Below are positions 1 to 64,000 of a DNA stretch of 64,000 bases, piece after piece (the stretch's first letter is position 1; every line of letters begins with the position of its first letter). A program made the translations under genes and the position numbers. The notes below the pieces were generated by a model that searched no databases, had not been told where the DNA came from, and worked only from the letters and a program-made list of their open reading frames with translations. Origin of the DNA: Acidimicrobiales bacterium (GTDB lineage: Bacteria > Actinomycetota > Acidimicrobiia > Acidimicrobiales > UBA8190); the NCBI GenBank assembly GCA_035531755.1, contig DATKSK010000003.1:62001-126000 (forward strand). Reading direction: 5' to 3'.

Positions 1-16
1 TGACGGTTCCCGCCGT

Positions 17-433
17 ATGACGGGCTCCGCCGAGCGGGCCTCGGCGGACAACGGGCGCGACGACGTGCCGGAAGCTGCCCTGGTGGCGGCGCGGGCCGCC
101 GACGCCAAGCTGGGTCAGGACACCGTGGTCCTCGCCATGCGGGACCTCCTGGGTGTGACCGACGCCTTCGTCGTGACGAGCGGTGCCAACACGCGCCAGG
201 TCCGCACCATCGTCGAGGAGGTCGAGCGACGGGTGAAGGAGTCGACGGGCCGCACCCCGCGGGCCGTCGAGGGACTGCGCGACCTGACGTGGGTCCTCAT
301 GGACTACGGCGACTTCCTGGTGCACGCCTTCCTGGCCGAGGCGCGTGCGTACTACGACCTCGAGCGCCTGTGGGGTGACGCCCCCCGGATGGCGTTCACC
401 GGGAGCGCGTCCCACCGGTCCGCCGAGGATTGA
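17..433 (+). CDS. rsfS: Ribosomal silencing factor RsfS (Iojap family)
   Basis: 138 residues with the single alpha/beta domain of the RsfS/Iojap/YbeB family at about residues 20-125. W92, the DYGD segment at 96-99 and H103 form the family's conserved core. Members bind uL14 on the large ribosomal subunit and block subunit joining when nutrients are scarce. The ATG at 17 follows a TGA at 1-3 that may end an upstream gene; nadD is the usual neighbour but is not visible. The gene converges on the LpqB-like lipoprotein gene. The N-terminal 20 residues are not conserved, so the exact start is less certain than the identity. Confidence 0.93.
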   Translation: MTGSAERASADNGRDDVPEAALVAARAADAKLGQDTVVLAMRDLLGVTDAFVVTSGANTRQVRTIVEEVERRVKESTGRTPRAVEGLRDLTWVLMDYGDFLVHAFLAEARAYYDLERLWGDAPRMAFTGSASHRSAED

Positions 434-442
434 GGGGGGCTC

Positions 443-466
443 CCCCGGACGGTCGGGCGCCCGGGG
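443..466. terminator. Hairpin between convergent rsfS and lpqB-like genes
   Basis: CCCCGG (443-448) can pair with CCGGGG (461-466) around a 12-base loop in the 37-base gap between two convergent stop codons. The position suits a bidirectional terminator. There is no T-run on either side, so this is a weak call. Confidence 0.3.
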
Positions 467-470
467 ACGG

Positions 471-1109
471 TCAGGCGTGCGGGGCCGAGGTGCCCGAGGT
501 CGAGGTGCCCGGGGCCACCGGCGCCAGCGGTGCGAACTGGGCCGTGGTCGCCAGCGGGACCTGGGCGCCGCTCGCCACCGGGACCGCCACCGCCGCGCCC
601 GACAGCTCGAAGGCGACCCCGGTCACGCCGGGGAGAGACGACGCCGTGAAGACGATCTGCGCCACCGCCTGGATCTGCGGGGGGCCGACCAGTTGGCCGA
701 AGGTGCCGCCCAGGTTCACCGTGGCGATCCCCCCGGCGATGGTGGCGCCCAGGACGGTGGTCTGCGGTGACAACGCGCTCTGCAGCCCGGCCGCCGCCTC
801 GGCGTCGGTGGGCCCGATCACGAGTGCGCCGAGAACGGTGGCGAGGTCGGGTGCGGACACCGGCACGTCGCGCGCCACCGGCTCCACGTGACCGGTCGGG
901 CCGATCAGGAAGATCTGCACCGGCACCTCGATCGGGGAGGGTTCCGTCGTCGCCGTGGTCGTGGGCGCCGACGGGTCGAGAAGGCCGAACGGGATGCGGT
1001 TGCGCGCCAGCGCGGCAGGTTGCGTGTCGACGGGGACGCCGCACGCGGCCAGGCCCAGGGCCGCCGCCGCGGCGGCCAGCGTCACGCACCATCCTCGGTG
1101 GCGCGTCAC
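471..1109 (-). CDS. Short LpqB-like GerMN-domain lipoprotein
   Basis: 212 residues starting at GTG 1109, which overlaps the mtrB stop as GTGA, so translation is probably coupled. The N-terminus is a lipoprotein signal with lipobox LAAC and the modified cysteine at residue 23. The rest, about residues 55-190, resembles a GerMN domain, with alternating hydrophobic strands and a VNLGGTF segment. In Actinobacteria the gene after mtrB is lpqB, whose product works with the MtrB sensor at the envelope. Known LpqB proteins are far longer, with a propeller-like C-terminal domain after GerMN. That domain is absent here, and the protein ends in a Pro/Thr/Ser-rich tail. Identity therefore rests on the domain plus synteny. 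Confidence 0.75.
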   Translation of the reverse strand: MTRHRGWCVTLAAAAAALGLAACGVPVDTQPAALARNRIPFGLLDPSAPTTTATTEPSPIEVPVQIFLIGPTGHVEPVARDVPVSAPDLATVLGALVIGPTDAEAAAGLQSALSPQTTVLGATIAGGIATVNLGGTFGQLVGPPQIQAVAQIVFTASSLPGVTGVAFELSGAAVAVPVASGAQVPLATTAQFAPLAPVAPGTSTSGTSAPHA

Positions 1110-2764
1110 GATGCCGGCGCCTGTGTCTGGCGACGGCCCCGGGGCGAGCGCGTGCCGGGGGAGTGCGCGCCGGGGGGCTGGGTGCCGGCGGGCTGGGTGC
1201 CGGGGGAGTGCGCGCCGGGGGAGTGCGCGCCGGGGGGCTGGGTGCCGGGGGAGTGGCCCGTTCCCGTCCCGGGTTCGGCCCGCGAGCCCGGCGCACCCTC
1301 CGGATGCTCGCCCCCGGCGGGGAGCTCCACCACGAACCGGTTCTCGCCGCCGGCGCCGGTCTCCACCCACACGCGCCCGCCGTGGAGGCGGACGTGCTCG
1401 GCGACGAGGGACAGGCCGAGGCCCGTGCCGTCGCTCGCCCCGCGCTGACCGGCGGCCTGGCCGCGGTAGAAGCGCTCGAAGATGCGGTCGCGCTCACCGG
1501 GGGCGACCCCGGGGCCGCGGTCGATCACCACGAGCCGCACCCCGTCCTCACCGGGTTCCGCCGCCAGGCGGGTGACGCCGCCGGCGTGTTGTGCGGCGTT
1601 GGCCACCAGGTTGGTCACGACCCGCTCGATGCGGCGCTTGTCGACCCACAGCCGGACGCCCGACACCGACGGGTCCACGTCGACGGGGACGCCGCCGGCC
1701 CCGGCGGCGACGGCGGCCTGACGGGCCAGCTCCCCCACTTCGACCTCGTCGAGGGACAGCTCCGCCGACCCGGTGTCCACCCGGCTGATCTCGAGCAGGT
1801 CGTCGACCATGCGCTGGAACCGGCGGAGCTCGGCGCTCAGCAGGTCGAGCGCGTGCCGGCTGCGGGGGGGCAGTTCGTCGCGGTGCGACTCCAGGACCCC
1901 CAGCGAGGTCGCCAGGGTGGTGAGCGGGGACCGCAGCTCGTGGCTGACGTCCGACGTGAAACGGACCTCGTGGTCGATCCGTTCCTGGAGCGCATCGGTC
2001 ATCCGGTTGAACGACTCGGCCAGCGCCGACAGCTCGGGGTCGCCGGCGGCGAGCAGGCGCGTGTCGAGGCTCCCGCCCGCCACCGTCTCGGCCGCCCGGG
2101 ACACCTGCGCCAGGGGACGCAGGGCGCGACCGCTCGCCCATCGGCCGATGACGGCGCCGGCCACCGTGGTGACGAGGGCCGCTCCCGCCAGCGCCAAGGC
2201 GAGGATCCGCAGGGTGCGGCTCAGCTCGTCGAGTGAGAACACCTCGAAGTAGGAGGCGTCGACGCTCGGGATGGGTAGCCCCACCACCATCTCGGGCGTG
2301 TTCTCGAGCACGAAGTGCTGGGTGGCCGGCCGCCCGGCCAGCACCATGGCCCGCAGCGGGGCGGGGATGGCGTTCTCTCCCACCGAGATGGAGGTGGCGT
2401 ACCACTGGCCGCGCAGCTCGAGCACCGAACGCGAGCCCGGCACGGTGTCGAGGGACGCCAGCAGCTGCGTCACGTCGGGGCTCACCGACCGCAGCGACGA
2501 CCGCGCCAGCGAGGCGTTCACGTACGCCTGGCGCAGGATCGCCGACTGCCGTTCGTTCAGGATGTACTGCCGGGCGGTGAAGTAGGTGAGCCCCGCCATG
2601 GTGGCCGACAGGGCCAGCGCCCCCATCCCGAACGTGACCGTCACCCGTGAGCGCAGGCCGAGGTGCGGCCAGGGCCGCCACCCGCGGCGGTGTTCCTCGG
2701 GGCGGTCGCCGGCAGGTTCGTCGCGCCGCGGGCGTCGGGAGTGCCGGGAGTGTCGGGAGCGCAC
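1106..2764 (-). CDS. mtrB: MtrB-type sensor histidine kinase
   Basis: 552 residues from GTG 2764, six bases after the mtrA stop. Order of parts: a basic cytoplasmic N-terminus, a membrane segment at about 41-62, an extracytoplasmic sensor region of about 120 residues, a second membrane segment at about 186-208, HAMP, and a HisKA domain with phospho-acceptor H275 in DVSHELRSPLTT. The ATPase domain follows, with an N-box near 385, DRGPGV near 415 and GTGLGLSL near 447. It should phosphorylate MtrA, which controls cell-wall and division genes in relatives. After residue 495 comes a low-complexity Pro/Gly/His/Ser tail made of five-residue repeats, unusual for this family. The start is chosen by spacing to mtrA; the Shine-Dalgarno sequence is weak. 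Confidence 0.88.
   Translation of the reverse strand: MRSRHSRHSRRPRRDEPAGDRPEEHRRGWRPWPHLGLRSRVTVTFGMGALALSATMAGLTYFTARQYILNERQSAILRQAYVNASLARSSLRSVSPDVTQLLASLDTVPGSRSVLELRGQWYATSISVGENAIPAPLRAMVLAGRPATQHFVLENTPEMVVGLPIPSVDASYFEVFSLDELSRTLRILALALAGAALVTTVAGAVIGRWASGRALRPLAQVSRAAETVAGGSLDTRLLAAGDPELSALAESFNRMTDALQERIDHEVRFTSDVSHELRSPLTTLATSLGVLESHRDELPPRSRHALDLLSAELRRFQRMVDDLLEISRVDTGSAELSLDEVEVGELARQAAVAAGAGGVPVDVDPSVSGVRLWVDKRRIERVVTNLVANAAQHAGGVTRLAAEPGEDGVRLVVIDRGPGVAPGERDRIFERFYRGQAAGQRGASDGTGLGLSLVAEHVRLHGGRVWVETGAGGENRFVVELPAGGEHPEGAPGSRAEPGTGTGHSPGTQPPGAHSPGAHSPGTQPAGTQPPGAHSPGTRSPRGRRQTQAPAS
1152..1256. repeat. mtrB: Seven 15-bp tandem repeats inside the mtrB 3' end
   Basis: Seven contiguous 15-base units, all variants of gtgccgggggagtgc or gcgccggggggctgg. 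They encode alternating HSPGA/T and QPPGT/A pentapeptides in the C-terminal tail of the kinase. The unit is a multiple of three, so copy changes keep the frame. Confidence 0.9.
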
Positions 2765-2769
2765 GGCTC

Positions 2770-3447
2770 TCAGGTCGCCAGCTTGTAGCCCATCCCCCGG
2801 ACCGTGAGGATGTGGCGGGGGTTGGCGGGGTCGGACTCGATCTTGGTGCGCAGCCGCCGGATGTGGACGTCGACCAGCCTGCCGTCGCCGAAGTAGTCGT
2901 AGCCCCACACGCGGTCGAGGAGCTGCTCGCGGCTCAGCACCTTTCCCGGGTTGGCGGCGAGCTCGCACAGGAGCCGGAACTCGGTGCGCGTGCAGTGGAC
3001 CTCCTCGCCGGCTCGTCGCACCGTCCCCTCGTCGGGCCGCACCTCGACGTCCCCGAACCCGAACACGTCGGGGTCGTCGACCGACCGCGAGCGGCGCAGC
3101 AGGGCGCGGATCCGGGCGGCGAGCTCCTTGGCCACGAAGGGCTTCGTGACGTAGTCGTCGGCCCCGGCCTCGAGCCCCGCCACCACGTCGTGCGTGTCGG
3201 TGCGGGCGGTGACCATGATCACCGGCACCGCGCTGGTCCGGCGCAGCTGTCGACAGCACTCGAAGCCGTCCATCCCCGGCAGCATGAGGTCGATGAGGAC
3301 CACGTCGGCAGGCTGCTGGGCGAAGTGCTCCAGCCCGGTCTCGCCGGCTCCCGCCTCGTCGACCTCGTACCCCTCGTCCTCGAGGGCCAGGCGCATGGAG
3401 GCGCGGATGCGCTCGTCGTCCTCCACCAAGAGGATGCGGCCCGTCAT
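2770..3447 (-). CDS. mtrA: MtrA-type OmpR/PhoB response regulator
   Basis: 225 residues. The receiver domain (1-120) has the acidic pair D10/D11, phospho-acceptor D53 in LIDLMLPG, T80 and K102 in the TKPF motif. A winged-helix DNA-binding domain (about 130-222) carries the TEFRLLCELA and VWGYDYFGDGRLVDVHI segments typical of MtrA. Length matches MtrA (about 225-230). It is first in an mtrA-mtrB-lpqB-like run, and its output is likely regulation of division and cell-wall genes. A GAGG element lies seven bases before the ATG, and a TACCGT hexamer about 26 bases before it may be the -10. Confidence 0.95.
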   Translation of the reverse strand: MTGRILLVEDDERIRASMRLALEDEGYEVDEAGAGETGLEHFAQQPADVVLIDLMLPGMDGFECCRQLRRTSAVPVIMVTARTDTHDVVAGLEAGADDYVTKPFVAKELAARIRALLRRSRSVDDPDVFGFGDVEVRPDEGTVRRAGEEVHCTRTEFRLLCELAANPGKVLSREQLLDRVWGYDYFGDGRLVDVHIRRLRTKIESDPANPRHILTVRGMGYKLAT

Positions 3448-3473
3448 CGTCGCCTCGTCATCGGTGCCTGGTC

Positions 3474-3479
3474 ACGGTA
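3474..3479 (-). promoter_or_regulatory. Possible mtrA -10 element
   Basis: TACCGT on the minus strand, 26 bases before the mtrA ATG, fits the TANNNT form seen at many genes here. It sits just after a hairpin that could end the upstream transcript. No convincing -35 is visible. Confidence 0.4.
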
Positions 3480-3482
3480 GGT

Positions 3483-3500
3483 GGCGCCTTCCGGGGCGCC
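3483..3500 (-). terminator. Hairpin after the solute-binding protein gene
   Basis: GGCGCC, a six-base spacer, and GGCGCC again form a self-complementary hairpin 29 bases beyond the stop of the minus-strand solute-binding gene and just before the proposed mtrA -10. There is no T-run. It may separate the two transcription units. Confidence 0.35.
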
Positions 3501-3528
3501 CGGGCCTGCCGTGCGGTACCGGCGACGG

Positions 3529-5214
3529 TCAGGCCGAGAGCCAGATCTGTGGGGACCAGATTGTCCCCACGATCATGCCGTACGCCTTGGCCCCGGCCGG
3601 CGTCGCGGGGTTGTTGAAGTTCTGCACCCGCGACCGGGCCACCACCGCCCAGGTGGTGCGGTCCGTCCAGATGTAGGGGATGTCCTGGTTGAGGCGCTTG
3701 GCGATCGCCTGGTAGGCCTCGGCCCGCTTGGTGGGGTCGGTCGACTGGCGACCCTGCTGGAGCAGGACCTCGATCTGCGGGTCGTTGTTGCGGGCGAAGT
3801 TGGGGGCGATCGCCTGGGGGCCCGTCCCGAAGATCTCCGTCGGGCTCCACCACAGGTAGTTGAGGTCGGGGTCCACCGCCGCGAACTGGCGCCACGACGT
3901 CGTCTGGAACGTCCCCGACAGCGCCTGGTTGATCTGGTCGGCCTGCTGCACCTGGGTCAGCGTCACCTTCATGCCCACGAGCTCGAGCTGGTTCTGGAGG
4001 AACTGGACCGCCTGGACGGCGTAGGCGGACGGGGTCGAGCTCAGCGTGAAGGCCACCGGCTTGCCGATGTCGCGCGCCACCTCCTGGACGAGGGCCTTGG
4101 CCTGGGTCGGGTTGTAGGCCGGGTACCCGCTGTCGGCGGCGTAGTACGGGGTCCCGGGGACGAAGGGCTGGTTGGTGGGCGTGTTCACGCCCTTGTCCAC
4201 CACCGTGGCGTACTGCCGGGGGTTCACCGCCATCGCCATGGCCCTGCGGACGCGGATGTCCTTCATCAGCGGGTCCTGGGTGTTGATCATGATGAAGTTC
4301 ATGTCCGGCTCGCCCACGATGTGCTGGGAGTCGTCGACGTAGCCGTAGCTGGCGTCGTCGCGGAACTGCAGGATGCTCTCGGGCAGGTCGGTGTGCATGA
4401 TGTCGATGTTCCCGGCCTGCAGCGCGTTGGCTCGCTGCTGGGCGTCGCTGATCGGCCGGTAGGTGATCGAGTCGAGGTGGGGCAGGCCCGACCGCCAGTA
4501 GCTCTCGTTGCGGACCGCGGTGAAGTGGTCGTTGGGGGACCATTCCTTGAACCTGAAGGGTCCGGTGCCGACGGGCCGCTGCGAGCCGTTCGGATCCGCG
4601 ATCATCGACGGGGCGACGATGTAGCCGGGCTGGCCGCCGATCCCGCCGGCGAGGTAGGCGGGGAAGGGGATCCACGGCTGCTTCAGGGTGATGAGGACGG
4701 TGTCCGACGACGGGACCGAGATGTTGGTCACGGTGTTGAGGGTCAGGCCCAGCAGTCCCTTCAGGAAGTGCTCGAGGCTCCCGGCGATCGCCGCGCCGTC
4801 GCACGGCGTGCCGTCGTGGAACATCACCCCGGGGCGGGCCGTGATCGTCCACTCCGAGTAGTCGGCGTTGGGGGTGACCGCCTTGGCCAGGTAGGGCTGG
4901 ACGGTGCCGTCGTCGGCCAGGATCGTGAGCGGGTCGAAGACCGTGCGGGCGTAGAGCACGCCGGTCTCGTCGAAGCGGCCGGTGGCGGGGTCGAACCCCT
5001 GCTCCTCGGCCTCGACGCCGAACGTGAGGGCGCCGCCCTTGCGGGGCGTGGCCGTCGACACGCCGTCGCGGGGCCCGCTGGCGGTGGGCCCGGATCCTCC
5101 CGACCCGGAACTGCACGCGGCCAGCAGGCTGCCCGCCCCTCCGGCTGCGGCCACGCCACCAGCAGCGAGCAGCCCGCGGGAGATGAACGATCGCCGATCG
5201 ATGCGGTCGGGCAC
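3529..5214 (-). CDS. ABC transporter solute-binding lipoprotein, peptide/opine type (SBP_bac_5)
   Basis: 561 residues from GTG 5214, preceded by a strong AAGGGGG Shine-Dalgarno sequence. The N-terminus combines a twin-arginine signal (DRRSFIS, residues 6-12) with a lipobox ending LLAAC at C34, so it is probably a Tat-exported lipoprotein. The remainder is a family 5 solute-binding fold as in DppA/OppA: an FDPLTIL segment near the start, a long two-lobe body and an aromatic C-terminal end. It should capture a peptide or similar ligand for an ABC importer. No permease or ATPase gene lies beside it, so it either serves a distant transporter or acts as a sensor. The ligand cannot be read from the sequence. 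The longer upstream open frame lacks a signal and was not chosen. Confidence 0.85.
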   Translation of the reverse strand: MPDRIDRRSFISRGLLAAGGVAAAGGAGSLLAACSSGSGGSGPTASGPRDGVSTATPRKGGALTFGVEAEEQGFDPATGRFDETGVLYARTVFDPLTILADDGTVQPYLAKAVTPNADYSEWTITARPGVMFHDGTPCDGAAIAGSLEHFLKGLLGLTLNTVTNISVPSSDTVLITLKQPWIPFPAYLAGGIGGQPGYIVAPSMIADPNGSQRPVGTGPFRFKEWSPNDHFTAVRNESYWRSGLPHLDSITYRPISDAQQRANALQAGNIDIMHTDLPESILQFRDDASYGYVDDSQHIVGEPDMNFIMINTQDPLMKDIRVRRAMAMAVNPRQYATVVDKGVNTPTNQPFVPGTPYYAADSGYPAYNPTQAKALVQEVARDIGKPVAFTLSSTPSAYAVQAVQFLQNQLELVGMKVTLTQVQQADQINQALSGTFQTTSWRQFAAVDPDLNYLWWSPTEIFGTGPQAIAPNFARNNDPQIEVLLQQGRQSTDPTKRAEAYQAIAKRLNQDIPYIWTDRTTWAVVARSRVQNFNNPATPAGAKAYGMIVGTIWSPQIWLSA

Positions 5215-5308
5215 GGTCCCTACCCCCTTCGGGGCGCCTTCGAGGATTGCCACCAGGTTGCGCCCTCCACCGGGCTGGACAATAGCGTCGGAGCGGCCGC
5301 GAGACGGG

Positions 5309-5314
5309 TAGCGT
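5309..5314 (+). promoter_or_regulatory. Leaderless-type -10 for xerC
   Basis: TAGCGT ends six bases before the ATG at 5321, which would place the transcript start at or next to the start codon. No Shine-Dalgarno sequence is present. It lies in the 106-base gap between two divergent genes. Confidence 0.6.
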
Positions 5315-5320
5315 GGATCG

Positions 5321-6241
5321 ATGGCCTGGGACCTCGAGGCGTTCTCCCGGTCGCTCGGCGGGCAGTCCCCGGCCACGGTGCGCGCCTATGGCGGTGACCT
5401 GCGGTCGTTCGTGACCTGGGCCGAGCGCGGCGGCACCGAACGTCCGACCGACGTCGACCACCGGTTGTTGCGCCGCTACCTGGCATTCCTCACCACGCGG
5501 CGCTACGCGCGCGCCACGGTGGCGCGCAAGGCGGCGGCGCTGCGGTGCTACTTCTCGTGGCAGCGCCGGCGCGGAGCGATCGACGTCGACCCGGCCCGGC
5601 GCCTGGCCGCCCCCGGCGGCGGCTCGCGTCTGCCCCGGGTGCTCGACCGCAGCGAGCTCGACGACCTCCTCGACGGCCCGGGCGCCGACGGCCCCGAGCG
5701 CGGCGTGGCGGCGGGAGTGGGCCAGTCGGGCCCGACCCTCCACGACGCGTTGACGGCCCGCGACGACGCCGTGCTCGAGCTCCTGTACGGCTGCGGGCTG
5801 CGGGTCGCCGAGCTGTGCGGCCTCGACGGGCGCGACGTGGACCTCCGGGCCCGGACGGTCACCGTGCTCGGCAAGGGCGGCCGCCAGCGCCGGGTCCCCA
5901 TGCACGACCGGTGCGCCCACGCCGTGGGCCGGTGGCTGGCCGAGGGCCGCCAGGCGCTCGTCACCGAGCTGTCGCCACCCGACGCCGTGTTCCTGAACCG
6001 CCGCGGGGTGCGGCTCGGCCCCCGGGACGTCCGCCGGGTGCTCGACCGACGCTCCCCGGTGCCCACCCACCCCCACGCGCTGCGCCACAGCTTCGCCACG
6101 CACCTGCTCGACGGGGGCGCGGACCTGCGGATCGTCCAGGAGCTGCTGGGTCATGCCAGCCTTCAGACCACGCAGGTCTACACTCATGTAAGCAAGGACC
6201 GGCTGCTCTCGGTGTACGGAGCAACCCATCCCCGAGCGTAG
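5321..6241 (+). CDS. xerC: XerC/XerD-type tyrosine recombinase
   Basis: 306 residues, normal Xer length. An N-terminal SAM-like core-binding domain (1-90) is followed by the catalytic domain, with all expected residues: R161 in GLRVAEL, K185 in GKGGRQR, H252 and R255 in HALRHSFATH, H278 in LLGHAS and nucleophile Y287. Xer proteins resolve chromosome dimers at dif together with FtsK, which is also encoded in this window. A loop rich in Gly/Pro at about 118-140 is longer than usual. Position upstream of a sigma factor and rpsB matches xerC in other Actinobacteria; XerC versus XerD is decided by synteny only. Confidence 0.9.
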   Translation: MAWDLEAFSRSLGGQSPATVRAYGGDLRSFVTWAERGGTERPTDVDHRLLRRYLAFLTTRRYARATVARKAAALRCYFSWQRRRGAIDVDPARRLAAPGGGSRLPRVLDRSELDDLLDGPGADGPERGVAAGVGQSGPTLHDALTARDDAVLELLYGCGLRVAELCGLDGRDVDLRARTVTVLGKGGRQRRVPMHDRCAHAVGRWLAEGRQALVTELSPPDAVFLNRRGVRLGPRDVRRVLDRRSPVPTHPHALRHSFATHLLDGGADLRIVQELLGHASLQTTQVYTHVSKDRLLSVYGATHPRA

Positions 6242-6249
6242 GGGGAGGC

Positions 6250-7107
6250 GTGACGACGGAAGACGACGGCGGGACCGCACGCCTGTGGGCCGAGTACAAG
6301 GAGAACGGTGACCGTCGTACCCGCGACCAGCTCATCGTCCTGTACTCGCCGCTGGTGAAGTACGTGGCGGCGCGGGTCGCGGTCGGGCTTCCCCAGCACG
6401 TCGACGGGGCCGATCTCGTGAGCTATGGGATCATCGGCCTGATCGACGCCATCGACCGGTTCGACCCGGTGCGGCAGGTCAAGTTCGAGACCTACGCCAT
6501 CCCCCGCATCCGGGGGGCCATCATCGACGAGCTGCGTGCCATCGACTGGGTGCCGCGCTCGGTCCGGGCCAAGGCCCGCGCCGTCGAGCAGGCGTACGCC
6601 TCGCTCGAGGCCACGCTGCTGCGGACGCCGACCGACGCCGAGGTGGCGACCGAGCTGGAGATGTCGGTGTCGGACCTGCAGGACATCCTGCGGCAGATCT
6701 CCTTCGTGGGGGTCGCCGCCCTCGACGAGGTGTTCATGGTGGGCGGCGACCGTACGGACCGGACGACGCTCGGCGACACCATCCCCGACGCAACCCCCGG
6801 GCCCGTGGCCATGTTCGAGGACAAGGAGTCGAAGGAGATCCTCGCCCAGGCGATCATGCAGCTGGGCGAGCGCGAGCGGACCGTCCTGTCGCTCTACTAC
6901 TACGAAGGCCTCACGCTCGCCGAGATCGGCGAGATCCTCGGCGTCACCGAGAGCCGCGTGTGCCAGATCCACACCAAGGCGGTCCTGCAGCTGCGGGCAC
7001 GCCTGAGCGACCGCTCGCCCGACGGCACCGACACCCGGGGCCGGGGTCGAGCCTCCGGTGGCCGCCGTGGCCAGCGGCCGAGCACGAGCGTGGCCGCCAC
7101 CGGCTGA
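6250..7107 (+). CDS. WhiG/FliA-type RNA polymerase sigma factor
   Basis: 285 residues from GTG 6250, eight bases after xerC, with GGGGGAGG directly before it. Sigma-70 group 3 layout: region 2 (about 20-100) with DLVSYGIIGLIDAIDRFDP and FETYAIPRIRGAIIDELR, region 3 (about 105-180) and region 4 (about 215-265) with the LTLAEIGEILGVTESRVCQI helix-turn-helix. The spacing and motifs match sigma-28 (FliA/WhiG), which directs motility or sporulation genes depending on the organism. No flagellar gene or anti-sigma gene is visible here, so the regulon cannot be inferred. The last 30 residues are a basic, Gly/Arg-rich tail. Confidence 0.88.
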   Translation: MTTEDDGGTARLWAEYKENGDRRTRDQLIVLYSPLVKYVAARVAVGLPQHVDGADLVSYGIIGLIDAIDRFDPVRQVKFETYAIPRIRGAIIDELRAIDWVPRSVRAKARAVEQAYASLEATLLRTPTDAEVATELEMSVSDLQDILRQISFVGVAALDEVFMVGGDRTDRTTLGDTIPDATPGPVAMFEDKESKEILAQAIMQLGERERTVLSLYYYEGLTLAEIGEILGVTESRVCQIHTKAVLQLRARLSDRSPDGTDTRGRGRASGGRRGQRPSTSVAATG

Positions 7108-7172
7108 GCTGACCAGGCGGCACCGGGGCCGTCCGGGTCGCCGCCCCCCCGCGCGTGACCACGGGCGCCCGT

Positions 7173-7201
7173 GTGACGCCCCGCGGGCCGTCGGTTACCA
7201 T
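7173..7201 (+). promoter_or_regulatory. Candidate rpsB promoter
   Basis: GTGACG (7173-7178), a 17-base spacer and TACCAT (7196-7201) make a plausible housekeeping promoter. A start near 7208 would leave a leader of about 110 bases before rpsB, enough for ribosomal-protein autoregulation, although I do not recognise a defined S2-binding structure. The rest of the 213-base gap shows nothing else. Confidence 0.5.
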
Positions 7202-7320
7202 GGCCCGGTCCCCGCCGTCCCGGCGGGGCGCGACACCACACCGAAGCACCCGGGCGCGTCCAACGGTCGCCCCAGCAGGGGCGTAGCGCCGGGGAAGCAC
7301 AACCGATGGGAGGACCAGCC

Positions 7321-8304
7321 GTGGCCGTTGTCACGACCCGGCAGCTGCTGGAGGCCGGAATGCATTTCGGTCACCAGACGCGCCGTTGGAACCCGAAGAT
7401 GCGCCGCTACATCCTGGGCGAGCGCAACGGGATCTACATCATCGACCTCAAGAAGACCCTCCTGGGTCTCGAGGAGGCCTACTCCTACGTGCGGGACCTG
7501 GTCGCCAAGGGCGGCATCCTGCTGTTCGTGGGGACGAAGAAGCAGACCCAGGGCCCCATCGCCACGTACGCCCGGGCGTGCGGCATGCCGTACGTCAACG
7601 AACGGTGGCTGGGCGGGATGCTGACCAACTTCGCCACCATCTCGTCTCGCGTGGGGAAGCTGCGTGAGTACGAGGGGATGGAGCGCGCCGGCGACTTCGA
7701 GGCCATGCCGAAGAAGGAGGCGCTGCGCCACCGCCGCGAGCTGGAGAAGCTCCGCCGGAACCTCGGCGGCATCCGGGACCTGGACAGGCTGCCCGACACC
7801 ATCTTCGTGATCGACACGAAGAAGGAGCACATCGCCGTCACCGAGGCCAACAAGCTCGGCATGCCGATCGTCGCCGTGGTCGACACCAATTGCGACCCAG
7901 ACGTGGTCTCGTACGTGATCCCGGGGAACGACGACGCCATCCGGTCCGGTGCCCTCATGTGCCGCGTCCTGGCCGAAGCCGTCATCGAGGGGCGGTGGGT
8001 CGCCGAGCACCGCTCGGCCGCCCAGCCGGCTCCGCCACCGCCACCGCCCGGCTCGGCACCCCGGCGCTCCCCGCGGCCGGGCCCGGCCCCGGCTGCTTCC
8101 GGTGAGACGCCGGCTGCCGCGCCCGCCGCCGAGGCTGCGCCCAGCGCCGAGGCTGCGCCCAGCGCCGAGGCCGCGCCCGCCCCCGAGGCCGCGCCCGCCC
8201 CCGAGGCCGCGCCCGCCCCCGAGGCCGCCCCACATGCCGAGGCCGCGCCCGATGCCGAGGCCGCACAGCCCGTCGAGCCGACCGCGGCGACGGACGAGGG
8301 TTGA
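7321..8304 (+). CDS. rpsB: 30S ribosomal protein S2 (uS2)
   Basis: 327 residues from GTG 7321, chosen because GGGAGGA lies seven bases upstream and the protein then begins as usual with a [10 protein letters not shown] segment. The S2 domain occupies about 1-235, with the [20 protein letters not shown] and [17 protein letters not shown] signatures. S2 sits at the 30S head-body junction and helps recruit S1. Beyond residue 240 is a roughly 85-residue tail that is first Pro-rich and then built of Ala/Pro/Glu hexapeptide repeats. This makes it much longer than a typical S2 (about 240-280). Followed two bases later by tsf. Confidence 0.97.
8119..8262. repeat. rpsB: Eight 18-bp tandem repeats in the rpsB tail
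   Basis: Eight in-frame 18-base units of the form gcg ccc (agc/gcc) (gcc/ccc) gag gcc encode A-P-x-x-E-A hexapeptides. Several neighbouring copies are identical, indicating recent copy-number change. Confidence 0.92.
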
Positions 8305-8306
8305 CG

Positions 8307-9101
8307 ATGGCCGCCTTCACCGCCAAGGACGTCCAGGCCCTGCGCCGCGCCACCGGCGCCGGGATGCTCGACTGCAAGCGCGCTCTCGAAGAGGCCGACG
8401 GTGACCTCGAGAAGGCCAAGCAGTGGCTGCGCGAGCAGGGGAAGGCCGGTGCCGCCAAGCGGTCCGACCGCGAGGCGTCGCAGGGCGCGGTGGCACTCGC
8501 CGTCGCCGGGCGCGCCGCCGCCATCGTGGAGCTGCGGTGCGAGACCGACTTCGTGGCCAAGGCGGAGAGCTTCGTGAACCTCACCGACGAGCTCGCCCAG
8601 CTGGTGGCGGACGAGGGCGAGGGCGCGGCGGGGGAGCGGGCCGAAGCCATCGACGACCTGAAGACGACGCTCAAGGAGAACATCTCGGTGGGCAGGGTCG
8701 TCCGTTTCGGGGTCGGCGACGACTCCGTCGTCGGGACCTACCTCCACATGCAGTCGGGCCGCGGCGTGAATGCCGTCCTCGTGGAGCTGCGAGCGGGGAG
8801 CGGGGAGCTGGCGCACGACCTCGCCGTCCACGTGGCGTTCGCCCGGCCGCAGTACCTCCGGCGCGAGGACGTCCCGGCGCAGGAGGTCGAGGCCGAGCGG
8901 GCCACCGTGGAGACCATCTCCCGCAACGAGGGCAAACCCGAAGCCGCGCTCCCGAAGGTCGTCGAGGGGCGCATGAACGGATGGTTCAAGGAGCGGTGCC
9001 TGCTCGAGCAGGCCTACGCCAAGGACGAGAAGCGCACGATCGCCGACCTCGTCGGGAGCGCCGAGGTCGTGCGTTTCGCCCAGGTCGTTGTCGGCGGCTG
9101 A
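8307..9101 (+). CDS. tsf: Elongation factor Ts
   Basis: 264 residues. The N-terminal UBA-like domain carries [14 protein letters not shown], followed by the EF-Ts core with the CETDFVAK signature near residue 76. It catalyses GDP release from EF-Tu. ATG 8307 is taken as the start; an in-frame TTG two codons earlier overlaps the rpsB stop and is less likely. Cotranscription with rpsB is near universal and is supported here by the two-base gap. Length and motifs are normal. Confidence 0.97.
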
Positions 9102-9129
9102 CATCGCCGGGGGCGATGCGGTCGTACCG

Positions 9130-9879
9130 GTGACCGTGGGCGCGTCACCGGCCGCCGACGTGCCCGCGCGTCGGCGGGTCGTGCTCAAGATGTCCGGCGA
9201 GGCGCTGGCGTCGTCGGCGTCCGACGAGACGATCGACGCCGCCGTCGTGGAACGCTTCGCCCGTGAGATCACCCTGGCGCGCGCCGAGCTCGACCTCGAG
9301 CTGGCCGTCGTCGTCGGTGGCGGCAACATCTGGCGGGGGAGCATCGGCGAGGGCCAGGGCCTCGACCGGACGACGTCGGACACCATGGGCATGCTCGCCA
9401 CGGTGATCAACGCGCTCGCCCTCCAGGACGCCGTCGAGCGCCACGGTCAGCCGACCCGGGTGCTGTCGGCCATCCACATGGCCGAGGTGGCCGAGCCCTA
9501 CATCCGGCGCCGTGCCATCCGGCACCTCGAAAAGGGGCGGGTGGTCATCTTCGCCGCCGGCATGGGCAACCCCTACTTCACGACGGACACCTCCGCCGCC
9601 CTCCGGGCGGCCGAGATCGAGGCCGAGGTCCTGCTGAAGGGGACCCATTCCGGCGTGGACGGGGTCTACAGCGCCGACCCCAAGCTCGACCCCTCGGCCC
9701 GGCGCTACGACGAGCTCGCCTTCATGGACGTGGTCAACCAGGACCTTCGGGTCATGGACATGACGGCCATCACCTTCTGCAAGGACAACCGACTGCCCGT
9801 CCTGGTGTTCGACCTGATGGGCCCCGGAAACCTGCGCCGTGCGCTGGCCGGCGAGGAGATCGGTACGCTGATCCGGTGA
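9130..9879 (+). CDS. pyrH: Uridylate kinase (UMP kinase)
   Basis: About 249 residues of the amino-acid kinase family. Seen are the nucleotide-binding LKMSGEAL near the start, [10 protein letters not shown], the [16 protein letters not shown] helix and the [11 protein letters not shown] segment typical of hexameric bacterial UMP kinase. It converts UMP to UDP in pyrimidine synthesis. The start is uncertain: GTG 9130 is chosen to give a usual N-terminus, GTG 9136 is nearly equal, and TTG 9088 would overlap tsf by 14 bases. None has a good Shine-Dalgarno sequence. Order rpsB-tsf-pyrH-frr is conserved in bacteria. Confidence 0.93.
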
Positions 9880-10448
9880 TCGACGACGATCTCTCCGGGG
9901 TGGTGCTCGACGACGCCCGCGAGCGCATGGAAAAGGCGGCCGCGCACACGCAGGCGGAGTTCGCGGGCGTGCGCAGCGGGCGGGCGACCTCCGGGCTCGT
10001 CGAGCACCTCCGGGTGGACGTGTACGGCGCCGAGGCCGAGCTGCGCACCATCGCCGGCCTGAGCGTGCCCGAGGCCCGGCTCCTCGTGATCTCCCCGTAC
10101 GACAAGTCGACCCTGGCCAGCATCGAGAAGGCGATCCAGGCCTCCGACCTCGGGATCACCCCGTCCAACGACGGCGCCGTGATCCGGTTGGCGTTCCCGC
10201 CGCTCACCGAGGAGCGGCGCAAGGAACTGGTCAAGGTCGTCCGGCACAAGGCGGAGGAAGGGCGCGTGGCGGTGCGCAACCTCCGGCGGGCCGCCCGCCA
10301 CGAGCTCGAAGGGCTCGAGCGCGACGGGGAGCTGTCGTCCGACGGGCTCGAGCGCGCCGAGCGGGAGCTCGACAAGCTCACTCACGACATGGTGGCCGCC
10401 ATCGACAAGCTCCTTGCCCACAAGGAGCACGAGCTCCTCGAAATCTGA
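9876..10448 (+). CDS. frr: Ribosome recycling factor
   Basis: 190 residues, slightly over the usual 185. The start GTG overlaps the pyrH stop as GTGA. The RRF fold is clear: helix 1 with [19 protein letters not shown], the domain II beta region (about 30-105) with [19 protein letters not shown], and the final helices with [24 protein letters not shown] split by short breaks. Together with EF-G it separates post-termination ribosomes. Last of the tightly packed rpsB-tsf-pyrH-frr run; cdsA starts 40 bases on. Confidence 0.96.
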
Positions 10449-10487
10449 GGCAGCCGGCCCGGGTTCTTGGGGCGGCGGGGAGGCGAC

Positions 10488-12317
10488 GTGGACGATCGAG
10501 ACGAATACGACCCGGAGGCCGAGGATCGGGGTGAGCCGGTCACCGAGCGCGTGCGGATCATCGGCGCGCAGCCGGCCGGCCAGGTCGCCGACGCCCTGGC
10601 CGCCGCGGCGCGGGCCGGCGAGGGCGGGCCCGAGGACTTCGAGCCGGCGCAGCTGGCGCTCGGGGCGACGGCGCCCGGTGACACGGCGCTCGGGGGCGAC
10701 GCCCCGGACCTCCCGGCCGGGGCCGTGACGCCGGCGACCTCGACATCGATGGACGCGCCGTCCCGGGACACGTCATCGATGGACACGACATCCCGGGACG
10801 CACCGCGCCCCGCTGCGGTCGAGGACCCGTCCGCCCTGCACCCCGAGGAGGCGGGGCGGTCCGCGCCGTCGGGCCGCAACGGCGGCGACCCGCTCGAGCC
10901 CGGTGCCCAGCCGCTCCGGCTGGCGGAGCCACCCGCCGGGGTCCCCGACATGCCGCACTGGACCGACCCGCCGACGGGCCAGGTCCCCGCCGTGCTCGAC
11001 CGGCGTGGCGACGACGACGACAGCGAGGGACAGTGGTCGGCCGTGGGCGACACCGGCCCCGCCTGGCGCGAGCACAAGCACGAATGGGACGACAGTGGCT
11101 TCGATCCGTCGCTCCTCGCCGACGACGAGACCAGGGTCGGCGCGATGGAGGAGACGCCGGTGGAGGAGCGCCGGCCGTGGGAGTTCGCCGACCTGGGGGC
11201 GGCGCCGGCGGCCGACGACCGGGCGCCTGCCGCGCCCGAGGGCACGGCCGGTGCCGCCTGGTGGGACGACGCCGACGGCGCCGACGGCGCTGACGGGGCC
11301 GCCGGGGCGGCGCGCCCGGGCGCAGCCGCCGCCGAGGACCGGATCACCCCGGAGGTGGCCGACCGGGGGGTGGCCTCGATCAGCTCGTCCCCGCTGCGCG
11401 TCGGCGCCCGGGACCAGATGACCGCCGCTCCCTCCGCCGAACCGCACCCCCGGGGGGTACGGACCCGCGTGCCCCCGCCCGGCGCACCGCGAGACGGGTC
11501 GGGCCGCAACATGCCGGTGGCCATCGCCACGGGGGTGGGGATCGCGCTGCTGGCGGTGATCTGCTTCGAAGTGGGCAGCGTCGCCACCCTGGTCCTGGCC
11601 ACCGTGGTCGTGGCCCTGTCGGCGGCCGAGTGCTACGCCGCCCTGCGGCGCAGCGGCCGCCGGCCCGCCACGTTCCTCGGGTTGGTGGCGACCGTCGGCG
11701 TCATGGTGGCGGCGTACGCCAAGGGGGTGGCGGCCCTGCCCCTGGTGCTCGTTCTCGTGGTGATCGCGTCCATGGTGTGGTACCTGGTCGGCGCCGAGCG
11801 TGGTTCCGCGGTCGAAGGGATCGCCGCCACGGTGCTCGGGTTCGCCTGGGTGGGCCTCCTGGGCTCGTTCGCCGCCCTCATGCTGGCGCCGAGCCAGTAC
11901 CCGCACCGCCACGGCGTGGCCTTCGTGCTCGGCGCCATCGTCGCCACCATCGGTGCCGACGTCGGAGCGCTGGCCGTCGGGAGCTGGCTGGGGCGTCGCC
12001 CGCTGGCGCCGCACGTGAGCCCCAACAAGACGTGGGAGGGGCTGATCGGCGGTGCGGTGGTGGCCATCGCCCTGTCGGCGGCGGTCACCGGCCAGGTCCA
12101 CCCGTGGACGGTGCCGAAGGCGGCTCTGCTCGGCGTCGTCGTGGCGGTGGTGGCCCCGCTCGGCGACCTGTGCGAGTCGCTCGTCAAGCGCGACCTCGGG
12201 TTGAAGGACATGGGATCGATGCTCCCGGGACACGGCGGTGTGCTCGACCGAGTGGACGCACTGTTGTTCGTGCTCCCGGCGACCTACTACCTCGTCCGGG
12301 TGCTCAACCTCGGGTGA
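10488..12317 (+). CDS. cdsA: Phosphatidate cytidylyltransferase with a very long N-terminal extension
   Basis: 609 residues from GTG 10488, with GGGGAGG five bases before it. Residues 1 to about 335 are acidic, Ala/Asp/Pro-rich and probably disordered, including two copies of a 30-base repeat encoding a SMDAPSRDTS-like decapeptide near 85-105. The last 270 residues are the CdsA membrane domain with about seven hydrophobic helices. It contains the family signature S-L-V-K-R-D-x4-K-D-x-G-S-M-L-P-G-H-G-G-V-x-D-R-x-D near the end. The enzyme makes CDP-diacylglycerol from CTP and phosphatidate for phospholipid synthesis. Typical CdsA is 260-310 residues, so the extension is the odd part. Confidence 0.93.
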   Translation: MDDRDEYDPEAEDRGEPVTERVRIIGAQPAGQVADALAAAARAGEGGPEDFEPAQLALGATAPGDTALGGDAPDLPAGAVTPATSTSMDAPSRDTSSMDTTSRDAPRPAAVEDPSALHPEEAGRSAPSGRNGGDPLEPGAQPLRLAEPPAGVPDMPHWTDPPTGQVPAVLDRRGDDDDSEGQWSAVGDTGPAWREHKHEWDDSGFDPSLLADDETRVGAMEETPVEERRPWEFADLGAAPAADDRAPAAPEGTAGAAWWDDADGADGADGAAGAARPGAAAAEDRITPEVADRGVASISSSPLRVGARDQMTAAPSAEPHPRGVRTRVPPPGAPRDGSGRNMPVAIATGVGIALLAVICFEVGSVATLVLATVVVALSAAECYAALRRSGRRPATFLGLVATVGVMVAAYAKGVAALPLVLVLVVIASMVWYLVGAERGSAVEGIAATVLGFAWVGLLGSFAALMLAPSQYPHRHGVAFVLGAIVATIGADVGALAVGSWLGRRPLAPHVSPNKTWEGLIGGAVVAIALSAAVTGQVHPWTVPKAALLGVVVAVVAPLGDLCESLVKRDLGLKDMGSMLPGHGGVLDRVDALLFVLPATYYLVRVLNLG

Positions 12318-12372
12318 GGACCGGGGGAGGGGGCACGCGGCGCGCGCCCACCCGGAATCCGGGTGACGGCCG

Positions 12373-13530
12373 GTGAGGGTCAGCCTGGTCGGGTCGACCG
12401 GGTCCATCGGCACCCAGGCCGTCGAGGTCCTGTCCACCGAGCCCGAGCGCTTCGAGGTGACCGGGCTGGCGGCGGGCTCCGCCGTCGAGGCCCTCGCCGC
12501 CCAGGCGCGCCGGCTGCGACCCGAGGTGGTGGCCATCGGCGACCCCACCCTGGCCCGGGCGTTGTCGGCCGCGGTGCCGCCCGGGACCGAGGTGCTCGTC
12601 GGGCCCGAGGGCCTGGCCGAGGTGGCCCGCCGCGGTGACGTCGTCGTCAACGCCGTGGTCGGCTTCGCCGGCCTGCCCGTCACCCTGGCGGCGCTCGAGG
12701 CGGGGCGGCGGCTGGCGCTCGCCAACAAGGAGTCCCTCATCGCCGGCGCCCCCGTGGTGGCCCGGGCCCGGCGCACCCCCGGAGCGGAGATCGTCCCCGT
12801 GGACTCCGAGCACTGCGCGCTCCACCAGTGCCTGCGGGCCGGGAACGGGCCCGACGAGGTGGCCCGCCTGGTGCTGACGGCCAGCGGGGGGCCCTTCCGG
12901 GGGCGGACGCGCGCCGAGCTGGCGGGGGTGTGCGTGGACGAGGCCCTGGCCCATCCGACCTGGAAGATGGGCCCGAAGATCACCGTGGACTCGTCCACCT
13001 TGATGAACAAGGGGCTCGAGGTCATCGAGGCCCACGAGCTGTTCGGGATCGGCTACGACCGGATCGCGGTGATTATCCACCCCCAGTCGGTCGTACACTC
13101 GATGGTGGAGTTCATCGACGGATCGACTGTGGCGCAACTATCCGAGCCCGACATGCGACTGCCGATCGGGTACGCGCTCGGCTACCCCGAACGCCTCCAC
13201 CACCCCTTCGGTGCCATCGACTGGTCGGCGTTGGGGCGGCTCGACTTCGAGCAGCCCGACCGGCAGGTCTTCGCGTGCCTGGACCTGGCCGAGCAGGCGG
13301 GCCGGGCGGGAGGGCTGGCGCCGGCCTGGCTCAGCGGCGGCAACGAGGTCGCCGTGGCCGCCTTCCTCGCCGGCCGCATCGGCTGGGGCGCCATCGCCGA
13401 GGTCGTGGCCGACACGCTGGACGCCTGCGACCAGGTGCCCGTGGCCGACGCCGCCGACGTGGTGGAGGCGGACCGGCGGGCCCGCGAGTGCGCCGAGCGC
13501 TCGGTGCGACGACGCGAGCGGGCCGCGTGA
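12373..13530 (+). CDS. dxr: 1-deoxy-D-xylulose 5-phosphate reductoisomerase
   Basis: 385 residues from GTG 12373. Seen are the NADPH-binding VSLVGSTGSIGTQ at the N-terminus, NKESLIAGAP, VDSEHCALHQCL with the metal-binding D and E, TASGGPFRG, and the KMGPKITVDSSTLMNKGLE motif. It commits DXP to the methylerythritol phosphate route to isoprenoids; ispG, a later step, lies 1.4 kb on. The stop overlaps the start of the site-2 protease gene as GTGA. All catalytic motifs are intact and length is typical. Confidence 0.97.
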   Translation: MRVSLVGSTGSIGTQAVEVLSTEPERFEVTGLAAGSAVEALAAQARRLRPEVVAIGDPTLARALSAAVPPGTEVLVGPEGLAEVARRGDVVVNAVVGFAGLPVTLAALEAGRRLALANKESLIAGAPVVARARRTPGAEIVPVDSEHCALHQCLRAGNGPDEVARLVLTASGGPFRGRTRAELAGVCVDEALAHPTWKMGPKITVDSSTLMNKGLEVIEAHELFGIGYDRIAVIIHPQSVVHSMVEFIDGSTVAQLSEPDMRLPIGYALGYPERLHHPFGAIDWSALGRLDFEQPDRQVFACLDLAEQAGRAGGLAPAWLSGGNEVAVAAFLAGRIGWGAIAEVVADTLDACDQVPVADAADVVEADRRARECAERSVRRRERAA

Positions 13531-14834
13531 GCAGCCCCCCCGTCGGCACCGCCCACCCCGACCGCACCCCGCGCCCCACCCCGCCCGCCCGCCCCCACCG
13601 GGCCGTGCCCGCGCCCGCACCGGACCAGCGTCCGGCGGTGGCCCGGCTGGTGGCCGTGGTGGTGGCGCTGGTCGTGCTGGCCGTGGTCACCCACACCACG
13701 GCGGTCCTCGTCGTCGTGGTGGCGCTGATCGTCATGATCATGCTGCACGAGCTCGGCCACCTCCTCACGGCCAAGTGGGGCCACATGAAGGTCACCGAGT
13801 ACTTCCTCGGCTTCGGGCCCCGCCTGTGGTCGATCCGGCGCGGCGAGACCGAGTACGGGATCAAGGCCATCCCGGCCGGGGGGTACGTGAAGATCCTCGG
13901 CATGACCAGCGCCGAGGAGGTCGACCCCGCCGACGAGCCGCGTACCTACCGCCAGCAGCCCTTCCACAACCGGCTGCTCGTCGCCGTGGCGGGCTCCGCC
14001 ATGCACGGGGTCATGGCGCTGCTGCTGCTGTGGGGACTCGCCGTGTTCGTCGGGGTGCCGCAGGCCGATGCCGTCGCCGTGACCGGCTATTCGGCCATCG
14101 GCCACAGCGCCGACCCGGCGCGCGCCGCGGGCATCCGACCCGGGGACGTCGTGGTGAGCGTGGCTGGCAGGGCCGTGCATTCGCCCCAGGACCTGCAGCG
14201 CGTCATCTCGCACAGCGCGGGCCGATCGGTGACGGTGGTGGTGGAGCGCCACGGCCGGCGCCGCAGCCTCGACGTGACCCCGCAGGCCGACCCGGCGGTG
14301 AAGGGCGCCAACGGGCGCATCGGCGTCGTCATCGCCAATCCCGTGGCGACGAGCAACCCGGCGGTGGGGGTCGTGCGCGCCGGGCAGATGTTGGCCCGGG
14401 ACGTGTCCCTCTCCTTCCAGGGCATCGGCCAGACGTTCTCGGCGAGCGGGATCGCCAGCTACTTCCACGACCTGACCAACGCCCATGCCGCCGACCAGGC
14501 GGCCCGGACCGGCGACCGCGTCTCCTCGATCTACGGCGCGGCCCGTTTCGCCGTGCAGGGGGCGCGGGCGGGCGCCTACTGGCTCATCAACGTCCTGGTC
14601 CTGATCATCGTGTTCGTCGGGATCCTGAACCTGTTCCCGATGCTGCCCCTCGACGGGGGCCACGTGCTCATCGCCGTGTACGAGCGCATCCGCAGCCGGC
14701 GCGGCCGCATGTACCACGCGGACGTCAACAAGCTCGCACCCGTCGCCTACGCGTTCGTCCTGCTGCTCGGGTTCATCGTCCTGTCGTCGCTGTACCTCGA
14801 CATCACGCACCCCATCAAGAACCCGTTCCAGTAG
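13527..14834 (+). CDS. rip: Site-2 intramembrane metalloprotease (RseP/Rip family, M50)
   Basis: 435 residues from GTG 13527, overlapping dxr by four bases. After a Pro-rich N-terminus (1-38), a membrane segment (41-73) leads into the zinc motif HELGH (H74, E75, H78). A PDZ domain follows (about 185-255), and a later membrane segment carries the third zinc ligand in LDGGH (D376). Such proteases cut membrane-embedded anti-sigma factors and envelope proteins to send signals inward. The location between dxr and ispG is the same as for Rip1 in mycobacteria. The fold and metal ligands are complete. Confidence 0.94.
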   Translation: MSSPPVGTAHPDRTPRPTPPARPHRAVPAPAPDQRPAVARLVAVVVALVVLAVVTHTTAVLVVVVALIVMIMLHELGHLLTAKWGHMKVTEYFLGFGPRLWSIRRGETEYGIKAIPAGGYVKILGMTSAEEVDPADEPRTYRQQPFHNRLLVAVAGSAMHGVMALLLLWGLAVFVGVPQADAVAVTGYSAIGHSADPARAAGIRPGDVVVSVAGRAVHSPQDLQRVISHSAGRSVTVVVERHGRRRSLDVTPQADPAVKGANGRIGVVIANPVATSNPAVGVVRAGQMLARDVSLSFQGIGQTFSASGIASYFHDLTNAHAADQAARTGDRVSSIYGAARFAVQGARAGAYWLINVLVLIIVFVGILNLFPMLPLDGGHVLIAVYERIRSRRGRMYHADVNKLAPVAYAFVLLLGFIVLSSLYLDITHPIKNPFQ

Positions 14835-14894
14835 GCCCGGACCCGTGTCCCCCGTACCGCCCGACGTGTTCCCAGCAGACAGGGAGACCACCTG

Positions 14895-16139
14895 ATGGCC
14901 CGCCAGACCCAGGTCGCCGCCGTCCGCCGCACCACCCGGCAGATCCACGTGGGAACGGTCGCCGTCGGCGGCGGGGCACCGATCTCGGTGCAGTCGATGA
15001 CCACCACCAAGACGGCGGACGTGGAGGGCACGCTGGCGCAGATCTACGCCCTGGCGGCGGCCGGCGCCGACATCGTGCGGTGCACGTGCAACGAGCAGCA
15101 GGCCGCCGAGGGGCTCGCCCACATGGTGCCGCGCTCACCGGTCCCCCTGATCGCCGACATCCACTTCCACCACGAGATGGCGCTGGCCGCGCTCGAGGCC
15201 GGCGTCCAGGGACTGCGGCTCAACCCCGGGAACCTCCGCAAGGAGGCCGAGATCAAGCAGGTCGCCCAGGAGGCGAAGGACCGCGGCGTGCCCATCCGGA
15301 TCGGGGTGAACGCGGGGTCGCTGCACCCCGAGCTCTACAAGCGCTTCGGCGGCGCCACCCCCGAGGCCCTGGTGGAGTCGGCGCGCATGGAGCTCGCCTA
15401 CTTCGACGAGGTGGGGTTCGACGACGTGAAGATCTCGGTGAAGGCGTCGTCGGTGCCGCTCATGATCGCTGCCTACCGCCTGGCCGCGGAGACGTTCGAC
15501 CACCCGCTCCACCTCGGGGTCACCGAGGCGGGCCCGCCCCCCGCCGGCCTGGTGAAAGGGACGGCGGGCATCGGCACCCTGCTGGCCGAGGGGATCGGCG
15601 ACACCATCCGCTACTCGCTCACCGCCGACCCGGTCGAGGAGGTCCGCGCCGGGCGTCAGCTGCTCGAGGCGTTGGGGCTGCGCGAGCGCAAGAACGTCGA
15701 CCTCATCGCCTGCCCGTCGTGCGGGCGCGCCGAGATCGACGTGATCGGCGTGGCCCGGGCCGCGCAGGAGGCGCTCGAGTCGCGGGAGCTGCCCATCCAG
15801 GTGGCGGTGATGGGCTGCGTGGTGAACGGCCCCGGTGAGGCGCGCGAGGCGGATCTCGGCATCGCGGCGGGACGGCACCGCGGCCACCTGTTCATCAAGG
15901 GGAAGATCGTCAGGGTCGTCCCCGAGGCCGACATGGTGGCTGCCCTGGTGGAAGAGGCCGAGAAGCTCGTGGCCGAAGGGGTCGACGCCCGTCTGGCGGC
16001 CGCCGACGCCGGAGCCGAGGCCGAGGCCGAGGCCGATCGGCGGAGCCTGCTCGAGTCCAAGGGCGCCGACGCCAACCACAGCGCCCAGAAGGTCGAGCTC
16101 ATCCGGCGGACGGTCGACGAGGAGCGCGAGCGTCAGTAG
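14895..16139 (+). CDS. ispG: 4-hydroxy-3-methylbut-2-enyl diphosphate synthase (GcpE)
   Basis: 414 residues. An AGGGAGA Shine-Dalgarno sequence lies seven bases before the ATG. TIM-barrel part begins with the PISVQSMTTTKTADVEGTL segment. The iron-sulfur domain has the CPSCGR pair and the third cysteine in CVVNGPGE. It is the 4Fe-4S enzyme that reduces MEcPP to HMBPP in the MEP pathway. The last 45 residues form a Glu/Ala-rich, probably helical tail beyond the usual end. Its stop overlaps the end of the convergent proS gene by seven bases. Confidence 0.97.
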   Translation: MARQTQVAAVRRTTRQIHVGTVAVGGGAPISVQSMTTTKTADVEGTLAQIYALAAAGADIVRCTCNEQQAAEGLAHMVPRSPVPLIADIHFHHEMALAALEAGVQGLRLNPGNLRKEAEIKQVAQEAKDRGVPIRIGVNAGSLHPELYKRFGGATPEALVESARMELAYFDEVGFDDVKISVKASSVPLMIAAYRLAAETFDHPLHLGVTEAGPPPAGLVKGTAGIGTLLAEGIGDTIRYSLTADPVEEVRAGRQLLEALGLRERKNVDLIACPSCGRAEIDVIGVARAAQEALESRELPIQVAVMGCVVNGPGEAREADLGIAAGRHRGHLFIKGKIVRVVPEADMVAALVEEAEKLVAEGVDARLAAADAGAEAEAEADRRSLLESKGADANHSAQKVELIRRTVDEERERQ

Positions 16140-17554
16140 GCGCGGCCCACCACGGCCACGAGCTCGGCGTCGTCGGAGCCCTCGCCGGGGCCCGGCAGCG
16201 TGCCGTCGGGCCGCATCAGGAGGCGCACCGACATGCCGGCGTCGTTGAGCCGGGACTCGCCATCCGCGCCGAGCGCGGTCGCCGGGACCACGGCGAAGCC
16301 GGTGCGTGCCGCCTCCTCGGCGTCCCCGAGCGTGGTCACCTCCAACGTCGCCTGGCGCCGGCGCTCGGTGGCCTCGGCGAGCAGGGCGGCCTGGGCGGCG
16401 TCGAGCGCGGCGCGCACCGCCACCTCGAGCCCCCCCAGCGCGACCTTGTCCTTGGTGCCCGTGTCGCGGCGCACGAGCACGGCTTCGCCGGCGTCGAGCT
16501 CGCGCGGGCCGACCTCGACGCGCACCGGGACGCCCTTCAGCTCCCAGTCGACCACCCGGCGCCCGAACGACGTGTCGGTCCGGCCGTCGAGCTGGACGCG
16601 TAATCCGGCCTCCGACAGCCCGGCCGCCATGGCCGCCGCCTTGTCGCCCGCGCCGTCCTCGTCGCGGACGAGGAGGACCACGACCTGCACGGGCGCGAGC
16701 CGCGGGGGGACGCGCAGGCCGTCGTCGTCGCCGTGCGCCATCACCAGCGCGCCCATGAGGCGGGTGGAGGCCCCCCACGACGTCTGCCAGACGTTGACCT
16801 CGGTCCCCGTCTCGTCGAGGAAGGCGGTGCCGAAGGCCCGGGAGAAGTTCTGGCCGAGCTCGTGGCTCGTGCCCATCTGCAGCGCCTTGCCGTCGCGCAT
16901 CATGGCCTCGCACGTCCAGGTGGCGGTGGCCCCGGAGAAGCGCTCGCGTTCGGTCTTGCGGCCCATCAGGATGGGGATGGCGAGGACGTTCACCATGAAG
17001 TCCTCGTAGACGTCGCGCATGATCCTGAGCGCGAACTCCCGCGCCTCGCCCTCGGTGGCGTGCGCGGTGTGCCCTTCCTGCCACAGGAACTCGGTGGTCC
17101 GCAGGAAGAGGCGGGGGCGCAGCTCCCAGCGCACGACGTTGGCCCACTGGTTGATGAGCAGCGGCAGGTCCCGGTAGCTCTGGATCCACTTGGCGAAGTA
17201 GGCGTTGACGATGGTCTCGCTGGTGGGGCGCACGACGACCGGCTCGTCGAGCTCCTTGCCACCACCGTGCGTCACGACGGCGAGCTCGGGGCTGAACCCC
17301 TCGACGTGGGCGGCCTCCTTGTGGAGGTAGCTCTCGGGGATGAACAGCGGGAAGTACGCGTTCGAGACGCCGGCGTCCTTGATGCGGGCGTCGATCTCGG
17401 CCTGCATGCGCTCCCAGATGGCGTACCCGTACGGTCTGATCACCATGGTCCCGCGGACGGGGCCGTTGTCGGCCAGCTCCGCCTTCGCCAGGACGTCCTG
17501 GTACCACTGGGGGAAGTCGTCAGCCTGTGCGGTGAGGACGCGTGCGCGTGGCAT
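16133..17554 (-). CDS. proS: Prolyl-tRNA synthetase, archaeal/eukaryal-like (type 3)
   Basis: 473 residues. Class II core with motif 2-like NVVRWELRPRLFLRTTEFLW followed by QEGHTAHAT, and motif 3 near GDDDGLRVPPRLAP. The YFPLFIPES and HVEGFSPELAVVTHGGG segments, the lack of the long bacterial editing insertion, and a C-terminal tyrosine mark the archaeal/eukaryal-like type also found in Thermus. An anticodon-binding domain follows (about 285-390). The C-terminal domain that normally binds zinc has no cysteines, so the metal site is lost. It charges tRNA-Pro. A hairpin and a TAGCAT hexamer upstream suggest its own promoter. Confidence 0.93.
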   Translation of the reverse strand: MPRARVLTAQADDFPQWYQDVLAKAELADNGPVRGTMVIRPYGYAIWERMQAEIDARIKDAGVSNAYFPLFIPESYLHKEAAHVEGFSPELAVVTHGGGKELDEPVVVRPTSETIVNAYFAKWIQSYRDLPLLINQWANVVRWELRPRLFLRTTEFLWQEGHTAHATEGEAREFALRIMRDVYEDFMVNVLAIPILMGRKTERERFSGATATWTCEAMMRDGKALQMGTSHELGQNFSRAFGTAFLDETGTEVNVWQTSWGASTRLMGALVMAHGDDDGLRVPPRLAPVQVVVLLVRDEDGAGDKAAAMAAGLSEAGLRVQLDGRTDTSFGRRVVDWELKGVPVRVEVGPRELDAGEAVLVRRDTGTKDKVALGGLEVAVRAALDAAQAALLAEATERRRQATLEVTTLGDAEEAARTGFAVVPATALGADGESRLNDAGMSVRLLMRPDGTLPGPGEGSDDAELVAVVGRAY

Positions 17555-17562
17555 GGCGCAGG

Positions 17563-17568
17563 ATGCTA
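17563..17568 (-). promoter_or_regulatory. Near-leaderless -10 for proS
   Basis: TAGCAT on the minus strand ends eight bases before the proS ATG at 17554. It follows directly after a strong hairpin, so proS probably starts its own transcript with little or no leader. Confidence 0.5.
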
Positions 17569-17570
17569 CG

Positions 17571-17592
17571 GCCTCGGGCAGGCGCCCGAGGC
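17571..17592 (-). terminator. Perfect 9-bp hairpin between the oxidase-like gene and proS
   Basis: GCCTCGGGC (17571-17579) and GCCCGAGGC (17584-17592) pair perfectly around a four-base loop, 11 bases beyond the stop of the minus-strand PPOx-like gene. No T-run follows. The stability and position favour termination or transcript-end protection. Confidence 0.55.
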
Positions 17593-17602
17593 CGGTGAGG
17601 GC

Positions 17603-18055
17603 TCAGCGACCGTCGTCCCCGGCGCGTGGGGGACTGTGCCGGGCGTCATGGACGATGCGCCGGCCCGACACGAACTCGGGGCGGATCGCCACCACGTGCT
17701 CGCGGGGGCCCGGCGCCCAGGGCCGCACGGGCAGGTGCTCGGCGCGCGCCAGCAGGGCGGGGTCCCTGATCTCGTCGGCCAGCCCGACCACCAGGACGCT
17801 CCACCCCTCGTGGTAGAGGGGGTCGATGTCGTCGACCTCGAAGGCGACGACGGCGTTGTGAACGGCCGCGTCGAGCTTGGTCCCCGACCCTGTCCGGAAG
17901 ACGACCGTCCCGTCGAGCAACCCGTAGTTCACGGGGAACACGGCCGGGACGGCCCCGATCGACACCGCCACCCGGCCCACGCCGCGGTCGCCGATCAGCG
18001 CGAGGCATTCGTCTTCGTCGAGGGGGGCGATGCCCTCGTCGAACATCGGCGGCAT
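17603..18055 (-). CDS. Pyridoxamine 5'-phosphate oxidase-like flavin-binding protein
   Basis: 150 residues from ATG 18055, with GGGGA just upstream. It shows the split-barrel pattern of the PPOx-related family: CLALIGDRGVGRVAVS at the start, AVFPVNYGLLDGTVVFRT, then VAFEVDDIDPLYHEGWSVLVVG. Members bind FMN, F420, biliverdin or heme, and many actinobacterial ones are F420 or FMN reductases. The specific cofactor cannot be decided from this sequence. It precedes proS on the same strand by 48 bases but a hairpin separates them. The upstream extension of the frame has no conserved features. Confidence 0.8.
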   Translation of the reverse strand: MPPMFDEGIAPLDEDECLALIGDRGVGRVAVSIGAVPAVFPVNYGLLDGTVVFRTGSGTKLDAAVHNAVVAFEVDDIDPLYHEGWSVLVVGLADEIRDPALLARAEHLPVRPWAPGPREHVVAIRPEFVSGRRIVHDARHSPPRAGDDGR

Positions 18056-18344
18056 GTCCCCAGACTGGGCGCTGGCCGCGGTGGCGTCATAGGGGCCAAG
18101 GTCACGAACCCCGGGCGGGTTCGGCGCGCCGTCGCCGGGATCGGGCTCCCGCGGTGCTGGCCCCCGGGGTCGGGACGTCGGGCACGGTCGGGCTCCGTCC
18201 GACCGCGGCCCGGGCTCGTCCCGCCACGGGCGGGCATCGTCGAGGCCCGGTGGGGCCCGGCGGTGCCGCCCGACCGGTGGCCGTCGGGTCCCGTCGACGG
18301 GGTGTCGGGGCCGTGTTCGGCGCCGAGGGGCGCGCGAGGCTGGC

Positions 18345-18353
18345 TGGTATACT
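18345..18353 (+). promoter_or_regulatory. Extended -10 promoter of the rimP-nusA-infB run
   Basis: TG, one base, then TATACT (18348-18353) is an excellent extended -10 element, and no -35 is seen or required. Initiation near 18360 gives a leader of about 110 bases that contains the hairpin at 18392. Confidence 0.65.
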
Positions 18354-18391
18354 TCCTCCGCCGTTCGAACCGGGTGGAGATGTGCGTCGAA

Positions 18392-18421
18392 GCGTGGGCG
18401 GGCAGCCCACGCTTTTGCTTT
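18392..18421 (+). terminator. Intrinsic terminator/attenuator in the rimP-nusA leader
   Basis: GCGTGGGC (18392-18399) and GCCCACGC (18405-18412) form a perfect eight-pair stem with a five-base loop, followed by TTTTGCTTT. This is the only hairpin with a clear T-run that I noted in the window. It lies between the promoter and rimP, so it would act as an attenuator upstream of nusA, consistent with feedback by NusA or readthrough control. Confidence 0.72.
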
Positions 18422-18471
18422 CACAGCCGGTGCGGGTCGGCGACGGTGTGACGCTGGAGGGACCGAGGGAG

Positions 18472-19023
18472 GTGGACGACAAGGTGGAAGACGAGCTCAC
18501 CGAACTGCTCGCGTCCACCGTCGAGCCCCTGGGCCTCGAGCTCGTCGAGGTCGACCGCCGCGCCGGCTCGGTGCGCGTCGTGGTGGACCGGCCCGGTGGC
18601 GCCGATCTCGAAGCCCTGGCCGAGGCCACACGGGCCGTGTCCGTCGTGCTCGACGACCACGACCCGTTCCCGGGACGGCGCTACACCCTCGAGGTGTCGA
18701 GCCCCGGCGTGGAGCGGCCGTTGCGGACCCCGGCCCAATTCGCCCGTGCCGTCGGTGAGAAGGTGAGCGTGCGCACCGTCGCCGGCGGCCAGGGGGAGCG
18801 CCGCGTCACGGGGCGGCTGACGGCCGTCGACGAGGACGGCTTCGTCCTACAGGGCGAGGACCTGCCGGACGGCGAGCGCCGCCTCGGCTACGCGGAGGTC
18901 GAGCGGGCGCGCACGGTCTTCGACTGGGGAACGTCGTCCCGCCCGGGCGGCCCGGGGCGCGCGCCGCGCCAGGCTGCCCGAGCGCCGCGGGCGGCCGGGA
19001 GGAAGAAGGTGGCGACGCCATGA
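18472..19023 (+). CDS. rimP: Ribosome maturation factor RimP
   Basis: About 183 residues. The N-terminal domain has the LGLELVEVDRR strand and an R-V-V-V-D-R-P-G-G segment, the middle has LEVSSPGVERPL (the family signature), and the C-terminal SH3-like domain ends near residue 150. It helps 30S assembly. Several in-frame GTG codons are possible (18430, 18448, 18472, 18484); 18472 is chosen for length. A basic Arg/Ala/Pro tail runs into an ATGA overlap with nusA. First gene of the rimP-nusA-ylxR-infB run. Confidence 0.92.
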   Translation: MDDKVEDELTELLASTVEPLGLELVEVDRRAGSVRVVVDRPGGADLEALAEATRAVSVVLDDHDPFPGRRYTLEVSSPGVERPLRTPAQFARAVGEKVSVRTVAGGQGERRVTGRLTAVDEDGFVLQGEDLPDGERRLGYAEVERARTVFDWGTSSRPGGPGRAPRQAARAPRAAGRKKVATP

Positions 19024-20318
19024 GCAAGGCCAACTTCGAGTTCCTCGACGCCTTGGGCCAGATCGCACGCGACAAGGGGATCTCGGTCGAGACCCTCCTC
19101 GACGCCCTGGCCAACGCGCTGGTCGCCGCCTACAAGCGGCGCCCGGGGGCGGCCGAGGAGGCCGTCGTCACCGTCGACCCCGAGTCGGGTGAGATCCGTG
19201 TCTACGGGCAGGAGCTCGACGAGGACGGCAACGTCATCCGTGAGTGGGACGACACGCCCGACGACTTCGGCCGCATCGCCGCCCAGACCGCCAAGCAGGT
19301 CATCTTCCAGCGCATCCGGGAGGCCGAGCGCGACCTGAAGTACGAGGAGTACGCCGGGCGCGAGGGCGACATCGTCACGGGCATCGTGCAGCAGACCGAC
19401 AACCGCTACACGCTCCTCGACCTGGGCAAGGTGGAGGCGCTGCTGCCCCAGGCGGAGCAGGTCCCCTACGAGCGCTACGAGCACGGCGCGCGCCTGAAGG
19501 CGTACATCGTGGAGGTCCGCAAGACGACCAAGGGCCCCCAGATCGTGGTGAGCAGGAGCCACCCCGGGCTGGTCAAGCGCCTCTTCGAGCTCGAGGTACC
19601 GGAGATCTCCTCCGGTGTGGTGGAGATCAGGGCGGCGGCGCGCGAGCCCGGACACCGGACGAAGATCGCCGTGTGGTCCAACGACCCGAACGTCGACCCC
19701 GTCGGGGCGTGCGTCGGCGCCCGGGGCTCGCGGGTCCGCATGGTGACCAACGAGCTGCGCGGCGAGCGCATCGACGTCGTGCCCTTTGCCGACGACCCGG
19801 TCGAGTTCATCCAGGCCGCGCTGCAGCCGGCGCGCGTGCGCGAGGTCCGTCTCGACGACGAGACCGGGACCGCCACCGTGGTCGTGAGCGACTACCAGCT
19901 GTCGCTGGCCATCGGCAAGGAGGGCCAGAACGCCCGCCTGGCGGCCCGGCTCACCGGCTGGCGGGTCGACATCAAGAGCGAGACCCAGCTCGCCGAGGAA
20001 GAGGCGGGGTACGGCGAGGAATGGGCGGAAGGGGAGTGGGTCGAGAACGAGGCCGGGGAGATGGTGTGGCAGCCGGCCGAGGGCGGCGAGGCCGTGTCCG
20101 CGACGGAGTGGTCCCGCGCCGCGGCGGGTGGCGGCCCGGACGCGCCCCCCTCCCCGGGGGAGGAGCCCAAGGCCGAGGAGCCCAAGGCCGAAGAGCCCAA
20201 GGCCGAGGAGCCCAAGGCCGAGGAGCCGGTGCCCGACGCCGACGCGACCGAGGAGAAGCCCGACGAGTCGGTGCAGGACGAGCAGAAGCCGGACGACGAG
20301 CCGGAGCGCACGGCATAG
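19020..20318 (+). CDS. nusA: Transcription termination/antitermination factor NusA
   Basis: 432 residues. N-terminal polymerase-binding domain (1-125), S1 domain (about 130-200) with EGDIVTGIVQQTD, then KH1 and KH2 (about 225-345) with VGACVGARGSRVRMV and LAIGKEGQNARLAARLTGW. These bind polymerase and nascent RNA to control pausing and termination. The C-terminal acidic repeats of proteobacterial NusA are absent, as usual in Actinobacteria. Instead the last 85 residues are an acidic Glu/Pro/Lys tail with four EEPKA pentapeptides. Start overlaps rimP as ATGA; stop TAG overlaps the putative ylxR start. Confidence 0.97.
   Translation: MSKANFEFLDALGQIARDKGISVETLLDALANALVAAYKRRPGAAEEAVVTVDPESGEIRVYGQELDEDGNVIREWDDTPDDFGRIAAQTAKQVIFQRIREAERDLKYEEYAGREGDIVTGIVQQTDNRYTLLDLGKVEALLPQAEQVPYERYEHGARLKAYIVEVRKTTKGPQIVVSRSHPGLVKRLFELEVPEISSGVVEIRAAAREPGHRTKIAVWSNDPNVDPVGACVGARGSRVRMVTNELRGERIDVVPFADDPVEFIQAALQPARVREVRLDDETGTATVVVSDYQLSLAIGKEGQNARLAARLTGWRVDIKSETQLAEEEAGYGEEWAEGEWVENEAGEMVWQPAEGGEAVSATEWSRAAAGGGPDAPPSPGEEPKAEEPKAEEPKAEEPKAEEPVPDADATEEKPDESVQDEQKPDDEPERTA
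20160..20219. repeat. nusA: Four 15-bp tandem repeats in the nusA tail
   Basis: Four in-frame copies of gaggagcccaaggcc, differing by one base in the third copy, encode EEPKA pentapeptides. Confidence 0.93.
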
Positions 20319-20653
20319 CGCCGCTCCGCACCTGTGTGGGCTGTCGGCGGACAGCCCCGCCGGAGTCGCTCGTCCGCCTGCGGCGGCGGGCCGACGGCGG
20401 GCTGGCGGTCGGGCCGGGCCCCGGACGGGGCGCCTGGCTGTGTCGGGGTTCACCCTCGTGCGTGGACCAGGCGCAGCGGCGCGGGGCGTTCGGGCGGGCG
20501 TTGCGGGCGGACGTGGTGCCTGCGGCCGTCGAAGGCCTCCGTAGGCTGGTGGAAAGCACCGCGCCCTCCGGCGAGGGCGGTGCCCATGTGTGCGAGGATG
20601 GTGGGTCGGGCCGGAGTGCCGGCCCATCTCCGAACGAGGAAGAAGGACTGTAG
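20315..20653 (+). CDS. ylxR: YlxR family RNA-binding protein with no standard start codon
   Basis: 112 residues. The conserved part is complete: RTCVGCRRTAPPESLVRL with the paired cysteines near the N-terminus, GRGAWLC, and CVDQAQRRGAFGRAL near residue 65. YlxR (DUF448) proteins bind RNA or act as RNase P-linked regulators and sit between nusA and infB in many bacteria. No ATG, GTG or TTG lies in frame within 50 bases before the conserved RTCVGC. The frame instead shows an ATA that overlaps the nusA stop as ATAG, mimicking the ATGA overlaps of neighbouring genes, so an ATA start is proposed. The internal GTG at 20336 would remove the first cysteine. Confidence 0.8.
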   Translation: MAPLRTCVGCRRTAPPESLVRLRRRADGGLAVGPGPGRGAWLCRGSPSCVDQAQRRGAFGRALRADVVPAAVEGLRRLVESTAPSGEGGAHVCEDGGSGRSAGPSPNEEEGL

Positions 20654-20659
20654 GAGCCC

Positions 20660-23416
20660 TTGCCGAAGAAGATCCGCGTCTACGAGTTGGCCCGTGAGCT
20701 CGGCCTGTCGAACAAAGAGGCACTCGACCTCTGCGTGTCGTTGGGCATCGGGGTGAAGAGCCACTCGTCCTCGATCGAGGACGCTCAGGCCGATCGCGTC
20801 CGTCGCAAGGCCGACAGCGAGGGGCTTCGCCGCGCCGTGCAACCGGAGGAGCCGGAGGAGCCCAAGCCGGCCCGCCCGACCTCCTCGCGTCCCGCGCCCG
20901 ACGAGGACCGGGCCGTCCCGCCGGCCGGCCCGTCCACGGGCACCGCGGGGCCCCCGCCGCCCCCGCGCCAGCGCCTCGTGACCAGCCGTCCGGCCAGTGA
21001 GGTCTCCCTACCGCCGCCGCCGTCGTCCGCCCGCCCGACGCCCCCGCCGGCCCGCCCGGTACCGCCGCGTACGGCCCCGCCCTCGGTGGCCCCGTTGGCG
21101 CCGGCCGCCGCCCAGGCGCCGCCCCGCCCGGCACCCGCACCAGCGGCACCAGCGGCACCCACGGCACCAGCGGCACCAGCGGCACCAGCGGCACCAGCGG
21201 CACCAGCGGCACCAGCGGCACGGCCGCCGATGAGCTCGTCGGGACGGCCCATCCCACCCCCACCCGGGCCCCCCCGGTCGAACTCGGGACGGCCTATCCC
21301 GCCGCCCCCGGGCCGGCGGGCGCCGGCCGGCAGTCCGCGCCCCGGCGGCGGTCCCGGTGGTGGCGGGCGCCCCGGCATGGGCGGTCCGCGCCCCGGCGGC
21401 GGCCCGCCCGGTCGCGGAGGTGTCGGTGCAGGAGGGTTCGGCGGCCGCGGCGGTCCGGGTGGTGCGGGAGGGTTCGGCGGCCGCCCCGGCGGGGGGCCGC
21501 CCCCGCCCGGCCTGCGCGGTGGGCCCGGTGGGCGGGGTCGACCCCCGCAGCGCCGGCCCCGACGCCGGCGGCGCAATCTCGAGGAGCTCGAGCCCACCCA
21601 GCTCACCACCTACACGCCGTCGAACGCCCCGGTCCCCGATTCCGAGGTCATCGTGGAGCGGGGGTTGACCCCGCGCGAGCTCGGGCCCAAGCTCAACCGG
21701 TCGGCCGGTGACGTCATCCGCTTCCTGTTCCTGCAGGGAGAGGTGGTCACCGCCACCCAGTCACTGAGCGACGACATGATCGAGCTGTTCGCGGCCGAGA
21801 TCGGGGCCCGGATCCGGCTCGTCGACCCCGGTGAGGAGCAGGAGGCCGAGCTCCAGGCGAAGTACTTCGAGGAGGAAGAAGAAGAGCGCGAGGAGGACCT
21901 CCGGCCCCGGCCACCGGTGGTGACGGTGATGGGCCACGTCGACCACGGCAAGACGCTCCTGCTCGACCGCATCCGCTCCGCCAACGTGGTGGCGGGGGAG
22001 GCCGGCGGGATCACCCAGCACATCGGGGCGTACCAGGCGGAGGCGGGCGGGCGCCGCATCACGTTCATCGACACGCCGGGCCACCAGGCGTTCACCGCCA
22101 TGCGGGCGCGCGGTGCCGAGGTGACCGACATCGTCGTGCTCGTGGTGGCGGCCGACGACGGGGTCATGCCCCAGACCGTGGAGGCCATCGACCACGCGCG
22201 GGCGGCCGACGTTCCCATCGTCGTGGCCGTGAACAAGATCGACCGGGCGGACGCCAACGTCGACCGGGTGCTCCAGCAGTTGTCGGAGCGCGGCCTCACT
22301 CCCGAGGCGTGGGGCGGCGACACCATCGTGTGCGAGGTGTCGGCCCTGCAGGGGACCGGCATCGACGACCTGCTCGAGCACCTGCTGGTGGTCGCCGACC
22401 TCGAGGAGCTCCAGGCGAGCCCCGAAGCCCGCGGCCGCGGCGTGGTGCTGGAGGCCAACCTCGAGTCGGGGCGCGGCCCCGTCGCCACCGTCATCGTGCA
22501 GAGCGGGACGCTGCGCGTGGGCGACCCGGTCGTCGCCGGCGCGGCGTGGGGCAAGGTGAAGGCCCTCATCGACGACCACGGCGACCAGGTGAAGGAGGCC
22601 CCGCCGTCCACGCCCGTGCAGGTGCTGGGGTTCTCAGAGCCCCCGGCCGCCGGCGACGAGTTCCGGGTCACATCCGACCAGACGACGGCCCGCACCATCG
22701 GCGAGGCCCGGGAGCGCCGCTACCGGGTGGCGGGGCACGCACCGTCACCGACCGCCCCCGGGGCCAAGCTCGAGGACCTGTTCGAGCAGATCCAACGGGG
22801 CGAGGCGGCGACGCTCAACCTGATCCTGAAGGCCGACGTCCAGGGCACGCTCGAGGCCATCACCGACAGCCTGCGCAAGCTGGAGCGGCCGGACGTCAAG
22901 CTGAGCTTCGTGCACCGCGGTGTCGGAGGGATCACCGAATACGACGTCCAGCTGGCGGTGGCGTCGAACGCCACCATCATCGGCTTCAACGTCCGACCCG
23001 ACCGGCGGGCACGCGAGATGGCCGGCGAGCGGGGCGTGGGCATCCGGACCTACGAGGTGATCTACAAGCTGCTCGAGGACATCGAAGCGGCCATGGTGGG
23101 CATGCTCACCCCGGAGTTCGAGGAGGTCGTCACCGGCGAGGCCGAGGTGCGCGAGGTCTTCCGTGTCCCCCGGGTGGGCGCGGTGGCGGGCTGCTTCGTC
23201 CGCGATGGCGTGATCACCCGTGGCTCGAAGGTCCGGTTCCTGCGTGAGGGCGTGGTGATCTGGAAGGGGTCGATCACCTCGCTGCGCCGGTTCAAGGAGG
23301 ACGTGCGCGAGGTGCAGGCCGGGTTCGAGTGCGGTATCGGGCTGTCGGACTTCCAAGACCTGCACGGCGGCGACATCATCGAGACCTTCGAGGAGCGGGA
23401 GATCCCCCGCACCTGA
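20660..23416 (+). CDS. infB: Translation initiation factor IF-2
   Basis: 918 residues from TTG 20660. The N-terminal IF2N helix bundle ([20 protein letters not shown]) is followed by a Pro/Ala- and then Gly/Arg-rich linker (about 60-310), and a second IF2N-like unit near 335-385. The G domain has [13 protein letters not shown] and NKID, and the C-terminal domains bind fMet-tRNA. It delivers the initiator tRNA to the 30S. AGGAG sits only three bases before the TTG, so the spacing is short. The linker carries nine 9-base repeats. Followed by rbfA and truB. Confidence 0.97.
21137..21217. repeat. infB: Nine 9-bp tandem repeats in the infB linker
   Basis: Nine in-frame units of gcaccagcg, seven or more identical, encode an Ala-Pro-Ala run in the linker between N-terminal domains of IF-2. 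Confidence 0.93.
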
Positions 23417-23529
23417 GCGGGCGGGCCCGGTCGCCGTGCCGGGCGGCCGGCGGCGCGGCGCACCCGCCGGCGGGCCCCGTGCCCGCCCGGCGTCCCGGAC
23501 GAGGCCTTGGCCCCAGAGGAGGAGGTGCA

Positions 23530-23985
23530 GTGGCCGGACGCCGGCGCGAGAGCAGGGCCGCCGCGGCGTACCCGCGCACGGCGCGCGTGAACGAGGTCCT
23601 GCGCGAGGTGGTGGCCGAGGCGATCGAGCGCCTGGCGGACCACGACGAGCGCCTCCGGCTCGTCACCGTGACCGCGGTGGACACCGCACCGGACCTCTCG
23701 CACGCCACCGTGTACCTGAGCTCGCTGCCGTCACCCGCCCTGGAGGCCCTGACCGAGCAGCGTCGATCGCTGCAGAGCGCCATCGGGCGCCAGGTGCGCA
23801 TGAAGCGCACGCCGCAGCTCGGGTTCGAGCCGGACCCCGCCGTCGCCCACGGGCTGCGGGTGGAGGAGATCCTCCGTACCATCCGTCGCACCCCCGACGA
23901 CGCGGCCCCCGACGACGCTGCCCCCGACGACGCGGCCCCCGGCGACGCGGCCCCCGGCGAGCGGGAGGACCGTGGCGCCGGGTAG
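23530..23985 (+). CDS. rbfA: Ribosome-binding factor A
   Basis: 151 residues from GTG 23530, with GGAGGAGG seven bases before it. KH-like fold with RTARVNEVLREVVAEAIERL at the start, VTVTAVDTAPDLSHATVYLS in the middle and a LGFEPD segment near 100. It assists 30S maturation at low temperature. The last 30 residues are an acidic tail of four P-D-D-A-A-like repeats. The reading frame overlaps truB by 14 bases. Confidence 0.95.
   Translation: MAGRRRESRAAAAYPRTARVNEVLREVVAEAIERLADHDERLRLVTVTAVDTAPDLSHATVYLSSLPSPALEALTEQRRSLQSAIGRQVRMKRTPQLGFEPDPAVAHGLRVEEILRTIRRTPDDAAPDDAAPDDAAPGDAAPGEREDRGAG
23896..23955. repeat. rbfA: Four 15-bp tandem repeats in the rbfA tail
   Basis: Four in-frame 15-base units of gacgacgcggccccc (one copy with a single change to gct, the last with ggc) encode DDAAP pentapeptides. 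Confidence 0.92.
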
Positions 23986-24880
23986 GGCCGGGGGCGGCGC
24001 CGAGACGATCGGCATGGTGGTGGTCGACAAGGAGGCCGGGTGGACCTCGCACGACGCCGTCGCCCGTTGCCGGCGCATCTTCGGCCAACGCCGAGTGGGC
24101 CACGCCGGCACGCTCGACCCCGACGCCACCGGCGTGCTGCTCGTGGGGCTGGGCCGCTTCACGCGCATGCTGCGCTTCCTGGGGGGCCTGTCCAAGTCGT
24201 ACGAGGGTGAGGTCGTGCTGGGCCGCGCCACGAGCACGCTCGACGCGTCGGGCGATGTCACCGGGACGTGGGACATGGCGGGCGTGACCTTGCAGCAAGC
24301 ACGTGCGGCGGCATCGTCGCTCACGGGCGTGGTCGCGCAGGTCCCACCGATGGTGTCGGCCCGAAAGGTGGGCGGCCGACGCCTGCACGAGTTGGCCCGG
24401 GCCGGCATCGAGGTGGAGCGCGAGGCCCGGCCCGTCACGGTGGAGCGCTTCGACGTGTCGCCGTCGGCGGCGGGCGACCCCGGCGTGTTCCGCATCCAGG
24501 TCGACTGCTCGTCGGGGACCTACATCCGCGTGCTGGCCGCCGACCTCGGGACGGCACTCGGAGGTGGCGCCCATTTGCGCAACCTCCGACGGACCGGCAT
24601 CGGGTCGTTCGGGGTGCAGGAGGCGCACACCCTCGACGCCCTCAGCCCCGCGCACGTGCTGCGTCCCGCCCAGGCCCTGCGCGACCTGGTCCAGGTGGAG
24701 GTGGACGTGGCCGTGGCGCGCTCGGTCTCGCACGGACTCGCCCTCGACCGCGTGTCGCTGGGGGCCTCCGGCGACGGGCCCTGGGCGCTGGTCGACGGGC
24801 GCGGTGACCTGCTGGCGGTGTACGAGGCCACCGGCACCGACCGCATCGTGGCGGCGTGCGTCCTCGCCGGTAGCGGCTGA
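23972..24880 (+). CDS. truB: tRNA pseudouridine-55 synthase
   Basis: 302 residues from GTG 23972 with GGGAGGA just upstream. Seen are DKEAGWTSHDAV, the catalytic-aspartate motif HAGTLDPDATGVLLV, and VDCSSGTYIRVLAADLG. TruB makes pseudouridine 55 in the tRNA T-loop. A small C-terminal domain follows at about 235-300. Translationally coupled to rbfA by overlap. Motifs and length are normal. Confidence 0.96.
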   Translation: MAPGRAGGGAETIGMVVVDKEAGWTSHDAVARCRRIFGQRRVGHAGTLDPDATGVLLVGLGRFTRMLRFLGGLSKSYEGEVVLGRATSTLDASGDVTGTWDMAGVTLQQARAAASSLTGVVAQVPPMVSARKVGGRRLHELARAGIEVEREARPVTVERFDVSPSAAGDPGVFRIQVDCSSGTYIRVLAADLGTALGGGAHLRNLRRTGIGSFGVQEAHTLDALSPAHVLRPAQALRDLVQVEVDVAVARSVSHGLALDRVSLGASGDGPWALVDGRGDLLAVYEATGTDRIVAACVLAGSG

Positions 24881-24987
24881 GCACAGGCGGGCCCGGCCGC
24901 CCCCGCCGGGCGGTGCCGCTCACCCGGCGCGCGGCGAGTGACGCTCGACGACGACCGCCACCCATCGGGGCGGCAGACGGGCACAGG

Positions 24988-24993
24988 TAACCT
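24988..24993 (+). promoter_or_regulatory. Leaderless-type -10 for ribF
   Basis: TAACCT ends seven bases before the ATG at 25001. This supports the start at 25001 over an upstream in-frame codon, and predicts a leaderless transcript. Confidence 0.6.
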
Positions 24994-25000
24994 CGTCGCC

Positions 25001-25948
25001 ATGGAGGTGGTCGTCGGCCCCGAGCACTGCACACCGCCCGACAGCGGCTCGGCCGTGACGATCGGTGCCTACGACGGCGTGCACCTCGGGCACCGCCACC
25101 TCCTCGCCGAGCTCCGGAGGAGGGCGGCGCCCCCGCGGTTGACCAGCACCGTCGTGACCTTCGACCGCCACCCCGCCACGGTGGTCCGACCGCAGTCGGC
25201 GCCGCTGCTGCTCACCGACCTCGACCAGAAGCTCGAGCTCCTGGCGTCGACCGGCGTCGACCGCACCGTGGTGGTCCCCTTCGACGAGGCGCGGGCGGCC
25301 GAGACGGCGGAGGACTTCGTCCGCGAAGTGCTGGTCGGTGCCCTCGGCGCCCGCCTGGTGGTGGTGGGCGCGGACTTCCACTTCGGGCACCGGCGCGCCG
25401 GCAACGTGGCCCTGCTCGGCGAGATGGGGGCGCGGCACGGGTTCGAGGTCGTCGGGTTCCCGCTCGAGCACGACGCGGCCCGCCGGGCCGTGTCCTCCAC
25501 CCGCATCCGCCAGCTCCTCGCCGACGGTGACGTGGCCGGGGCGGCCGAGCTGCTCGGCCGCCCCCACCAGGTGCGCGGCCTCGTGGTGCACGGCGACGGC
25601 CGTGGGGGCCCCGAGCTCGGCTACCCGACGGCCAACGTGACCCTGCCCGACGAGCTGGCCCGGCCGGGCGAGGGGATCTACGCCTGCTGGTACGAGCGGC
25701 CCGACGGCTCGGTCCACCCCGCGGCGGTGTCGCTGGGGCGGCGCCCGACGTTCCACGCCGCCGGGAGCCCGGTGCTCGAGGCCTTCCTGCTCGATTTCGA
25801 CGGGGACCTGTACGCCGAGCCCGCCCGGGTCTCCTTCGTGGCCAGGCTGCGCGAGGAGCGGCGGTTCGACTCCACCGAGGCCCTCGTCCGCCAGATGAAC
25901 GACGATGTCGCCGCCGCCCGGGCGGCCCTCACCACGGCGTCGCGCTGA
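25001..25948 (+). CDS. ribF: Bifunctional riboflavin kinase / FAD synthetase
   Basis: 315 residues from ATG 25001. N-terminal nucleotidyltransferase part has TIGAYDGVHLGHRHLL, FDRHPATVVRP, GADFHFGHRRAGN and the S-S-T-R-I-R motif (SSTRIRQLL). The C-terminal flavokinase domain (about 185-310) has VVHGDGRGGPELGYPTANV and GIYACWY. It converts riboflavin to FMN and then FAD. It follows truB as in many bacteria but appears to have its own leaderless promoter. No FMN riboswitch is visible. Confidence 0.96.
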   Translation: MEVVVGPEHCTPPDSGSAVTIGAYDGVHLGHRHLLAELRRRAAPPRLTSTVVTFDRHPATVVRPQSAPLLLTDLDQKLELLASTGVDRTVVVPFDEARAAETAEDFVREVLVGALGARLVVVGADFHFGHRRAGNVALLGEMGARHGFEVVGFPLEHDAARRAVSSTRIRQLLADGDVAGAAELLGRPHQVRGLVVHGDGRGGPELGYPTANVTLPDELARPGEGIYACWYERPDGSVHPAAVSLGRRPTFHAAGSPVLEAFLLDFDGDLYAEPARVSFVARLREERRFDSTEALVRQMNDDVAAARAALTTASR

Positions 25949-26021
25949 TCGCCGGGGGCCGCTCCCGGGCGCCCGGCGTCGCCCACCCGTCGTCGCCCGG
26001 GCGTCGGGGTGGCCGTCCTGC

Positions 26022-26027
26022 TAGAGT
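26022..26027 (+). promoter_or_regulatory. Candidate -10 of rpsO
   Basis: TAGAGT lies 102 bases before the rpsO ATG. Unlike most promoters in this window it leaves a leader of about 95 bases, as expected where S15 could regulate its own mRNA. Confidence 0.5.
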
Positions 26028-26066
26028 AGGTGCCCAGCCGGGACGCCGTCCCGGTCGGATCCGGGC

Positions 26067-26101
26067 CGGGGCGGCCGAGCATCGACGCCCGACCGCCCCC
26101 G
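26067..26101 (+). promoter_or_regulatory. Hairpin in the rpsO leader
   Basis: CGGGGCGG (26067-26074) can pair with the CCGCCCCCG run (26093-26101) around an 18-base loop. It could be an S15-responsive leader element by analogy with other bacteria. No specific S15 site is recognised. Confidence 0.35.
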
Positions 26102-26129
26102 AGTAATTCCGAGGTCGTTTCCCCCCACC

Positions 26130-26387
26130 ATGGCTGAGAAGTCCGCGACGATCGCCGAACATCGCCTGCACGAGACCGACACAGGCTCGCCCGAGGTGCA
26201 GATCGCGCTCCTGACCGAGCGCATCACCCTGCTCACCGAGCACCTGAAGGTCCACAAGGGCGACCATCACACCCGGCGAGGGTTGATGAAGATCATCGGC
26301 CGTCGGCGCAGGCTGCTCGACTACGTGCGGGACAACGACGTCGAGCGCTACCGGTCGATCATCGGAAGGCTCGGCATCCGTCGCTAG
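26130..26387 (+). CDS. rpsO: 30S ribosomal protein S15 (uS15)
   Basis: 85 residues, slightly under the usual 89. The four-helix S15 pattern is clear: [41 protein letters not shown], and [21 protein letters not shown] with the basic end. It binds 16S rRNA early in 30S assembly. There is no close Shine-Dalgarno sequence before the ATG; only a GAGG about 16 bases away. Located upstream of pnp, an almost universal arrangement. Confidence 0.97.
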
Positions 26388-26395
26388 GCGGTACC

Positions 26396-26428
26396 GGTCC
26401 CGGGTCGGCCGTCGGCCGGGCGGGGACC
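26396..26428 (+). promoter_or_regulatory. Long hairpin just after rpsO
   Basis: GGTCCC at 26396-26401 pairs with GGGACC at 26423-26428, and inner CGGCC/GGCCG bases extend the stem. No T-run follows. It may be a terminator or a processing site for the rpsO-pnp transcript; RNase III processing in this position is known in E. coli. Confidence 0.4.
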
Positions 26429-26497
26429 ATCTCGGGTGGGATGGACCCATCCGGGCAGAGGGCGGACCGCCCGCCCGATCCAGATGGACCAGGACAC

Positions 26498-26519
26498 CTG
26501 GCCAGCAGTCAGCTGCCAG
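26498..26519 (+). promoter_or_regulatory. Stem-loop in the pnp leader
   Basis: CTGG-C-CAGC and GCTGCCAG form an eight-pair stem with one bulged base and an AGTCA loop, about 135 bases before pnp. It could serve PNPase autocontrol by analogy. The rest of the 265-base gap has no gene. Confidence 0.35.
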
Positions 26520-26652
26520 TCGCCGGTCACCTGCGCCACCTTGCACCACCGTCGACCGCGCACCGCGGCCGGGACGGCGGGCAGCGGCGAGCGGGAGGTG
26601 GTCGACCACTGGGAACTGGCGTGGCGGTGTCCTCGAGCAAACGAGGAGACCC

Positions 26653-29139
<2,487 letters not shown>

Positions 29140-29238
29140 GCCCCGCGGGCGCCGCCCGCGCGACGCCGACGGCCCGGCCGGGGTCATCCCGGCCGGCCGC
29201 GTCGTGAGGGCGCCGGCACCCGGTCGGGGATCGGGCGG

Positions 29239-30471
29239 GTGATCTGCGCCGAGGTGCTCGGGTGCGGCGCGCGGCTCGTGACCGAGCCGATGGCGGAGGC
29301 CCGCTCGGTCACCGTCGGCGTGTGGGTGGGGACGGGGTCGCGCGACGAGGACGCCCCCCGCGCCGGCGCGTCACACTTCCTGGAGCACCTGTTGTTCAAG
29401 GGGACGGCCACCTGGAGCGCGGAGGCCATCGCAGAGTCGGTCGACGAGGTCGGCGGCGATATGAACGCCTTCACGACCAAGGAGTACACGGCCTTCTACA
29501 TCCGCCTGCTGGCCGAGCACCTCCCGCTCGGGCTCGACGTGCTGAGTGCCATCATGACGGCCCCCGCGCTTCGGGCCGAGGACGTCGAGGCCGAGCGCCA
29601 GGTCATCCTGGACGAGATCCTCATGCACGCCGACGAGCCCGCCGACTTCGCCGCCGAGCAGTGCACGGCGGCGATGTTCCCCGAGCATCCGCTCGGCCGC
29701 GAGGTCCTGGGGACCGCCGACAGCGTGGCGTCGCTCGACCGCGCCGAGATCCACCGGTTCTTCGACACCCACTACCGGGCCGGCAACCTCGTGGTGGCGG
29801 CTGCCGGTGACGTCGACCACGCGCACATCGCCGGCGAGGTCGAGCGGCGTTTCGCCGACCGGACCGGCGGGTCCTCGCCCGAGCGCGCCGCCCCGCTCGC
29901 CGCCGGCGAGCCCCTGGCCGTGCACCGCCGCGCCACCGAGCAAGTCCACCTGGTGGTGGGCATGCGCTGCCCCGGTCGACACTCGCCCGAGCGGTGGCCG
30001 CTGGCCGTGCTCAACCACGCCCTCGGCGGCGGGATCTCGAGCCGGCTGTTCCAGGAGGTGCGCGAGCGCCGCGGGCTGGCGTACTCGATCTGGTCGGAAC
30101 GGACGCACTACGACGACGTCGGCACCCTGACGGTGAGCGTCGGCACCGCGCCCGAGCACGCCCGCGAGGTGCTGGCGCTCGTGCACGGTGAGCTCGACCG
30201 CATGGGAGCGGGGGGCATCACGCCCCGCGAGCTGGCGGTGGCCCAGGGCCACCTCCGGGCCGAGACGCTCCTGTCGCTGGAAGACTCGGGCGCGCGCATG
30301 AGCCGCATCGGGGCCAGCCTGTTGCTGCACGGGCGGGTGATGGAGGTCGACGAGGTGCTGGCCAAGGTGGAGGCCGTCACCGTGGACGACGTGGCGGCGG
30401 TGGCCGCCGACCTGGCGGGGGAGGCCCGGACGCTGTCGGTCGTGGGCCCCTTCGACCCCGACGGGTCCTGA
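29239..30471 (+). CDS. M16 family zinc metallopeptidase
   Basis: 410 residues from GTG 29239. The inverted zinc motif HxxEH is present as HFLEHLLFKG near residue 46, with the downstream glutamate in the EVGGDMNAFTTKEYT region about 75 residues later. The two-domain M16B arrangement is complete, including RERRGLAYSIWSE. Its position directly after pnp matches the pepR gene of other Actinobacteria, with which it shares length. Substrates of this class are short or unfolded peptides; none can be named here. Shine-Dalgarno sequence is weak. Confidence 0.92.
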   Translation: MICAEVLGCGARLVTEPMAEARSVTVGVWVGTGSRDEDAPRAGASHFLEHLLFKGTATWSAEAIAESVDEVGGDMNAFTTKEYTAFYIRLLAEHLPLGLDVLSAIMTAPALRAEDVEAERQVILDEILMHADEPADFAAEQCTAAMFPEHPLGREVLGTADSVASLDRAEIHRFFDTHYRAGNLVVAAAGDVDHAHIAGEVERRFADRTGGSSPERAAPLAAGEPLAVHRRATEQVHLVVGMRCPGRHSPERWPLAVLNHALGGGISSRLFQEVRERRGLAYSIWSERTHYDDVGTLTVSVGTAPEHAREVLALVHGELDRMGAGGITPRELAVAQGHLRAETLLSLEDSGARMSRIGASLLLHGRVMEVDEVLAKVEAVTVDDVAAVAADLAGEARTLSVVGPFDPDGS

Positions 30472-30538
30472 CCCCGTCGGCTCTGCGGCTTTCGCCACCC
30501 CTGTCGGCTTCGCCGGCACCGTCGTCGGTGCGTCGGGT

Positions 30539-30586
30539 CGCCGTCCCGGCGCGTCGCCGTCCCGGCGCGTCGCCGTCCCGGCGCGT
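30539..30586. repeat. Three 16-bp tandem repeats before dapB
   Basis: Three identical contiguous copies of cgccgtcccggcgcgt in the 149-base gap between the M16 peptidase and dapB. Not coding; the unit is not a multiple of three. Function unknown. Confidence 0.9.
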
Positions 30587-30607
30587 CGACAGGTGATCCA
30601 CCGCCGG

Positions 30608-30613
30608 TAGGGT
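30608..30613 (+). promoter_or_regulatory. Leaderless-type -10 for dapB
   Basis: TAGGGT ends seven bases before the ATG at 30621, with no Shine-Dalgarno sequence between them. Confidence 0.6.
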
Positions 30614-30620
30614 TGGCCCG

Positions 30621-31430
30621 ATGGTGCGCGTGGGTGTGCTCGGCGCAGGGGGGCGCATGGGGCGCGAGGTGTGCCACGCCATCACCGACGACCCCGAACT
30701 GGAGCTGGTGGCGGCCGTCGACCCCCGACTGGCCGGCATCGACCTGCGTCAGGTGACCGGGGTCGACGTCGGGGGCCTCCAGGTGGCGAGCGGCGTGGAG
30801 GCCCTCGAGCGGGCCGGTGCCCAGGTGGCCGTCGACTTCACCGTGGCCGACGCCGCGGTCGGGCACATGCGCTGGTGCGCGGCGAACGGCGTCCACGCCG
30901 TGGTGGGGACCACCGGCATCGGCGAGCAGGTGCTCGGCGAGCTCCGGGCGGCGTTCGAGGGCTCGAGCGCCAACTGCGTGGTCGCCGCCAACTTCGCCAT
31001 CGGGGCGGTCCTCATGATGCGGTTCGCCGAGCTGGCGGCGCCGTTCATGGACGGGGCCGAGATCGTGGAGCTCCACCACGACGGCAAGCTCGACGCGCCG
31101 TCCGGCACCGCCCTGCACACCGCCGAACGGGTGGCCGACGCACGCGAGGCCGCCGGTGCGGCCCCGTGGCCGGGGGACCGCACCAAGTCGGAGGTGGTGG
31201 CCGGGGCACGCGGCGGGGAGGGCCCCGGTGGGGTGCGCATCCACTCCATCCGCCTGCCGGGTCTGGTGGCCCACCAGGAAGTGATCCTGAGCGCCGTCGG
31301 GCAGAGCCTCACCATCCGGCACGACGCCTACGACCGCTCCTCGTTCATGCCGGGGATGGTCCTGGCGGTCAAGGCCGTGGCCGGCCGGCCGGGCCTCACC
31401 GTCGGGCTCGACACCCTCCTCGGATTCTGA
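30621..31430 (+). CDS. dapB: 4-hydroxy-tetrahydrodipicolinate reductase
   Basis: 269 residues. N-terminal Rossmann domain with VGVLGAGGRMGREV, then VDFTVADAA and VVGTTGIGEQ; the substrate domain has the catalytic EIVELHHDGKLDAPSGTA signature and the H-S-I-R-L-P-G segment. It reduces the DapA product with NAD(P)H toward diaminopimelate and lysine. Likely leaderless. dapA lies 2.6 kb downstream, separated by a TetR/TetR/diiron module. Confidence 0.97.
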   Translation: MVRVGVLGAGGRMGREVCHAITDDPELELVAAVDPRLAGIDLRQVTGVDVGGLQVASGVEALERAGAQVAVDFTVADAAVGHMRWCAANGVHAVVGTTGIGEQVLGELRAAFEGSSANCVVAANFAIGAVLMMRFAELAAPFMDGAEIVELHHDGKLDAPSGTALHTAERVADAREAAGAAPWPGDRTKSEVVAGARGGEGPGGVRIHSIRLPGLVAHQEVILSAVGQSLTIRHDAYDRSSFMPGMVLAVKAVAGRPGLTVGLDTLLGF

Positions 31431-31441
31431 GGGTACGGCGG

Positions 31442-31447
31442 TAGCCT
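31442..31447 (+). promoter_or_regulatory. Leaderless-type -10 for the first TetR gene
   Basis: TAGCCT ends six bases before GTG 31454. The gap from dapB is only 23 bases, so the element lies almost at the dapB stop. Confidence 0.55.
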
Positions 31448-31453
31448 GGGCCG

Positions 31454-32035
31454 GTGGACGGGCCCCGCCAACGCATCCTCGAGGCCACCTACGCATGCGT
31501 GGCGCGCTGGGGCCTCGCCAAGACGACGGTGGAGGACGCCGCGCGCGAGGCCGGGCTGTCGCGGGCGACGGTGTACCGGTACTTCCCCGGCGGCCGTGAC
31601 GAGCTCGTCGACGCCGTGGTGTCGTGGCAGTACCTCCTCTTCTTCGGTCGCCTCTACGAGGAGGTGCACGGCGCCACCTCGCTCGAGGAGGTGCTCGAGC
31701 GAGGCCTCGTCTTCGCCCGGCGGTCGCTGCTCGCGCACGAGGTGCTCCAGAAGGTGCTCGAGACCGAGCCCGACGTCCTGATGCCCAAGCTCACCGTGGA
31801 GTCCAACCGGACGGTGGGGCTGATCAGCGGGTTCCTCGTCCCCTACCTGCACGAGCACGGCATGGCCGACGGCGTGGACGCCCACGCGGCCGCCGACTTC
31901 GTGGCCCGCATGATCCTGTCCTACATCTCGTCGCCCGGTCACTGGGACCTGGCGGACCCCGAGCAGGTGTCGGCCCTGGTGCGCGGTGAATTGCTCGCCG
32001 GCGTCGTGGCGGAGCCGAAGCCCGTCGCCGGCTGA
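31454..32035 (+). CDS. TetR family transcriptional regulator
   Basis: 193 residues. Helix-turn-helix at about 22-44 with TTVEDAAREAGLSRATVYRYF, followed by a PGGRDEL segment where most TetR proteins have G-S-K. The remaining all-helical ligand/dimer domain is not family-specific. It is a close relative of the next gene (shared ATVYR-x-FPGG-x-D), so the pair probably arose by tandem duplication. Target and ligand are unknown; the neighbouring diiron protein is the likely target by proximity. Confidence 0.9.
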   Translation: MDGPRQRILEATYACVARWGLAKTTVEDAAREAGLSRATVYRYFPGGRDELVDAVVSWQYLLFFGRLYEEVHGATSLEEVLERGLVFARRSLLAHEVLQKVLETEPDVLMPKLTVESNRTVGLISGFLVPYLHEHGMADGVDAHAAADFVARMILSYISSPGHWDLADPEQVSALVRGELLAGVVAEPKPVAG

Positions 32036-32072
32036 CCATCCCGCCGGCGGTGCCCGCCAGGCACGGGGGGCA

Positions 32073-32103
32073 TTGACAATGAGACACGCCGGGCCATATT
32101 GTC
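32073..32103 (+). promoter_or_regulatory. Promoter and probable TetR operator for the second TetR/diiron operon
   Basis: TTGACA (32073-32078), 18 bases, and TATTGT (32097-32102) form a strong promoter, with the GTG start six bases later. The inverted repeat GACAAT (32075-32080) and ATTGTC (32098-32103), 17 bases apart, overlaps both elements. GAGAC (32081-32085) and GTCTC (32101-32105) form a second offset pair. This is the layout expected for autorepression. Confidence 0.65.
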
Positions 32104-32108
32104 TCGTC

Positions 32109-32837
32109 GTGGGCGTGCCGCGGCTCGAGTTGGTGCATGGGACGAGCCGCGCCGTCGCCGCCCCCGCCCCGCCCCCGCCGCCCGCCCGCGTGCGTGTCAT
32201 CGACGGCGCCCTGGCGTGCATCGCCCGCCAGGGCGTGGCCAAGACCACCCTCGACGACGTGGCCCGGCAGGCCGGGTGCAGCCGGGCCACCGTCTACCGG
32301 GTGTTCCCCGGCGGCAAGGACGCCGTGCTCGGCGCCGTCGTCGACACCGAGGTGGCGCGTTTCTTCAGTGCGCTGGCGGTGCGCATGGGTGCGGCCACCG
32401 ACCTCGAGGACGTGCTGGTGGCCGGGATGACCGAGGCCGCCGCCCGGATCACGGCGCACCCCGCTCTCGACCATCTCCTCCGGCACGAGCCGGAGCTCGT
32501 CCTGTCGCAGCTCGCATTCGCCCGCATGGACGACGTGCTCGCCGTCACCTGCGCGTTCACGACACCGTTCCTCGGTCGCTGGCTCGACCAGGGAGAGACC
32601 CGTCGTGTGGCCGAATGGGCGGCGCGCATCGTGGTGTCGTACCTGCTGTGCCCGGCCGACGGCGTCGACCTCACCGACACCGGGCAGGTCCGCCGCCTGG
32701 TTCGCACCTTCGTGTTGCCCGGCATCCGGGCACTGTCGCCGCGCGCCTTCGAGAGCGCGCCGGCGGGCGAGGCCCATCGGTCCGTCCACCGGTCCGTCCA
32801 CCGATCCGAATCCAGCAGCAAGGGGGAAGCGTCATGA
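32109..32837 (+). CDS. TetR family transcriptional regulator, operon with diiron protein
   Basis: 242 residues from GTG 32109. A Pro/Ala-rich N-terminus (1-33) precedes the DNA-binding domain with TTLDDVARQAGCSRATVYRVFPGG at about 48-71. The C-terminal ligand domain ends in a Ser/His/Arg-rich tail containing an exact HRSV repeat. The stop overlaps the diiron gene start as ATGA, so the two are co-translated, and the promoter carries an inverted repeat. The natural model is a repressor of its own operon responding to a substrate or product of the diiron protein. Confidence 0.9.
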   Translation: MGVPRLELVHGTSRAVAAPAPPPPPARVRVIDGALACIARQGVAKTTLDDVARQAGCSRATVYRVFPGGKDAVLGAVVDTEVARFFSALAVRMGAATDLEDVLVAGMTEAAARITAHPALDHLLRHEPELVLSQLAFARMDDVLAVTCAFTTPFLGRWLDQGETRRVAEWAARIVVSYLLCPADGVDLTDTGQVRRLVRTFVLPGIRALSPRAFESAPAGEAHRSVHRSVHRSESSSKGEAS

Positions 32838-33967
32838 CGCAGGAGATGCGCGACACGGCCGACATCATCGGACGCGACGACATCAACGATCTCGAGGCGA
32901 TCCTCTCGGTCGTGAACACCGATGCCGACGAGGCGATGCACGGCGTGCACTCGGTGTACGACACCATCTTCACCTGGGACTACGAGAAGGGTCAGCGGCC
33001 CAAGCTCGAGAAGCTCTACGAGAAGGCCAAGCGGGCGCAGTGGAACGGCCAGACGGACCTCCCCTGGGAGACAGACGTCGACCAGGAGGCCCTGGTGGTG
33101 GCCAACGCCGCGGCCAACGGCGGGTTCGGCGAAGGCTTCGACGTGTCGGGGACCTCGCTGGCGCGGTGGGGCGAGCGTGAATGGATCCAGTTCGGCGTGG
33201 AGAGCCAGAACTGGACGCTGTCGCAGTTCATGCACGGCGAGCAGGGCGCGCTGGTGTGCACCGCCAAGATCGTGGAGTCGGTTCCCTGGATCGACGCCAA
33301 GTACTACGCCGCGACCCAGGTCATGGACGAAGCGCGCCACGTCGAGGTGTTCGCCAAGTACCTCGACGACAAGCTGTCGGGCCACTACCCGATCAACGCC
33401 CACCTGCGGATGCTGCTCGACGACATCATCGCCGACAGCCGGTGGGACATGACCTACCTCGGCATGCAGATCATGGTCGAGGGCCTCGCTCTGGCGGCGT
33501 TCGGCTTCATGCACCAGATGACGACCGAGCCGCTGCTCAAGCAGCTGCTGCGCTACGTCATGTCGGACGAGTCGCGCCATGTCGCCTTCGGGGTGCTGAG
33601 CCTCCAGGAGTACTACCAGCAGCTGAGCGCGGCCGAGATCCGCGAGCGCCAGGAGTTCGCCTTCGAGGCGGCCGTCCGGATGCGCGACCGCTTCCTCCAG
33701 CAAGAGGTCTGGAACCGCATGGGTGTCAACCCCAAGGAGATCGTCCCGCTGCTGATGCAGGTCCCCGAACGCCAGGTCTTCCAGTCGCTGCTGTTCTCCA
33801 AGATCGTGCCGAACTGCAAGAAGCTGGGCCTGCTCGACGCTGCCGACGGCTGGCTGCGCGAGCGCTTCACCGAGCTGGGCGTCATCGCCTTCGAGGACTG
33901 GGCCGACACGGGTGAGGAGTACGACAGCCTGCAGGCCACCCCCGCCACCGACGCCGTCGCCTCGTAG
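32834..33967 (+). CDS. Ferritin-like diiron protein, possible oxygenase
   Basis: 377 residues with GGGGGAAG before the ATG. Two diiron half-sites are intact and evenly spaced: E136 with E166/H169 (DEARH) and E216 with E246/H249 (DESRH), each E-x29-E-x2-H. This is the ferritin-like/R2-like carboxylate diiron pattern used by oxygenases and N-oxygenases as well as oxidases. The surrounding sequence is well conserved in style but I cannot assign a substrate. The protein is soluble with no signal peptide. Placement behind a TetR regulator suggests inducible oxidation of a small, perhaps lipid-like molecule; that is inference. Confidence 0.82.
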   Translation: MTQEMRDTADIIGRDDINDLEAILSVVNTDADEAMHGVHSVYDTIFTWDYEKGQRPKLEKLYEKAKRAQWNGQTDLPWETDVDQEALVVANAAANGGFGEGFDVSGTSLARWGEREWIQFGVESQNWTLSQFMHGEQGALVCTAKIVESVPWIDAKYYAATQVMDEARHVEVFAKYLDDKLSGHYPINAHLRMLLDDIIADSRWDMTYLGMQIMVEGLALAAFGFMHQMTTEPLLKQLLRYVMSDESRHVAFGVLSLQEYYQQLSAAEIRERQEFAFEAAVRMRDRFLQQEVWNRMGVNPKEIVPLLMQVPERQVFQSLLFSKIVPNCKKLGLLDAADGWLRERFTELGVIAFEDWADTGEEYDSLQATPATDAVAS

Positions 33968-34006
33968 CCTCCCGGCGGGGGCGCCGGGCGCCGGGCCGGG
34001 GCGAGA

Positions 34007-34012
34007 TAGCCT
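34007..34012 (+). promoter_or_regulatory. Leaderless-type -10 for dapA
   Basis: TAGCCT ends six bases before the ATG at 34019, 40 bases beyond the diiron gene stop. Confidence 0.6.
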
Positions 34013-34018
34013 GACCCC

Positions 34019-34963
34019 ATGATCTCGTCCGCCGGGGCCGGCCGTTTCGGAGCGGTGGTGACCGCCATGGTCACCCCGTTCGACGACGCCGGCATCCTGG
34101 ACGTCGACGGCGCCGTCACCCTGGCGCGCTGGCTGACCGCCCACGGCAGCGACGGGCTGGTGGTGGCGGGCACGACCGGCGAGGGGCCGGTGCTCTCCGA
34201 CGCCGAGCTGGGGGAGTTGTGGCGTGCCGTGTCCGAGGCCGTCACCGTCCCGGTGATCGCCGGCACGGGCTCCAACGACACCCGACACTCCATCGAGTGC
34301 ACGAAGCTGGCCGCGGACGCCGGCGCGGCCGCAGCCCTGGTCGTCACCCCGTACTACTCGCGCCCGTCGCAGGCCGGCCTGGCGGCGCACTTCGCGGCGG
34401 TGGCGTCGGCGACCGCCCTGCCGGTGTTGCTCTACGACATCCCGGTGCGCGCCGGCCGCAAGATCGCCCACGACACCATGGTGCACCTGGCGCGCGACGT
34501 GCCCACCATCGTCGGCGTGAAGGACGCCGCGGGTGACCCGGCGGCGTCGGCCCGTGTGGTCGCCGAGACGCCCGACGGCTTCGAGCTCTACAGCGGCGAC
34601 GACGCGCTGACGCTCCCGCTCCTGGCGGTCGGCGCCGTGGGCGTCGTGAGCGTGGCGTCGCATTGGGCCGGGAGCGAGATGGGGGACGTGGTGGCGGCCT
34701 TCGCCAAGGGGGACGCCGACGGCGCCCGCATGGCGAATGCGGCGTTGTTCGAATCCTACGACTTCGAGTCGAGCGAGGCCTTCCCGAACCCGCTGCCGGC
34801 GAAGGCCGCCTGCCGCGTGCTCGGGCTGCCGGTCGGCCAGTGCCGGCTGCCACTCGGCGTCGCACCGCCCGAGCTCGAGGAGCGGGCGCGTGGCGTGCTG
34901 CGCCGTCTCGGGCGGGACGTGCGCACCGCTGCCGGTGCGAGCGTTGGCGGCTCTGTTGGCTGA
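34019..34963 (+). CDS. dapA: 4-hydroxy-tetrahydrodipicolinate synthase
   Basis: 314 residues, a (beta/alpha)8 aldolase. Seen are VTPFDDAGILD, the GTTGEGPVLS signature, the tyrosine region VVTPYYSRPSQAGL and the Schiff-base lysine in IVGVKDAAGD. It condenses pyruvate with aspartate semialdehyde, the entry step to diaminopimelate and lysine. The following RNase J gene overlaps its 3' end, an adjacency also found in mycobacteria. Motifs and length are normal. Confidence 0.97.
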   Translation: MISSAGAGRFGAVVTAMVTPFDDAGILDVDGAVTLARWLTAHGSDGLVVAGTTGEGPVLSDAELGELWRAVSEAVTVPVIAGTGSNDTRHSIECTKLAADAGAAAALVVTPYYSRPSQAGLAAHFAAVASATALPVLLYDIPVRAGRKIAHDTMVHLARDVPTIVGVKDAAGDPAASARVVAETPDGFELYSGDDALTLPLLAVGAVGVVSVASHWAGSEMGDVVAAFAKGDADGARMANAALFESYDFESSEAFPNPLPAKAACRVLGLPVGQCRLPLGVAPPELEERARGVLRRLGRDVRTAAGASVGGSVG

Positions 34964-36617
34964 CCCGGTCCGCATCACCTTTCTCGGCGGCCTGGGGGAG
35001 ATCGGTCGCAACTGCGCGTGCATCGAGTCGGGCGGTCGCATCGTCGTCCTCGACTGCGGCGTCATGTTCCCGGAGCCCGACATGCCCGGGATCGACCTCG
35101 TCCTCCCCGACCTGTCCTACCTGCGCGACCATGCCGACGCCGTGGAGGCGGTGGTGCTCACCCACGGGCACGAGGACCACACCGGCGGCCTCGCCTTCTT
35201 GCTGCGGGACCTGTCGGTCCCCGTCTACGGATCGGCGCTGACGCTGGGCTTGGCCCGCAACCGGGTGGAAGAGGCGGGCCTCGAGGACCGGGCGACCTTC
35301 ATCGAGGTCACCGACGGTTCGCGCCTGGCCATCGGCCCTTTCGAGGTGGAGTTCATCCCCGTGACGCACTCCGTGCCCCACGGCTTCGCCACTGCGTTCC
35401 ACACCCCGCAGGGGGTCATCCTGCACTCGGGTGACTTCAAGATCGACCTGACGCCCGTGGACGGACGGCTCACGGACCTGGCGCGCATCGGCGCGCTGGC
35501 CGAGGGCCCCGGCGTGCGGCTGCTGCTGTCGGACTCCACCAACGCCGAGGAGCCCGGGTTCACCGAGACCGAGACAGCGGTGGGTGCCACCCTGCTGCGG
35601 CTGTTCCAGGCGCACGCCGGCCAGCGCCTGGTGGTGACGTGCTTCGCCAGCCACATCCACCGAGTGCAGCAGGTCATCGAGGCCGCCATCGCCACCGGGC
35701 GCAAGGTGGCCACCCTGGGCCGCTCCATGGCCAAGAACGTGGAGCTGGCCCGCCGGCTCGGCATCCTCGACATCCCCGCCGAGGCCTTCGTCGACGTCCA
35801 GCGCGTCGACGACATGGACCCGGGGAGCGTGTGCGTGGTGTCGACGGGCTCCCAGGGCGAGCCACTCTCCGCCCTCGCCCTCATGGCCGCCGGTGAGAGC
35901 AAGTGGTTGAAGCTGCGCGACGGCGACGTCGTGGTCATCAGCGCGCACCCGATCCCCGGCAACGAGTGGGCGGTCGGTCGGGTGATCGACGGCCTGCACC
36001 GTCGCGGCGCCGAGGTGATCCATACCGGCGTGGAGCCCGTGCACGTGAGCGGCCACGCCCGCCAGGGCGAGCTCAAGATCCTGTTGTCGGTGGCCAAGCC
36101 CGAATGGTTCATCCCCGTGCACGGCGAGTACCGGCACCTGGTGAACCACGTCCGGCTGGCGACGCGTATGGGCGTCGACGAGGACAAGGCCCTGTTGTGC
36201 GAGGACGGCGACTCGGTGGTGCTCGGCGACAAGGGCCTGCGCCGGGGTGACTCGGTACCGGCCGGCTTCCTCTACGTCGACGGGACCGTGGGCGACGTGG
36301 GCCACGGGGTCCTGCGCGATCGCCGGCTGCTCGCCGAGGAAGGTGTGGTCGTGGTGGTCGCCACCGTCGACCCGCACGCCGGCGAGGTCGTGGGCGCCCC
36401 CGAGATCATCACGCGGGGCTGGGTGCACGCCCCCGAGGCCGAGGAGCTGCTCGGCGAGGCGAGCGACGTGGTGCGCTCCGCCCTCGAGCAGGCGTTGGCC
36501 GACGGCGCCACCGACCACGAGATCCTCCGTCGGGCCGCCCGGCGGGCGCTGGGCAAGCTCGTGGGGGAGCGGACCCGGCGCCGCCCCATGATCGTCCCCG
36601 TCGTCGTCACCGTCTGA
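34935..36617 (+). CDS. rnj: Ribonuclease J
   Basis: About 560 residues from GTG 34935, overlapping dapA by 29 bases; TTG 34956 would shorten the overlap to eight. Metallo-beta-lactamase/beta-CASP enzyme: GGLGEIGRNC at the start, HGHEDHTGG zinc motif near residue 78, SGDFKID, CFASHIHR, and HVSGHA with PVHGEYRHL later. A C-terminal domain follows at about 455-560. RNase J has 5'-exonuclease and endonuclease activity in mRNA decay and rRNA maturation. Neighbour dapA is the usual actinobacterial partner. Confidence 0.95.
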   Translation: MRALAALLADPVRITFLGGLGEIGRNCACIESGGRIVVLDCGVMFPEPDMPGIDLVLPDLSYLRDHADAVEAVVLTHGHEDHTGGLAFLLRDLSVPVYGSALTLGLARNRVEEAGLEDRATFIEVTDGSRLAIGPFEVEFIPVTHSVPHGFATAFHTPQGVILHSGDFKIDLTPVDGRLTDLARIGALAEGPGVRLLLSDSTNAEEPGFTETETAVGATLLRLFQAHAGQRLVVTCFASHIHRVQQVIEAAIATGRKVATLGRSMAKNVELARRLGILDIPAEAFVDVQRVDDMDPGSVCVVSTGSQGEPLSALALMAAGESKWLKLRDGDVVVISAHPIPGNEWAVGRVIDGLHRRGAEVIHTGVEPVHVSGHARQGELKILLSVAKPEWFIPVHGEYRHLVNHVRLATRMGVDEDKALLCEDGDSVVLGDKGLRRGDSVPAGFLYVDGTVGDVGHGVLRDRRLLAEEGVVVVVATVDPHAGEVVGAPEIITRGWVHAPEAEELLGEASDVVRSALEQALADGATDHEILRRAARRALGKLVGERTRRRPMIVPVVVTV

Positions 36618-36754
36618 GAACAGCCGGCCCACCCGGTCCGGCCGGGCCCGTCGTGCCGGCCGCCCCGCCCCGCCCCACCACCTCGTTCCGCCCCGCTGCT
36701 TCGGAACCCGGCCGCAGGCCGGCGACGGTCCTCGGGCGGGCCTGGGGCGGCTGT

Positions 36755-36760
36755 TAGCGT
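36755..36760 (+). promoter_or_regulatory. Candidate -10 for ftsK
   Basis: TAGCGT ends ten bases before GTG 36771, or seven before an ATT codon at 36768 in the same frame. At most a few leader bases are expected. The 153-base gap holds nothing else visible. Confidence 0.5.
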
Positions 36761-36770
36761 TGGGGTCATT

Positions 36771-39386
36771 GTGGTGACGACCAAGCGCCGTCCGGGGAGT
36801 GCGCGCCCCGCCTCCCGTTCGGCAGCCGGTGGACGCCGGCCCACGCGCGGCGCCACGTCGCGCGCCGGGACCGCCCGAAAGCGCGCCACCACCAGGCGAC
36901 GGGCCCGTACGACGTCCCCGGCCTGGCTGCGCGCCGCGGCCACGGTGCTGCAGGGCCACGCCGAGGACGCCTGGGGGATCGCCCTCGTCACGGTCGGGAT
37001 CCTGGGTGCCCTGGCCATCTACGCCAACGCCCTCGGCCCGGTGGGCCACGGGGTGCGCCATGCCTTCGGCGCGGTGCTCGGCGTCGGCCGCTTCCTGGTC
37101 CCGCCGGCGTGCGGTGCGGCCGGGGGCCTCCTCGTCGCCGGCCGTCCACGGTACGAGCCGGTACGGTCGGGGATCGGGCTGGCCCTGGCGCTGGCCGGCG
37201 TCGCCGGCCTCGCCGGCCTCGCCGGTGGCGCGCCGCGGATCACCGCATCGGCCACGCGCCTCGCCGGCGCCGGCGGGTGGATCGGCGCGGCCGTGGGCAA
37301 CCCTCTGCGATCAGGCCTCGGGGACTGGGGCGCCACCGTGGTCCTGCTGGCTCTCGTCACGTTGGCCCTGGTGCTGTTCACCGGGGTGACACTGCGGGCC
37401 GCCCTCCGGGGGACGGCCGCGGCGGCCTCGGAGCTGTGGCACCTGATGGTCCCCGACAGCGACGGCGACGACGACGACTCGACGAGCGACGACTCGACGA
37501 GCGACGCCGACGGCGCCGCCGCGGCACGGCCGGCCAAGGGGCAGCGGCAGCTCTTCGACTTCGACCAGTCCGGCCCGGCGGAGCCGGTCGTCCCTGCCAC
37601 CGTGCTCGCCCGCCCCCCGGCGCCGGACCCCAACGTCGACCCCGACGCGGATCGCTCCGACGGCACCGCACCCGACACCAGGCATGCCGAGGCTCCCGAC
37701 GAGGTGGCGGGAGAAGCCGCCGCCTTCACCGCGCCCGCGTCGGCGCCCGCGGCGCCCGCGCTCGGCGCTCCGCTGCGGATGGAGGCCGACGCCGCCGCGG
37801 GGGAGTGGCACCTGCCCCCCCTCGAGCTCCTGGCGCGGTCGAAGCCCCAGGAGTTCGACCGCGCCGAGATCGTCGCCGCGGGGCAAGCCCTCGTGACGTC
37901 CCTGGCGGCCCACGGCGTCGAGACGCGCCTGGTCGGCCACACCGTCGGGCCGACGGTGACGAGGTTCGAGCTCGAGCTCGGGCCCGGGGTCAAGGTGGCG
38001 CGGGTGACGAGCCTGGCGAAGGACATCGCCTACGCCATGGCGTCGGCGGACGTGCGCATCCTCGCCCCCATCCCCGGGAAGTCCGCCATCGGCGTGGAGG
38101 TCCCGAACCGCCGCCGGCAGCTCGTCACGCTCGGCGACGTTCTGGCCTCCGACGAGGCACGGAAGGCGACGCACCCGCTCGAGGTCGCGCTCGGTCGCGA
38201 CATCGCGGGCCGGCCCGTGATGGTGAACCTGGCCGACATGCCCCACATCCTCATCTCCGGCGCCACCGGGGCCGGGAAGTCGTCGTGCATCAACTCTCTG
38301 CTGACCTCGGTGATGATGCGGGCCACGCCCGAGCAGCTGCGCCTCATCCTCGTGGACCCCAAGCGCGTGGAACTCGGCCAGTACAACGGCCTGCCCCACC
38401 TGCTCACCCAGGTCGTCGTCGACCCCAAGAAGGCGGCCAACGCGTTGGCGTGGGCGGTGACCGAGATGGAGCGTCGCTACGACGTGCTCGCCGAGGCGGG
38501 GATGCGTGACATCACCGGCTACAACGCCGCCATCGAGCGCGGGGAGCTCGAGGACGACGGGGCCGGAGTGCCCGACGACGATGCCGACACCGCCGACGAC
38601 CTTGTCGACGACCTCGACCGGCGCGACGACGCCGCCAGCGCCGAAGCCGATGCCCACGCCCGGGCCGTGGCGCGTGTCGCCGAGTCGCGGGAAGCGGTGG
38701 CACCCACCGTGCAGCGCGAGCGCCTCCCCTTCGTGCTGGTGGTCGTGGACGAGCTGAACGACCTCATGATGGTGGCGGCCCGCGACGTCGAGGAGTCGGT
38801 GTGCCGGATCGCCCAGATGGCGCGGGCCGTGGGCATCCACCTCGTCCTGGCCACACAGCGGCCGTCGGTCGACGTCATCACCGGGGTGATCAAGGCGAAC
38901 GTCCCGTCGCGGCTGGCCTTCTCGGTGTCCTCGCTCGCCGACAGCCGGGTCATCCTCGACCAGCCCGGGGCCGAGCGCCTGATCGGCAAGGGCGACATGC
39001 TGCTGCTCACGGCGTCGTCGTCGGTGCCGCGCCGGATCCAAGGCCCGTGGGTGGCCGAGAGCGAGGTGCGATCGGTGGTGGCGCACTGGCAGCGCCAGCG
39101 CAATCCCGAGTATGTGGCCGGCATCGCCGGCGGGGACGGGCCCACCACGGGCGGAGGTGCCTTCGACGACGACGACGACCTGCTCCCGGCGGCCATGGAG
39201 CTGGTCGTGCGCTCTCAGCTAGGGTCCACGTCGATGCTGCAGCGCAAGCTCCGGGTCGGCTTCTCGCGGGCGGGGCGACTGATGGACCTCCTCGAGCGGC
39301 GCGGGGTGGTGGGGCCGTCGGAAGGGTCCAAGGCCCGGGCGGTGCTCATGACGACCGACGAGCTCGAGGAGCTGTCCGACCGTTAG
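36771..39386 (+). CDS. ftsK: DNA translocase FtsK/SpoIIIE
   Basis: 871 residues. A basic N-terminus is followed by about four membrane helices (residues 60-215), an acidic Asp/Ser/Ala-rich linker (about 230-345), and the motor with GATGAGKSS (Walker A), VVVDELNDLM (Walker B) and ATQRPSVDVITG. An acidic insert of about 50 residues (around 590-640) sits before Walker B. The C-terminal gamma winged helix with SMLQRKLRVGFSRAGRLMD recognises KOPS-type sites. FtsK pumps DNA at the septum and activates Xer recombination; a Xer gene lies in this window. GTG 36774 is an equal alternative start. Confidence 0.96.
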   Translation: MVTTKRRPGSARPASRSAAGGRRPTRGATSRAGTARKRATTRRRARTTSPAWLRAAATVLQGHAEDAWGIALVTVGILGALAIYANALGPVGHGVRHAFGAVLGVGRFLVPPACGAAGGLLVAGRPRYEPVRSGIGLALALAGVAGLAGLAGGAPRITASATRLAGAGGWIGAAVGNPLRSGLGDWGATVVLLALVTLALVLFTGVTLRAALRGTAAAASELWHLMVPDSDGDDDDSTSDDSTSDADGAAAARPAKGQRQLFDFDQSGPAEPVVPATVLARPPAPDPNVDPDADRSDGTAPDTRHAEAPDEVAGEAAAFTAPASAPAAPALGAPLRMEADAAAGEWHLPPLELLARSKPQEFDRAEIVAAGQALVTSLAAHGVETRLVGHTVGPTVTRFELELGPGVKVARVTSLAKDIAYAMASADVRILAPIPGKSAIGVEVPNRRRQLVTLGDVLASDEARKATHPLEVALGRDIAGRPVMVNLADMPHILISGATGAGKSSCINSLLTSVMMRATPEQLRLILVDPKRVELGQYNGLPHLLTQVVVDPKKAANALAWAVTEMERRYDVLAEAGMRDITGYNAAIERGELEDDGAGVPDDDADTADDLVDDLDRRDDAASAEADAHARAVARVAESREAVAPTVQRERLPFVLVVVDELNDLMMVAARDVEESVCRIAQMARAVGIHLVLATQRPSVDVITGVIKANVPSRLAFSVSSLADSRVILDQPGAERLIGKGDMLLLTASSSVPRRIQGPWVAESEVRSVVAHWQRQRNPEYVAGIAGGDGPTTGGGAFDDDDDLLPAAMELVVRSQLGSTSMLQRKLRVGFSRAGRLMDLLERRGVVGPSEGSKARAVLMTTDELEELSDR

Positions 39387-39390
39387 GCCC

Positions 39391-40968
39391 GTGGCCCGTC
39401 GCAGCGGCCGGCACAGTCGCAGGGCCCACGCGGCCGCGGAGCCGGACGGCGGGACGTCCGCCCCGACCACCGCCGCCGCTCGAACCACCGCCACCGCCAC
39501 CGCCACCGCCACCAGCACCAGCACCAGCACCAGCACCAGCGCGCCGCCAGCGCCTGCGCCCGTTCTCGTGACGGACGGCGACGGGCTCGAGGCGGGCGTC
39601 GTCGACCACGCCGACGTCGGCACGTCGGCGGCACCCCTCGCCCTGCTGGCCCGGGAACCCGCCGCACCCGCGGCACCCGCGGCGGCACCCGACGGCGCAG
39701 TGGCAGGGGTGATCGCCAGCGGCGCCCCCCCGCCCGGCCCGGTGCTCCCGGCGTTGCCCGGCCGGTCCCGGCACCGGGCGTGGGCGGCGCCCGCAGTGCT
39801 CGTGAGCGTCGTGGTGGCGCTTGCCGCGGTGCAGTTGGCGCGGCCCGCCCCCACACCGACGTGGCACGGCGCCCTGCACGTGGCTTCGCCCGTCAGCGGG
39901 AGCGCACCGGCACTGCCGTGGCCCGCCACGGGCGGGGCGGCGGTGGCGGTCCCCGCGCTGGGGCTCATGATCCAGTCCGGGCCCGAGCCCGCCGTGCCCA
40001 TCGCCAGCCTGGCCAAGCTCATGACCGCCTACCTGACGCTGCACGACCACCCGCTCGCCGCCGGCGACGACGGCCCCGAGATGCAGATCACGGCCGCCGA
40101 CCAGGCCGAGGCGCAGGTCGAGGCGGCCGCCGGCGCCACGACCGTGCCCGTGGAGGAAGGGGAGGCGCTGACCGAGCGGCAGATGCTCGACGGGCTCATG
40201 GTGCATTCGGCGAACAACCTGGCCGACGTCCTGGCGCGCTGGGACGCCGGGACGGTGCCCGCCTTCGTGGTCAAGATGAACGCCACCGCCGCCGCGCTGG
40301 GGATGACCCACACCCACTACGCCGACGCCAGCGGACTGGACCCCGGCACGGCCGGCAACGCCGCCGACGTGCTACGGGTGACCGAAGCGGACATGGCCAT
40401 GCCGACGTTCGGGGCGGTCGTCGCCCAACCGGCGGTGACCCTGCCGGTGGCGGGCGTCCTCCCCAACTACGTGCAGTCGGTCGGGACCGACGGCATCGTG
40501 GGCGTCAAGTCGGGTTTCACCCAGGCCGCCATGGGGTGCCTGGTGCTCGCGGGGGAGCGCGCCGTCAACGGCCGCCCGGTGCTCGTGCTCGCGGCCGTGA
40601 CCGGACAGACCGGGGCCGACCCGCTGCGAGTCGCCAACCAGGTGGACGTGCAACTCATCGACGCCGTGGCGTCGGGGATGCGCACTGTCGACGTCGTGGA
40701 GCCGGGCACCCGGGTGGGGACGGTGACCGCTCCCTGGTCCCCCGCGGGCGTGCCGGCGGTCACCGCCGCCGGCGCGTCGGTGATCGCCTGGCCGGGCCTG
40801 CCGGTGCGGGTGCACGTGTGGCGCCGCTCCCTGCGTCCGGGCCTGACGCCGGGCAGCCGCGTGGGGACGGTGTCGGTGTCCGTCGGCGGCGAGCGCGCCG
40901 TGCTCCCGGTGCGCGTCACGGGGAGCCTGCGGGGCCCGTCCGTGGCCTGGCGCCTGGCGCGCCGCTGA
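39391..40968 (+). CDS. dacB: D-alanyl-D-alanine carboxypeptidase (S11 family)
   Basis: 525 residues. A low-complexity Thr/Ser/Ala/Pro N-terminus (1-125) is followed by one membrane anchor (about 130-150) and the penicillin-binding domain. Catalytic motifs are SLAK in PIASLAKLMTAYL, SAN in HSANNLAD, and KSG in GVKSGFTQAAMGC. A C-terminal beta domain (about 430-525) follows. It trims the terminal D-Ala from peptidoglycan stems outside the membrane. It begins only four bases after the ftsK stop. The long cytoplasmic N-terminus with hexanucleotide repeats is unusual. The symbol is by family, not proven orthology. Confidence 0.87.
   Translation: MARRSGRHSRRAHAAAEPDGGTSAPTTAAARTTATATATATSTSTSTSTSAPPAPAPVLVTDGDGLEAGVVDHADVGTSAAPLALLAREPAAPAAPAAAPDGAVAGVIASGAPPPGPVLPALPGRSRHRAWAAPAVLVSVVVALAAVQLARPAPTPTWHGALHVASPVSGSAPALPWPATGGAAVAVPALGLMIQSGPEPAVPIASLAKLMTAYLTLHDHPLAAGDDGPEMQITAADQAEAQVEAAAGATTVPVEEGEALTERQMLDGLMVHSANNLADVLARWDAGTVPAFVVKMNATAAALGMTHTHYADASGLDPGTAGNAADVLRVTEADMAMPTFGAVVAQPAVTLPVAGVLPNYVQSVGTDGIVGVKSGFTQAAMGCLVLAGERAVNGRPVLVLAAVTGQTGADPLRVANQVDVQLIDAVASGMRTVDVVEPGTRVGTVTAPWSPAGVPAVTAAGASVIAWPGLPVRVHVWRRSLRPGLTPGSRVGTVSVSVGGERAVLPVRVTGSLRGPSVAWRLARR
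39487..39540. repeat. dacB: Nine 6-bp tandem repeats in the carboxypeptidase gene
   Basis: Four accgcc units then five accagc units, in frame, encode alternating Thr-Ala then Thr-Ser in the cytoplasmic N-terminus. Confidence 0.93.
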
Positions 40969-40982
40969 CCGGCGCCCGCGGC

Positions 40983-40999
40983 GCGGGGCGAGACCCCGC
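40983..40999 (+). terminator. Hairpin after the carboxypeptidase gene
   Basis: GCGGGG, a CGAGA loop and CCCCGC form a six-pair stem 15 bases after the stop at 40968. No T-run. It precedes the thrB promoter and may separate the units. Confidence 0.4.
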
Positions 41000-41055
41000 C
41001 CGACGGGGGCCGCGACCGGTGGATCCGCAGGCACGGGCAGGCGGGGGCCGCAGGG

Positions 41056-41071
41056 CCAGGGAGTACCCTGG
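41056..41071 (+). promoter_or_regulatory. thrB leaderless -10 embedded in a perfect palindrome
   Basis: CCAGGG-AGTA-CCCTGG is a perfect six-base-arm palindrome. Its centre and right arm contain TACCCT (41064-41069), a -10 ending seven bases before the thrB ATG at 41077. A protein bound here would block the promoter. Confidence 0.55.
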
Positions 41072-41076
41072 CAGCC

Positions 41077-41934
41077 ATGCGTGCCCGTGCCCCCGCCTCG
41101 GCGGCCAACCTCGGCCCGGGCTTCGACGTGCTGGCGCTCGCGCTCGACCTCTACGTCGAGGTGGAGGTCGACCCGGCCCCGCGCCTCGTGGTCCGGTCCG
41201 AGGGCGAGGGCGCCGACCTCGAAGAGGACGCCATGCACCTGGCGGCCCGCGTGGCCATCGACGTGACCGGTCACGACCGCCTCGCCATCACCGTCCGCTC
41301 CGCCATCCCCGTGGCACGCGGGCTCGGCTCGTCGGCCGCGCTCGCCGTGGCGGCGGCGGCGGCGGCGGGGTCGAAGGACCCGCTCGGGGTGGCTGCCCGC
41401 ATCGACGGGCATCCCGAGAACGCGGCGGCCTCGGTCGTGGGCGGGCTGGTGGCGGCGACCATGGTGCGCGGCGCGGTCCGGGCGGTGCGCATGCCGCTCG
41501 ACGGGGGCCTCGTGTTCGTGGCCATGGTGCCCGACCGCTCGCTGCCCACGGCCAAGGCCCGCCAGGCCCTGCCCCAACAGGTGGGCCGGACCGACGCCAC
41601 CTTCAACCTGGGCCGGCTGTCGCTGCTCCTCGCCGGGCTGGCGGACCGCTCCCTGCTCATCAGGGAGGCGACCGAGGACCGCCTGCACCAGGACTACCGC
41701 AGCCCCCTGTTCCCCGAGGCCCCCCAGCTGCTCGGCCGCCTGGTGGCGGCGGGGGCGCTCGCCTCGTGCTGGTCGGGTGCGGGGCCGACGCTGCTGGGCC
41801 TGTGCGACGGCCAGGACGGCGAGCGGGTGCGCTCGGGGGCCGAGGCCGCCATGGAGGAGATCGGGGTCCCCGGCCGTGCCCTGCTGCTGCGGCCCGATGT
41901 GGAGGGCCTCATCGTCGAGGGCTCGCCTCACTGA
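41077..41934 (+). CDS. thrB: Homoserine kinase (GHMP family)
   Basis: 285 residues. GHMP fold with PASAANLGPGFDVLALAL at the start, the ATP-binding PVARGLGSSAALAVAAA near 85, HPENAAASVVGGL, and SGAGPTLLGL near the end. It phosphorylates homoserine for threonine synthesis. hom and thrC, usual partners, are not in the window. The palindrome over its -10 suggests specific regulation. miaB follows nine bases after its stop. Confidence 0.93.
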   Translation: MRARAPASAANLGPGFDVLALALDLYVEVEVDPAPRLVVRSEGEGADLEEDAMHLAARVAIDVTGHDRLAITVRSAIPVARGLGSSAALAVAAAAAAGSKDPLGVAARIDGHPENAAASVVGGLVAATMVRGAVRAVRMPLDGGLVFVAMVPDRSLPTAKARQALPQQVGRTDATFNLGRLSLLLAGLADRSLLIREATEDRLHQDYRSPLFPEAPQLLGRLVAAGALASCWSGAGPTLLGLCDGQDGERVRSGAEAAMEEIGVPGRALLLRPDVEGLIVEGSPH

Positions 41935-41943
41935 GGCGTCGGC

Positions 41944-43332
41944 ATGGCCCGCACCTTCCACATCCGCACGTTCGGCTGCCAGATGAACGTGCACGACTCC
42001 GAGCGGCTGGCGGGGATGCTCATCGCCGACGGGCTCGAGCCGGCGGCGGACGCCGAGCACGCCGACGTCGTCGTGCTCAACACGTGCTGCATCCGCGAGA
42101 ACGCCGACAACAAGCTCTACGGCCACCTGGGCCACCTGAAGTCGCTGCGCGACCGCCGCCCGGGGATGCAGATCGCGGTGGGAGGCTGCCTGGCCCAGAA
42201 GGACGGCGAGGCACTGCGTCGGCGCGCCGGGCACGTCGACGTGGTCTTCGGCACCCACAACCTGGCGCGGGCGCCGGCCCTGCTCCGCCAGGCCGCCGCG
42301 GAGGGGCCCGTGGTCGAGGTCCTCGAGGCCGCGCCGCCCGACGACGGCCAGCTCGCCCACGCACTGTCGGCGGCGCGCGACCTCACCTACGCGGCGTGGG
42401 TCACCATCCAGACGGGCTGCGACAACTCGTGCGCCTTCTGCATCGTCCCGCAGGTGCGCGGCGCCGAGGTGAGCCGGCCCTTCGACGACGTCGTGGCGGA
42501 GGTGGCCGCGCTGGCGGCGCGCGGCGTCACCGACGTCACCCTGCTCGGGCAGAACGTCAACTCCTACGGCCGCGACCTCACACGCCGGCGCCCGTTGTTC
42601 TCGGCGCTGCTCCGGGCGGTGGGGGCCGTCGAGGGGGTGCGCCGGGTGCGGTACACGAGCCCGCACCCGAAGGACCTGCGGCCCGAGACCATGGCGGCCA
42701 TGGCCGAGACACCGGCGGTGTGCGAGCACCTGCACCTGCCGCTGCAGTCGGGCAGCGACCGCGTCCTGAGCGCCATGCGGCGGGGGTACACCGCCGAGCG
42801 CTACCTGTCGCGGCTGGCCGCGGCGCGCGCCGCCGTCGACGACCTGGCGGTCACCACCGACATCATCGTGGGGTTCCCCGGTGAGACCGACGACGACTTC
42901 GAGCGCACCCTCGAGGTGGCCGCCGAGGCCGCCTACGACAGCGCCTACACGTTCATCTTCTCGCCGCGCCCCGGCACCAGGGCGGCGGCCATGACCGACC
43001 GCTTCGTGCCCGGGGACGTCGTGGCCGAGCGCTTCGAGCGCCTGCGCGTGGTGGTGGAGCGCTCCGCCCTGGCGCGTCACCGCGCCCGCATCGGCGGTGT
43101 CGAGGAGGTCCTCGTGGAGGGGCCGAGCCGGCGCGACCCCGGGACGGTCACGGGCCGGACGCGGCAGAACAAGCTGGTGCACTTCGCCCCACCGGCCGCC
43201 GGCGCCCCGGCCGAGGGTTCCTACGCCGAGGTGCTCGTCCGCGAGGCGGCGCCGCACCACCTCCGGGGCGTCCTGGTGGGCGTCACCGCGCCGGCCCGGC
43301 GGCGCATCCGGATCCCCGTCTCGGCCGGGTAG
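41944..43332 (+). CDS. miaB: tRNA-2-methylthio-N6-dimethylallyladenosine synthase
   Basis: 462 residues. N-terminal MTTase domain with FGCQMNVHDSERLAG and NTCCIRENADNKLYG supplies three cysteines for the auxiliary cluster; the radical-SAM domain has C-x3-C-x2-C as CDNSCAFC near residue 160. A TRAM domain ends the protein. It adds the methylthio group to i6A37 of tRNA, the base first modified by MiaA, encoded next. Start by length and motif; the Shine-Dalgarno sequence is poor. Leads the run miaB-miaA-dapF-hflX-dapC. Confidence 0.97.
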   Translation: MARTFHIRTFGCQMNVHDSERLAGMLIADGLEPAADAEHADVVVLNTCCIRENADNKLYGHLGHLKSLRDRRPGMQIAVGGCLAQKDGEALRRRAGHVDVVFGTHNLARAPALLRQAAAEGPVVEVLEAAPPDDGQLAHALSAARDLTYAAWVTIQTGCDNSCAFCIVPQVRGAEVSRPFDDVVAEVAALAARGVTDVTLLGQNVNSYGRDLTRRRPLFSALLRAVGAVEGVRRVRYTSPHPKDLRPETMAAMAETPAVCEHLHLPLQSGSDRVLSAMRRGYTAERYLSRLAAARAAVDDLAVTTDIIVGFPGETDDDFERTLEVAAEAAYDSAYTFIFSPRPGTRAAAMTDRFVPGDVVAERFERLRVVVERSALARHRARIGGVEEVLVEGPSRRDPGTVTGRTRQNKLVHFAPPAAGAPAEGSYAEVLVREAAPHHLRGVLVGVTAPARRRIRIPVSAG

Positions 43333-43338
43333 GCCGCG

Positions 43339-44286
43339 ATGCGGCCGCCGCCGGCGACCGCCGCCCGGCGGCACGTGGCGCTGGTGGGCCCGACGGCGTC
43401 GGGCAAGTCGGCGCTGGCGCTCGACCTGGCGCGCCGGCGCCCCGAAGCCGAGCTGGTCTCGGTGGACTCCATGGGCGTCTACCGGGGTATGGACATCGGC
43501 ACGGCCAAGCCCACCGCGGCGGAGCGGGCCGAGGTCCCGTACCACCTGCTCGACCTGGTCGGCCCCGACGAGGAGTTCACCGTCCGCCGCTTCCAGGACG
43601 CCGCCCGGGCGGCGTTGACGGCGATCGAGGGGCGCGGGCACCGGGCGCTGCTCGTGGGCGGGACGGGGCTCTACCTCCGGGCGGTGGTCGACCGGCTGGC
43701 GGTCCCGGGGCGCTGGCCGGCGGTGGCTGCCGAGCTCCGGGAGGAGGCTGACCGGCCCGGGGGGCTGGAGCGCCTGTACGCCCGGCTGGCCGCCCTCGAC
43801 CCGGTGGCGGCCGCCCGCACCGAGCCCGGCAACGACCGCCGGGTGGTGCGCGCCCTGGAGGTGACCCTCGGATCGGGCCGGCCGTTCTCGTCGTTCGGCC
43901 CCGGGCTCGAGGCCTACCCGCCCACGCCCTTCGTCCTGGTCGGCGTGCGCCCCGACGCGGCCTCGCTCGACGCCCGCATCGAGGCCCGCTTCCGACGGCT
44001 GCTCGACGACGGCCTCCTCGAGGAGGTGCGCGCCCTGTCCCGGCTCCCCGGCGGGCTGTCGCGCACCGCCCGCCAGGCGCTCGGCTACCGCGAGCTGCTG
44101 GCCCACGTCGAGCACGGGGTCCCCCTCGACCAGGCCGTGGACGAGGCGATCCGTCGGACCCGGGCGTTCGCCCGGCGCCAGTGGGCGTGGTTCCGGCGCG
44201 ACCCGCGGATCCACTGGCTCGACCCCGACGACGACCCCCCGGCCCAGCTCCTCGGGGTGTGGGACGCTTCGGAGGTGGGAGAATGA
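43339..44286 (+). CDS. miaA: tRNA dimethylallyltransferase
   Basis: 315 residues. P-loop GPTASGKSALALDLA near residue 17, SVDSMGVYRGMDIGTAKPT, GGTGLYLRAVVDRL, and the RQWAWFRRDPRIHWLD end expected for the family. It transfers a dimethylallyl group to A37 of tRNAs reading UNN codons. Start six bases after miaB and an ATGA overlap with dapF indicate an operon. Length is typical. Confidence 0.96.
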   Translation: MRPPPATAARRHVALVGPTASGKSALALDLARRRPEAELVSVDSMGVYRGMDIGTAKPTAAERAEVPYHLLDLVGPDEEFTVRRFQDAARAALTAIEGRGHRALLVGGTGLYLRAVVDRLAVPGRWPAVAAELREEADRPGGLERLYARLAALDPVAAARTEPGNDRRVVRALEVTLGSGRPFSSFGPGLEAYPPTPFVLVGVRPDAASLDARIEARFRRLLDDGLLEEVRALSRLPGGLSRTARQALGYRELLAHVEHGVPLDQAVDEAIRRTRAFARRQWAWFRRDPRIHWLDPDDDPPAQLLGVWDASEVGE

Positions 44287-45245
44287 CGGCGATGCACGCC
44301 GGTGGCGTCCTCCACCTCTCCAAGCACCACGGCGCGGGGAACGACTTCCTCGTGGTCCTGGACCCCGACGACAGACGGCCCCTGTCGGCGGCCGAGGCGC
44401 GCGCCCTGTGCGACCGGCACCGGGGCATCGGGGCCGACGGCGTGATCCGCGTCGTGCGGGTGGCGGACGCCGGGCCCGGCGCGGGAACGGGCCCGAGCGC
44501 CGGTGCGCCGGGCCCCGTGCTGTCGATGGACCTGCGCAACGCCGACGGCGGTGTGGCCGAGATGAGCGGGAACGGCATCCGCTGCATGGTGCAGGCGGCC
44601 GTGGACGCCGGGCTGGTGGCGCCCGGTCCGGTCCAGGTGCTCACCCTCGGCGGCCCCCGGACGGTGGACTACGAAGCCGGCCCCGGGGCCGGCGAGGGCC
44701 GCGCCCGCGTGGGCATGGGGCCGGCCGTCCTCGGTCCGGAGCTGGCGACGGACCGGCCCGGGGTGCGGTGGGCCCGGCAGGTGGACATGGGCAACCCCCA
44801 TGTCGTGCTGTTCGGCACGCCCGTCGGGGACGACGTCGTGGCCGCCGTCGGACCCCGCCTGGAGCAGTCGGTGGCGGGCGGGGCCAACGTCGAGTTCGTG
44901 TGGCCCGGGCCCCGGCCGGGCGAGCTCACGATGCGGGTCTGGGAGCGGGGCGTGGGAGAGACCTTGGCGTGCGGCACCGGGGCGTGCGCGGCGGCGGCCG
45001 CCGCGCACCGCCACGGCGAGGTCGGCCCCCGGGTGCGCGTCCACAGTCCCGGGGGCGTGCTCGACGTCGATGTGGGCGGCGACGAGGTCGCCCTCGCCGG
45101 CCCCACGCAGAAGGTCGGCGACGTCACCGTGGACGCCGAGGCCCTGGCGCGGTTGGTCGCAGCGCTTCACGCGCCGTCGCGGCGCGTGGCCGGGACGCCG
45201 GCGGCGCCGGCGGACGCGGCGACAGAGGTGGCGGCTCGACCGTGA
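44283..45245 (+). CDS. dapF: Diaminopimelate epimerase
   Basis: 320 residues. Two mirrored half domains with the catalytic cysteines in SGNGIRCM and ACGTGACAAAA, plus KHHGAGNDF near the start and MGNPHVVLF in the middle. It interconverts LL- and meso-diaminopimelate, the form needed by MurE and lysine synthesis. The 15-residue Gly/Pro insertion near residue 65 and an Ala-rich C-terminal tail make it longer than usual (about 275). ATGA overlap with miaA and GTGA overlap with hflX. Confidence 0.95.
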   Translation: MTAMHAGGVLHLSKHHGAGNDFLVVLDPDDRRPLSAAEARALCDRHRGIGADGVIRVVRVADAGPGAGTGPSAGAPGPVLSMDLRNADGGVAEMSGNGIRCMVQAAVDAGLVAPGPVQVLTLGGPRTVDYEAGPGAGEGRARVGMGPAVLGPELATDRPGVRWARQVDMGNPHVVLFGTPVGDDVVAAVGPRLEQSVAGGANVEFVWPGPRPGELTMRVWERGVGETLACGTGACAAAAAAHRHGEVGPRVRVHSPGGVLDVDVGGDEVALAGPTQKVGDVTVDAEALARLVAALHAPSRRVAGTPAAPADAATEVAARP

Positions 45246-46504
45246 CGCTGATCGAGCGCAGGTTCCGCGAGCGCATCGTGCTCGTGGGCGTGGTGTTCCC
45301 CTGGACCTCGGCGGAGACCGTCGACGCCGACCTCGACGAGCTGGCGCTGCTCGTCGGCACCGCCGGCGCGGACGTCGTGGCCCGGGTGGTGCAACGCCGC
45401 GACCGGCCCGACCCGGCCACCTTCGTCGGGCGGGGCAAGGCAGAGGAGCTCCACGAGCTGTCCGAGTCCGCCGACGCCGACACGGTGGTGTTCGACGACG
45501 AGCTGACCCCCGCACAGCAGCGGAACCTGGAGAAGCTGCTGGGCCGCACGGCCATCGACCGCACCGCGGTGATCCTCGACATCTTCGCCCAGAACGCGCG
45601 GTCCCAGGAGGGCAAGGCCCAGGTCGAGCTGGCCCTGCTGCGCTACCGCCTGCCGCGGCTGCGGGGCCGGGGGCGCGAGTTCTCCCAGCAGGCCGGCGGC
45701 ATCGGCACCCGGGGGCCGGGTGAGACCCAGCTCGAGGTGGACCGGCGCCGCCTGTTGCGGCGCATGACGCGCCTCGAGGTCGACCTGCGCCGGGTGACGG
45801 CGACGCGCCGCACCCAGCGGCGGTCGCGGCTGCGGTCCCGCCAGCGCGACGTGAGCCTGGTGGGCTACACCAACGCCGGGAAGTCGACGCTGCTGAACCG
45901 CCTCACCGACGCCGGCGTGGTGGTCGAGGACCGTCTGTTCTCGACCCTCGACCCGCGCACGCGCCGCCTGTCGCTCCCCGGGGGCGAGACCGTCCTCGTC
46001 TCCGACACCGTCGGCTTCGTGCGGAAGCTGCCGCACCAGCTCGTCGAGGCCTTCCGCTCGACCCTCGAGGTGGTCAGGGAGGCCGACCTCCTCGTGCACG
46101 TGGTGGACGCGTCGGCGGCCGAGCCCGAGCTGCAGATCGACGCCGTTCGCACGGTGCTCGAGGAGATCGACGCCGCCGAGGTGCCCGAGCTCCTCGTCGT
46201 CAACAAGGCCGACCGGGCGCCGGCCGCGGCGGCCCGGGTGGCGGCGGCGCACGCGGGGTCGGTGGTGCTGTCGGCCCGCACGGGCCAGGGGACCGACGAG
46301 CTGCTGCGCGCCCTGGGGGACCGCCTGCGGGGTGCGGACCGGGTGGTCGAGCTCGTGGTCCCCTTCGAGCGCGGCGACGTGCTGGCCGCCGTGCACCGCG
46401 AGGGCGAGGTGGTGGGGGAGTCGCACGGCGAGGGCGCCACCGTCGTCCACGTCGTGCTCGACGAGGCCGGCCGGGCCCGCTTCCGCGAGTTCGTGGCGTC
46501 GTGA
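45242..46504 (+). CDS. hflX: Ribosome-associated GTPase HflX
   Basis: 420 residues. N-terminal HflX domain with PATFVGRGKAEEL, VVFDDELTPAQQRNLE and GRGREFSQQAGGIGTRGPGE. The G domain has LVGYTNAGKST, DTVGFVRKLPH and NKAD near residues 205-330. HflX splits stalled ribosomes and may act in heat stress. It is joined to both neighbours by GTGA overlaps, placing a ribosome rescue factor inside the diaminopimelate genes. All GTPase motifs are intact. Confidence 0.95.
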   Translation: MTLIERRFRERIVLVGVVFPWTSAETVDADLDELALLVGTAGADVVARVVQRRDRPDPATFVGRGKAEELHELSESADADTVVFDDELTPAQQRNLEKLLGRTAIDRTAVILDIFAQNARSQEGKAQVELALLRYRLPRLRGRGREFSQQAGGIGTRGPGETQLEVDRRRLLRRMTRLEVDLRRVTATRRTQRRSRLRSRQRDVSLVGYTNAGKSTLLNRLTDAGVVVEDRLFSTLDPRTRRLSLPGGETVLVSDTVGFVRKLPHQLVEAFRSTLEVVREADLLVHVVDASAAEPELQIDAVRTVLEEIDAAEVPELLVVNKADRAPAAAARVAAAHAGSVVLSARTGQGTDELLRALGDRLRGADRVVELVVPFERGDVLAAVHREGEVVGESHGEGATVVHVVLDEAGRARFREFVAS

Positions 46505-47751
46505 GCACCACCCCGGGGGCCACGGGGCCCGCCGACGCCGGGTTCGCGCCGCCCCCGTACCCCTACGACCGCCTGGCGGCGCTGGCGCGGCGGGCCGACG
46601 CCCACCCCGGCGGCGTGGTGGACCTGTCGGTGGGCACCCCCTGCGACGCGCCGCCCGACGCCGTCGTGCGGGCGTTGGCGACGTCGGGGGCCGAACGTGG
46701 GTACCCGGCGTCGATCGGCAGCGAGGCGCTGCGCGGGGCGTCGGCGTCGTGGATGGCGCGTCGCTTCGGTGCCGCCGTCGACCCCGCGCAGGTGGCGGCG
46801 TGCGTCGGCACCAAGGAGTTCGTGGCCACGACGGCGTGGTTCCTGCGGTTGCGCACACCGGGCCGCGACACCGTGCTGGCGCCGGCCGTGGCGTACCCCA
46901 CCTACGCCATGGGGGCGCGCCTGGCGGGGTGCCGCCTGGTGGCGGTGCCCGAGGTCGACGGCGGCGGCCTCGACCTGGCCGTCGTCGCCGACGCCGATGC
47001 CGAACGGGCGCTGTGCCTGTGGGTCAACAGCCCCGCCAACCCGTCGGGCACGCGCACCGACCTCGGGGCGGCGGCCGCCTGGGGCCGGGCGCGCGGCGTG
47101 CCGGTGCTCTCCGACGAGTGCTACGCCGAGTTCACCTGGGACGGGGACCCGGCGAGCGTCGTGCAGCACGGCCCCGAGGGCGTGGTGGCCGTCCACTCGC
47201 TGTCCAAGCGCTCGAACATGGCGGGCGTGCGCGTCGGCTTCTACGCGGGCGACGGCGACGTCGTCGGGTACCTCTCCGAGGTCCGCAAGCACGCCGGGCT
47301 CATGGTGCCCGGGCCCGTGCAGGCCGCCGCCGTGGTCGCCTGGGACGACGACGCCCACGTCGACGAGCAGCGGGCCCGCTACCGACGGCGGCTCGAGCTC
47401 CTGGCGCGGACCCTGGGCGCCGCCGGCCTCGACGTCACCCTGCCCGCCGGCGGGTTCTATCTGTGGGTGCCGGTCCCGTCGTGGGCGCAGGCGCGGGGCG
47501 CGGCGGAGGGGCGCCCCGGGGCCTGGGTGCTGACCGAGGCCCTCGCCGACGCGGGCGGGGTCCTCGTCAGCCCGGGGGAGTTCTACGGGGAGCGGGCCGC
47601 CGGGTTCGTCCGGGTGGCGGCCGTCCAGCCCGACGACCGGCTCCGGCTCGTGGCGCAGCGCCTGGCGTCGTCCACCCACCCGCAGCTCGGTGGGGGGCGC
47701 GCCGCGGCGGCGCGCCGGGATGTCGCCGGAAGCGACGGGCCGGGCCGGTAA
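46501..47751 (+). CDS. dapC: Succinyldiaminopimelate transaminase (DapC-type)
   Basis: 416 residues, fold-type I aminotransferase. Seen are VDLSVGTPCDAPP, NSPANPSGTRTDL, SDECYAEF, and the PLP lysine in HSLSKRSNMAGVRVGFY. It should make N-succinyl-LL-diaminopimelate from the keto acid. The annotation comes from class I aminotransferase sequence plus location between dapF and dapD; general aminotransferases look similar. A 50-residue Ala/Arg tail ends the protein. Its TAA stop forms part of the dapD promoter. Confidence 0.85.
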   Translation: MSTTPGATGPADAGFAPPPYPYDRLAALARRADAHPGGVVDLSVGTPCDAPPDAVVRALATSGAERGYPASIGSEALRGASASWMARRFGAAVDPAQVAACVGTKEFVATTAWFLRLRTPGRDTVLAPAVAYPTYAMGARLAGCRLVAVPEVDGGGLDLAVVADADAERALCLWVNSPANPSGTRTDLGAAAAWGRARGVPVLSDECYAEFTWDGDPASVVQHGPEGVVAVHSLSKRSNMAGVRVGFYAGDGDVVGYLSEVRKHAGLMVPGPVQAAAVVAWDDDAHVDEQRARYRRRLELLARTLGAAGLDVTLPAGGFYLWVPVPSWAQARGAAEGRPGAWVLTEALADAGGVLVSPGEFYGERAAGFVRVAAVQPDDRLRLVAQRLASSTHPQLGGGRAAAARRDVAGSDGPGR

Positions 47752-47754
47752 CCT
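47749..47754 (+). promoter_or_regulatory. dapD -10 built on the dapC stop codon
   Basis: TAACCT begins with the dapC stop TAA and ends six bases before the dapD ATG at 47761. It would let dapD be transcribed leaderless in addition to readthrough from dapC. Confidence 0.55.
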
Positions 47755-47760
47755 CGGGCG

Positions 47761-48585
47761 ATGGCCGACCTGCCGTCCCAGATCGACGAGCTGTGGGCCC
47801 GGGTGGACGAGCTCGGCCCGGCCGACGCCGACGCCCTCGAGATCGTCACGGAGGCCGTCGAGCTCCTCGACCGTGGCGAGGCGCGCGTGGCCGAGGTCGA
47901 CACCGGGGGTGAGGTCGTCGTCCACGGGTGGCTCAAGACGGCGATACTCCTGCTGTTCCGCCTGCGCGCCATGGAGACGACGGAGCTCGGGCCGTTCGAG
48001 TTCGCCGACAAGCTCCCGCTCAAGACGGGCTACGCGGCAGCCGGCGTGCGCGTCGTCCCGGGCGCCTCGGCACGTTGGGGCTCGTTCCTCGACCGCGGCG
48101 TGATCCTCATGCCGAGCTACGTCAACATCGGGGCCCGGGTGGGGGCGCAGACCATGGTGGACACGTGGGCGACGGTGGGGTCGTGCGCGCAGATCGGGGC
48201 CCGCGTGCACCTTTCTGGCGGTGTCGGCATCGGCGGCGTGCTCGAGCCGCCCAACGCCGCGCCCGTCATGGTCGGCGACGACGCCCTGATCGGCAGCCGG
48301 AGCATGGTGACCCAGGGCGCCCGCGTGGGGGAGGGGGCCGTGCTGGGCGAGGGCGTGATCCTCAACCCCGGCATGCCCGTGATCGACGCCGCCACCGGCG
48401 ATGAGCTCGGCCGGGGGGTGGTGCCGCCGTGGAGCGTGGCCGTGAGCGCGTCGCGGCGGCGCGAGTTCCCCGGTGGGGAGTTCTTCCTGCCCTGTGTCCT
48501 CGTGATCAGGCGGCTCGAGCCCGGCGAGCGCCACGACAAGGCCAAGCTCGAGGCGGTGCTGCGCGAGCACCAGGTCGCCACCTGA
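47761..48585 (+). CDS. dapD: Tetrahydrodipicolinate N-succinyltransferase, E. coli-like type
   Basis: 274 residues, the same length as the E. coli enzyme. Left-handed beta-helix region with LMPSYVNIGA, TMVDTWATVGSCAQIG and HLSGGVGIGGVLEP, which are close to E. coli DapD as I recall it. The mycobacterial DapD lacks these and is longer, so this copy is of the other type. It transfers succinyl from succinyl-CoA to tetrahydrodipicolinate. Directly follows dapC and precedes dapE. Confidence in function is high. Confidence 0.95.
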   Translation: MADLPSQIDELWARVDELGPADADALEIVTEAVELLDRGEARVAEVDTGGEVVVHGWLKTAILLLFRLRAMETTELGPFEFADKLPLKTGYAAAGVRVVPGASARWGSFLDRGVILMPSYVNIGARVGAQTMVDTWATVGSCAQIGARVHLSGGVGIGGVLEPPNAAPVMVGDDALIGSRSMVTQGARVGEGAVLGEGVILNPGMPVIDAATGDELGRGVVPPWSVAVSASRRREFPGGEFFLPCVLVIRRLEPGERHDKAKLEAVLREHQVAT

Positions 48586-48607
48586 CCGGCCGAGCCACGG
48601 GCCCGAC

Positions 48608-49720
48608 GTGACCGACCTGCTCGCCCTGGCGGCGGAGCTCGTCGCCATCCCCTCGGTGAGCCACCACGAGGCCGTGCTGGCCGACCGCGTGGAGGCCGAG
48701 CTGCGCGCCGGCGCGCACCTCGAGGTCGACCGGGTCGGGGACACGGTGGTGGCCCGCACGCGGCTCGGCCGGGAGCGGCGCGTCGTGCTCGCCGGCCACC
48801 TCGACACCGTGCCACCCTTCGGTGACGGGGGACCACGCGTCGAGGGCGACGTGCTGTGGGGCCTGGGCGCGGTGGACATGAAAGGCGGGCTGGCCGTGCT
48901 CCTCGACCTGGCCCGGTCGGTCGCCGAGCCCGGCGTCGACGTGACGTACGTGCTCTACAGCTGCGAGGAGGTGGAGCGCCGGCACAGCGGCCTCGGTCGC
49001 CTGGCGGCGACGCGTCCCGATCTGTTGGCCGCCGACGCCGCCGTCCTGGGCGAGCCCACCGGCGGTGTCGTGGAGGCGGGGTGCCAGGGGACGATGCGCG
49101 CCGTCGTCTCGATCGGCGGCCGGCGGGCGCACACGGCGAGGCCGTGGACGGGTGTCAACGCCGTGCACAGGCTCTCCCCGTTCCTCGACGCGCTGGCGCG
49201 CTACGAGCCCCGGAGCGTGGTGCTCGACGGCTGCGAGTACACCGAACAGCTCCAGGCGGTGGGTGTCGAGGGCGGTGTCGCCGGGAACGTCGTCCCCGAT
49301 CGGGCCACGCTCACCGTGAACTACCGCTTCGCCCCCGACCGCGACACCGCGGCCGCCACCGCGGGCCTGCTGGCACTGCTCGGCCCGGGCGTGGACGCGG
49401 CCGCCGGTGACTCGTTCGAGGTGGTGGACGCCGCCCCCGGCGCGCCGCCGGCGCTCGGCCACCCGGTCCTGGCCGCCCTGGTGGCGGCCACGGGGACCCC
49501 CCCGCGGGCCAAGGTCGGGTGGACCGACGTGGCCACCTTCGGCGAGATCGGCGTGGCCGCCACGAACTTCGGCCCCGGGGACCCGCTCCTCGCCCACACG
49601 CCCGACGAGCGCGTGTCGCGCCACCAGCTCGAGCAGGCGCGTGACGTCCTGGCCACCATGCTGGACGCTGCCGGCCGATCCCCGTCGGGGCCGCCCGGAA
49701 GGCGACGGCCGAGGCCGTGA
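48608..49720 (+). CDS. dapE: Succinyl-diaminopimelate desuccinylase
   Basis: 370 residues, M20 zinc peptidase family. AGHLDTVPPFG (first zinc ligand), WGLGAVDMKGGLAV, the catalytic YSCEEVE and LGEPTGGVVEAGCQGTMR, and HTPDERVS near the end. It removes succinate to give LL-diaminopimelate. Its pattern (GHLDTVP, CEE, GEPT, APDRDTAAA) resembles the mycobacterial enzyme, unlike the neighbouring DapD. It converges on lexA with a 37-base gap. Confidence 0.94.
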   Translation: MTDLLALAAELVAIPSVSHHEAVLADRVEAELRAGAHLEVDRVGDTVVARTRLGRERRVVLAGHLDTVPPFGDGGPRVEGDVLWGLGAVDMKGGLAVLLDLARSVAEPGVDVTYVLYSCEEVERRHSGLGRLAATRPDLLAADAAVLGEPTGGVVEAGCQGTMRAVVSIGGRRAHTARPWTGVNAVHRLSPFLDALARYEPRSVVLDGCEYTEQLQAVGVEGGVAGNVVPDRATLTVNYRFAPDRDTAAATAGLLALLGPGVDAAAGDSFEVVDAAPGAPPALGHPVLAALVAATGTPPRAKVGWTDVATFGEIGVAATNFGPGDPLLAHTPDERVSRHQLEQARDVLATMLDAAGRSPSGPPGRRRPRP

Positions 49721-49733
49721 CGGCGCGCCGGCG

Positions 49734-49758
49734 ACCGGGTGATCGGGTGGCGCCCGGT
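49734..49758. terminator. Hairpin between convergent dapE and lexA
   Basis: ACCGGG (49734-49739) can pair with CCCGGT (49753-49758) across the gap between the two stop codons. No T-run; a weak bidirectional terminator candidate. Confidence 0.35.
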
Positions 49759-50387
49759 CAGAGCCGGCGCAGCACCGTGACGACGCGCCCGTAGACCGTC
49801 ACCTCGTCGCGGCCGAACTCCATGGGGGACAACGCGCTGTTGGCGGGGGAGAGCACGATCTTCGCGCGGCGGCGGGCGAACGTCTTGACCGTGGCCTCGT
49901 CGCCGGGGATGCCGGCCACCACCACGTCGCCGTTCTCGGCGTCGGGCTGCTGGCGCACGACGACGTAGTCGCCGTCGAAGATGCCCGCCTCGATCATGGA
50001 GTCGCCCCGCACGCGCAGCATGAACACCGATCCGGTTCCCGTGAAGTCCTCGGGCAAGGGGAGCAGTTCCTCCACGTTCTCGCTGGCGAGCACCCCGGTG
50101 CCGGCCGCCACGTCTCCCAGCAGGGGCACGTGCCGCACGGGCCGGGCCGCCATGGCGGCCCGCGAGGAGGGGTCGAAGCGCACTTCCATGGCACGGGGTT
50201 TGGTCGGGTCCCGGCGCAGGTAGCCCTCGCGCTGGAGCACCGCCAGGTGGGCGTGGACCGTGGACGACGACGTCAGGCCGACGGCCTCGCCGATCTCGCG
50301 TACCGACGGCGGATAGCCGCGTTCGCGCAGGCTGTTGCCGATGAACTCGAGGATCTCGAGCCGCTTGCCCGTCAACGCCTCCGCCAT
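49758..50387 (-). CDS. lexA: SOS repressor LexA
   Basis: 209 residues from ATG 50387 with GAGGAGAC eight bases upstream. Winged helix-turn-helix at about 1-70 with GYPPSVREIGEAVGLTSSSTVHAHL. The self-cleavage site is the Ala-Gly in DVAAGTGV, the nucleophile serine lies in RGDSMIEAG and the lysine in ATVKTFARR. RecA-stimulated cleavage lifts repression of DNA-damage genes. Two LexA boxes lie in its own promoter and two at the divergent LysM gene, so it probably represses both. Confidence 0.97.
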   Translation of the reverse strand: MAEALTGKRLEILEFIGNSLRERGYPPSVREIGEAVGLTSSSTVHAHLAVLQREGYLRRDPTKPRAMEVRFDPSSRAAMAARPVRHVPLLGDVAAGTGVLASENVEELLPLPEDFTGTGSVFMLRVRGDSMIEAGIFDGDYVVVRQQPDAENGDVVVAGIPGDEATVKTFARRRAKIVLSPANSALSPMEFGRDEVTVYGRVVTVLRRL

Positions 50388-50460
50388 GTGCCGTCTCCTC
50401 ACGGGACCGTGCTCGGGAGTGCGAGCCACCGCCGACCTCACGGGGCGCGCCCGAGCGCAC

Positions 50461-50474
50461 CGAACACCAGTTCG
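50461..50474. promoter_or_regulatory. LexA box 1 (lexA side)
   Basis: CGAACACCAGTTCG, a match to the actinobacterial SOS operator CGAAC-N4-GTTCG. It sits at the predicted transcription start of lexA, five bases after its -10. Confidence 0.85.
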
Positions 50475-50478
50475 TGAC

Positions 50479-50507
50479 ACCGTACCCCGACGGGCCGCCG
50501 GGGGCAA
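50479..50507 (-). promoter_or_regulatory. lexA promoter
   Basis: On the minus strand TTGCCC (50507-50502), 17 bases, TACGGT (50484-50479). The -35 overlaps LexA box 2 and the start region overlaps box 1. A leader of about 85 bases precedes lexA. Confidence 0.6.
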
Positions 50508-50518
50508 ACACCTGTTCG
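50505..50518. promoter_or_regulatory. LexA box 2 (lexA side, one mismatch)
   Basis: CAAACACCTGTTCG differs by one base from the CGAAC-N4-GTTCG consensus. It overlaps the lexA -35 element and is probably a lower-affinity operator. Confidence 0.65.
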
Positions 50519-50644
50519 CCGGTCCGGGCGCCACGGCCCGGGTGGGCGGTGTCACAGCCCCCTGTCACGATGCCGGCGTGGATCGATCAGCACGACGACG
50601 GCGGCCGCCCCGGGCGCGCCGGCCCGGGGCGTACCGGCTCCCCC

Positions 50645-50673
50645 TTGACACGAACACCTGTTCGTGGTGTCAT
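50645..50673 (+). promoter_or_regulatory. SOS promoter of the LysM gene
   Basis: TTGACA (50645-50650), a 17-base spacer entirely occupied by a perfect LexA box, then TGTCAT (50668-50673). An operator between -35 and -10 is an efficient repression layout. Confidence 0.7.
50651..50664. promoter_or_regulatory. LexA box 3 (LysM gene spacer)
   Basis: CGAACACCTGTTCG, a perfect CGAAC-N4-GTTCG match whose palindrome extends one or two bases on both sides. Confidence 0.9.
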
Positions 50674-50683
50674 GACGCGATGA

Positions 50684-50697
50684 CGAACATGCGTTCG
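50684..50697. promoter_or_regulatory. LexA box 4 (LysM gene leader)
   Basis: CGAACATGCGTTCG, a second perfect box, 14 bases before the GTG at 50712 and just downstream of the predicted transcription start. Confidence 0.85.
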
Positions 50698-50711
50698 ACC
50701 GGTCGGGTCGG

Positions 50712-51230
50712 GTGGCCGTCGTGACGGCCCTGGCCCTGGCACCGGTCCCGGCAGGGCGGCGTCAGGGGTCCGGTGGTCCGGTGGCGATGCCGTCGTGGCC
50801 CGGGTCGTCCGTCCCGCCGGTAGGGCTGTCGGGACCGTGCCGGCCGCTTCACATCCCCGAGGCCGAGGTCCGGTGCCACCCGGCGCGTCCCACGCGCGCC
50901 GGGTGCACCACCGGAGTCGGAGTGACCCGGCCGAGCGCCGCGGTCCGGCGCCGGCGGGTCCTCCTCGGGACGGTGGCGGCGGGCCTGATCGCCGCCCTCG
51001 CCCTGCCCTGGGGCGGTGCCGGGGGCCAGCCCCTCGCCACCTCCGGTCCCGCCCGGGCGGGGGGAGCGGTCGCCCACCACACCGGCTACGTCGTCCAGCC
51101 GGGGGACACGCTGTGGTCGATCGCCGAACGACTCGACCCGTCCGGCGATCCCCGGCCGCTGGTGGCGCAGCTCGCCGCCGAGGTGGGCGGTGACACCGTG
51201 GTCCCCGGGGAGCACGTCGTCCTTCCCTGA
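50712..51230 (+). CDS. SOS-controlled LysM-domain membrane protein (ChiZ/DivS position)
   Basis: 172 residues from GTG 50712. A long basic N-terminus (1-80) leads to one membrane segment (about 82-102) and a C-terminal LysM domain (about 124-172) with YVVQPGDTLWSIAERL. LysM binds peptidoglycan glycan chains. The gene is divergent from lexA, precedes nrdR and has two LexA boxes. In M. tuberculosis the same position holds Rv2719c (ChiZ), and in corynebacteria the SOS cell-division inhibitor DivS. By that analogy it may delay division after DNA damage. The start is uncertain because no ATG lies in frame. Confidence 0.75.
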   Translation: MAVVTALALAPVPAGRRQGSGGPVAMPSWPGSSVPPVGLSGPCRPLHIPEAEVRCHPARPTRAGCTTGVGVTRPSAAVRRRRVLLGTVAAGLIAALALPWGGAGGQPLATSGPARAGGAVAHHTGYVVQPGDTLWSIAERLDPSGDPRPLVAQLAAEVGGDTVVPGEHVVLP

Positions 51231-51250
51231 CCGCTCGGAGAGAGCGGCAC

Positions 51251-51256
51251 TACGGT
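51251..51256 (+). promoter_or_regulatory. Leaderless-type -10 for nrdR
   Basis: TACGGT ends seven bases before GTG 51264, which gives the standard NrdR N-terminus. It supports 51264 over the in-frame GTG at 51255. Confidence 0.6.
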
Positions 51257-51263
51257 GGGACCG

Positions 51264-51734
51264 GTGCGGTGTCCGTGGTGTCAGAGTCTCGAGGACAAGG
51301 TCGTCGACTCGCGCCTCGCCGAGGACGGCGTCGCCATCCGTCGCCGCCGTGAGTGCCTGTCGTGCAACCGGAGGTTCACCACCTACGAACGCCTCGAAGA
51401 GTCGCCGTTGTGGGTGGTCAAGCGCAGCGGGCTGCGGGAGCCCTTCGATCGCGCCAAGGTCGTGGCGGGCGTGCGCGCCGCCACCAAGAACCGTCCGGTC
51501 AGCGAAGAGAAGCTCGAGGAGATCGCCCAGCAAGTCGAGGAGTCGCTGCGGGGTGCCGGGGCCGAGGTGACCAGCCAGCAGATCGGTCTGGCCGTCCTGG
51601 AGCGCCTGCGCGACGTGGACGACGTGGCCTACCTGCGGTTCGCGTCCGTCTACAAGGGATTCGAGGACCTGGGGGACTTCCAGCGCGAGGTGGGCCTGCT
51701 GACCAAGACCACCGAGCCCAAGCGCCGGACCTGA
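51264..51734 (+). CDS. nrdR: Transcriptional repressor NrdR
   Basis: 156 residues. N-terminal zinc ribbon with RCPWCQ and CLSCNRRFTTYER (four cysteines), then an ATP-cone domain with VKRSGLREPFDRAKVVAGV. NrdR senses ATP/dATP and represses ribonucleotide reductase genes; none is in the window. Starting at 51264 gives the canonical VRCPWCQ beginning. The lexA-LysM-nrdR order is the same as in mycobacteria. Confidence 0.97.
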   Translation: MRCPWCQSLEDKVVDSRLAEDGVAIRRRRECLSCNRRFTTYERLEESPLWVVKRSGLREPFDRAKVVAGVRAATKNRPVSEEKLEEIAQQVEESLRGAGAEVTSQQIGLAVLERLRDVDDVAYLRFASVYKGFEDLGDFQREVGLLTKTTEPKRRT

Positions 51735-51738
51735 CTGC

Positions 51739-52449
51739 GTGGCGGAGCTGCTCGACGCGGTGCCGGGGATGGTGCTCGCCGTCTACGCGCATCCCGACGA
51801 CCCCGACGTGTCGTGCGGGGGGACGCTGGCCCGCTGGGCGAGGGCGGGTGCCGAGGTGCACGTCCTCATCTGCACCAACGGGGACAAGGGGAGCGCGGAC
51901 CCCGCCGAGGACCCTGGAGCGCTGGCCGTCCGGCGCACCGGTGAGGCGGCGGAGGCGGCCGCCGTGCTGGGCCTCGCCGGTCAGCACTTTCTCGGGTACC
52001 CCGACGGCGAGTTGGTGGACGACGCGCCCTTCCGGGGCGCCCTGGTGGCCTGGGTGCGCCGGCTCCGACCGCTGACCGTGCTCGGACCGGACCCCACCGC
52101 GGTGTTCTTCGGGGAGGACTATTTCAACCACCGCGACCACCGCACGACGGGGTTCGCGCTCCTCGACGCCCTGTCGCCGGCGGCGGCGCTGCCGCACTAC
52201 TTCCCGGAGGCCGGACCCGCCCACCAGGTGGAGACGGCCCTGCTGTCGGGAACCCTCGAGCCCACGGTGTGGGTGGACGTGACCGCCACCATCGACGACA
52301 AGGCGGCCGCCGTCTCGTGTCACCGCAGCCAGTTCGCCGAAAGTGGTGAGTGGGCGCGTCGCGCCGTGCGCGAGCGCGCCGTGGAGGACGGGCGCCGCGC
52401 CGGTGTCGCCTACGCCGAGGGCTTCCGTCGCTTGCGGCTCGGTGGCTGA
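51739..52449 (+). CDS. PIG-L family deacetylase (LmbE-like)
   Basis: 236 residues from GTG 51739. Zinc-binding AHPDDPDVSCGGTLARW near the start and HRDHRTTG near residue 134, as in N-acetylglucosaminyl deacetylases of the PIG-L/LmbE family, which includes MshB and Mca of mycothiol metabolism. The substrate cannot be fixed from these motifs. Four bases after nrdR and overlapping dinB by eight, so probably cotranscribed. Confidence 0.86.
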   Translation: MAELLDAVPGMVLAVYAHPDDPDVSCGGTLARWARAGAEVHVLICTNGDKGSADPAEDPGALAVRRTGEAAEAAAVLGLAGQHFLGYPDGELVDDAPFRGALVAWVRRLRPLTVLGPDPTAVFFGEDYFNHRDHRTTGFALLDALSPAAALPHYFPEAGPAHQVETALLSGTLEPTVWVDVTATIDDKAAAVSCHRSQFAESGEWARRAVRERAVEDGRRAGVAYAEGFRRLRLGG

Positions 52450-53800
52450 GCGCCCCGGCCCCGAACCCCTCGGCGGGCAGGACGTGCCCGACGCCAGGGC
52501 GTGCACCGTCCTGCACGTGGACATGGACTCCTTCTTCGCGTCCGTGGAGGTCCTCGACGACCCGTTGCTCGCGGGGCGGCCGGTGATCGTCGGCGGCGCC
52601 GGCGCTCGCGGGGTGGTGGCGTCGTGCACCTACGAGGCGCGCGCCTACGGGATCCATTCCGCCATGCCCTCGGTGGAGGCCAGGCGGCGATGCCCGGACG
52701 CGGTGTTCCTGTCGGGCCGCTTCGGGCGGTACACAGAGGTGAGCGAGCAGTTGCACGCCGTGCTCCGCCGCTTCTCGCCGGTGGTGGAGGGCATCGCCCT
52801 CGACGAGGCGTTCCTGGACGTGGCCGGGGCGCGCCGGCTCCTCGGGGAGCCCTGCGACATCGCCCACGCCATTCGCCGGGACGTGCGCAACGACCTGCAC
52901 ATGGACTGTGCGGTGGGCGTGGCCCGCACCAAGGTGCTGGCCAAGCTGGCGTCGCGCGCCGCCAAGCCGGTGCCGTCCCCGTCCGGGCCCCGGCCCGGCC
53001 CGGGCGTCGTCACGGTGCTGCCCGCCGACGAGCTGGCGTTCCTCCATCCCCTGCCCGTGCGTGCCCTGTGGGGCGTGGGGCCCGCCACCGCCCGCCGCCT
53101 CGAGGGGCTCGGGGTCGTCACCGTCGGCGACCTCGCCCGCCTCCCCGCCGATTCACTGTGCCGGTCGGTGGGCGAGGCCAACGGACGGCTCCTGGCCGCC
53201 CTCGCCCGCGGCGACGACCACCGACCGGTGGTGCCGAGCCGCGCCGTCAAGTCGGTCGGTCACGAGGAGACCTTCGCGGTCGACCTCCACAGCCACGCGG
53301 ACCTGCACCGCCATGTGGTGCGCATGGCCGACGCCGTCGGCACGCGCCTGCGGGAGGCGGGCCTCGGTGGGAGGACGGTGACGGTCAAGGTCCGCTTCGG
53401 CGACCGGTCCACCGTCACCCGCTCGCACACGGTGGGCGCGCCCGTCGACTCCCCCCGCGTGCTCGGGGCCGTCGCCGGGGCCCTCCTCGACCTGGTCGAG
53501 GTGTCGGTGGGAGTCCGCCTCCTCGGGGTGTCGGTGTCGGCGCTCGTCGAGGGCGGCGCGCCGGGCCTGCAGCTCTCCTTCGAGGACGGACCCGCACCCT
53601 CCGACCCGGCGCCGGCCGACGCCCGGCATCCCGCCTGGCGGGAGGTCGAGGCCGCGGTGTCGGGGATCCGGGCCCGCTACGGCCACGCCTCGGTGGGGCC
53701 GGCGGCCCTGGTGGGACGGCACGGGCTGGTCGTCAAGCAGCGGGGCGACACCCAGTGGGGACCGGGCGAGGAGCTGCCCGAGGACGGAGAGGGCCGGTGA
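52442..53800 (+). CDS. dinB: DNA polymerase IV (Y-family)
   Basis: About 452 residues. Catalytic VDMDSFFASVE near residue 25, TYEARAYGIHSAMP, and LDEAFLDV with the second acid pair. Helix-hairpin-helix region LPVRALWGVGPATARRLEGLG and a little-finger domain follow. It performs translesion synthesis. The C-terminal 90 residues carry QLSFEDG, a likely sliding-clamp motif, and an extra Pro-rich part. GTG 52442 is chosen; GTG 52484 is possible. No LexA box lies before it. Confidence 0.93.
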   Translation: MAERPGPEPLGGQDVPDARACTVLHVDMDSFFASVEVLDDPLLAGRPVIVGGAGARGVVASCTYEARAYGIHSAMPSVEARRRCPDAVFLSGRFGRYTEVSEQLHAVLRRFSPVVEGIALDEAFLDVAGARRLLGEPCDIAHAIRRDVRNDLHMDCAVGVARTKVLAKLASRAAKPVPSPSGPRPGPGVVTVLPADELAFLHPLPVRALWGVGPATARRLEGLGVVTVGDLARLPADSLCRSVGEANGRLLAALARGDDHRPVVPSRAVKSVGHEETFAVDLHSHADLHRHVVRMADAVGTRLREAGLGGRTVTVKVRFGDRSTVTRSHTVGAPVDSPRVLGAVAGALLDLVEVSVGVRLLGVSVSALVEGGAPGLQLSFEDGPAPSDPAPADARHPAWREVEAAVSGIRARYGHASVGPAALVGRHGLVVKQRGDTQWGPGEELPEDGEGR

Positions 53801-53802
53801 GT

Positions 53803-53819
53803 GACGCCCCACGGGCGTC
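53803..53819 (+). terminator. Hairpin just after dinB
   Basis: GACGCCC, a three-base CAC loop and GGGCGTC form a perfect seven-pair stem starting three bases after the dinB stop. No T-run. Confidence 0.45.
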
Positions 53820-53937
53820 GGCCGCCACGTTCGTCGACGGCCCACGAGCTCCCCGCGTGGGGTCGCCGCCCGGGGCGTCTGTGCCTCGGAGGTGCCTCGG
53901 GCGCGCAGGACCCGGCCCGAGAACACCCCGGGCGCCG

Positions 53938-53966
53938 TTGTCAGGCCTGCCGTCCGTGCCTAAGAT
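53938..53966 (+). promoter_or_regulatory. Promoter of the DUF3040 gene
   Basis: TTGTCA (53938-53943), 17 bases, TAAGAT (53961-53966): a good housekeeping promoter. Leader of about 40 bases to GTG 54012. The rest of the 211-base gap holds the dinB hairpin and a pair of gtgcctcgg direct repeats. Confidence 0.7.
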
Positions 53967-54011
53967 TGAGCTTTGCACGCCACGTCACGACGCGGCCGGA
54001 AGGGGGTGAGC

Positions 54012-54386
54012 GTGCCACTCTCCGAGCATGAGCAACGCGTGCTCCAGGAACTGGAGCAGGCGTTGTACCAACAGGACCCGGCCTTCGCCGACCGCGTCCG
54101 CTCGGAGAGCGTCTACCGCTACGCGGGCCGCTACCTGAAGTGGTCGGTCGCCGGATTCGTCGTCGGCCTGGCCGTCATGCTCGCGTTCTTCACGACTTCG
54201 GTGTTCCTGGGCTTCCTCGGGGTCCTCATCATGTTCGCCTCCCTCGTCACCTTCTGGACCAACGTCCGTCGGATGGGCAAGGCGGGGTGGGAGGACATCG
54301 GCCGCTCGTTGCGCGCCGACGGCATCGGCCACGCCGTGAGCGACACCCGCAGCTGGATGCGGGACCGCTTCCGCCGCAACCGGTAG
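54012..54386 (+). CDS. DUF3040 small membrane protein
   Basis: 124 residues from GTG 54012, with AAGGGGG six bases before it. The PLSEHEQRVLQELEQAL start and DPAFADRVR segment mark DUF3040, an actinobacterial family often found near mraZ. Two adjacent membrane segments (about 43-60 and 63-82) are followed by a basic tail. Function unknown in the family. dinB-DUF3040 leading toward the dcw cluster is a recurring arrangement. Confidence 0.88.
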   Translation: MPLSEHEQRVLQELEQALYQQDPAFADRVRSESVYRYAGRYLKWSVAGFVVGLAVMLAFFTTSVFLGFLGVLIMFASLVTFWTNVRRMGKAGWEDIGRSLRADGIGHAVSDTRSWMRDRFRRNR

Positions 54387-54401
54387 CGCGCCTGACCCGG
54401 G

Positions 54402-54495
54402 GCCGACGGCTGTGCCGCACGGTGCGCCGACGGTGCGGTGCCGCGGGCCCGCCGACGGTGCGGTGCCGCGGGGCCCGCCGACGGTAGGGTGCCGC
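54402..54495. repeat. 24-26 bp tandem repeats before the ROK kinase gene
   Basis: A degenerate copy (54402-54425), two near-identical copies (54426-54450 and 54451-54476) and a partial copy (54477-54495) of gccgacggtgcggtgccgcg plus a few bases. In the last copy gcggt has become agggt, creating the TAGGGT promoter element. Confidence 0.88.
54485..54490 (+). promoter_or_regulatory. Near-leaderless -10 for the ROK kinase
   Basis: TAGGGT ends eight bases before GTG 54499. It lies within the final, altered copy of the upstream tandem repeat. Confidence 0.5.
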
Positions 54496-54498
54496 TTC

Positions 54499-55401
54499 GT
54501 GGAGCTGTGCCTGGCGATCGACATCGGGGGCACCAAGCTGGCGGCCGGGCTCGTCGCCCGTGACGGCGAGCTGCTCGGCGCGAAGCGGGTGCCCACACCG
54601 GCCACCGGCGACGCCGACGAGCTCTTCGGCGTTCTGGCCGGGCTCGTCGGCGCGCTGCTGGACGACCCCGCGGTCCAGGGGACGGGCGACGGCGCCGCGC
54701 CCGTGGCGTGCGGCGTGGGGTGCGGCGGCCCCATGGACCTCGTCGCCGGCACCGTGTCGCCCCTCAACATCCCGGCCTGGCGGGAGTTCCCGCTGCGCGC
54801 CCGCCTCGAGCGGCTCACCGGCCTGGTCGTCGCCTTGGACAACGACGCCAAGGCGTTCGCGCTCGGCGAAGGGTGGACCGGCGCAGCCAGACAGCACCGC
54901 GACTTCATCGCCATGGTGGTGTCCACCGGAGTCGGCGGGGGCGTCGTCGTCGACGGCCGTCTCCTCGACGGCGCGTCGGGCAACGCCGGCCATGTCGGCC
55001 ACGTGATCGTCGAGCCCGACGGCCGGCATTGCGGGTGCGGGGCACAGGGATGCCTCGAAGCGGAGGCCTCGGGCACCGCCATCGCGGCGATCACCGGGCG
55101 GCCGGCGACCGACGCCACCCCCGACGTCGTGGCGCGCACCGGTCGCCTCGTCGGTCGGGCCGTCGCCTCCGTGGTGAGCCTGCTCGACGTCGACCTCGCC
55201 GTGGTCGGCGGCTCGGTGGCCCTCGGCTTCGGGGCGCCGTTCTTCGCGGCCGCCAAGGCCGAGCTGCGCGACCGGGCGCAGCTGTCGTTCACCGCCGGCG
55301 CCAGCATCGTCCCGAGCGGGCTCGGCGCCGCCGGCCCGCTCGTCGGGGCCGGCGCCGTCGGCTGGCGACAGGCCGACCGGGGACCGGCGGAGGCGTCGTG
55401 A
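54499..55401 (+). CDS. ROK family sugar kinase (glucokinase-like)
   Basis: 300 residues from GTG 54499. ATP-binding AIDIGGTKLAAGLV near residue 6, LDNDAKAFALGE, STGVGGGVVVDG, and the ROK zinc signature GHVIVEPDGRHCGCGAQGCL followed by EAEASG. Most such proteins phosphorylate glucose or related sugars. No helix-turn-helix is attached, so it is a kinase rather than a NagC/XylR repressor. It overlaps the next gene as GTGA. Confidence 0.88.
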   Translation: MELCLAIDIGGTKLAAGLVARDGELLGAKRVPTPATGDADELFGVLAGLVGALLDDPAVQGTGDGAAPVACGVGCGGPMDLVAGTVSPLNIPAWREFPLRARLERLTGLVVALDNDAKAFALGEGWTGAARQHRDFIAMVVSTGVGGGVVVDGRLLDGASGNAGHVGHVIVEPDGRHCGCGAQGCLEAEASGTAIAAITGRPATDATPDVVARTGRLVGRAVASVVSLLDVDLAVVGGSVALGFGAPFFAAAKAELRDRAQLSFTAGASIVPSGLGAAGPLVGAGAVGWRQADRGPAEAS

Positions 55402-55706
55402 CGGCCGGGACCGCCGTGGGAGGAGCCCGCCCGGCCACGAGCCCCGCCACCCGGGCGGCCACCGTCGTCCTGTCCGTGGTGGCGGTGCGGCCGTGGCTGT
55501 GGCCGTCGGCCGTGGCCGAGGTGGCGCGGCTGGCGGCGCCGGGATGGTGGCGTCGGTGGCCGCCGGTGCCCCTGCCCGACGATGCGCTGTGGAGGTTCCG
55601 CATGGAGACCGCCTACGGCGGGGCCGGGGACACGACTCCTGACGCACAGGACGTGGTGTCGTTCCTGACCTGGTGCGGCCGCATGGGACGGTGGCGCCGG
55701 CGCTGA
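55398..55706 (+). CDS. Conserved-looking small protein of unknown function
   Basis: 102 residues from GTG 55398, overlapping the kinase stop as GTGA. I do not recognise a named domain. It has a hydrophobic-aromatic stretch (VRPWLWPSAVAEV), then APGWWRRWPPVPLPDD, ALWRFRMETAYGG and DVVSFLTWCGRM near the end. The tryptophan-rich spacing suggests a real folded protein. Close coupling to a kinase implies a linked role, but nothing more can be said. Confidence 0.7.
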   Translation: MTAGTAVGGARPATSPATRAATVVLSVVAVRPWLWPSAVAEVARLAAPGWWRRWPPVPLPDDALWRFRMETAYGGAGDTTPDAQDVVSFLTWCGRMGRWRRR

Positions 55707-55717
55707 GGGGCGGCGCA

Positions 55718-55759
55718 GCGCCGTCAGTCGGGCGCCGTCAGTCGGGCGCCGTCTGCCGG
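55718..55759. repeat. Three 14-bp tandem repeats before the HNH gene
   Basis: Two exact copies of gcgccgtcagtcgg and a third with two changes, in the 88-base gap between the unknown protein gene and the HNH gene. Not coding. Confidence 0.88.
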
Positions 55760-55781
55760 GGCGATCGTCGCGGGCCCGGGG

Positions 55782-55787
55782 TAGCCT
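55782..55787 (+). promoter_or_regulatory. Leaderless-type -10 for the HNH gene
   Basis: TAGCCT ends seven bases before the ATG at 55795. Confidence 0.6.
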
Positions 55788-55794
55788 CGTCGTG

Positions 55795-56331
55795 ATGTTG
55801 GCCAGGGAAGCCGGCGCCAAGGGGGCGAACCGAGCCCTCGTGCTCAACGCCACCTTCGAGCCGCTCGGGCTCGTCTCCACGCGCCGCGCACTGCTCCTCG
55901 TGCTCGCCACCAAGGCCGAGCTGGTCCACGCCACCGAGCAGGTCTTCCGCTCCGAGCGCACCGCCTTCCCGGAGCCCTCGATCGTGCGCCTCGCCCGCTA
56001 TGTCCGGGTTCCCCATGACCGGACGGTGGCGGTGAACAGGCGCACGGTGTTCGCCCGCGACGGCCACCGCTGCCAGTACTGCGGGCTGGCGGCCGAGAGC
56101 ATCGACCACGTCATGCCGCGCAGCCGGGGCGGCCTGCACGCCTGGGACAACGTCGTGGCCGCCTGCCGCCGCTGCAACACCCGCAAGGAGGACCGCCTGC
56201 CGCACGAGGTGGGCCTGGTCCTGCGCACCCAACCGTCCGCCCCTCGCCAGCGCGTCTGGCTGCTCGCCATGAGCGGAGGCGCGCGTGACGAATGGGCGCC
56301 CTACCTCGGCGAGCAGTCCCTCACCGCGTGA
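55795..56331 (+). CDS. HNH endonuclease domain protein
   Basis: 178 residues from ATG 55795. N-terminal part with [20 protein letters not shown]; the C-terminal HNH fold has [40 protein letters not shown], with the paired CxxC zinc ligands and histidine. This class is widespread in Actinobacteria as a chromosomal single copy, with roles not settled. No inteins, introns or restriction genes are near. The stop overlaps the next gene as GTGA. Confidence 0.88.
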
Positions 56332-57056
56332 CCGTCCCCCGCGGGGGCGGATGGTCGGTGCAGCCGCGTGCCGGGACGGCCCACGCCCTGCACGAGCCGT
56401 GGCCGGCGGCGCCGCTGCGGACGGGGCGCGTCGTGGCGCCGTGCTCGGTGCTCGCCGGCCCCGCCATCGTGCTGGGCAGCACCCAGGGCCCCGACGTGGT
56501 CGACACGGCGCGCGCCGCGGCGCGCGGCACCGACGTCGTCCGCCGCGGCTCGGGGGGTGGGGCGGTCGTGGTGGCGCCCGGCGCCCAGGTGTGGATCGAC
56601 GTGTGGCTGCCCCGTGACGACGTGCTGTGGGACGACGACGTGGTGCGGTCCTCGCGCTGGCTGGGAGAGGCGTGGGCCCGCGCGCTCGGCGCGTTGGGCG
56701 TGGTGGGCCTGCAGGTGCACACGGGCCGGGCCACGCGCTCGGACTGGGGCGGGCTCGTGTGCTTCGCCGGGCTCGGGCCGGGGGAGGTGACCGCCCACGG
56801 CGCCAAGCTGGTGGGCATCGCCCAGCGGCGGGTGCGCGCCGGCGCCCGCCTGCACTCGCTGGTGCCGCTCACCTGGCAGCCGTCGTCGGTGACGGAGCTC
56901 CTGGCGCTCGGGCCCGAGGGGGCGGGGCGCGCCGAGCGCGAGCTCGCCACCCTCGCCACCGGACTGCGCGCCGTCCTGCCCGGCCCCTGGCGGGAGTCCA
57001 CCGACGAGGAGATCGTGACGTCGGTGGAGGAGGCCTTCGTGGCGTCGCTGCCCTGA
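56328..57056 (+). CDS. Lipoate/biotin-protein ligase-like protein (LplA/BPL family)
   Basis: 242 residues from GTG 56328. The BPL/LplA core is visible: RRGSGGGAVVV (ligand loop) and HGAKLVGIAQRR with the likely catalytic lysine, plus LHSLVPLTW. The family attaches lipoate, biotin or octanoate to carrier domains. The sequence lacks an obvious DNA-binding domain. Whether it ligates lipoate or another acyl group, or is inactive, cannot be told from motifs alone. It converges on the DUF1634 gene. Confidence 0.8.
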   Translation: MTVPRGGGWSVQPRAGTAHALHEPWPAAPLRTGRVVAPCSVLAGPAIVLGSTQGPDVVDTARAAARGTDVVRRGSGGGAVVVAPGAQVWIDVWLPRDDVLWDDDVVRSSRWLGEAWARALGALGVVGLQVHTGRATRSDWGGLVCFAGLGPGEVTAHGAKLVGIAQRRVRAGARLHSLVPLTWQPSSVTELLALGPEGAGRAERELATLATGLRAVLPGPWRESTDEEIVTSVEEAFVASLP

Positions 57057-57127
57057 CGGCGCGCCTGGCGGTTCGCGGCGGCGTCGGCGCACGGCCCGGT
57101 GCTTCGGCGCTCCGGCGGCGCGACGGC

Positions 57128-57574
57128 CTAGCCCAACGCGAAGGACGCCAGCAGGACGGCCAGCACCGCCACGGTGATCACCACGAACGCCCCGTCCCGC
57201 TGCAGGGCGAAGCCGACGGCGCCGACCGCCACGCGGAACACCGGCGTGGCGATGAGCAGGAGGACGCCGAGCATCACGATCGACGGTCCGTTGCCGTGCC
57301 CCACGCCGCGCGCGACCGCCCCGACGGTGTGGGGGAAGCGCAGGGCGGCCGGGTGCAGGACCCCGCGGCGCATCTCCGCCAGCGAGCGGCGCGCCGCCTG
57401 GCGTGTCGACGCCGCCGTCACCGTGACCACGGACCCCGCGGCGATGACGAGGCAGCTGCCCACGACGCCCACCCGCAGCACCGCCGCCACCGCCGCCTCG
57501 ATGCCGCCCATGGCGGTGGCGGCCGGATCGGTGGCGGCTCCCACCCCGGCGCCGGTCCCGTCGTTCGTCGTCAT
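57128..57574 (-). CDS. DUF1634 membrane protein
   Basis: 148 residues from ATG 57574. Three membrane segments at about 25-50, 95-118 and 125-145. The sequence and the position right after a TauE/SafE gene (ATGA overlap) identify DUF1634, a small partner often encoded with such transporters. Function is unproven; a subunit or regulatory role for the transporter is likely from the conserved pairing. Confidence 0.8.
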   Translation of the reverse strand: MTTNDGTGAGVGAATDPAATAMGGIEAAVAAVLRVGVVGSCLVIAAGSVVTVTAASTRQAARRSLAEMRRGVLHPAALRFPHTVGAVARGVGHGNGPSIVMLGVLLLIATPVFRVAVGAVGFALQRDGAFVVITVAVLAVLLASFALG

Positions 57575-58407
57575 GCGACGCCCTTCACCACCATGTCGAC
57601 GGCGACGACCAGCACCACCACGGCGAAGAGGAGTCGCAGGCGCCGCGGGTCCATGCCGGTCAGCACGCGCGAGCCGACCAACGCGCCCACCAGGACGCCC
57701 ACGGCCACCGGGGCGGTGATGAGCGGGTCGATGTCGCCGCGCGCGAAGTAGACCCCGGCAGAGGCGGCGGCGGTGACGCCGATCATGAAGTTGCTCGTGG
57801 CGGTGGAGACCTTGATCGGCAGCCCCATGGCGAGGTCCATGGCCGGGACCTTGAGCACTCCCGATCCCACGCCGAGGAGCCCGCTCACCGCGCCCGCGAC
57901 GTACATGAGCGCAAGCCCGGCCTTGGAGCGCGCCACGCGGTACGACACGACGCGTCCGCGTGACGCGTCCGGGTACGAGCCGTGGAGCCCGAGCCGATCG
58001 GCGAGCGCGTCGGGTGGGGGTGGCGGCCGGTCCTCCAGGCGCTTGCGCCGCGCCACGGCGACGCCCGACAACACGAGGACGATCGCGAAGACGATGTAGA
58101 GGACGCGCGGCACGAGCAGCGAGCCGACCAGTGCGCCCGTGACCGCGCCCGTCGTCGTGGCGAGCTCGAGGAACATGCCGACGCGCATGTTGGCCATGTG
58201 CTCGCGCACGTACGCCACCGCGGCGCCGCTCGACGTGGCGATCACCGCCACGATCGACGCGCCGATGGCCAGTCGGATGTTGACGCCGAACACCAACGTC
58301 AGCGCGGGCACGACGATGAACCCGCCACCGAGCCCGAGCAGCGCGCCGAGGCCCCCGGCGGCGACCCCCACGGCGAGCAGGACGAGCGACAGCTCGATCG
58401 GGGTCAC
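57571..58407 (-). CDS. TauE/SafE family anion permease
   Basis: 278 residues from GTG 58407. About eight membrane segments in two halves, each starting with a glycine-rich segment: LGALLGLGGGFIVVPALTL and VSGLLGVGSGVLKVPAM. The basic Pro-rich loop near 122-155 joins the halves. The family exports or imports sulfur-containing and other organic anions such as sulfoacetate or sulfite. Specificity is unknown. Forms an operon with the DUF1634 gene. Confidence 0.9.
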   Translation of the reverse strand: MTPIELSLVLLAVGVAAGGLGALLGLGGGFIVVPALTLVFGVNIRLAIGASIVAVIATSSGAAVAYVREHMANMRVGMFLELATTTGAVTGALVGSLLVPRVLYIVFAIVLVLSGVAVARRKRLEDRPPPPPDALADRLGLHGSYPDASRGRVVSYRVARSKAGLALMYVAGAVSGLLGVGSGVLKVPAMDLAMGLPIKVSTATSNFMIGVTAAASAGVYFARGDIDPLITAPVAVGVLVGALVGSRVLTGMDPRRLRLLFAVVVLVVAVDMVVKGVA

Positions 58408-58413
58408 CGCCCG

Positions 58414-58419
58414 AGATTA
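58414..58419 (-). promoter_or_regulatory. Leaderless-type -10 for the TauE/SafE gene
   Basis: TAATCT on the minus strand ends six bases before GTG 58407, showing that the signature also occurs on the minus strand. Confidence 0.6.
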
Positions 58420-58573
58420 CGCATCCGGGGCGGTACGCCCGGCGTGGCCGGCTCGTGGGCCCGGGGCGGCCCGGTCCGTGCGCCGCGGGGCGGCCGGCGA
58501 CAGCGGTGGGCGACAGCGGTGGGCGATGGCGGGGGGACCGGGCGAGGGTGGCGCGCCGTGGGGTGGGTTGGCA

Positions 58574-58602
58574 TTGACCTGTGGGGGAGTGGGGGCTAAA
58601 GT
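58574..58602 (+). promoter_or_regulatory. mraZ promoter
   Basis: TTGACC (58574-58579), 17 bases, TAAAGT (58597-58602). Transcription from near 58609 leaves about 60 bases of leader. This is probably the main dcw promoter. Most of the 264-base divergent gap left of it shows nothing. Confidence 0.72.
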
Positions 58603-58615
58603 GGCGAGAAGTGGA
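58581..58615 (+). promoter_or_regulatory. MraZ-binding direct repeats
   Basis: GTGGG (58581), GGGGG (58591), GTGGC (58601) and GTGGA (58611) recur every ten bases across the -10 and start of the mraZ promoter. This matches the spaced TGGGN-type repeats to which MraZ binds, and predicts autorepression. Confidence 0.7.
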
Positions 58616-58671
58616 GTAAGGGGGAGGAGCCCGCGAACAATGCGGGAGGAGCGTCGTGGGAGCTCGATTCG

Positions 58672-59091
58672 GTGGCACGGTTCTTCGGGACGTACGAGCA
58701 TTCGCTCGACAGCAAGGGTCGGGTCATCCTGCCCTCGCGGTTCCGCGCACCTTTCGAGCACGGCGGCTTCCTCACCCAGTACCGGGACGGCTGTCTGGCG
58801 CTGTGGACCCCCGACGGGTTCGAGCAGCAGATGGAGGAGATGCAGCAACGTGCCGCCAGCGGGAAGAACGACAGGAACATGGCGCGCTTCTGGGCGTCGG
58901 CCACCCAGGACCTGGAGGTCGACCGTCAGGGACGGATGGTGCTCCCGGCGAGGATGCGCGAGTACGCCGGGCTCACCGGCGACGTGGTCATCGTGGGGGT
59001 CATCGACCGGGTGGAGCTGTGGGACCCGGCGCGCTGGGAGGAGAAGGTCGCCCCCGAGGAGCAGCGACTGACGGAGGGCGCCGACGACTGA
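58672..59091 (+). CDS. mraZ: Transcriptional regulator MraZ
   Basis: 139 residues from GTG 58672 with GGGAG nine bases upstream. Two tandem SpoVT/AbrB-like units: FFGTYEHSLDSKGRVILPSR and ATQDLEVDRQGRMVLPARM, each with the DxKGR/DRQGR turn. MraZ binds direct repeats and represses the division and wall cluster; repeats are present in its own promoter. First gene of the dcw cluster. Confidence 0.97.
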   Translation: MARFFGTYEHSLDSKGRVILPSRFRAPFEHGGFLTQYRDGCLALWTPDGFEQQMEEMQQRAASGKNDRNMARFWASATQDLEVDRQGRMVLPARMREYAGLTGDVVIVGVIDRVELWDPARWEEKVAPEEQRLTEGADD

Positions 59092-59105
59092 GCCCCTGCG
59101 GGGGC
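59092..59105 (+). terminator. Small hairpin right after mraZ
   Basis: GCCCC (59092-59096), a four-base loop and GGGGC (59101-59105) directly follow the mraZ stop. It may be a weak attenuator before rsmH. Nothing else is clear in the 242-base gap. Confidence 0.35.
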
Positions 59106-59333
59106 GGCGCCCGACACGCCGGACCGGCCCCCGTGGCGCGTCACGGCGACACGGACGACGACGAGAGGAGCAGCACCAGGCACGGCCGGGCGGCCCGGTC
59201 GCAGGATCGTAGGCACATCAGGAGCATGCGCAGCCCCTCGGCTGGTTCGGTGGAAGACTCCTCCTCCGCCCGCTTCCAACCGAGTCGCAGGAGCAACCCT
59301 CCCGACGGCATTCCGCCAGTCGAGGGGCTGCGG

Positions 59334-60275
59334 ATGCCCCAGGTGTTCACCCACGAGCCGGTGATGGTCGACGAGGTCGTCGCGTTGTTCGCGCCGACGC
59401 CTCCCGGCGTGGTGATCGACGCCACGGCGGGGGGTGGGGGCCACGCGGCGGCGCTGCTCGCCGCCCATCGGCACCTGCGGGTGCTGTGTCTCGACCAGGA
59501 CCCCGAGGCCGTGGAGGCGACCGCCACCCGGCTCGAGGGATACCGGGACCGGGCCGTGGTCCGCCACGCCCGCTTCGACCGGCTGGAGGACGTGGCCGCC
59601 ACCGTCGGGGTGGAGCCCGGGTCCCTGAGCGGCGCCCTCTTCGACCTCGGCGTCAGCTCGCCGCAACTCGACCGGGCGGCGCGGGGGTTCTCGTACCGCC
59701 AGGACGCCCCGCTCGACATGCGGATGGACCCGGGTGCCGGGCCCAGCGCCGCCGAGCTGGTGAACACCATGAGCGAGCAGGACCTGACCCGCCTGTTCGC
59801 GCAGCACGGCGAGGGGCGGTTCGCCCGGCGCATCGCCCGTGCCGTGGTGGCGGCGCGTCCGGTCACCACCACCGGGGTGCTGGCCGAGGTCGTGCGCTCG
59901 GCCATCCCCGCCGCCGCCCGCCGCCAGGGCGGCCATCCCGCCCGGCGCGTCTTCCAGGCGCTACGCGTCGCCGTCAACGACGAGCTGGCCGTGCTCTCCG
60001 AGGCACTGCCCGTCGCCGTCGGGATGCTCGCCCCCGGCGGCCGTTGCGTGGCCATCGCGTACCACTCGGGGGAGGACCGCATCGTCAAGGCGGCCTTGGC
60101 GCGCGCCGCCACCGGTGGCTGCGCCTGCCCGCCGGGGCTGCCGTGCTCGTGCGGGGCGGTGTCGCTCGGGCATCTCGTGTTCCGCGGGGCGCGCCGTCCC
60201 GGCGCGGACGAGGTGGCGCGCAACCGCCGGTCCGAGAGCGCGCGCCTCCGGGCCTTCGAGCGGGGTGAGCTCTGA
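59334..60275 (+). CDS. rsmH: 16S rRNA m4C1402 methyltransferase RsmH
   Basis: 313 residues from ATG 59334 with GAGGGG seven bases before it. SAM motif VIDATAGGGGHAAALL near residue 25, FDLGVSSPQLDRAARGFSY, DMRMDP, HPARRVFQALRVAVNDE and AYHSGEDRIVK. It methylates C1402 of 16S rRNA. A longer in-frame extension back to ATG 59226 has no conserved part. The stop overlaps ftsL (TGATG). Confidence 0.95.
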   Translation: MPQVFTHEPVMVDEVVALFAPTPPGVVIDATAGGGGHAAALLAAHRHLRVLCLDQDPEAVEATATRLEGYRDRAVVRHARFDRLEDVAATVGVEPGSLSGALFDLGVSSPQLDRAARGFSYRQDAPLDMRMDPGAGPSAAELVNTMSEQDLTRLFAQHGEGRFARRIARAVVAARPVTTTGVLAEVVRSAIPAAARRQGGHPARRVFQALRVAVNDELAVLSEALPVAVGMLAPGGRCVAIAYHSGEDRIVKAALARAATGGCACPPGLPCSCGAVSLGHLVFRGARRPGADEVARNRRSESARLRAFERGEL

Positions 60276-60727
60276 TGGCGCCGGCGGTCGCGCCCGAGCG
60301 CCTGCGGCGACTGCCCGTCCCCGACGGTGATCCCGGGGCACACCATGAGCCGCCCGTCGCCGAGGAGACCGAGCGCCGCGGGCCGAGCCGGACGCTGCCG
60401 CGCACGGCGGTCGCCTGTGCGGTGCTGGTCGTCACCAGCCTGCTGCTGGTCGCCGGCGCCAACGCCTACCTGACGCAGGGCGAGGTCCGGCTCACCCGGA
60501 TGCAGCAGCAGCTGACCACCGACCTCGGCAACCATTCGGACCTCGAGTTGCGGGTGTCGACGATGGGAGGGCCGTCCACCGTCGTCTCCAAGGCCCAGCA
60601 GCACGGCCTCGACGCCCCGCAGAAGGTGACCGACATTCCCCAGGTCACCACGCCCGCATCGGCGGCCACCACCACGACGGCCGTCACGGCCGGACACACC
60701 AGCACCCGGTCGACCGGCACCCGGTGA
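60275..60727 (+). CDS. ftsL: FtsL-like septum protein
   Basis: 150 residues. A polar N-terminus, one membrane segment at about 46-66, then a coiled-coil-like region with VRLTRMQQQLTTDLGNHSDLE and a PST-VVSKAQQHGL segment like FtsL. The Thr/Ser-rich C-terminus is not conserved. FtsL connects FtsQ/FtsB to FtsW/FtsI at the divisome. Sequence similarity in this family is low, so position between rsmH and ftsI carries most weight. Confidence 0.82.
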   Translation: MAPAVAPERLRRLPVPDGDPGAHHEPPVAEETERRGPSRTLPRTAVACAVLVVTSLLLVAGANAYLTQGEVRLTRMQQQLTTDLGNHSDLELRVSTMGGPSTVVSKAQQHGLDAPQKVTDIPQVTTPASAATTTTAVTAGHTSTRSTGTR

Positions 60728-63090
60728 CCCGGGCTCCGAAGGGCCGAGGGGAGCGTCGTGCGCGCCCCGGTGCGGGGGCACCGGCCGGTGCCCGGTCGAA
60801 GGCTGCGGGCGCGGGCGCCAAGGGACCGACCGTGGCGCGCCCCGTGACCACACGACCGACTGCTGCGCGTGTGGTGGCCAAGCGCCCGGCGGCACCGCGC
60901 CCCGTGGCCAAACGCGCCACGAGCGCGCGCCCGGTCGCCAAGCAGCCGACCGCGGTGCGTGTCGTGGCGGAGCGATCGTCGCCGGCGCGCGCCGTCGGCA
61001 CGGCGTCGACCCGTGGTGGCGCCGGGGGCACGACGGCGACGCGGGCCCCGGGGCGTCGCCCGGCCCCGCTCCGGCGGCCGCCGCCGCTGGCGCCCCGGAC
61101 CCGGTCACGCCGGCGGGGTTACGAGCGCCGCGCCGCGCCGCCGCCGCGCCCGGCGCGCCACCTCACGGTGGGTCTCCCCCTGCGGCGGGTCGGTGTGATG
61201 CGCGTCGTCGTCCTCCTCGTGTTCGTCGCCCTCGCCCTGCGCCTGGTGGGCGTGCAGGTGTTCGCCAGCAACCGCTACGCCGCCATGGGGGCCGCCGAGG
61301 TCACGACCACCGTCCACGTGTCGGCCGTGCGCGGGGGGATCTACGACCGCAACGGCGCCGCCATGGCGCTGTCGGTGCCCCGGTCGACGATCGTGGCCGA
61401 CCCCTTCCTCATCCCGCACCCGCAGGCGGTCGCCGTCGTGCTGAGCCCGGCGCTCGGTGTGCCGGTGGCGCAGTTGCGGGCCGAGCTCTCGGAACACAGC
61501 GGCTTCGTGTACCTGGCCCACAAGGTCGGCTCGGCCGTGGCCCAGAAGGTCCTGACCTTCGCCCTGCCCGGGATCAACGTGCTCCCCGACACCGAGCGCG
61601 TCGACCCCGACGGCTCGCTCGCCGCGCCGCTCCTGGGGCAGGTGGGCGCCGAGGGGTTGGGCCAGTCGGGGCTCGAGTACAAGTTCAACGCGCTCCTCGC
61701 CGGCCGGAGCGGCACGGCGACGCTCGAGATGTCCCCCGACGGCGTCCCGCTCCCCGGGCGCACGATCCGTGCCTCGGGGTCGTCCCCGGGCACCGGCTTG
61801 GAGCTCACGGTCGACCAGTCCCTGCAGTACGTGACCGAGCAGTCGCTCGGGGCCGAGGTGCTGGCGTCGCACGCCAAGAGCGGGATCGCCATCGTCATGG
61901 ACAGCAGGACCGGCGCGATCCTCTCGATGGCGGACGTGGTCTCCAAGACGGTGCCCGCCCCCACCCCTCCCGCCGCGCCGGCGGCCGCCACCACCACGAC
62001 GACCACGACGACCGTTCCCGGCACCCCGCCCACGCCGACCACGACCACCACCACGGCACCACCACCGCCGCCCATCACGAAGGTCGTGCAGGCGCCGCAG
62101 AACCTGGCCCTGACCCAGGTCTACGAGCCCGGCTCGGTCTTCAAGCTGGTGACGTTCTCGGCCGCCCTCCAGGACGGGATCATCACGCCCGACGAGGTGT
62201 TCACGGTGCCGAACACCCTCACCATCGACGGTTGGGTGTTCCACGACGCCGAGAACCATCCCACCGAGCAGCTCACCGCCACGCAGATCCTCGCCCAGTC
62301 GTCGAACATCGGGACGATCGAGATCGCGCAGCAGCTGGGGGAGGGGAGGCTGGCGGCGCAGATCGCCGCGCTCGGGTTCGGCCGCCTGTCGGGGCTCGGT
62401 TTCCCGGCGGAGTCCCCGGGGCTCGTGAAGAGCGACCCCGCGTCGTGGCGCGTGTCGGACATCGGCGCCACGCCCATCGGCCAGGACGACGCCGTCACCG
62501 CCCAACAGGTCCTCGACATGGTGAACACGGTCGCCACCGGGGGAGTGTTCGTCCCGCCGCGTCTTGTCCGGGCGACGGTCGCCCAGGACGGCACGGTGAC
62601 CAGGACGAAGGCCGGCGCCACCCACCGCGCCCTGTCGCGCGGCGTGACCGCACAGCTCACGACCATGATGGAGCAGGTGGTGCAGGACGGCACGGCCGTG
62701 ACCGCCGGCGTGCCGGGGTACACGGTGGCGGGGAAGACCGGGACCGCGCAGATCCCCGACCCGGTGCACGGCGGGTACCTGCCGGGCGCCTACATGGCCA
62801 CCTTCGCCGGGTTCGCCCCCGCCGAGCACCCGGCACTGTCCGCCGTCGTGGTCCTCGAGCAGCCCACGCCGATCTTCGGCGGCATCGTGGCCGCGCCGGT
62901 GTTCTCGCAGATCATGCGGTACGCGCTGCACCGCTACGGGATCCCGACCTCGCCCGGAGGCGGGTCGACCGGCGGAGCACCGCAGGCTGTGCCGTTTCCC
63001 CAGGTACCGGCGTCCCCCACCCTCACGGGCACCCCCAATGCGGCGACTACGATCGTCGCTTCCACCGGGACGACCACGGAAGGGCCGTGA
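60724..63090 (+). CDS. ftsI: Septal peptidoglycan transpeptidase FtsI (PBP3)
   Basis: 788 residues from GTG 60724, overlapping ftsL as GTGA. The first 150 residues are cytoplasmic, basic and repetitive (VARPV/AKRP/ARPVAK units). A membrane anchor lies at about 159-180, followed by the non-penicillin-binding domain with RGGIYDRNGAAMA. The transpeptidase has S471 in PGSVFKL, SSN at 526-528 and K671 in GKTGTAQ. A Thr/Pro-rich insert (about 412-459) interrupts the transpeptidase before the nucleophile. It crosslinks septal wall. The long N-terminus and the insert are unusual for FtsI. Confidence 0.94.
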   Translation: MTRAPKGRGERRARPGAGAPAGARSKAAGAGAKGPTVARPVTTRPTAARVVAKRPAAPRPVAKRATSARPVAKQPTAVRVVAERSSPARAVGTASTRGGAGGTTATRAPGRRPAPLRRPPPLAPRTRSRRRGYERRAAPPPRPARHLTVGLPLRRVGVMRVVVLLVFVALALRLVGVQVFASNRYAAMGAAEVTTTVHVSAVRGGIYDRNGAAMALSVPRSTIVADPFLIPHPQAVAVVLSPALGVPVAQLRAELSEHSGFVYLAHKVGSAVAQKVLTFALPGINVLPDTERVDPDGSLAAPLLGQVGAEGLGQSGLEYKFNALLAGRSGTATLEMSPDGVPLPGRTIRASGSSPGTGLELTVDQSLQYVTEQSLGAEVLASHAKSGIAIVMDSRTGAILSMADVVSKTVPAPTPPAAPAAATTTTTTTTVPGTPPTPTTTTTTAPPPPPITKVVQAPQNLALTQVYEPGSVFKLVTFSAALQDGIITPDEVFTVPNTLTIDGWVFHDAENHPTEQLTATQILAQSSNIGTIEIAQQLGEGRLAAQIAALGFGRLSGLGFPAESPGLVKSDPASWRVSDIGATPIGQDDAVTAQQVLDMVNTVATGGVFVPPRLVRATVAQDGTVTRTKAGATHRALSRGVTAQLTTMMEQVVQDGTAVTAGVPGYTVAGKTGTAQIPDPVHGGYLPGAYMATFAGFAPAEHPALSAVVVLEQPTPIFGGIVAAPVFSQIMRYALHRYGIPTSPGGGSTGGAPQAVPFPQVPASPTLTGTPNAATTIVASTGTTTEGP

Positions 63091-63118
63091 CCGCTCCGGC
63101 GGGCCCCCCACCGTGCGT

Positions 63119-64000
63119 ATGGACAGGCTGCTCCAGGAGGTCGACGTCATCGAGGCGCACGGGGACCCCGCCACCACCGAGGTCACCGCCATCGAATTCG
63201 ACAGCCGCCACGTCGGGCCCGGGGCGCTGTTCTGCTGCCTGCCGGGCCGAGCCGCGGACGGCCACGACCACGCCGCCGCCGCCGTGGCCCGCGGCGCCAC
63301 CGCGCTCCTGGTGGAGCGCCGACTCGACCTCGACGTGACCCAGGCGGTGGTGGCCCCCGGCGCCGCCCGGCCGGCCATGGCCCGGATGGCGTGCGCCTTC
63401 TTCGGCTACCCGGCGCGCTCGCTGCGCACGGTCGGCGTCACGGGGACCAACGGCAAGACGACGGTGACCCACCTGCTGGCGTCGGTGTTCGAGACGCACC
63501 GGTGGCCCACCGCCGTGATCGGGACCCTCGACGGCGCCCGGACCACCCCGGAGGCCCCCGTGCTGCAGCGGTTGCTCGCCGAGGCGCGCCACGCCTCCCG
63601 GCGCGCCGTGGCCATGGAGGTGTCGTCGCACGCGCTGTCCCAGGCGCGCGTCGACGGCATCGTCTTCGACGCGGCCGTCTTCACGAACCTCTCGCACGAC
63701 CACCTCGACTACCACGGCACCGTCGAGGAGTACTTCGAGGCGAAGGCGTCGCTGTTCACGCCGTCGCGGGCAGCCCTCGCCGTGGTGAACGAGGACGACC
63801 CGTGGGGTGCGCGCCTCGTCGAACGGTCGGAGATCCCGACCGTCGGCTACCGGATGGCGGAGGTGGGCGACCTGCAGAGCACGGCCCGAGGCACGTCGTT
63901 CACCTGGCGGGGCCGGCGCGTGGCGCTGGCCCTGGCGGGATCCCTGCACGTGCCGAACGCGCTGGCGGCCGCCACGACGGCTGCCGCCCTGGGCGTCCCG
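63119..64000 (+). CDS. murE: UDP-MurNAc-tripeptide synthetase MurE, 5' part only
   Basis: 294 residues are visible and the gene runs past the window end. ATG 63119 is used; GTG 63113, in frame, is possible. Seen are AIEFDSRHVGPGALFCCLPG, the ATP loop VGVTGTNGKTTVTHLLA near residue 102, MEVSSHALSQARVDGI and FTNLSHDHLDYHGTVEEYFEAK, all typical of MurE. It adds the third residue of the stem peptide, meso-diaminopimelate in most Actinobacteria; the specificity loop lies beyond the end. Order mraZ-rsmH-ftsL-ftsI-murE is conserved. Confidence 0.95.
   Translation, partial: MDRLLQEVDVIEAHGDPATTEVTAIEFDSRHVGPGALFCCLPGRAADGHDHAAAAVARGATALLVERRLDLDVTQAVVAPGAARPAMARMACAFFGYPARSLRTVGVTGTNGKTTVTHLLASVFETHRWPTAVIGTLDGARTTPEAPVLQRLLAEARHASRRAVAMEVSSHALSQARVDGIVFDAAVFTNLSHDHLDYHGTVEEYFEAKASLFTPSRAALAVVNEDDPWGARLVERSEIPTVGYRMAEVGDLQSTARGTSFTWRGRRVALALAGSLHVPNALAAATTAAALGVP

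Follow-up and report, generated by a model that had tools for sequence, protein, structure and literature searches.

Results

Organization of the rimP-nusA-infB leader

The window, by which we mean the whole 64 kb stretch of DNA analysed here, carries on its forward strand a rimP-nusA-infB operon, of which rimP, nusA, ylxR and rbfA were confirmed by Pfam and infB was read from its open reading frame. The operon and the elements ahead of it are laid out as follows:

17603-18055, reverse strand: divergent pyridoxamine 5'-phosphate oxidase-like gene (PF12900; start read from the sequence)
18345-18353, forward strand: extended -10 TGGTATACT (TG-G-TATACT), read from the sequence and conserved among relatives
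18360-18421, forward strand: predicted short leader RNA of about 60 bases (its start placed by the -10 and its end by the T tract)
18389-18415, forward strand: terminator hairpin (arms 18390-18399 and 18405-18414, loop 18400-18404; core CGTGGGC/GCCCACG)
18413-18421, forward strand: interrupted T tract TTTTGCTTT, read from the sequence
18467-18474, forward strand: likely ribosome-binding site GGGAGGTG of rimP, by sequence
18484-19023, forward strand: rimP (likely GTG start; alternative start at 18473; RimP_N and DUF150_C above cut-off)
19020-20318, forward strand: nusA, the gene that the hairpin tracks (NusA_N, S1 and KH domains)
20660-23416, forward strand: infB, encoding IF2 (named from the translation of its open reading frame)

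The -10 element reads TG-G-TATACT, in line with the TG-N-TATACT of the first-pass annotation of this DNA, and 36 bases separate its end from the 5' arm of the hairpin. A scan of window positions 1-20000 found no -35/-10 pair of the sigma-70 type, so the promoter call rests on the extended -10. In the hairpin, a 5' arm AAGCGTGGGC (18390-18399) and a 3' arm GCCCACGCTT (18405-18414) enclose the loop GGGCA (18400-18404) and form ten perfect pairs, extended by G18389.U18415, with a minimum free energy of -20.5 kcal/mol and a z score of -5.6. The annotation had described a perfect eight-pair GC-rich hairpin: the hairpin lies where it was placed, but its pair count is ten. The T tract TTTTGCTTT precedes the first gene, rimP, as had also been noted, and 69 bases lie between the hairpin and the likely rimP start (GTG at 18484). 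Since the gene at 17603-18055 is divergent, the hairpin cannot serve as its terminator.

Two minor features of this region were also seen. A CGTTC/TTCGA motif stands directly after the predicted transcription start, at 18360-18370 and in the leaders of relatives, with CGTTC present in 12 of 14 leaders from the window's own family (shuffles 1.0) and in 10 of 23 from other families (shuffles 2.3). At 16133-16139, the 3' ends of ispG (forward) and proS (reverse) overlap by seven bases.

Uniqueness in the window and specificity in the genome

By our own criterion for a terminator hairpin (at least 8 perfect pairs, a loop of 3-8 bases and six or more T in 9 bases), the leader is the sole site on both strands of the 64 kb, listed twice because two loop sizes fit, which bears out the earlier remark that it is the only hairpin with a T-run in the window; one-strand scans of 20 simulated sequences (first-order Markov) yielded no site at all. 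A stock terminator scanner missed the leader hairpin, probably because it folded the first T's into the stem, and returned five matches elsewhere in the window, a yield not above that from shuffles. The bare pattern CGTGGGN{3,12}CCCACG is not specific in the window's own genome (18 sites, against 15 for a reversed control), and covariance models were therefore used. With one of these, R1, the top match in the genome is the leader site (E 1e-9).

Across the R1 matches outside rimP or nusA leaders in G031, G019, G045 and G014 (loci L175-L178), we found no convincing second target. One of them, L177 in G045, has at about 917-952 a GUGGGC hairpin with a T tail, flanked by small genes of pilin-like type (R1 E 0.0019), and a weaker second hairpin 378 bases from the first; both are probably ordinary terminators.

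Conservation within the order

Among 60 sampled relatives from the window's order, 54 gave a rimP match (a weak one in G048, E 1e-6); of the remaining six, G024, G036 and G049 lack rimP and have the hairpin, in G014 and G026 the contig breaks off at nusA, and G059 gave no match for nusA. Alignment of the leader across related genomes, proposed in the first-pass annotation as a check, recovered the hairpin with covarying pairs: a CGTGG..CC[AG]CG hairpin, by a pattern fixed beforehand, is present in 52 of the 54 rimP leaders and absent from two, L043 and L049. A search that used no motif picked up a strong hairpin and T tail in 50 of the 54 leaders, and in 48 of these the 5' arm contains G[TC]GGG; the reverse strand gave such hairpins in 9 of 54, and shuffled sequences in 8 of 270.

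In an alignment of 51 hairpins (A1, which excludes L026 with its long loop), two-sided changes occur at six of eleven pairs, the outer ones and the innermost, and the middle pairs are constant (C-G, G-C, U-A, with U-G twice, G-C and G-C), a constancy partly imposed by the first search pattern. A T-rich tail with a G/C-rich break at its fifth and sixth positions is common among the 51 aligned relatives, and in several the T tracts are short and interrupted. The promoter is conserved as well: of the 52 leaders with the hairpin, 37 have a -10 that matches at five or more of six positions, its median distance to the CGTGG core being 38 bases, against a single match when a control stretch lying another 150 bases upstream was scanned.

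Distribution in Actinomycetota, Bacillota and beyond

In a draw of 149 genomes from the phylum, RimP_N was found in 122; 103 leaders were fetched and 102 used, the other 19 being excluded. A strong hairpin with a T tail occurs in 83 of the 102 leaders, and in 68 of these the 5' arm contains G[TC]GGG, compared with 17 hairpins (9 with the motif) on the reverse strand, 10 in 510 shuffles (none with the motif) and none in 80 stretches of nusA coding sequence.

A search of named genomes with NusA extended this view, its results covering the best 80 of 591 loci and its hairpin counts those loci with at least 900 bases upstream. Within these best 80, the G[TC]GGG hairpin is the best hairpin in all 21 Bacillota loci, mostly as GAGTGGG..CCCACTC, the GAGTGGG form being found in a Bacillus sp. 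and other Bacillota, and it is likewise the best hairpin in 32 of 39 other loci, mostly Acidimicrobiia-like or unassigned Actinomycetota. Alignment A3 was selected by G[TC]GGG, so that invariance there holds by construction. None of the 14 loci among the best 80 that are named to Actinomycetes genera or families has a GUGGG/CCCAC hairpin, and inspection of the leaders of six of the 14 likewise found no hairpin of this type; one Actinomycetes-named locus, L271, was let through by the automatic filter on a G.U-rich hairpin of another form, 703 bases from nusA. The predicted attenuator control is thus dispensable, because L043 and L049 have rimP but no such hairpin and the 14 named Actinomycetes loci retain nusA without one. 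Three loci titled Acidobacteriota (L205), Bifidobacterium breve (L220) and Acidobacteria (L225) have an Acidimicrobiia-like NusA or leader and are probably mislabelled metagenome-assembled genomes (MAGs).

The hairpin follows nusA in genomes without recognisable rimP

Model R1 finds the hairpin upstream of nusA in G024, G036 and G049, all without a RimP match; no rimP frame intervenes, and the distance to nusA is about 20 bases in G024 and G036 and about 440 in G049, whose locus (L173) possibly holds a decayed rimP. To these three we added 12 rimP-negative genomes from the phylum draw (families f50, f52, f64 and f70) and one locus from an Armatimonadota MAG (L273), giving 16 rimP-less genomes. 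The analysis covered all but seven of the rimP-negative genomes of the phylum draw. Among those covered, a frame resembling rimP precedes nusA in G111, G123, G136 and G146, G113 has an apparent rimP end at a contig edge, and G116 and G157 have no nusA match. No RimP_N or DUF150_C match above cut-off occurs in any of the 16, and sub-threshold matches occur in four for RimP_N and nine for DUF150_C (best 17.4 and 16.9 bits).

A second model, R2, was trained on 81 rimP-linked hairpins, with the loci of the 16 rimP-less genomes excluded, and its top genome-wide match falls just upstream of nusA in all 16, at E values from 5e-5 to 0.14 (the latter in one genome), some of them weak though top-ranked. 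Mapped by parsimony onto a NusA tree with 91 rows, the rimP-less label has to change five times, and well-supported branches force three of these changes; L273 sits on a long branch of this tree. By motif, infB or ylxR lies downstream in 14 of the 16 loci, the sequence ending too early in G024 and G049, and infB directly follows nusA in several of the rimP-less genomes, G036 among them. Judged by its position across these genomes, the hairpin is linked to nusA rather than to rimP. In the open-licence literature that we searched on the rimP-leader, we found no work on Acidimicrobiia or on rimP-less genomes, and within that literature the tracking of nusA by the hairpin after loss of rimP is new.

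Discussion

A probable rimP-leader attenuator and its relation to known systems

The promoter, hairpin and T tract resemble an attenuator known from other bacteria. Naville and Gautheret described the rimP-leader in 2010 as the most widespread attenuator, with a constant stem that was left unexplained and with RimP or NusA as its reader (PMC2965389). The likeness to that description extends to the same operon leader, a G-rich 5' arm and C-rich 3' arm in a GGGc..gCCC stem, a T stretch, the lack of an antiterminator and a short gap to the gene. Our hairpin stands in the 5' leader of rimP-nusA-infB and has a GGGC GGGCA GCCC stem followed by the T stretch TTTTGCTTT, with which the aligned relatives agree; it lies 69 bases from the likely gene start, within the 4-130 bases typical of the kind, the 52 leaders show no antiterminator fold, and model R1 (the bare pattern alone being unspecific) picks it out in its own genome. 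By this layout, the leader hairpin, a predicted terminator, belongs to the published rimP-leader kind. It differs from the published description in its longer core, CGUGGGC/GCCCACG in the window's order, and in its position immediately before nusA in genomes that lack rimP, which makes a name based on rimP misleading. Rfam release 15 gave no match at the gathering cut-off in the window, and with E values up to 10 allowed there were just five matches, all at chance level and none to a model for rimP; RF01770 is Rfam's model of the rimP leader.

Feedback by NusA on this operon has precedents. According to a review (PMC12288461), Mondal et al. reportedly showed in 2016 that B. subtilis nusA is autoregulated by NusA-stimulated termination, at a terminator in the leader of its operon that is proposed to work without an antiterminator. 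The arrangement is similar here; NusA dependence is reported for B. subtilis and proposed for the present leader. For the gbs0413-0418 operon of S. agalactiae, also rimP-nusA-infB with a terminator near its start, NusA feedback has been proposed, and RNA-seq recorded a 31-base terminated RNA (PMC4448216). S. agalactiae belongs to a different phylum, and the leader RNA predicted here has about 60 bases. The metY-nusA-infB operon of E. coli (PMC6511841) likewise has terminators upstream of rimP, and NusA feedback is reported for it; it begins with a tRNA gene and has several promoters and RNase III sites, none of which we found here.

Proposed mechanism and rival explanations

We consider it probable that the leader holds an attenuator of the rimP-leader kind (a premature intrinsic terminator), whose share of termination is most likely set by NusA. 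RNA polymerase would start near 18360 from the extended -10 promoter, and the transcript would form the GC-rich hairpin with its CGUGGGC/GCCCACG stem, followed by the interrupted U tract. Part of the polymerases would halt near 18421 and the remainder read into rimP-nusA-ylxR-infB; NusA would most likely set this share, with more termination when NusA is high and more readthrough when it is low, and would do so without an antiterminator fold. We infer termination at this site, NusA as its driver and the reading of the core as sequence. The first-pass annotation placed an attenuator in the rimP-nusA-infB leader and suggested feedback by NusA or another readthrough control. The sequence evidence supports a directed terminator after a conserved promoter, and the NusA reading is the best available, given the published feedback on the same operon and a hairpin that follows nusA after rimP is lost.

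A different role for the palindrome is improbable: a DNA operator, or a hairpin serving RNA stability or processing, would suit a ten-pair palindrome with a very constant core, but the spacing between the arms varies, the outer pairs covary, and the T tail lies on the operon side (50 of 54 leaders forward against 9 of 54 in reverse). If the hairpin is a terminator, several things might set its strength. For the 31 bases upstream, pairing with the 5' arm does not exceed that in shuffles (mean 5.3 against 5.7 in 52 leaders), which makes an antiterminator unlikely. The window also offers an ATG at 18380 opening a 23-codon frame that runs through the hairpin, with three Cys codons and one Trp codon, as leader-peptide attenuation would use; across 52 relatives, however, the spacing from CGTGG to CC[AG]CG is 6, 7, 8, 9, 10, 13 or 23 bases, so no reading frame is kept through the hairpin. 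With no conserved short frame through the hairpin in these 52 relatives, we rejected a leader-peptide attenuator and give it next to no credence. With antiterminator and leader peptide both unlikely, what remains is that either a protein or the state of the polymerase sets the terminator.

The same attenuator could sense RimP or free 30S subunits instead of NusA, rimP being the first gene and RimP feedback being named as possible by Naville and Gautheret (PMC2965389), but all 16 genomes in which rimP could not be recognised keep the hairpin directly before nusA. RimP is accordingly an unlikely regulator, and we hold this alternative to be highly improbable. Control of the attenuator might instead lie with some other general influence (NusG, Rho, ppGpp, IF2 or growth rate), NusA being only the product that is limited. 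In rimP-less loci whose downstream sequence shows it, infB remains in the operon, so that IF2 could be the effector, and NusG is known to aid intrinsic termination in B. subtilis (PMC8060035); NusA feedback has nonetheless been reported on this very operon in other bacteria, and we regard control by such a factor as rather unlikely. NusA as the regulator fits the observations and has the support of earlier publications on this operon, and the tracking of nusA by the hairpin after rimP loss is the best new support for it.

Implications

Where rimP was lost and the hairpin stayed in front of nusA, nature has in effect carried out a deletion experiment, and its outcome argues against RimP as the reader. 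The predicted control extends to GC-rich Actinomycetota, where few intrinsic terminators are predicted, and the named Actinomycetes that we examined, which have no such hairpin, would be poor models for rimP-leader control. We tentatively suggest, as a possibility somewhat short of an even chance, that hairpin-nusA-infB is a conserved unit in which the GUGGG/CCCAC stem would act as a sequence-specific landing site for NusA (or NusA-RNA polymerase), a terminator that reads the level of NusA, kept in Actinomycetota, Bacillota and an Armatimonadota MAG and discarded by Actinomycetes.

A variant of the stem was seen in one family of the phylum draw, f49, in which all eight leaders (L087, L094, L095, L096, L101, L102, L105 and L117) carry an inverted stem, GCCCCT..GGGGC, that resembles the inverse motif of Naville and Gautheret for a second terminator in Gammaproteobacteria.
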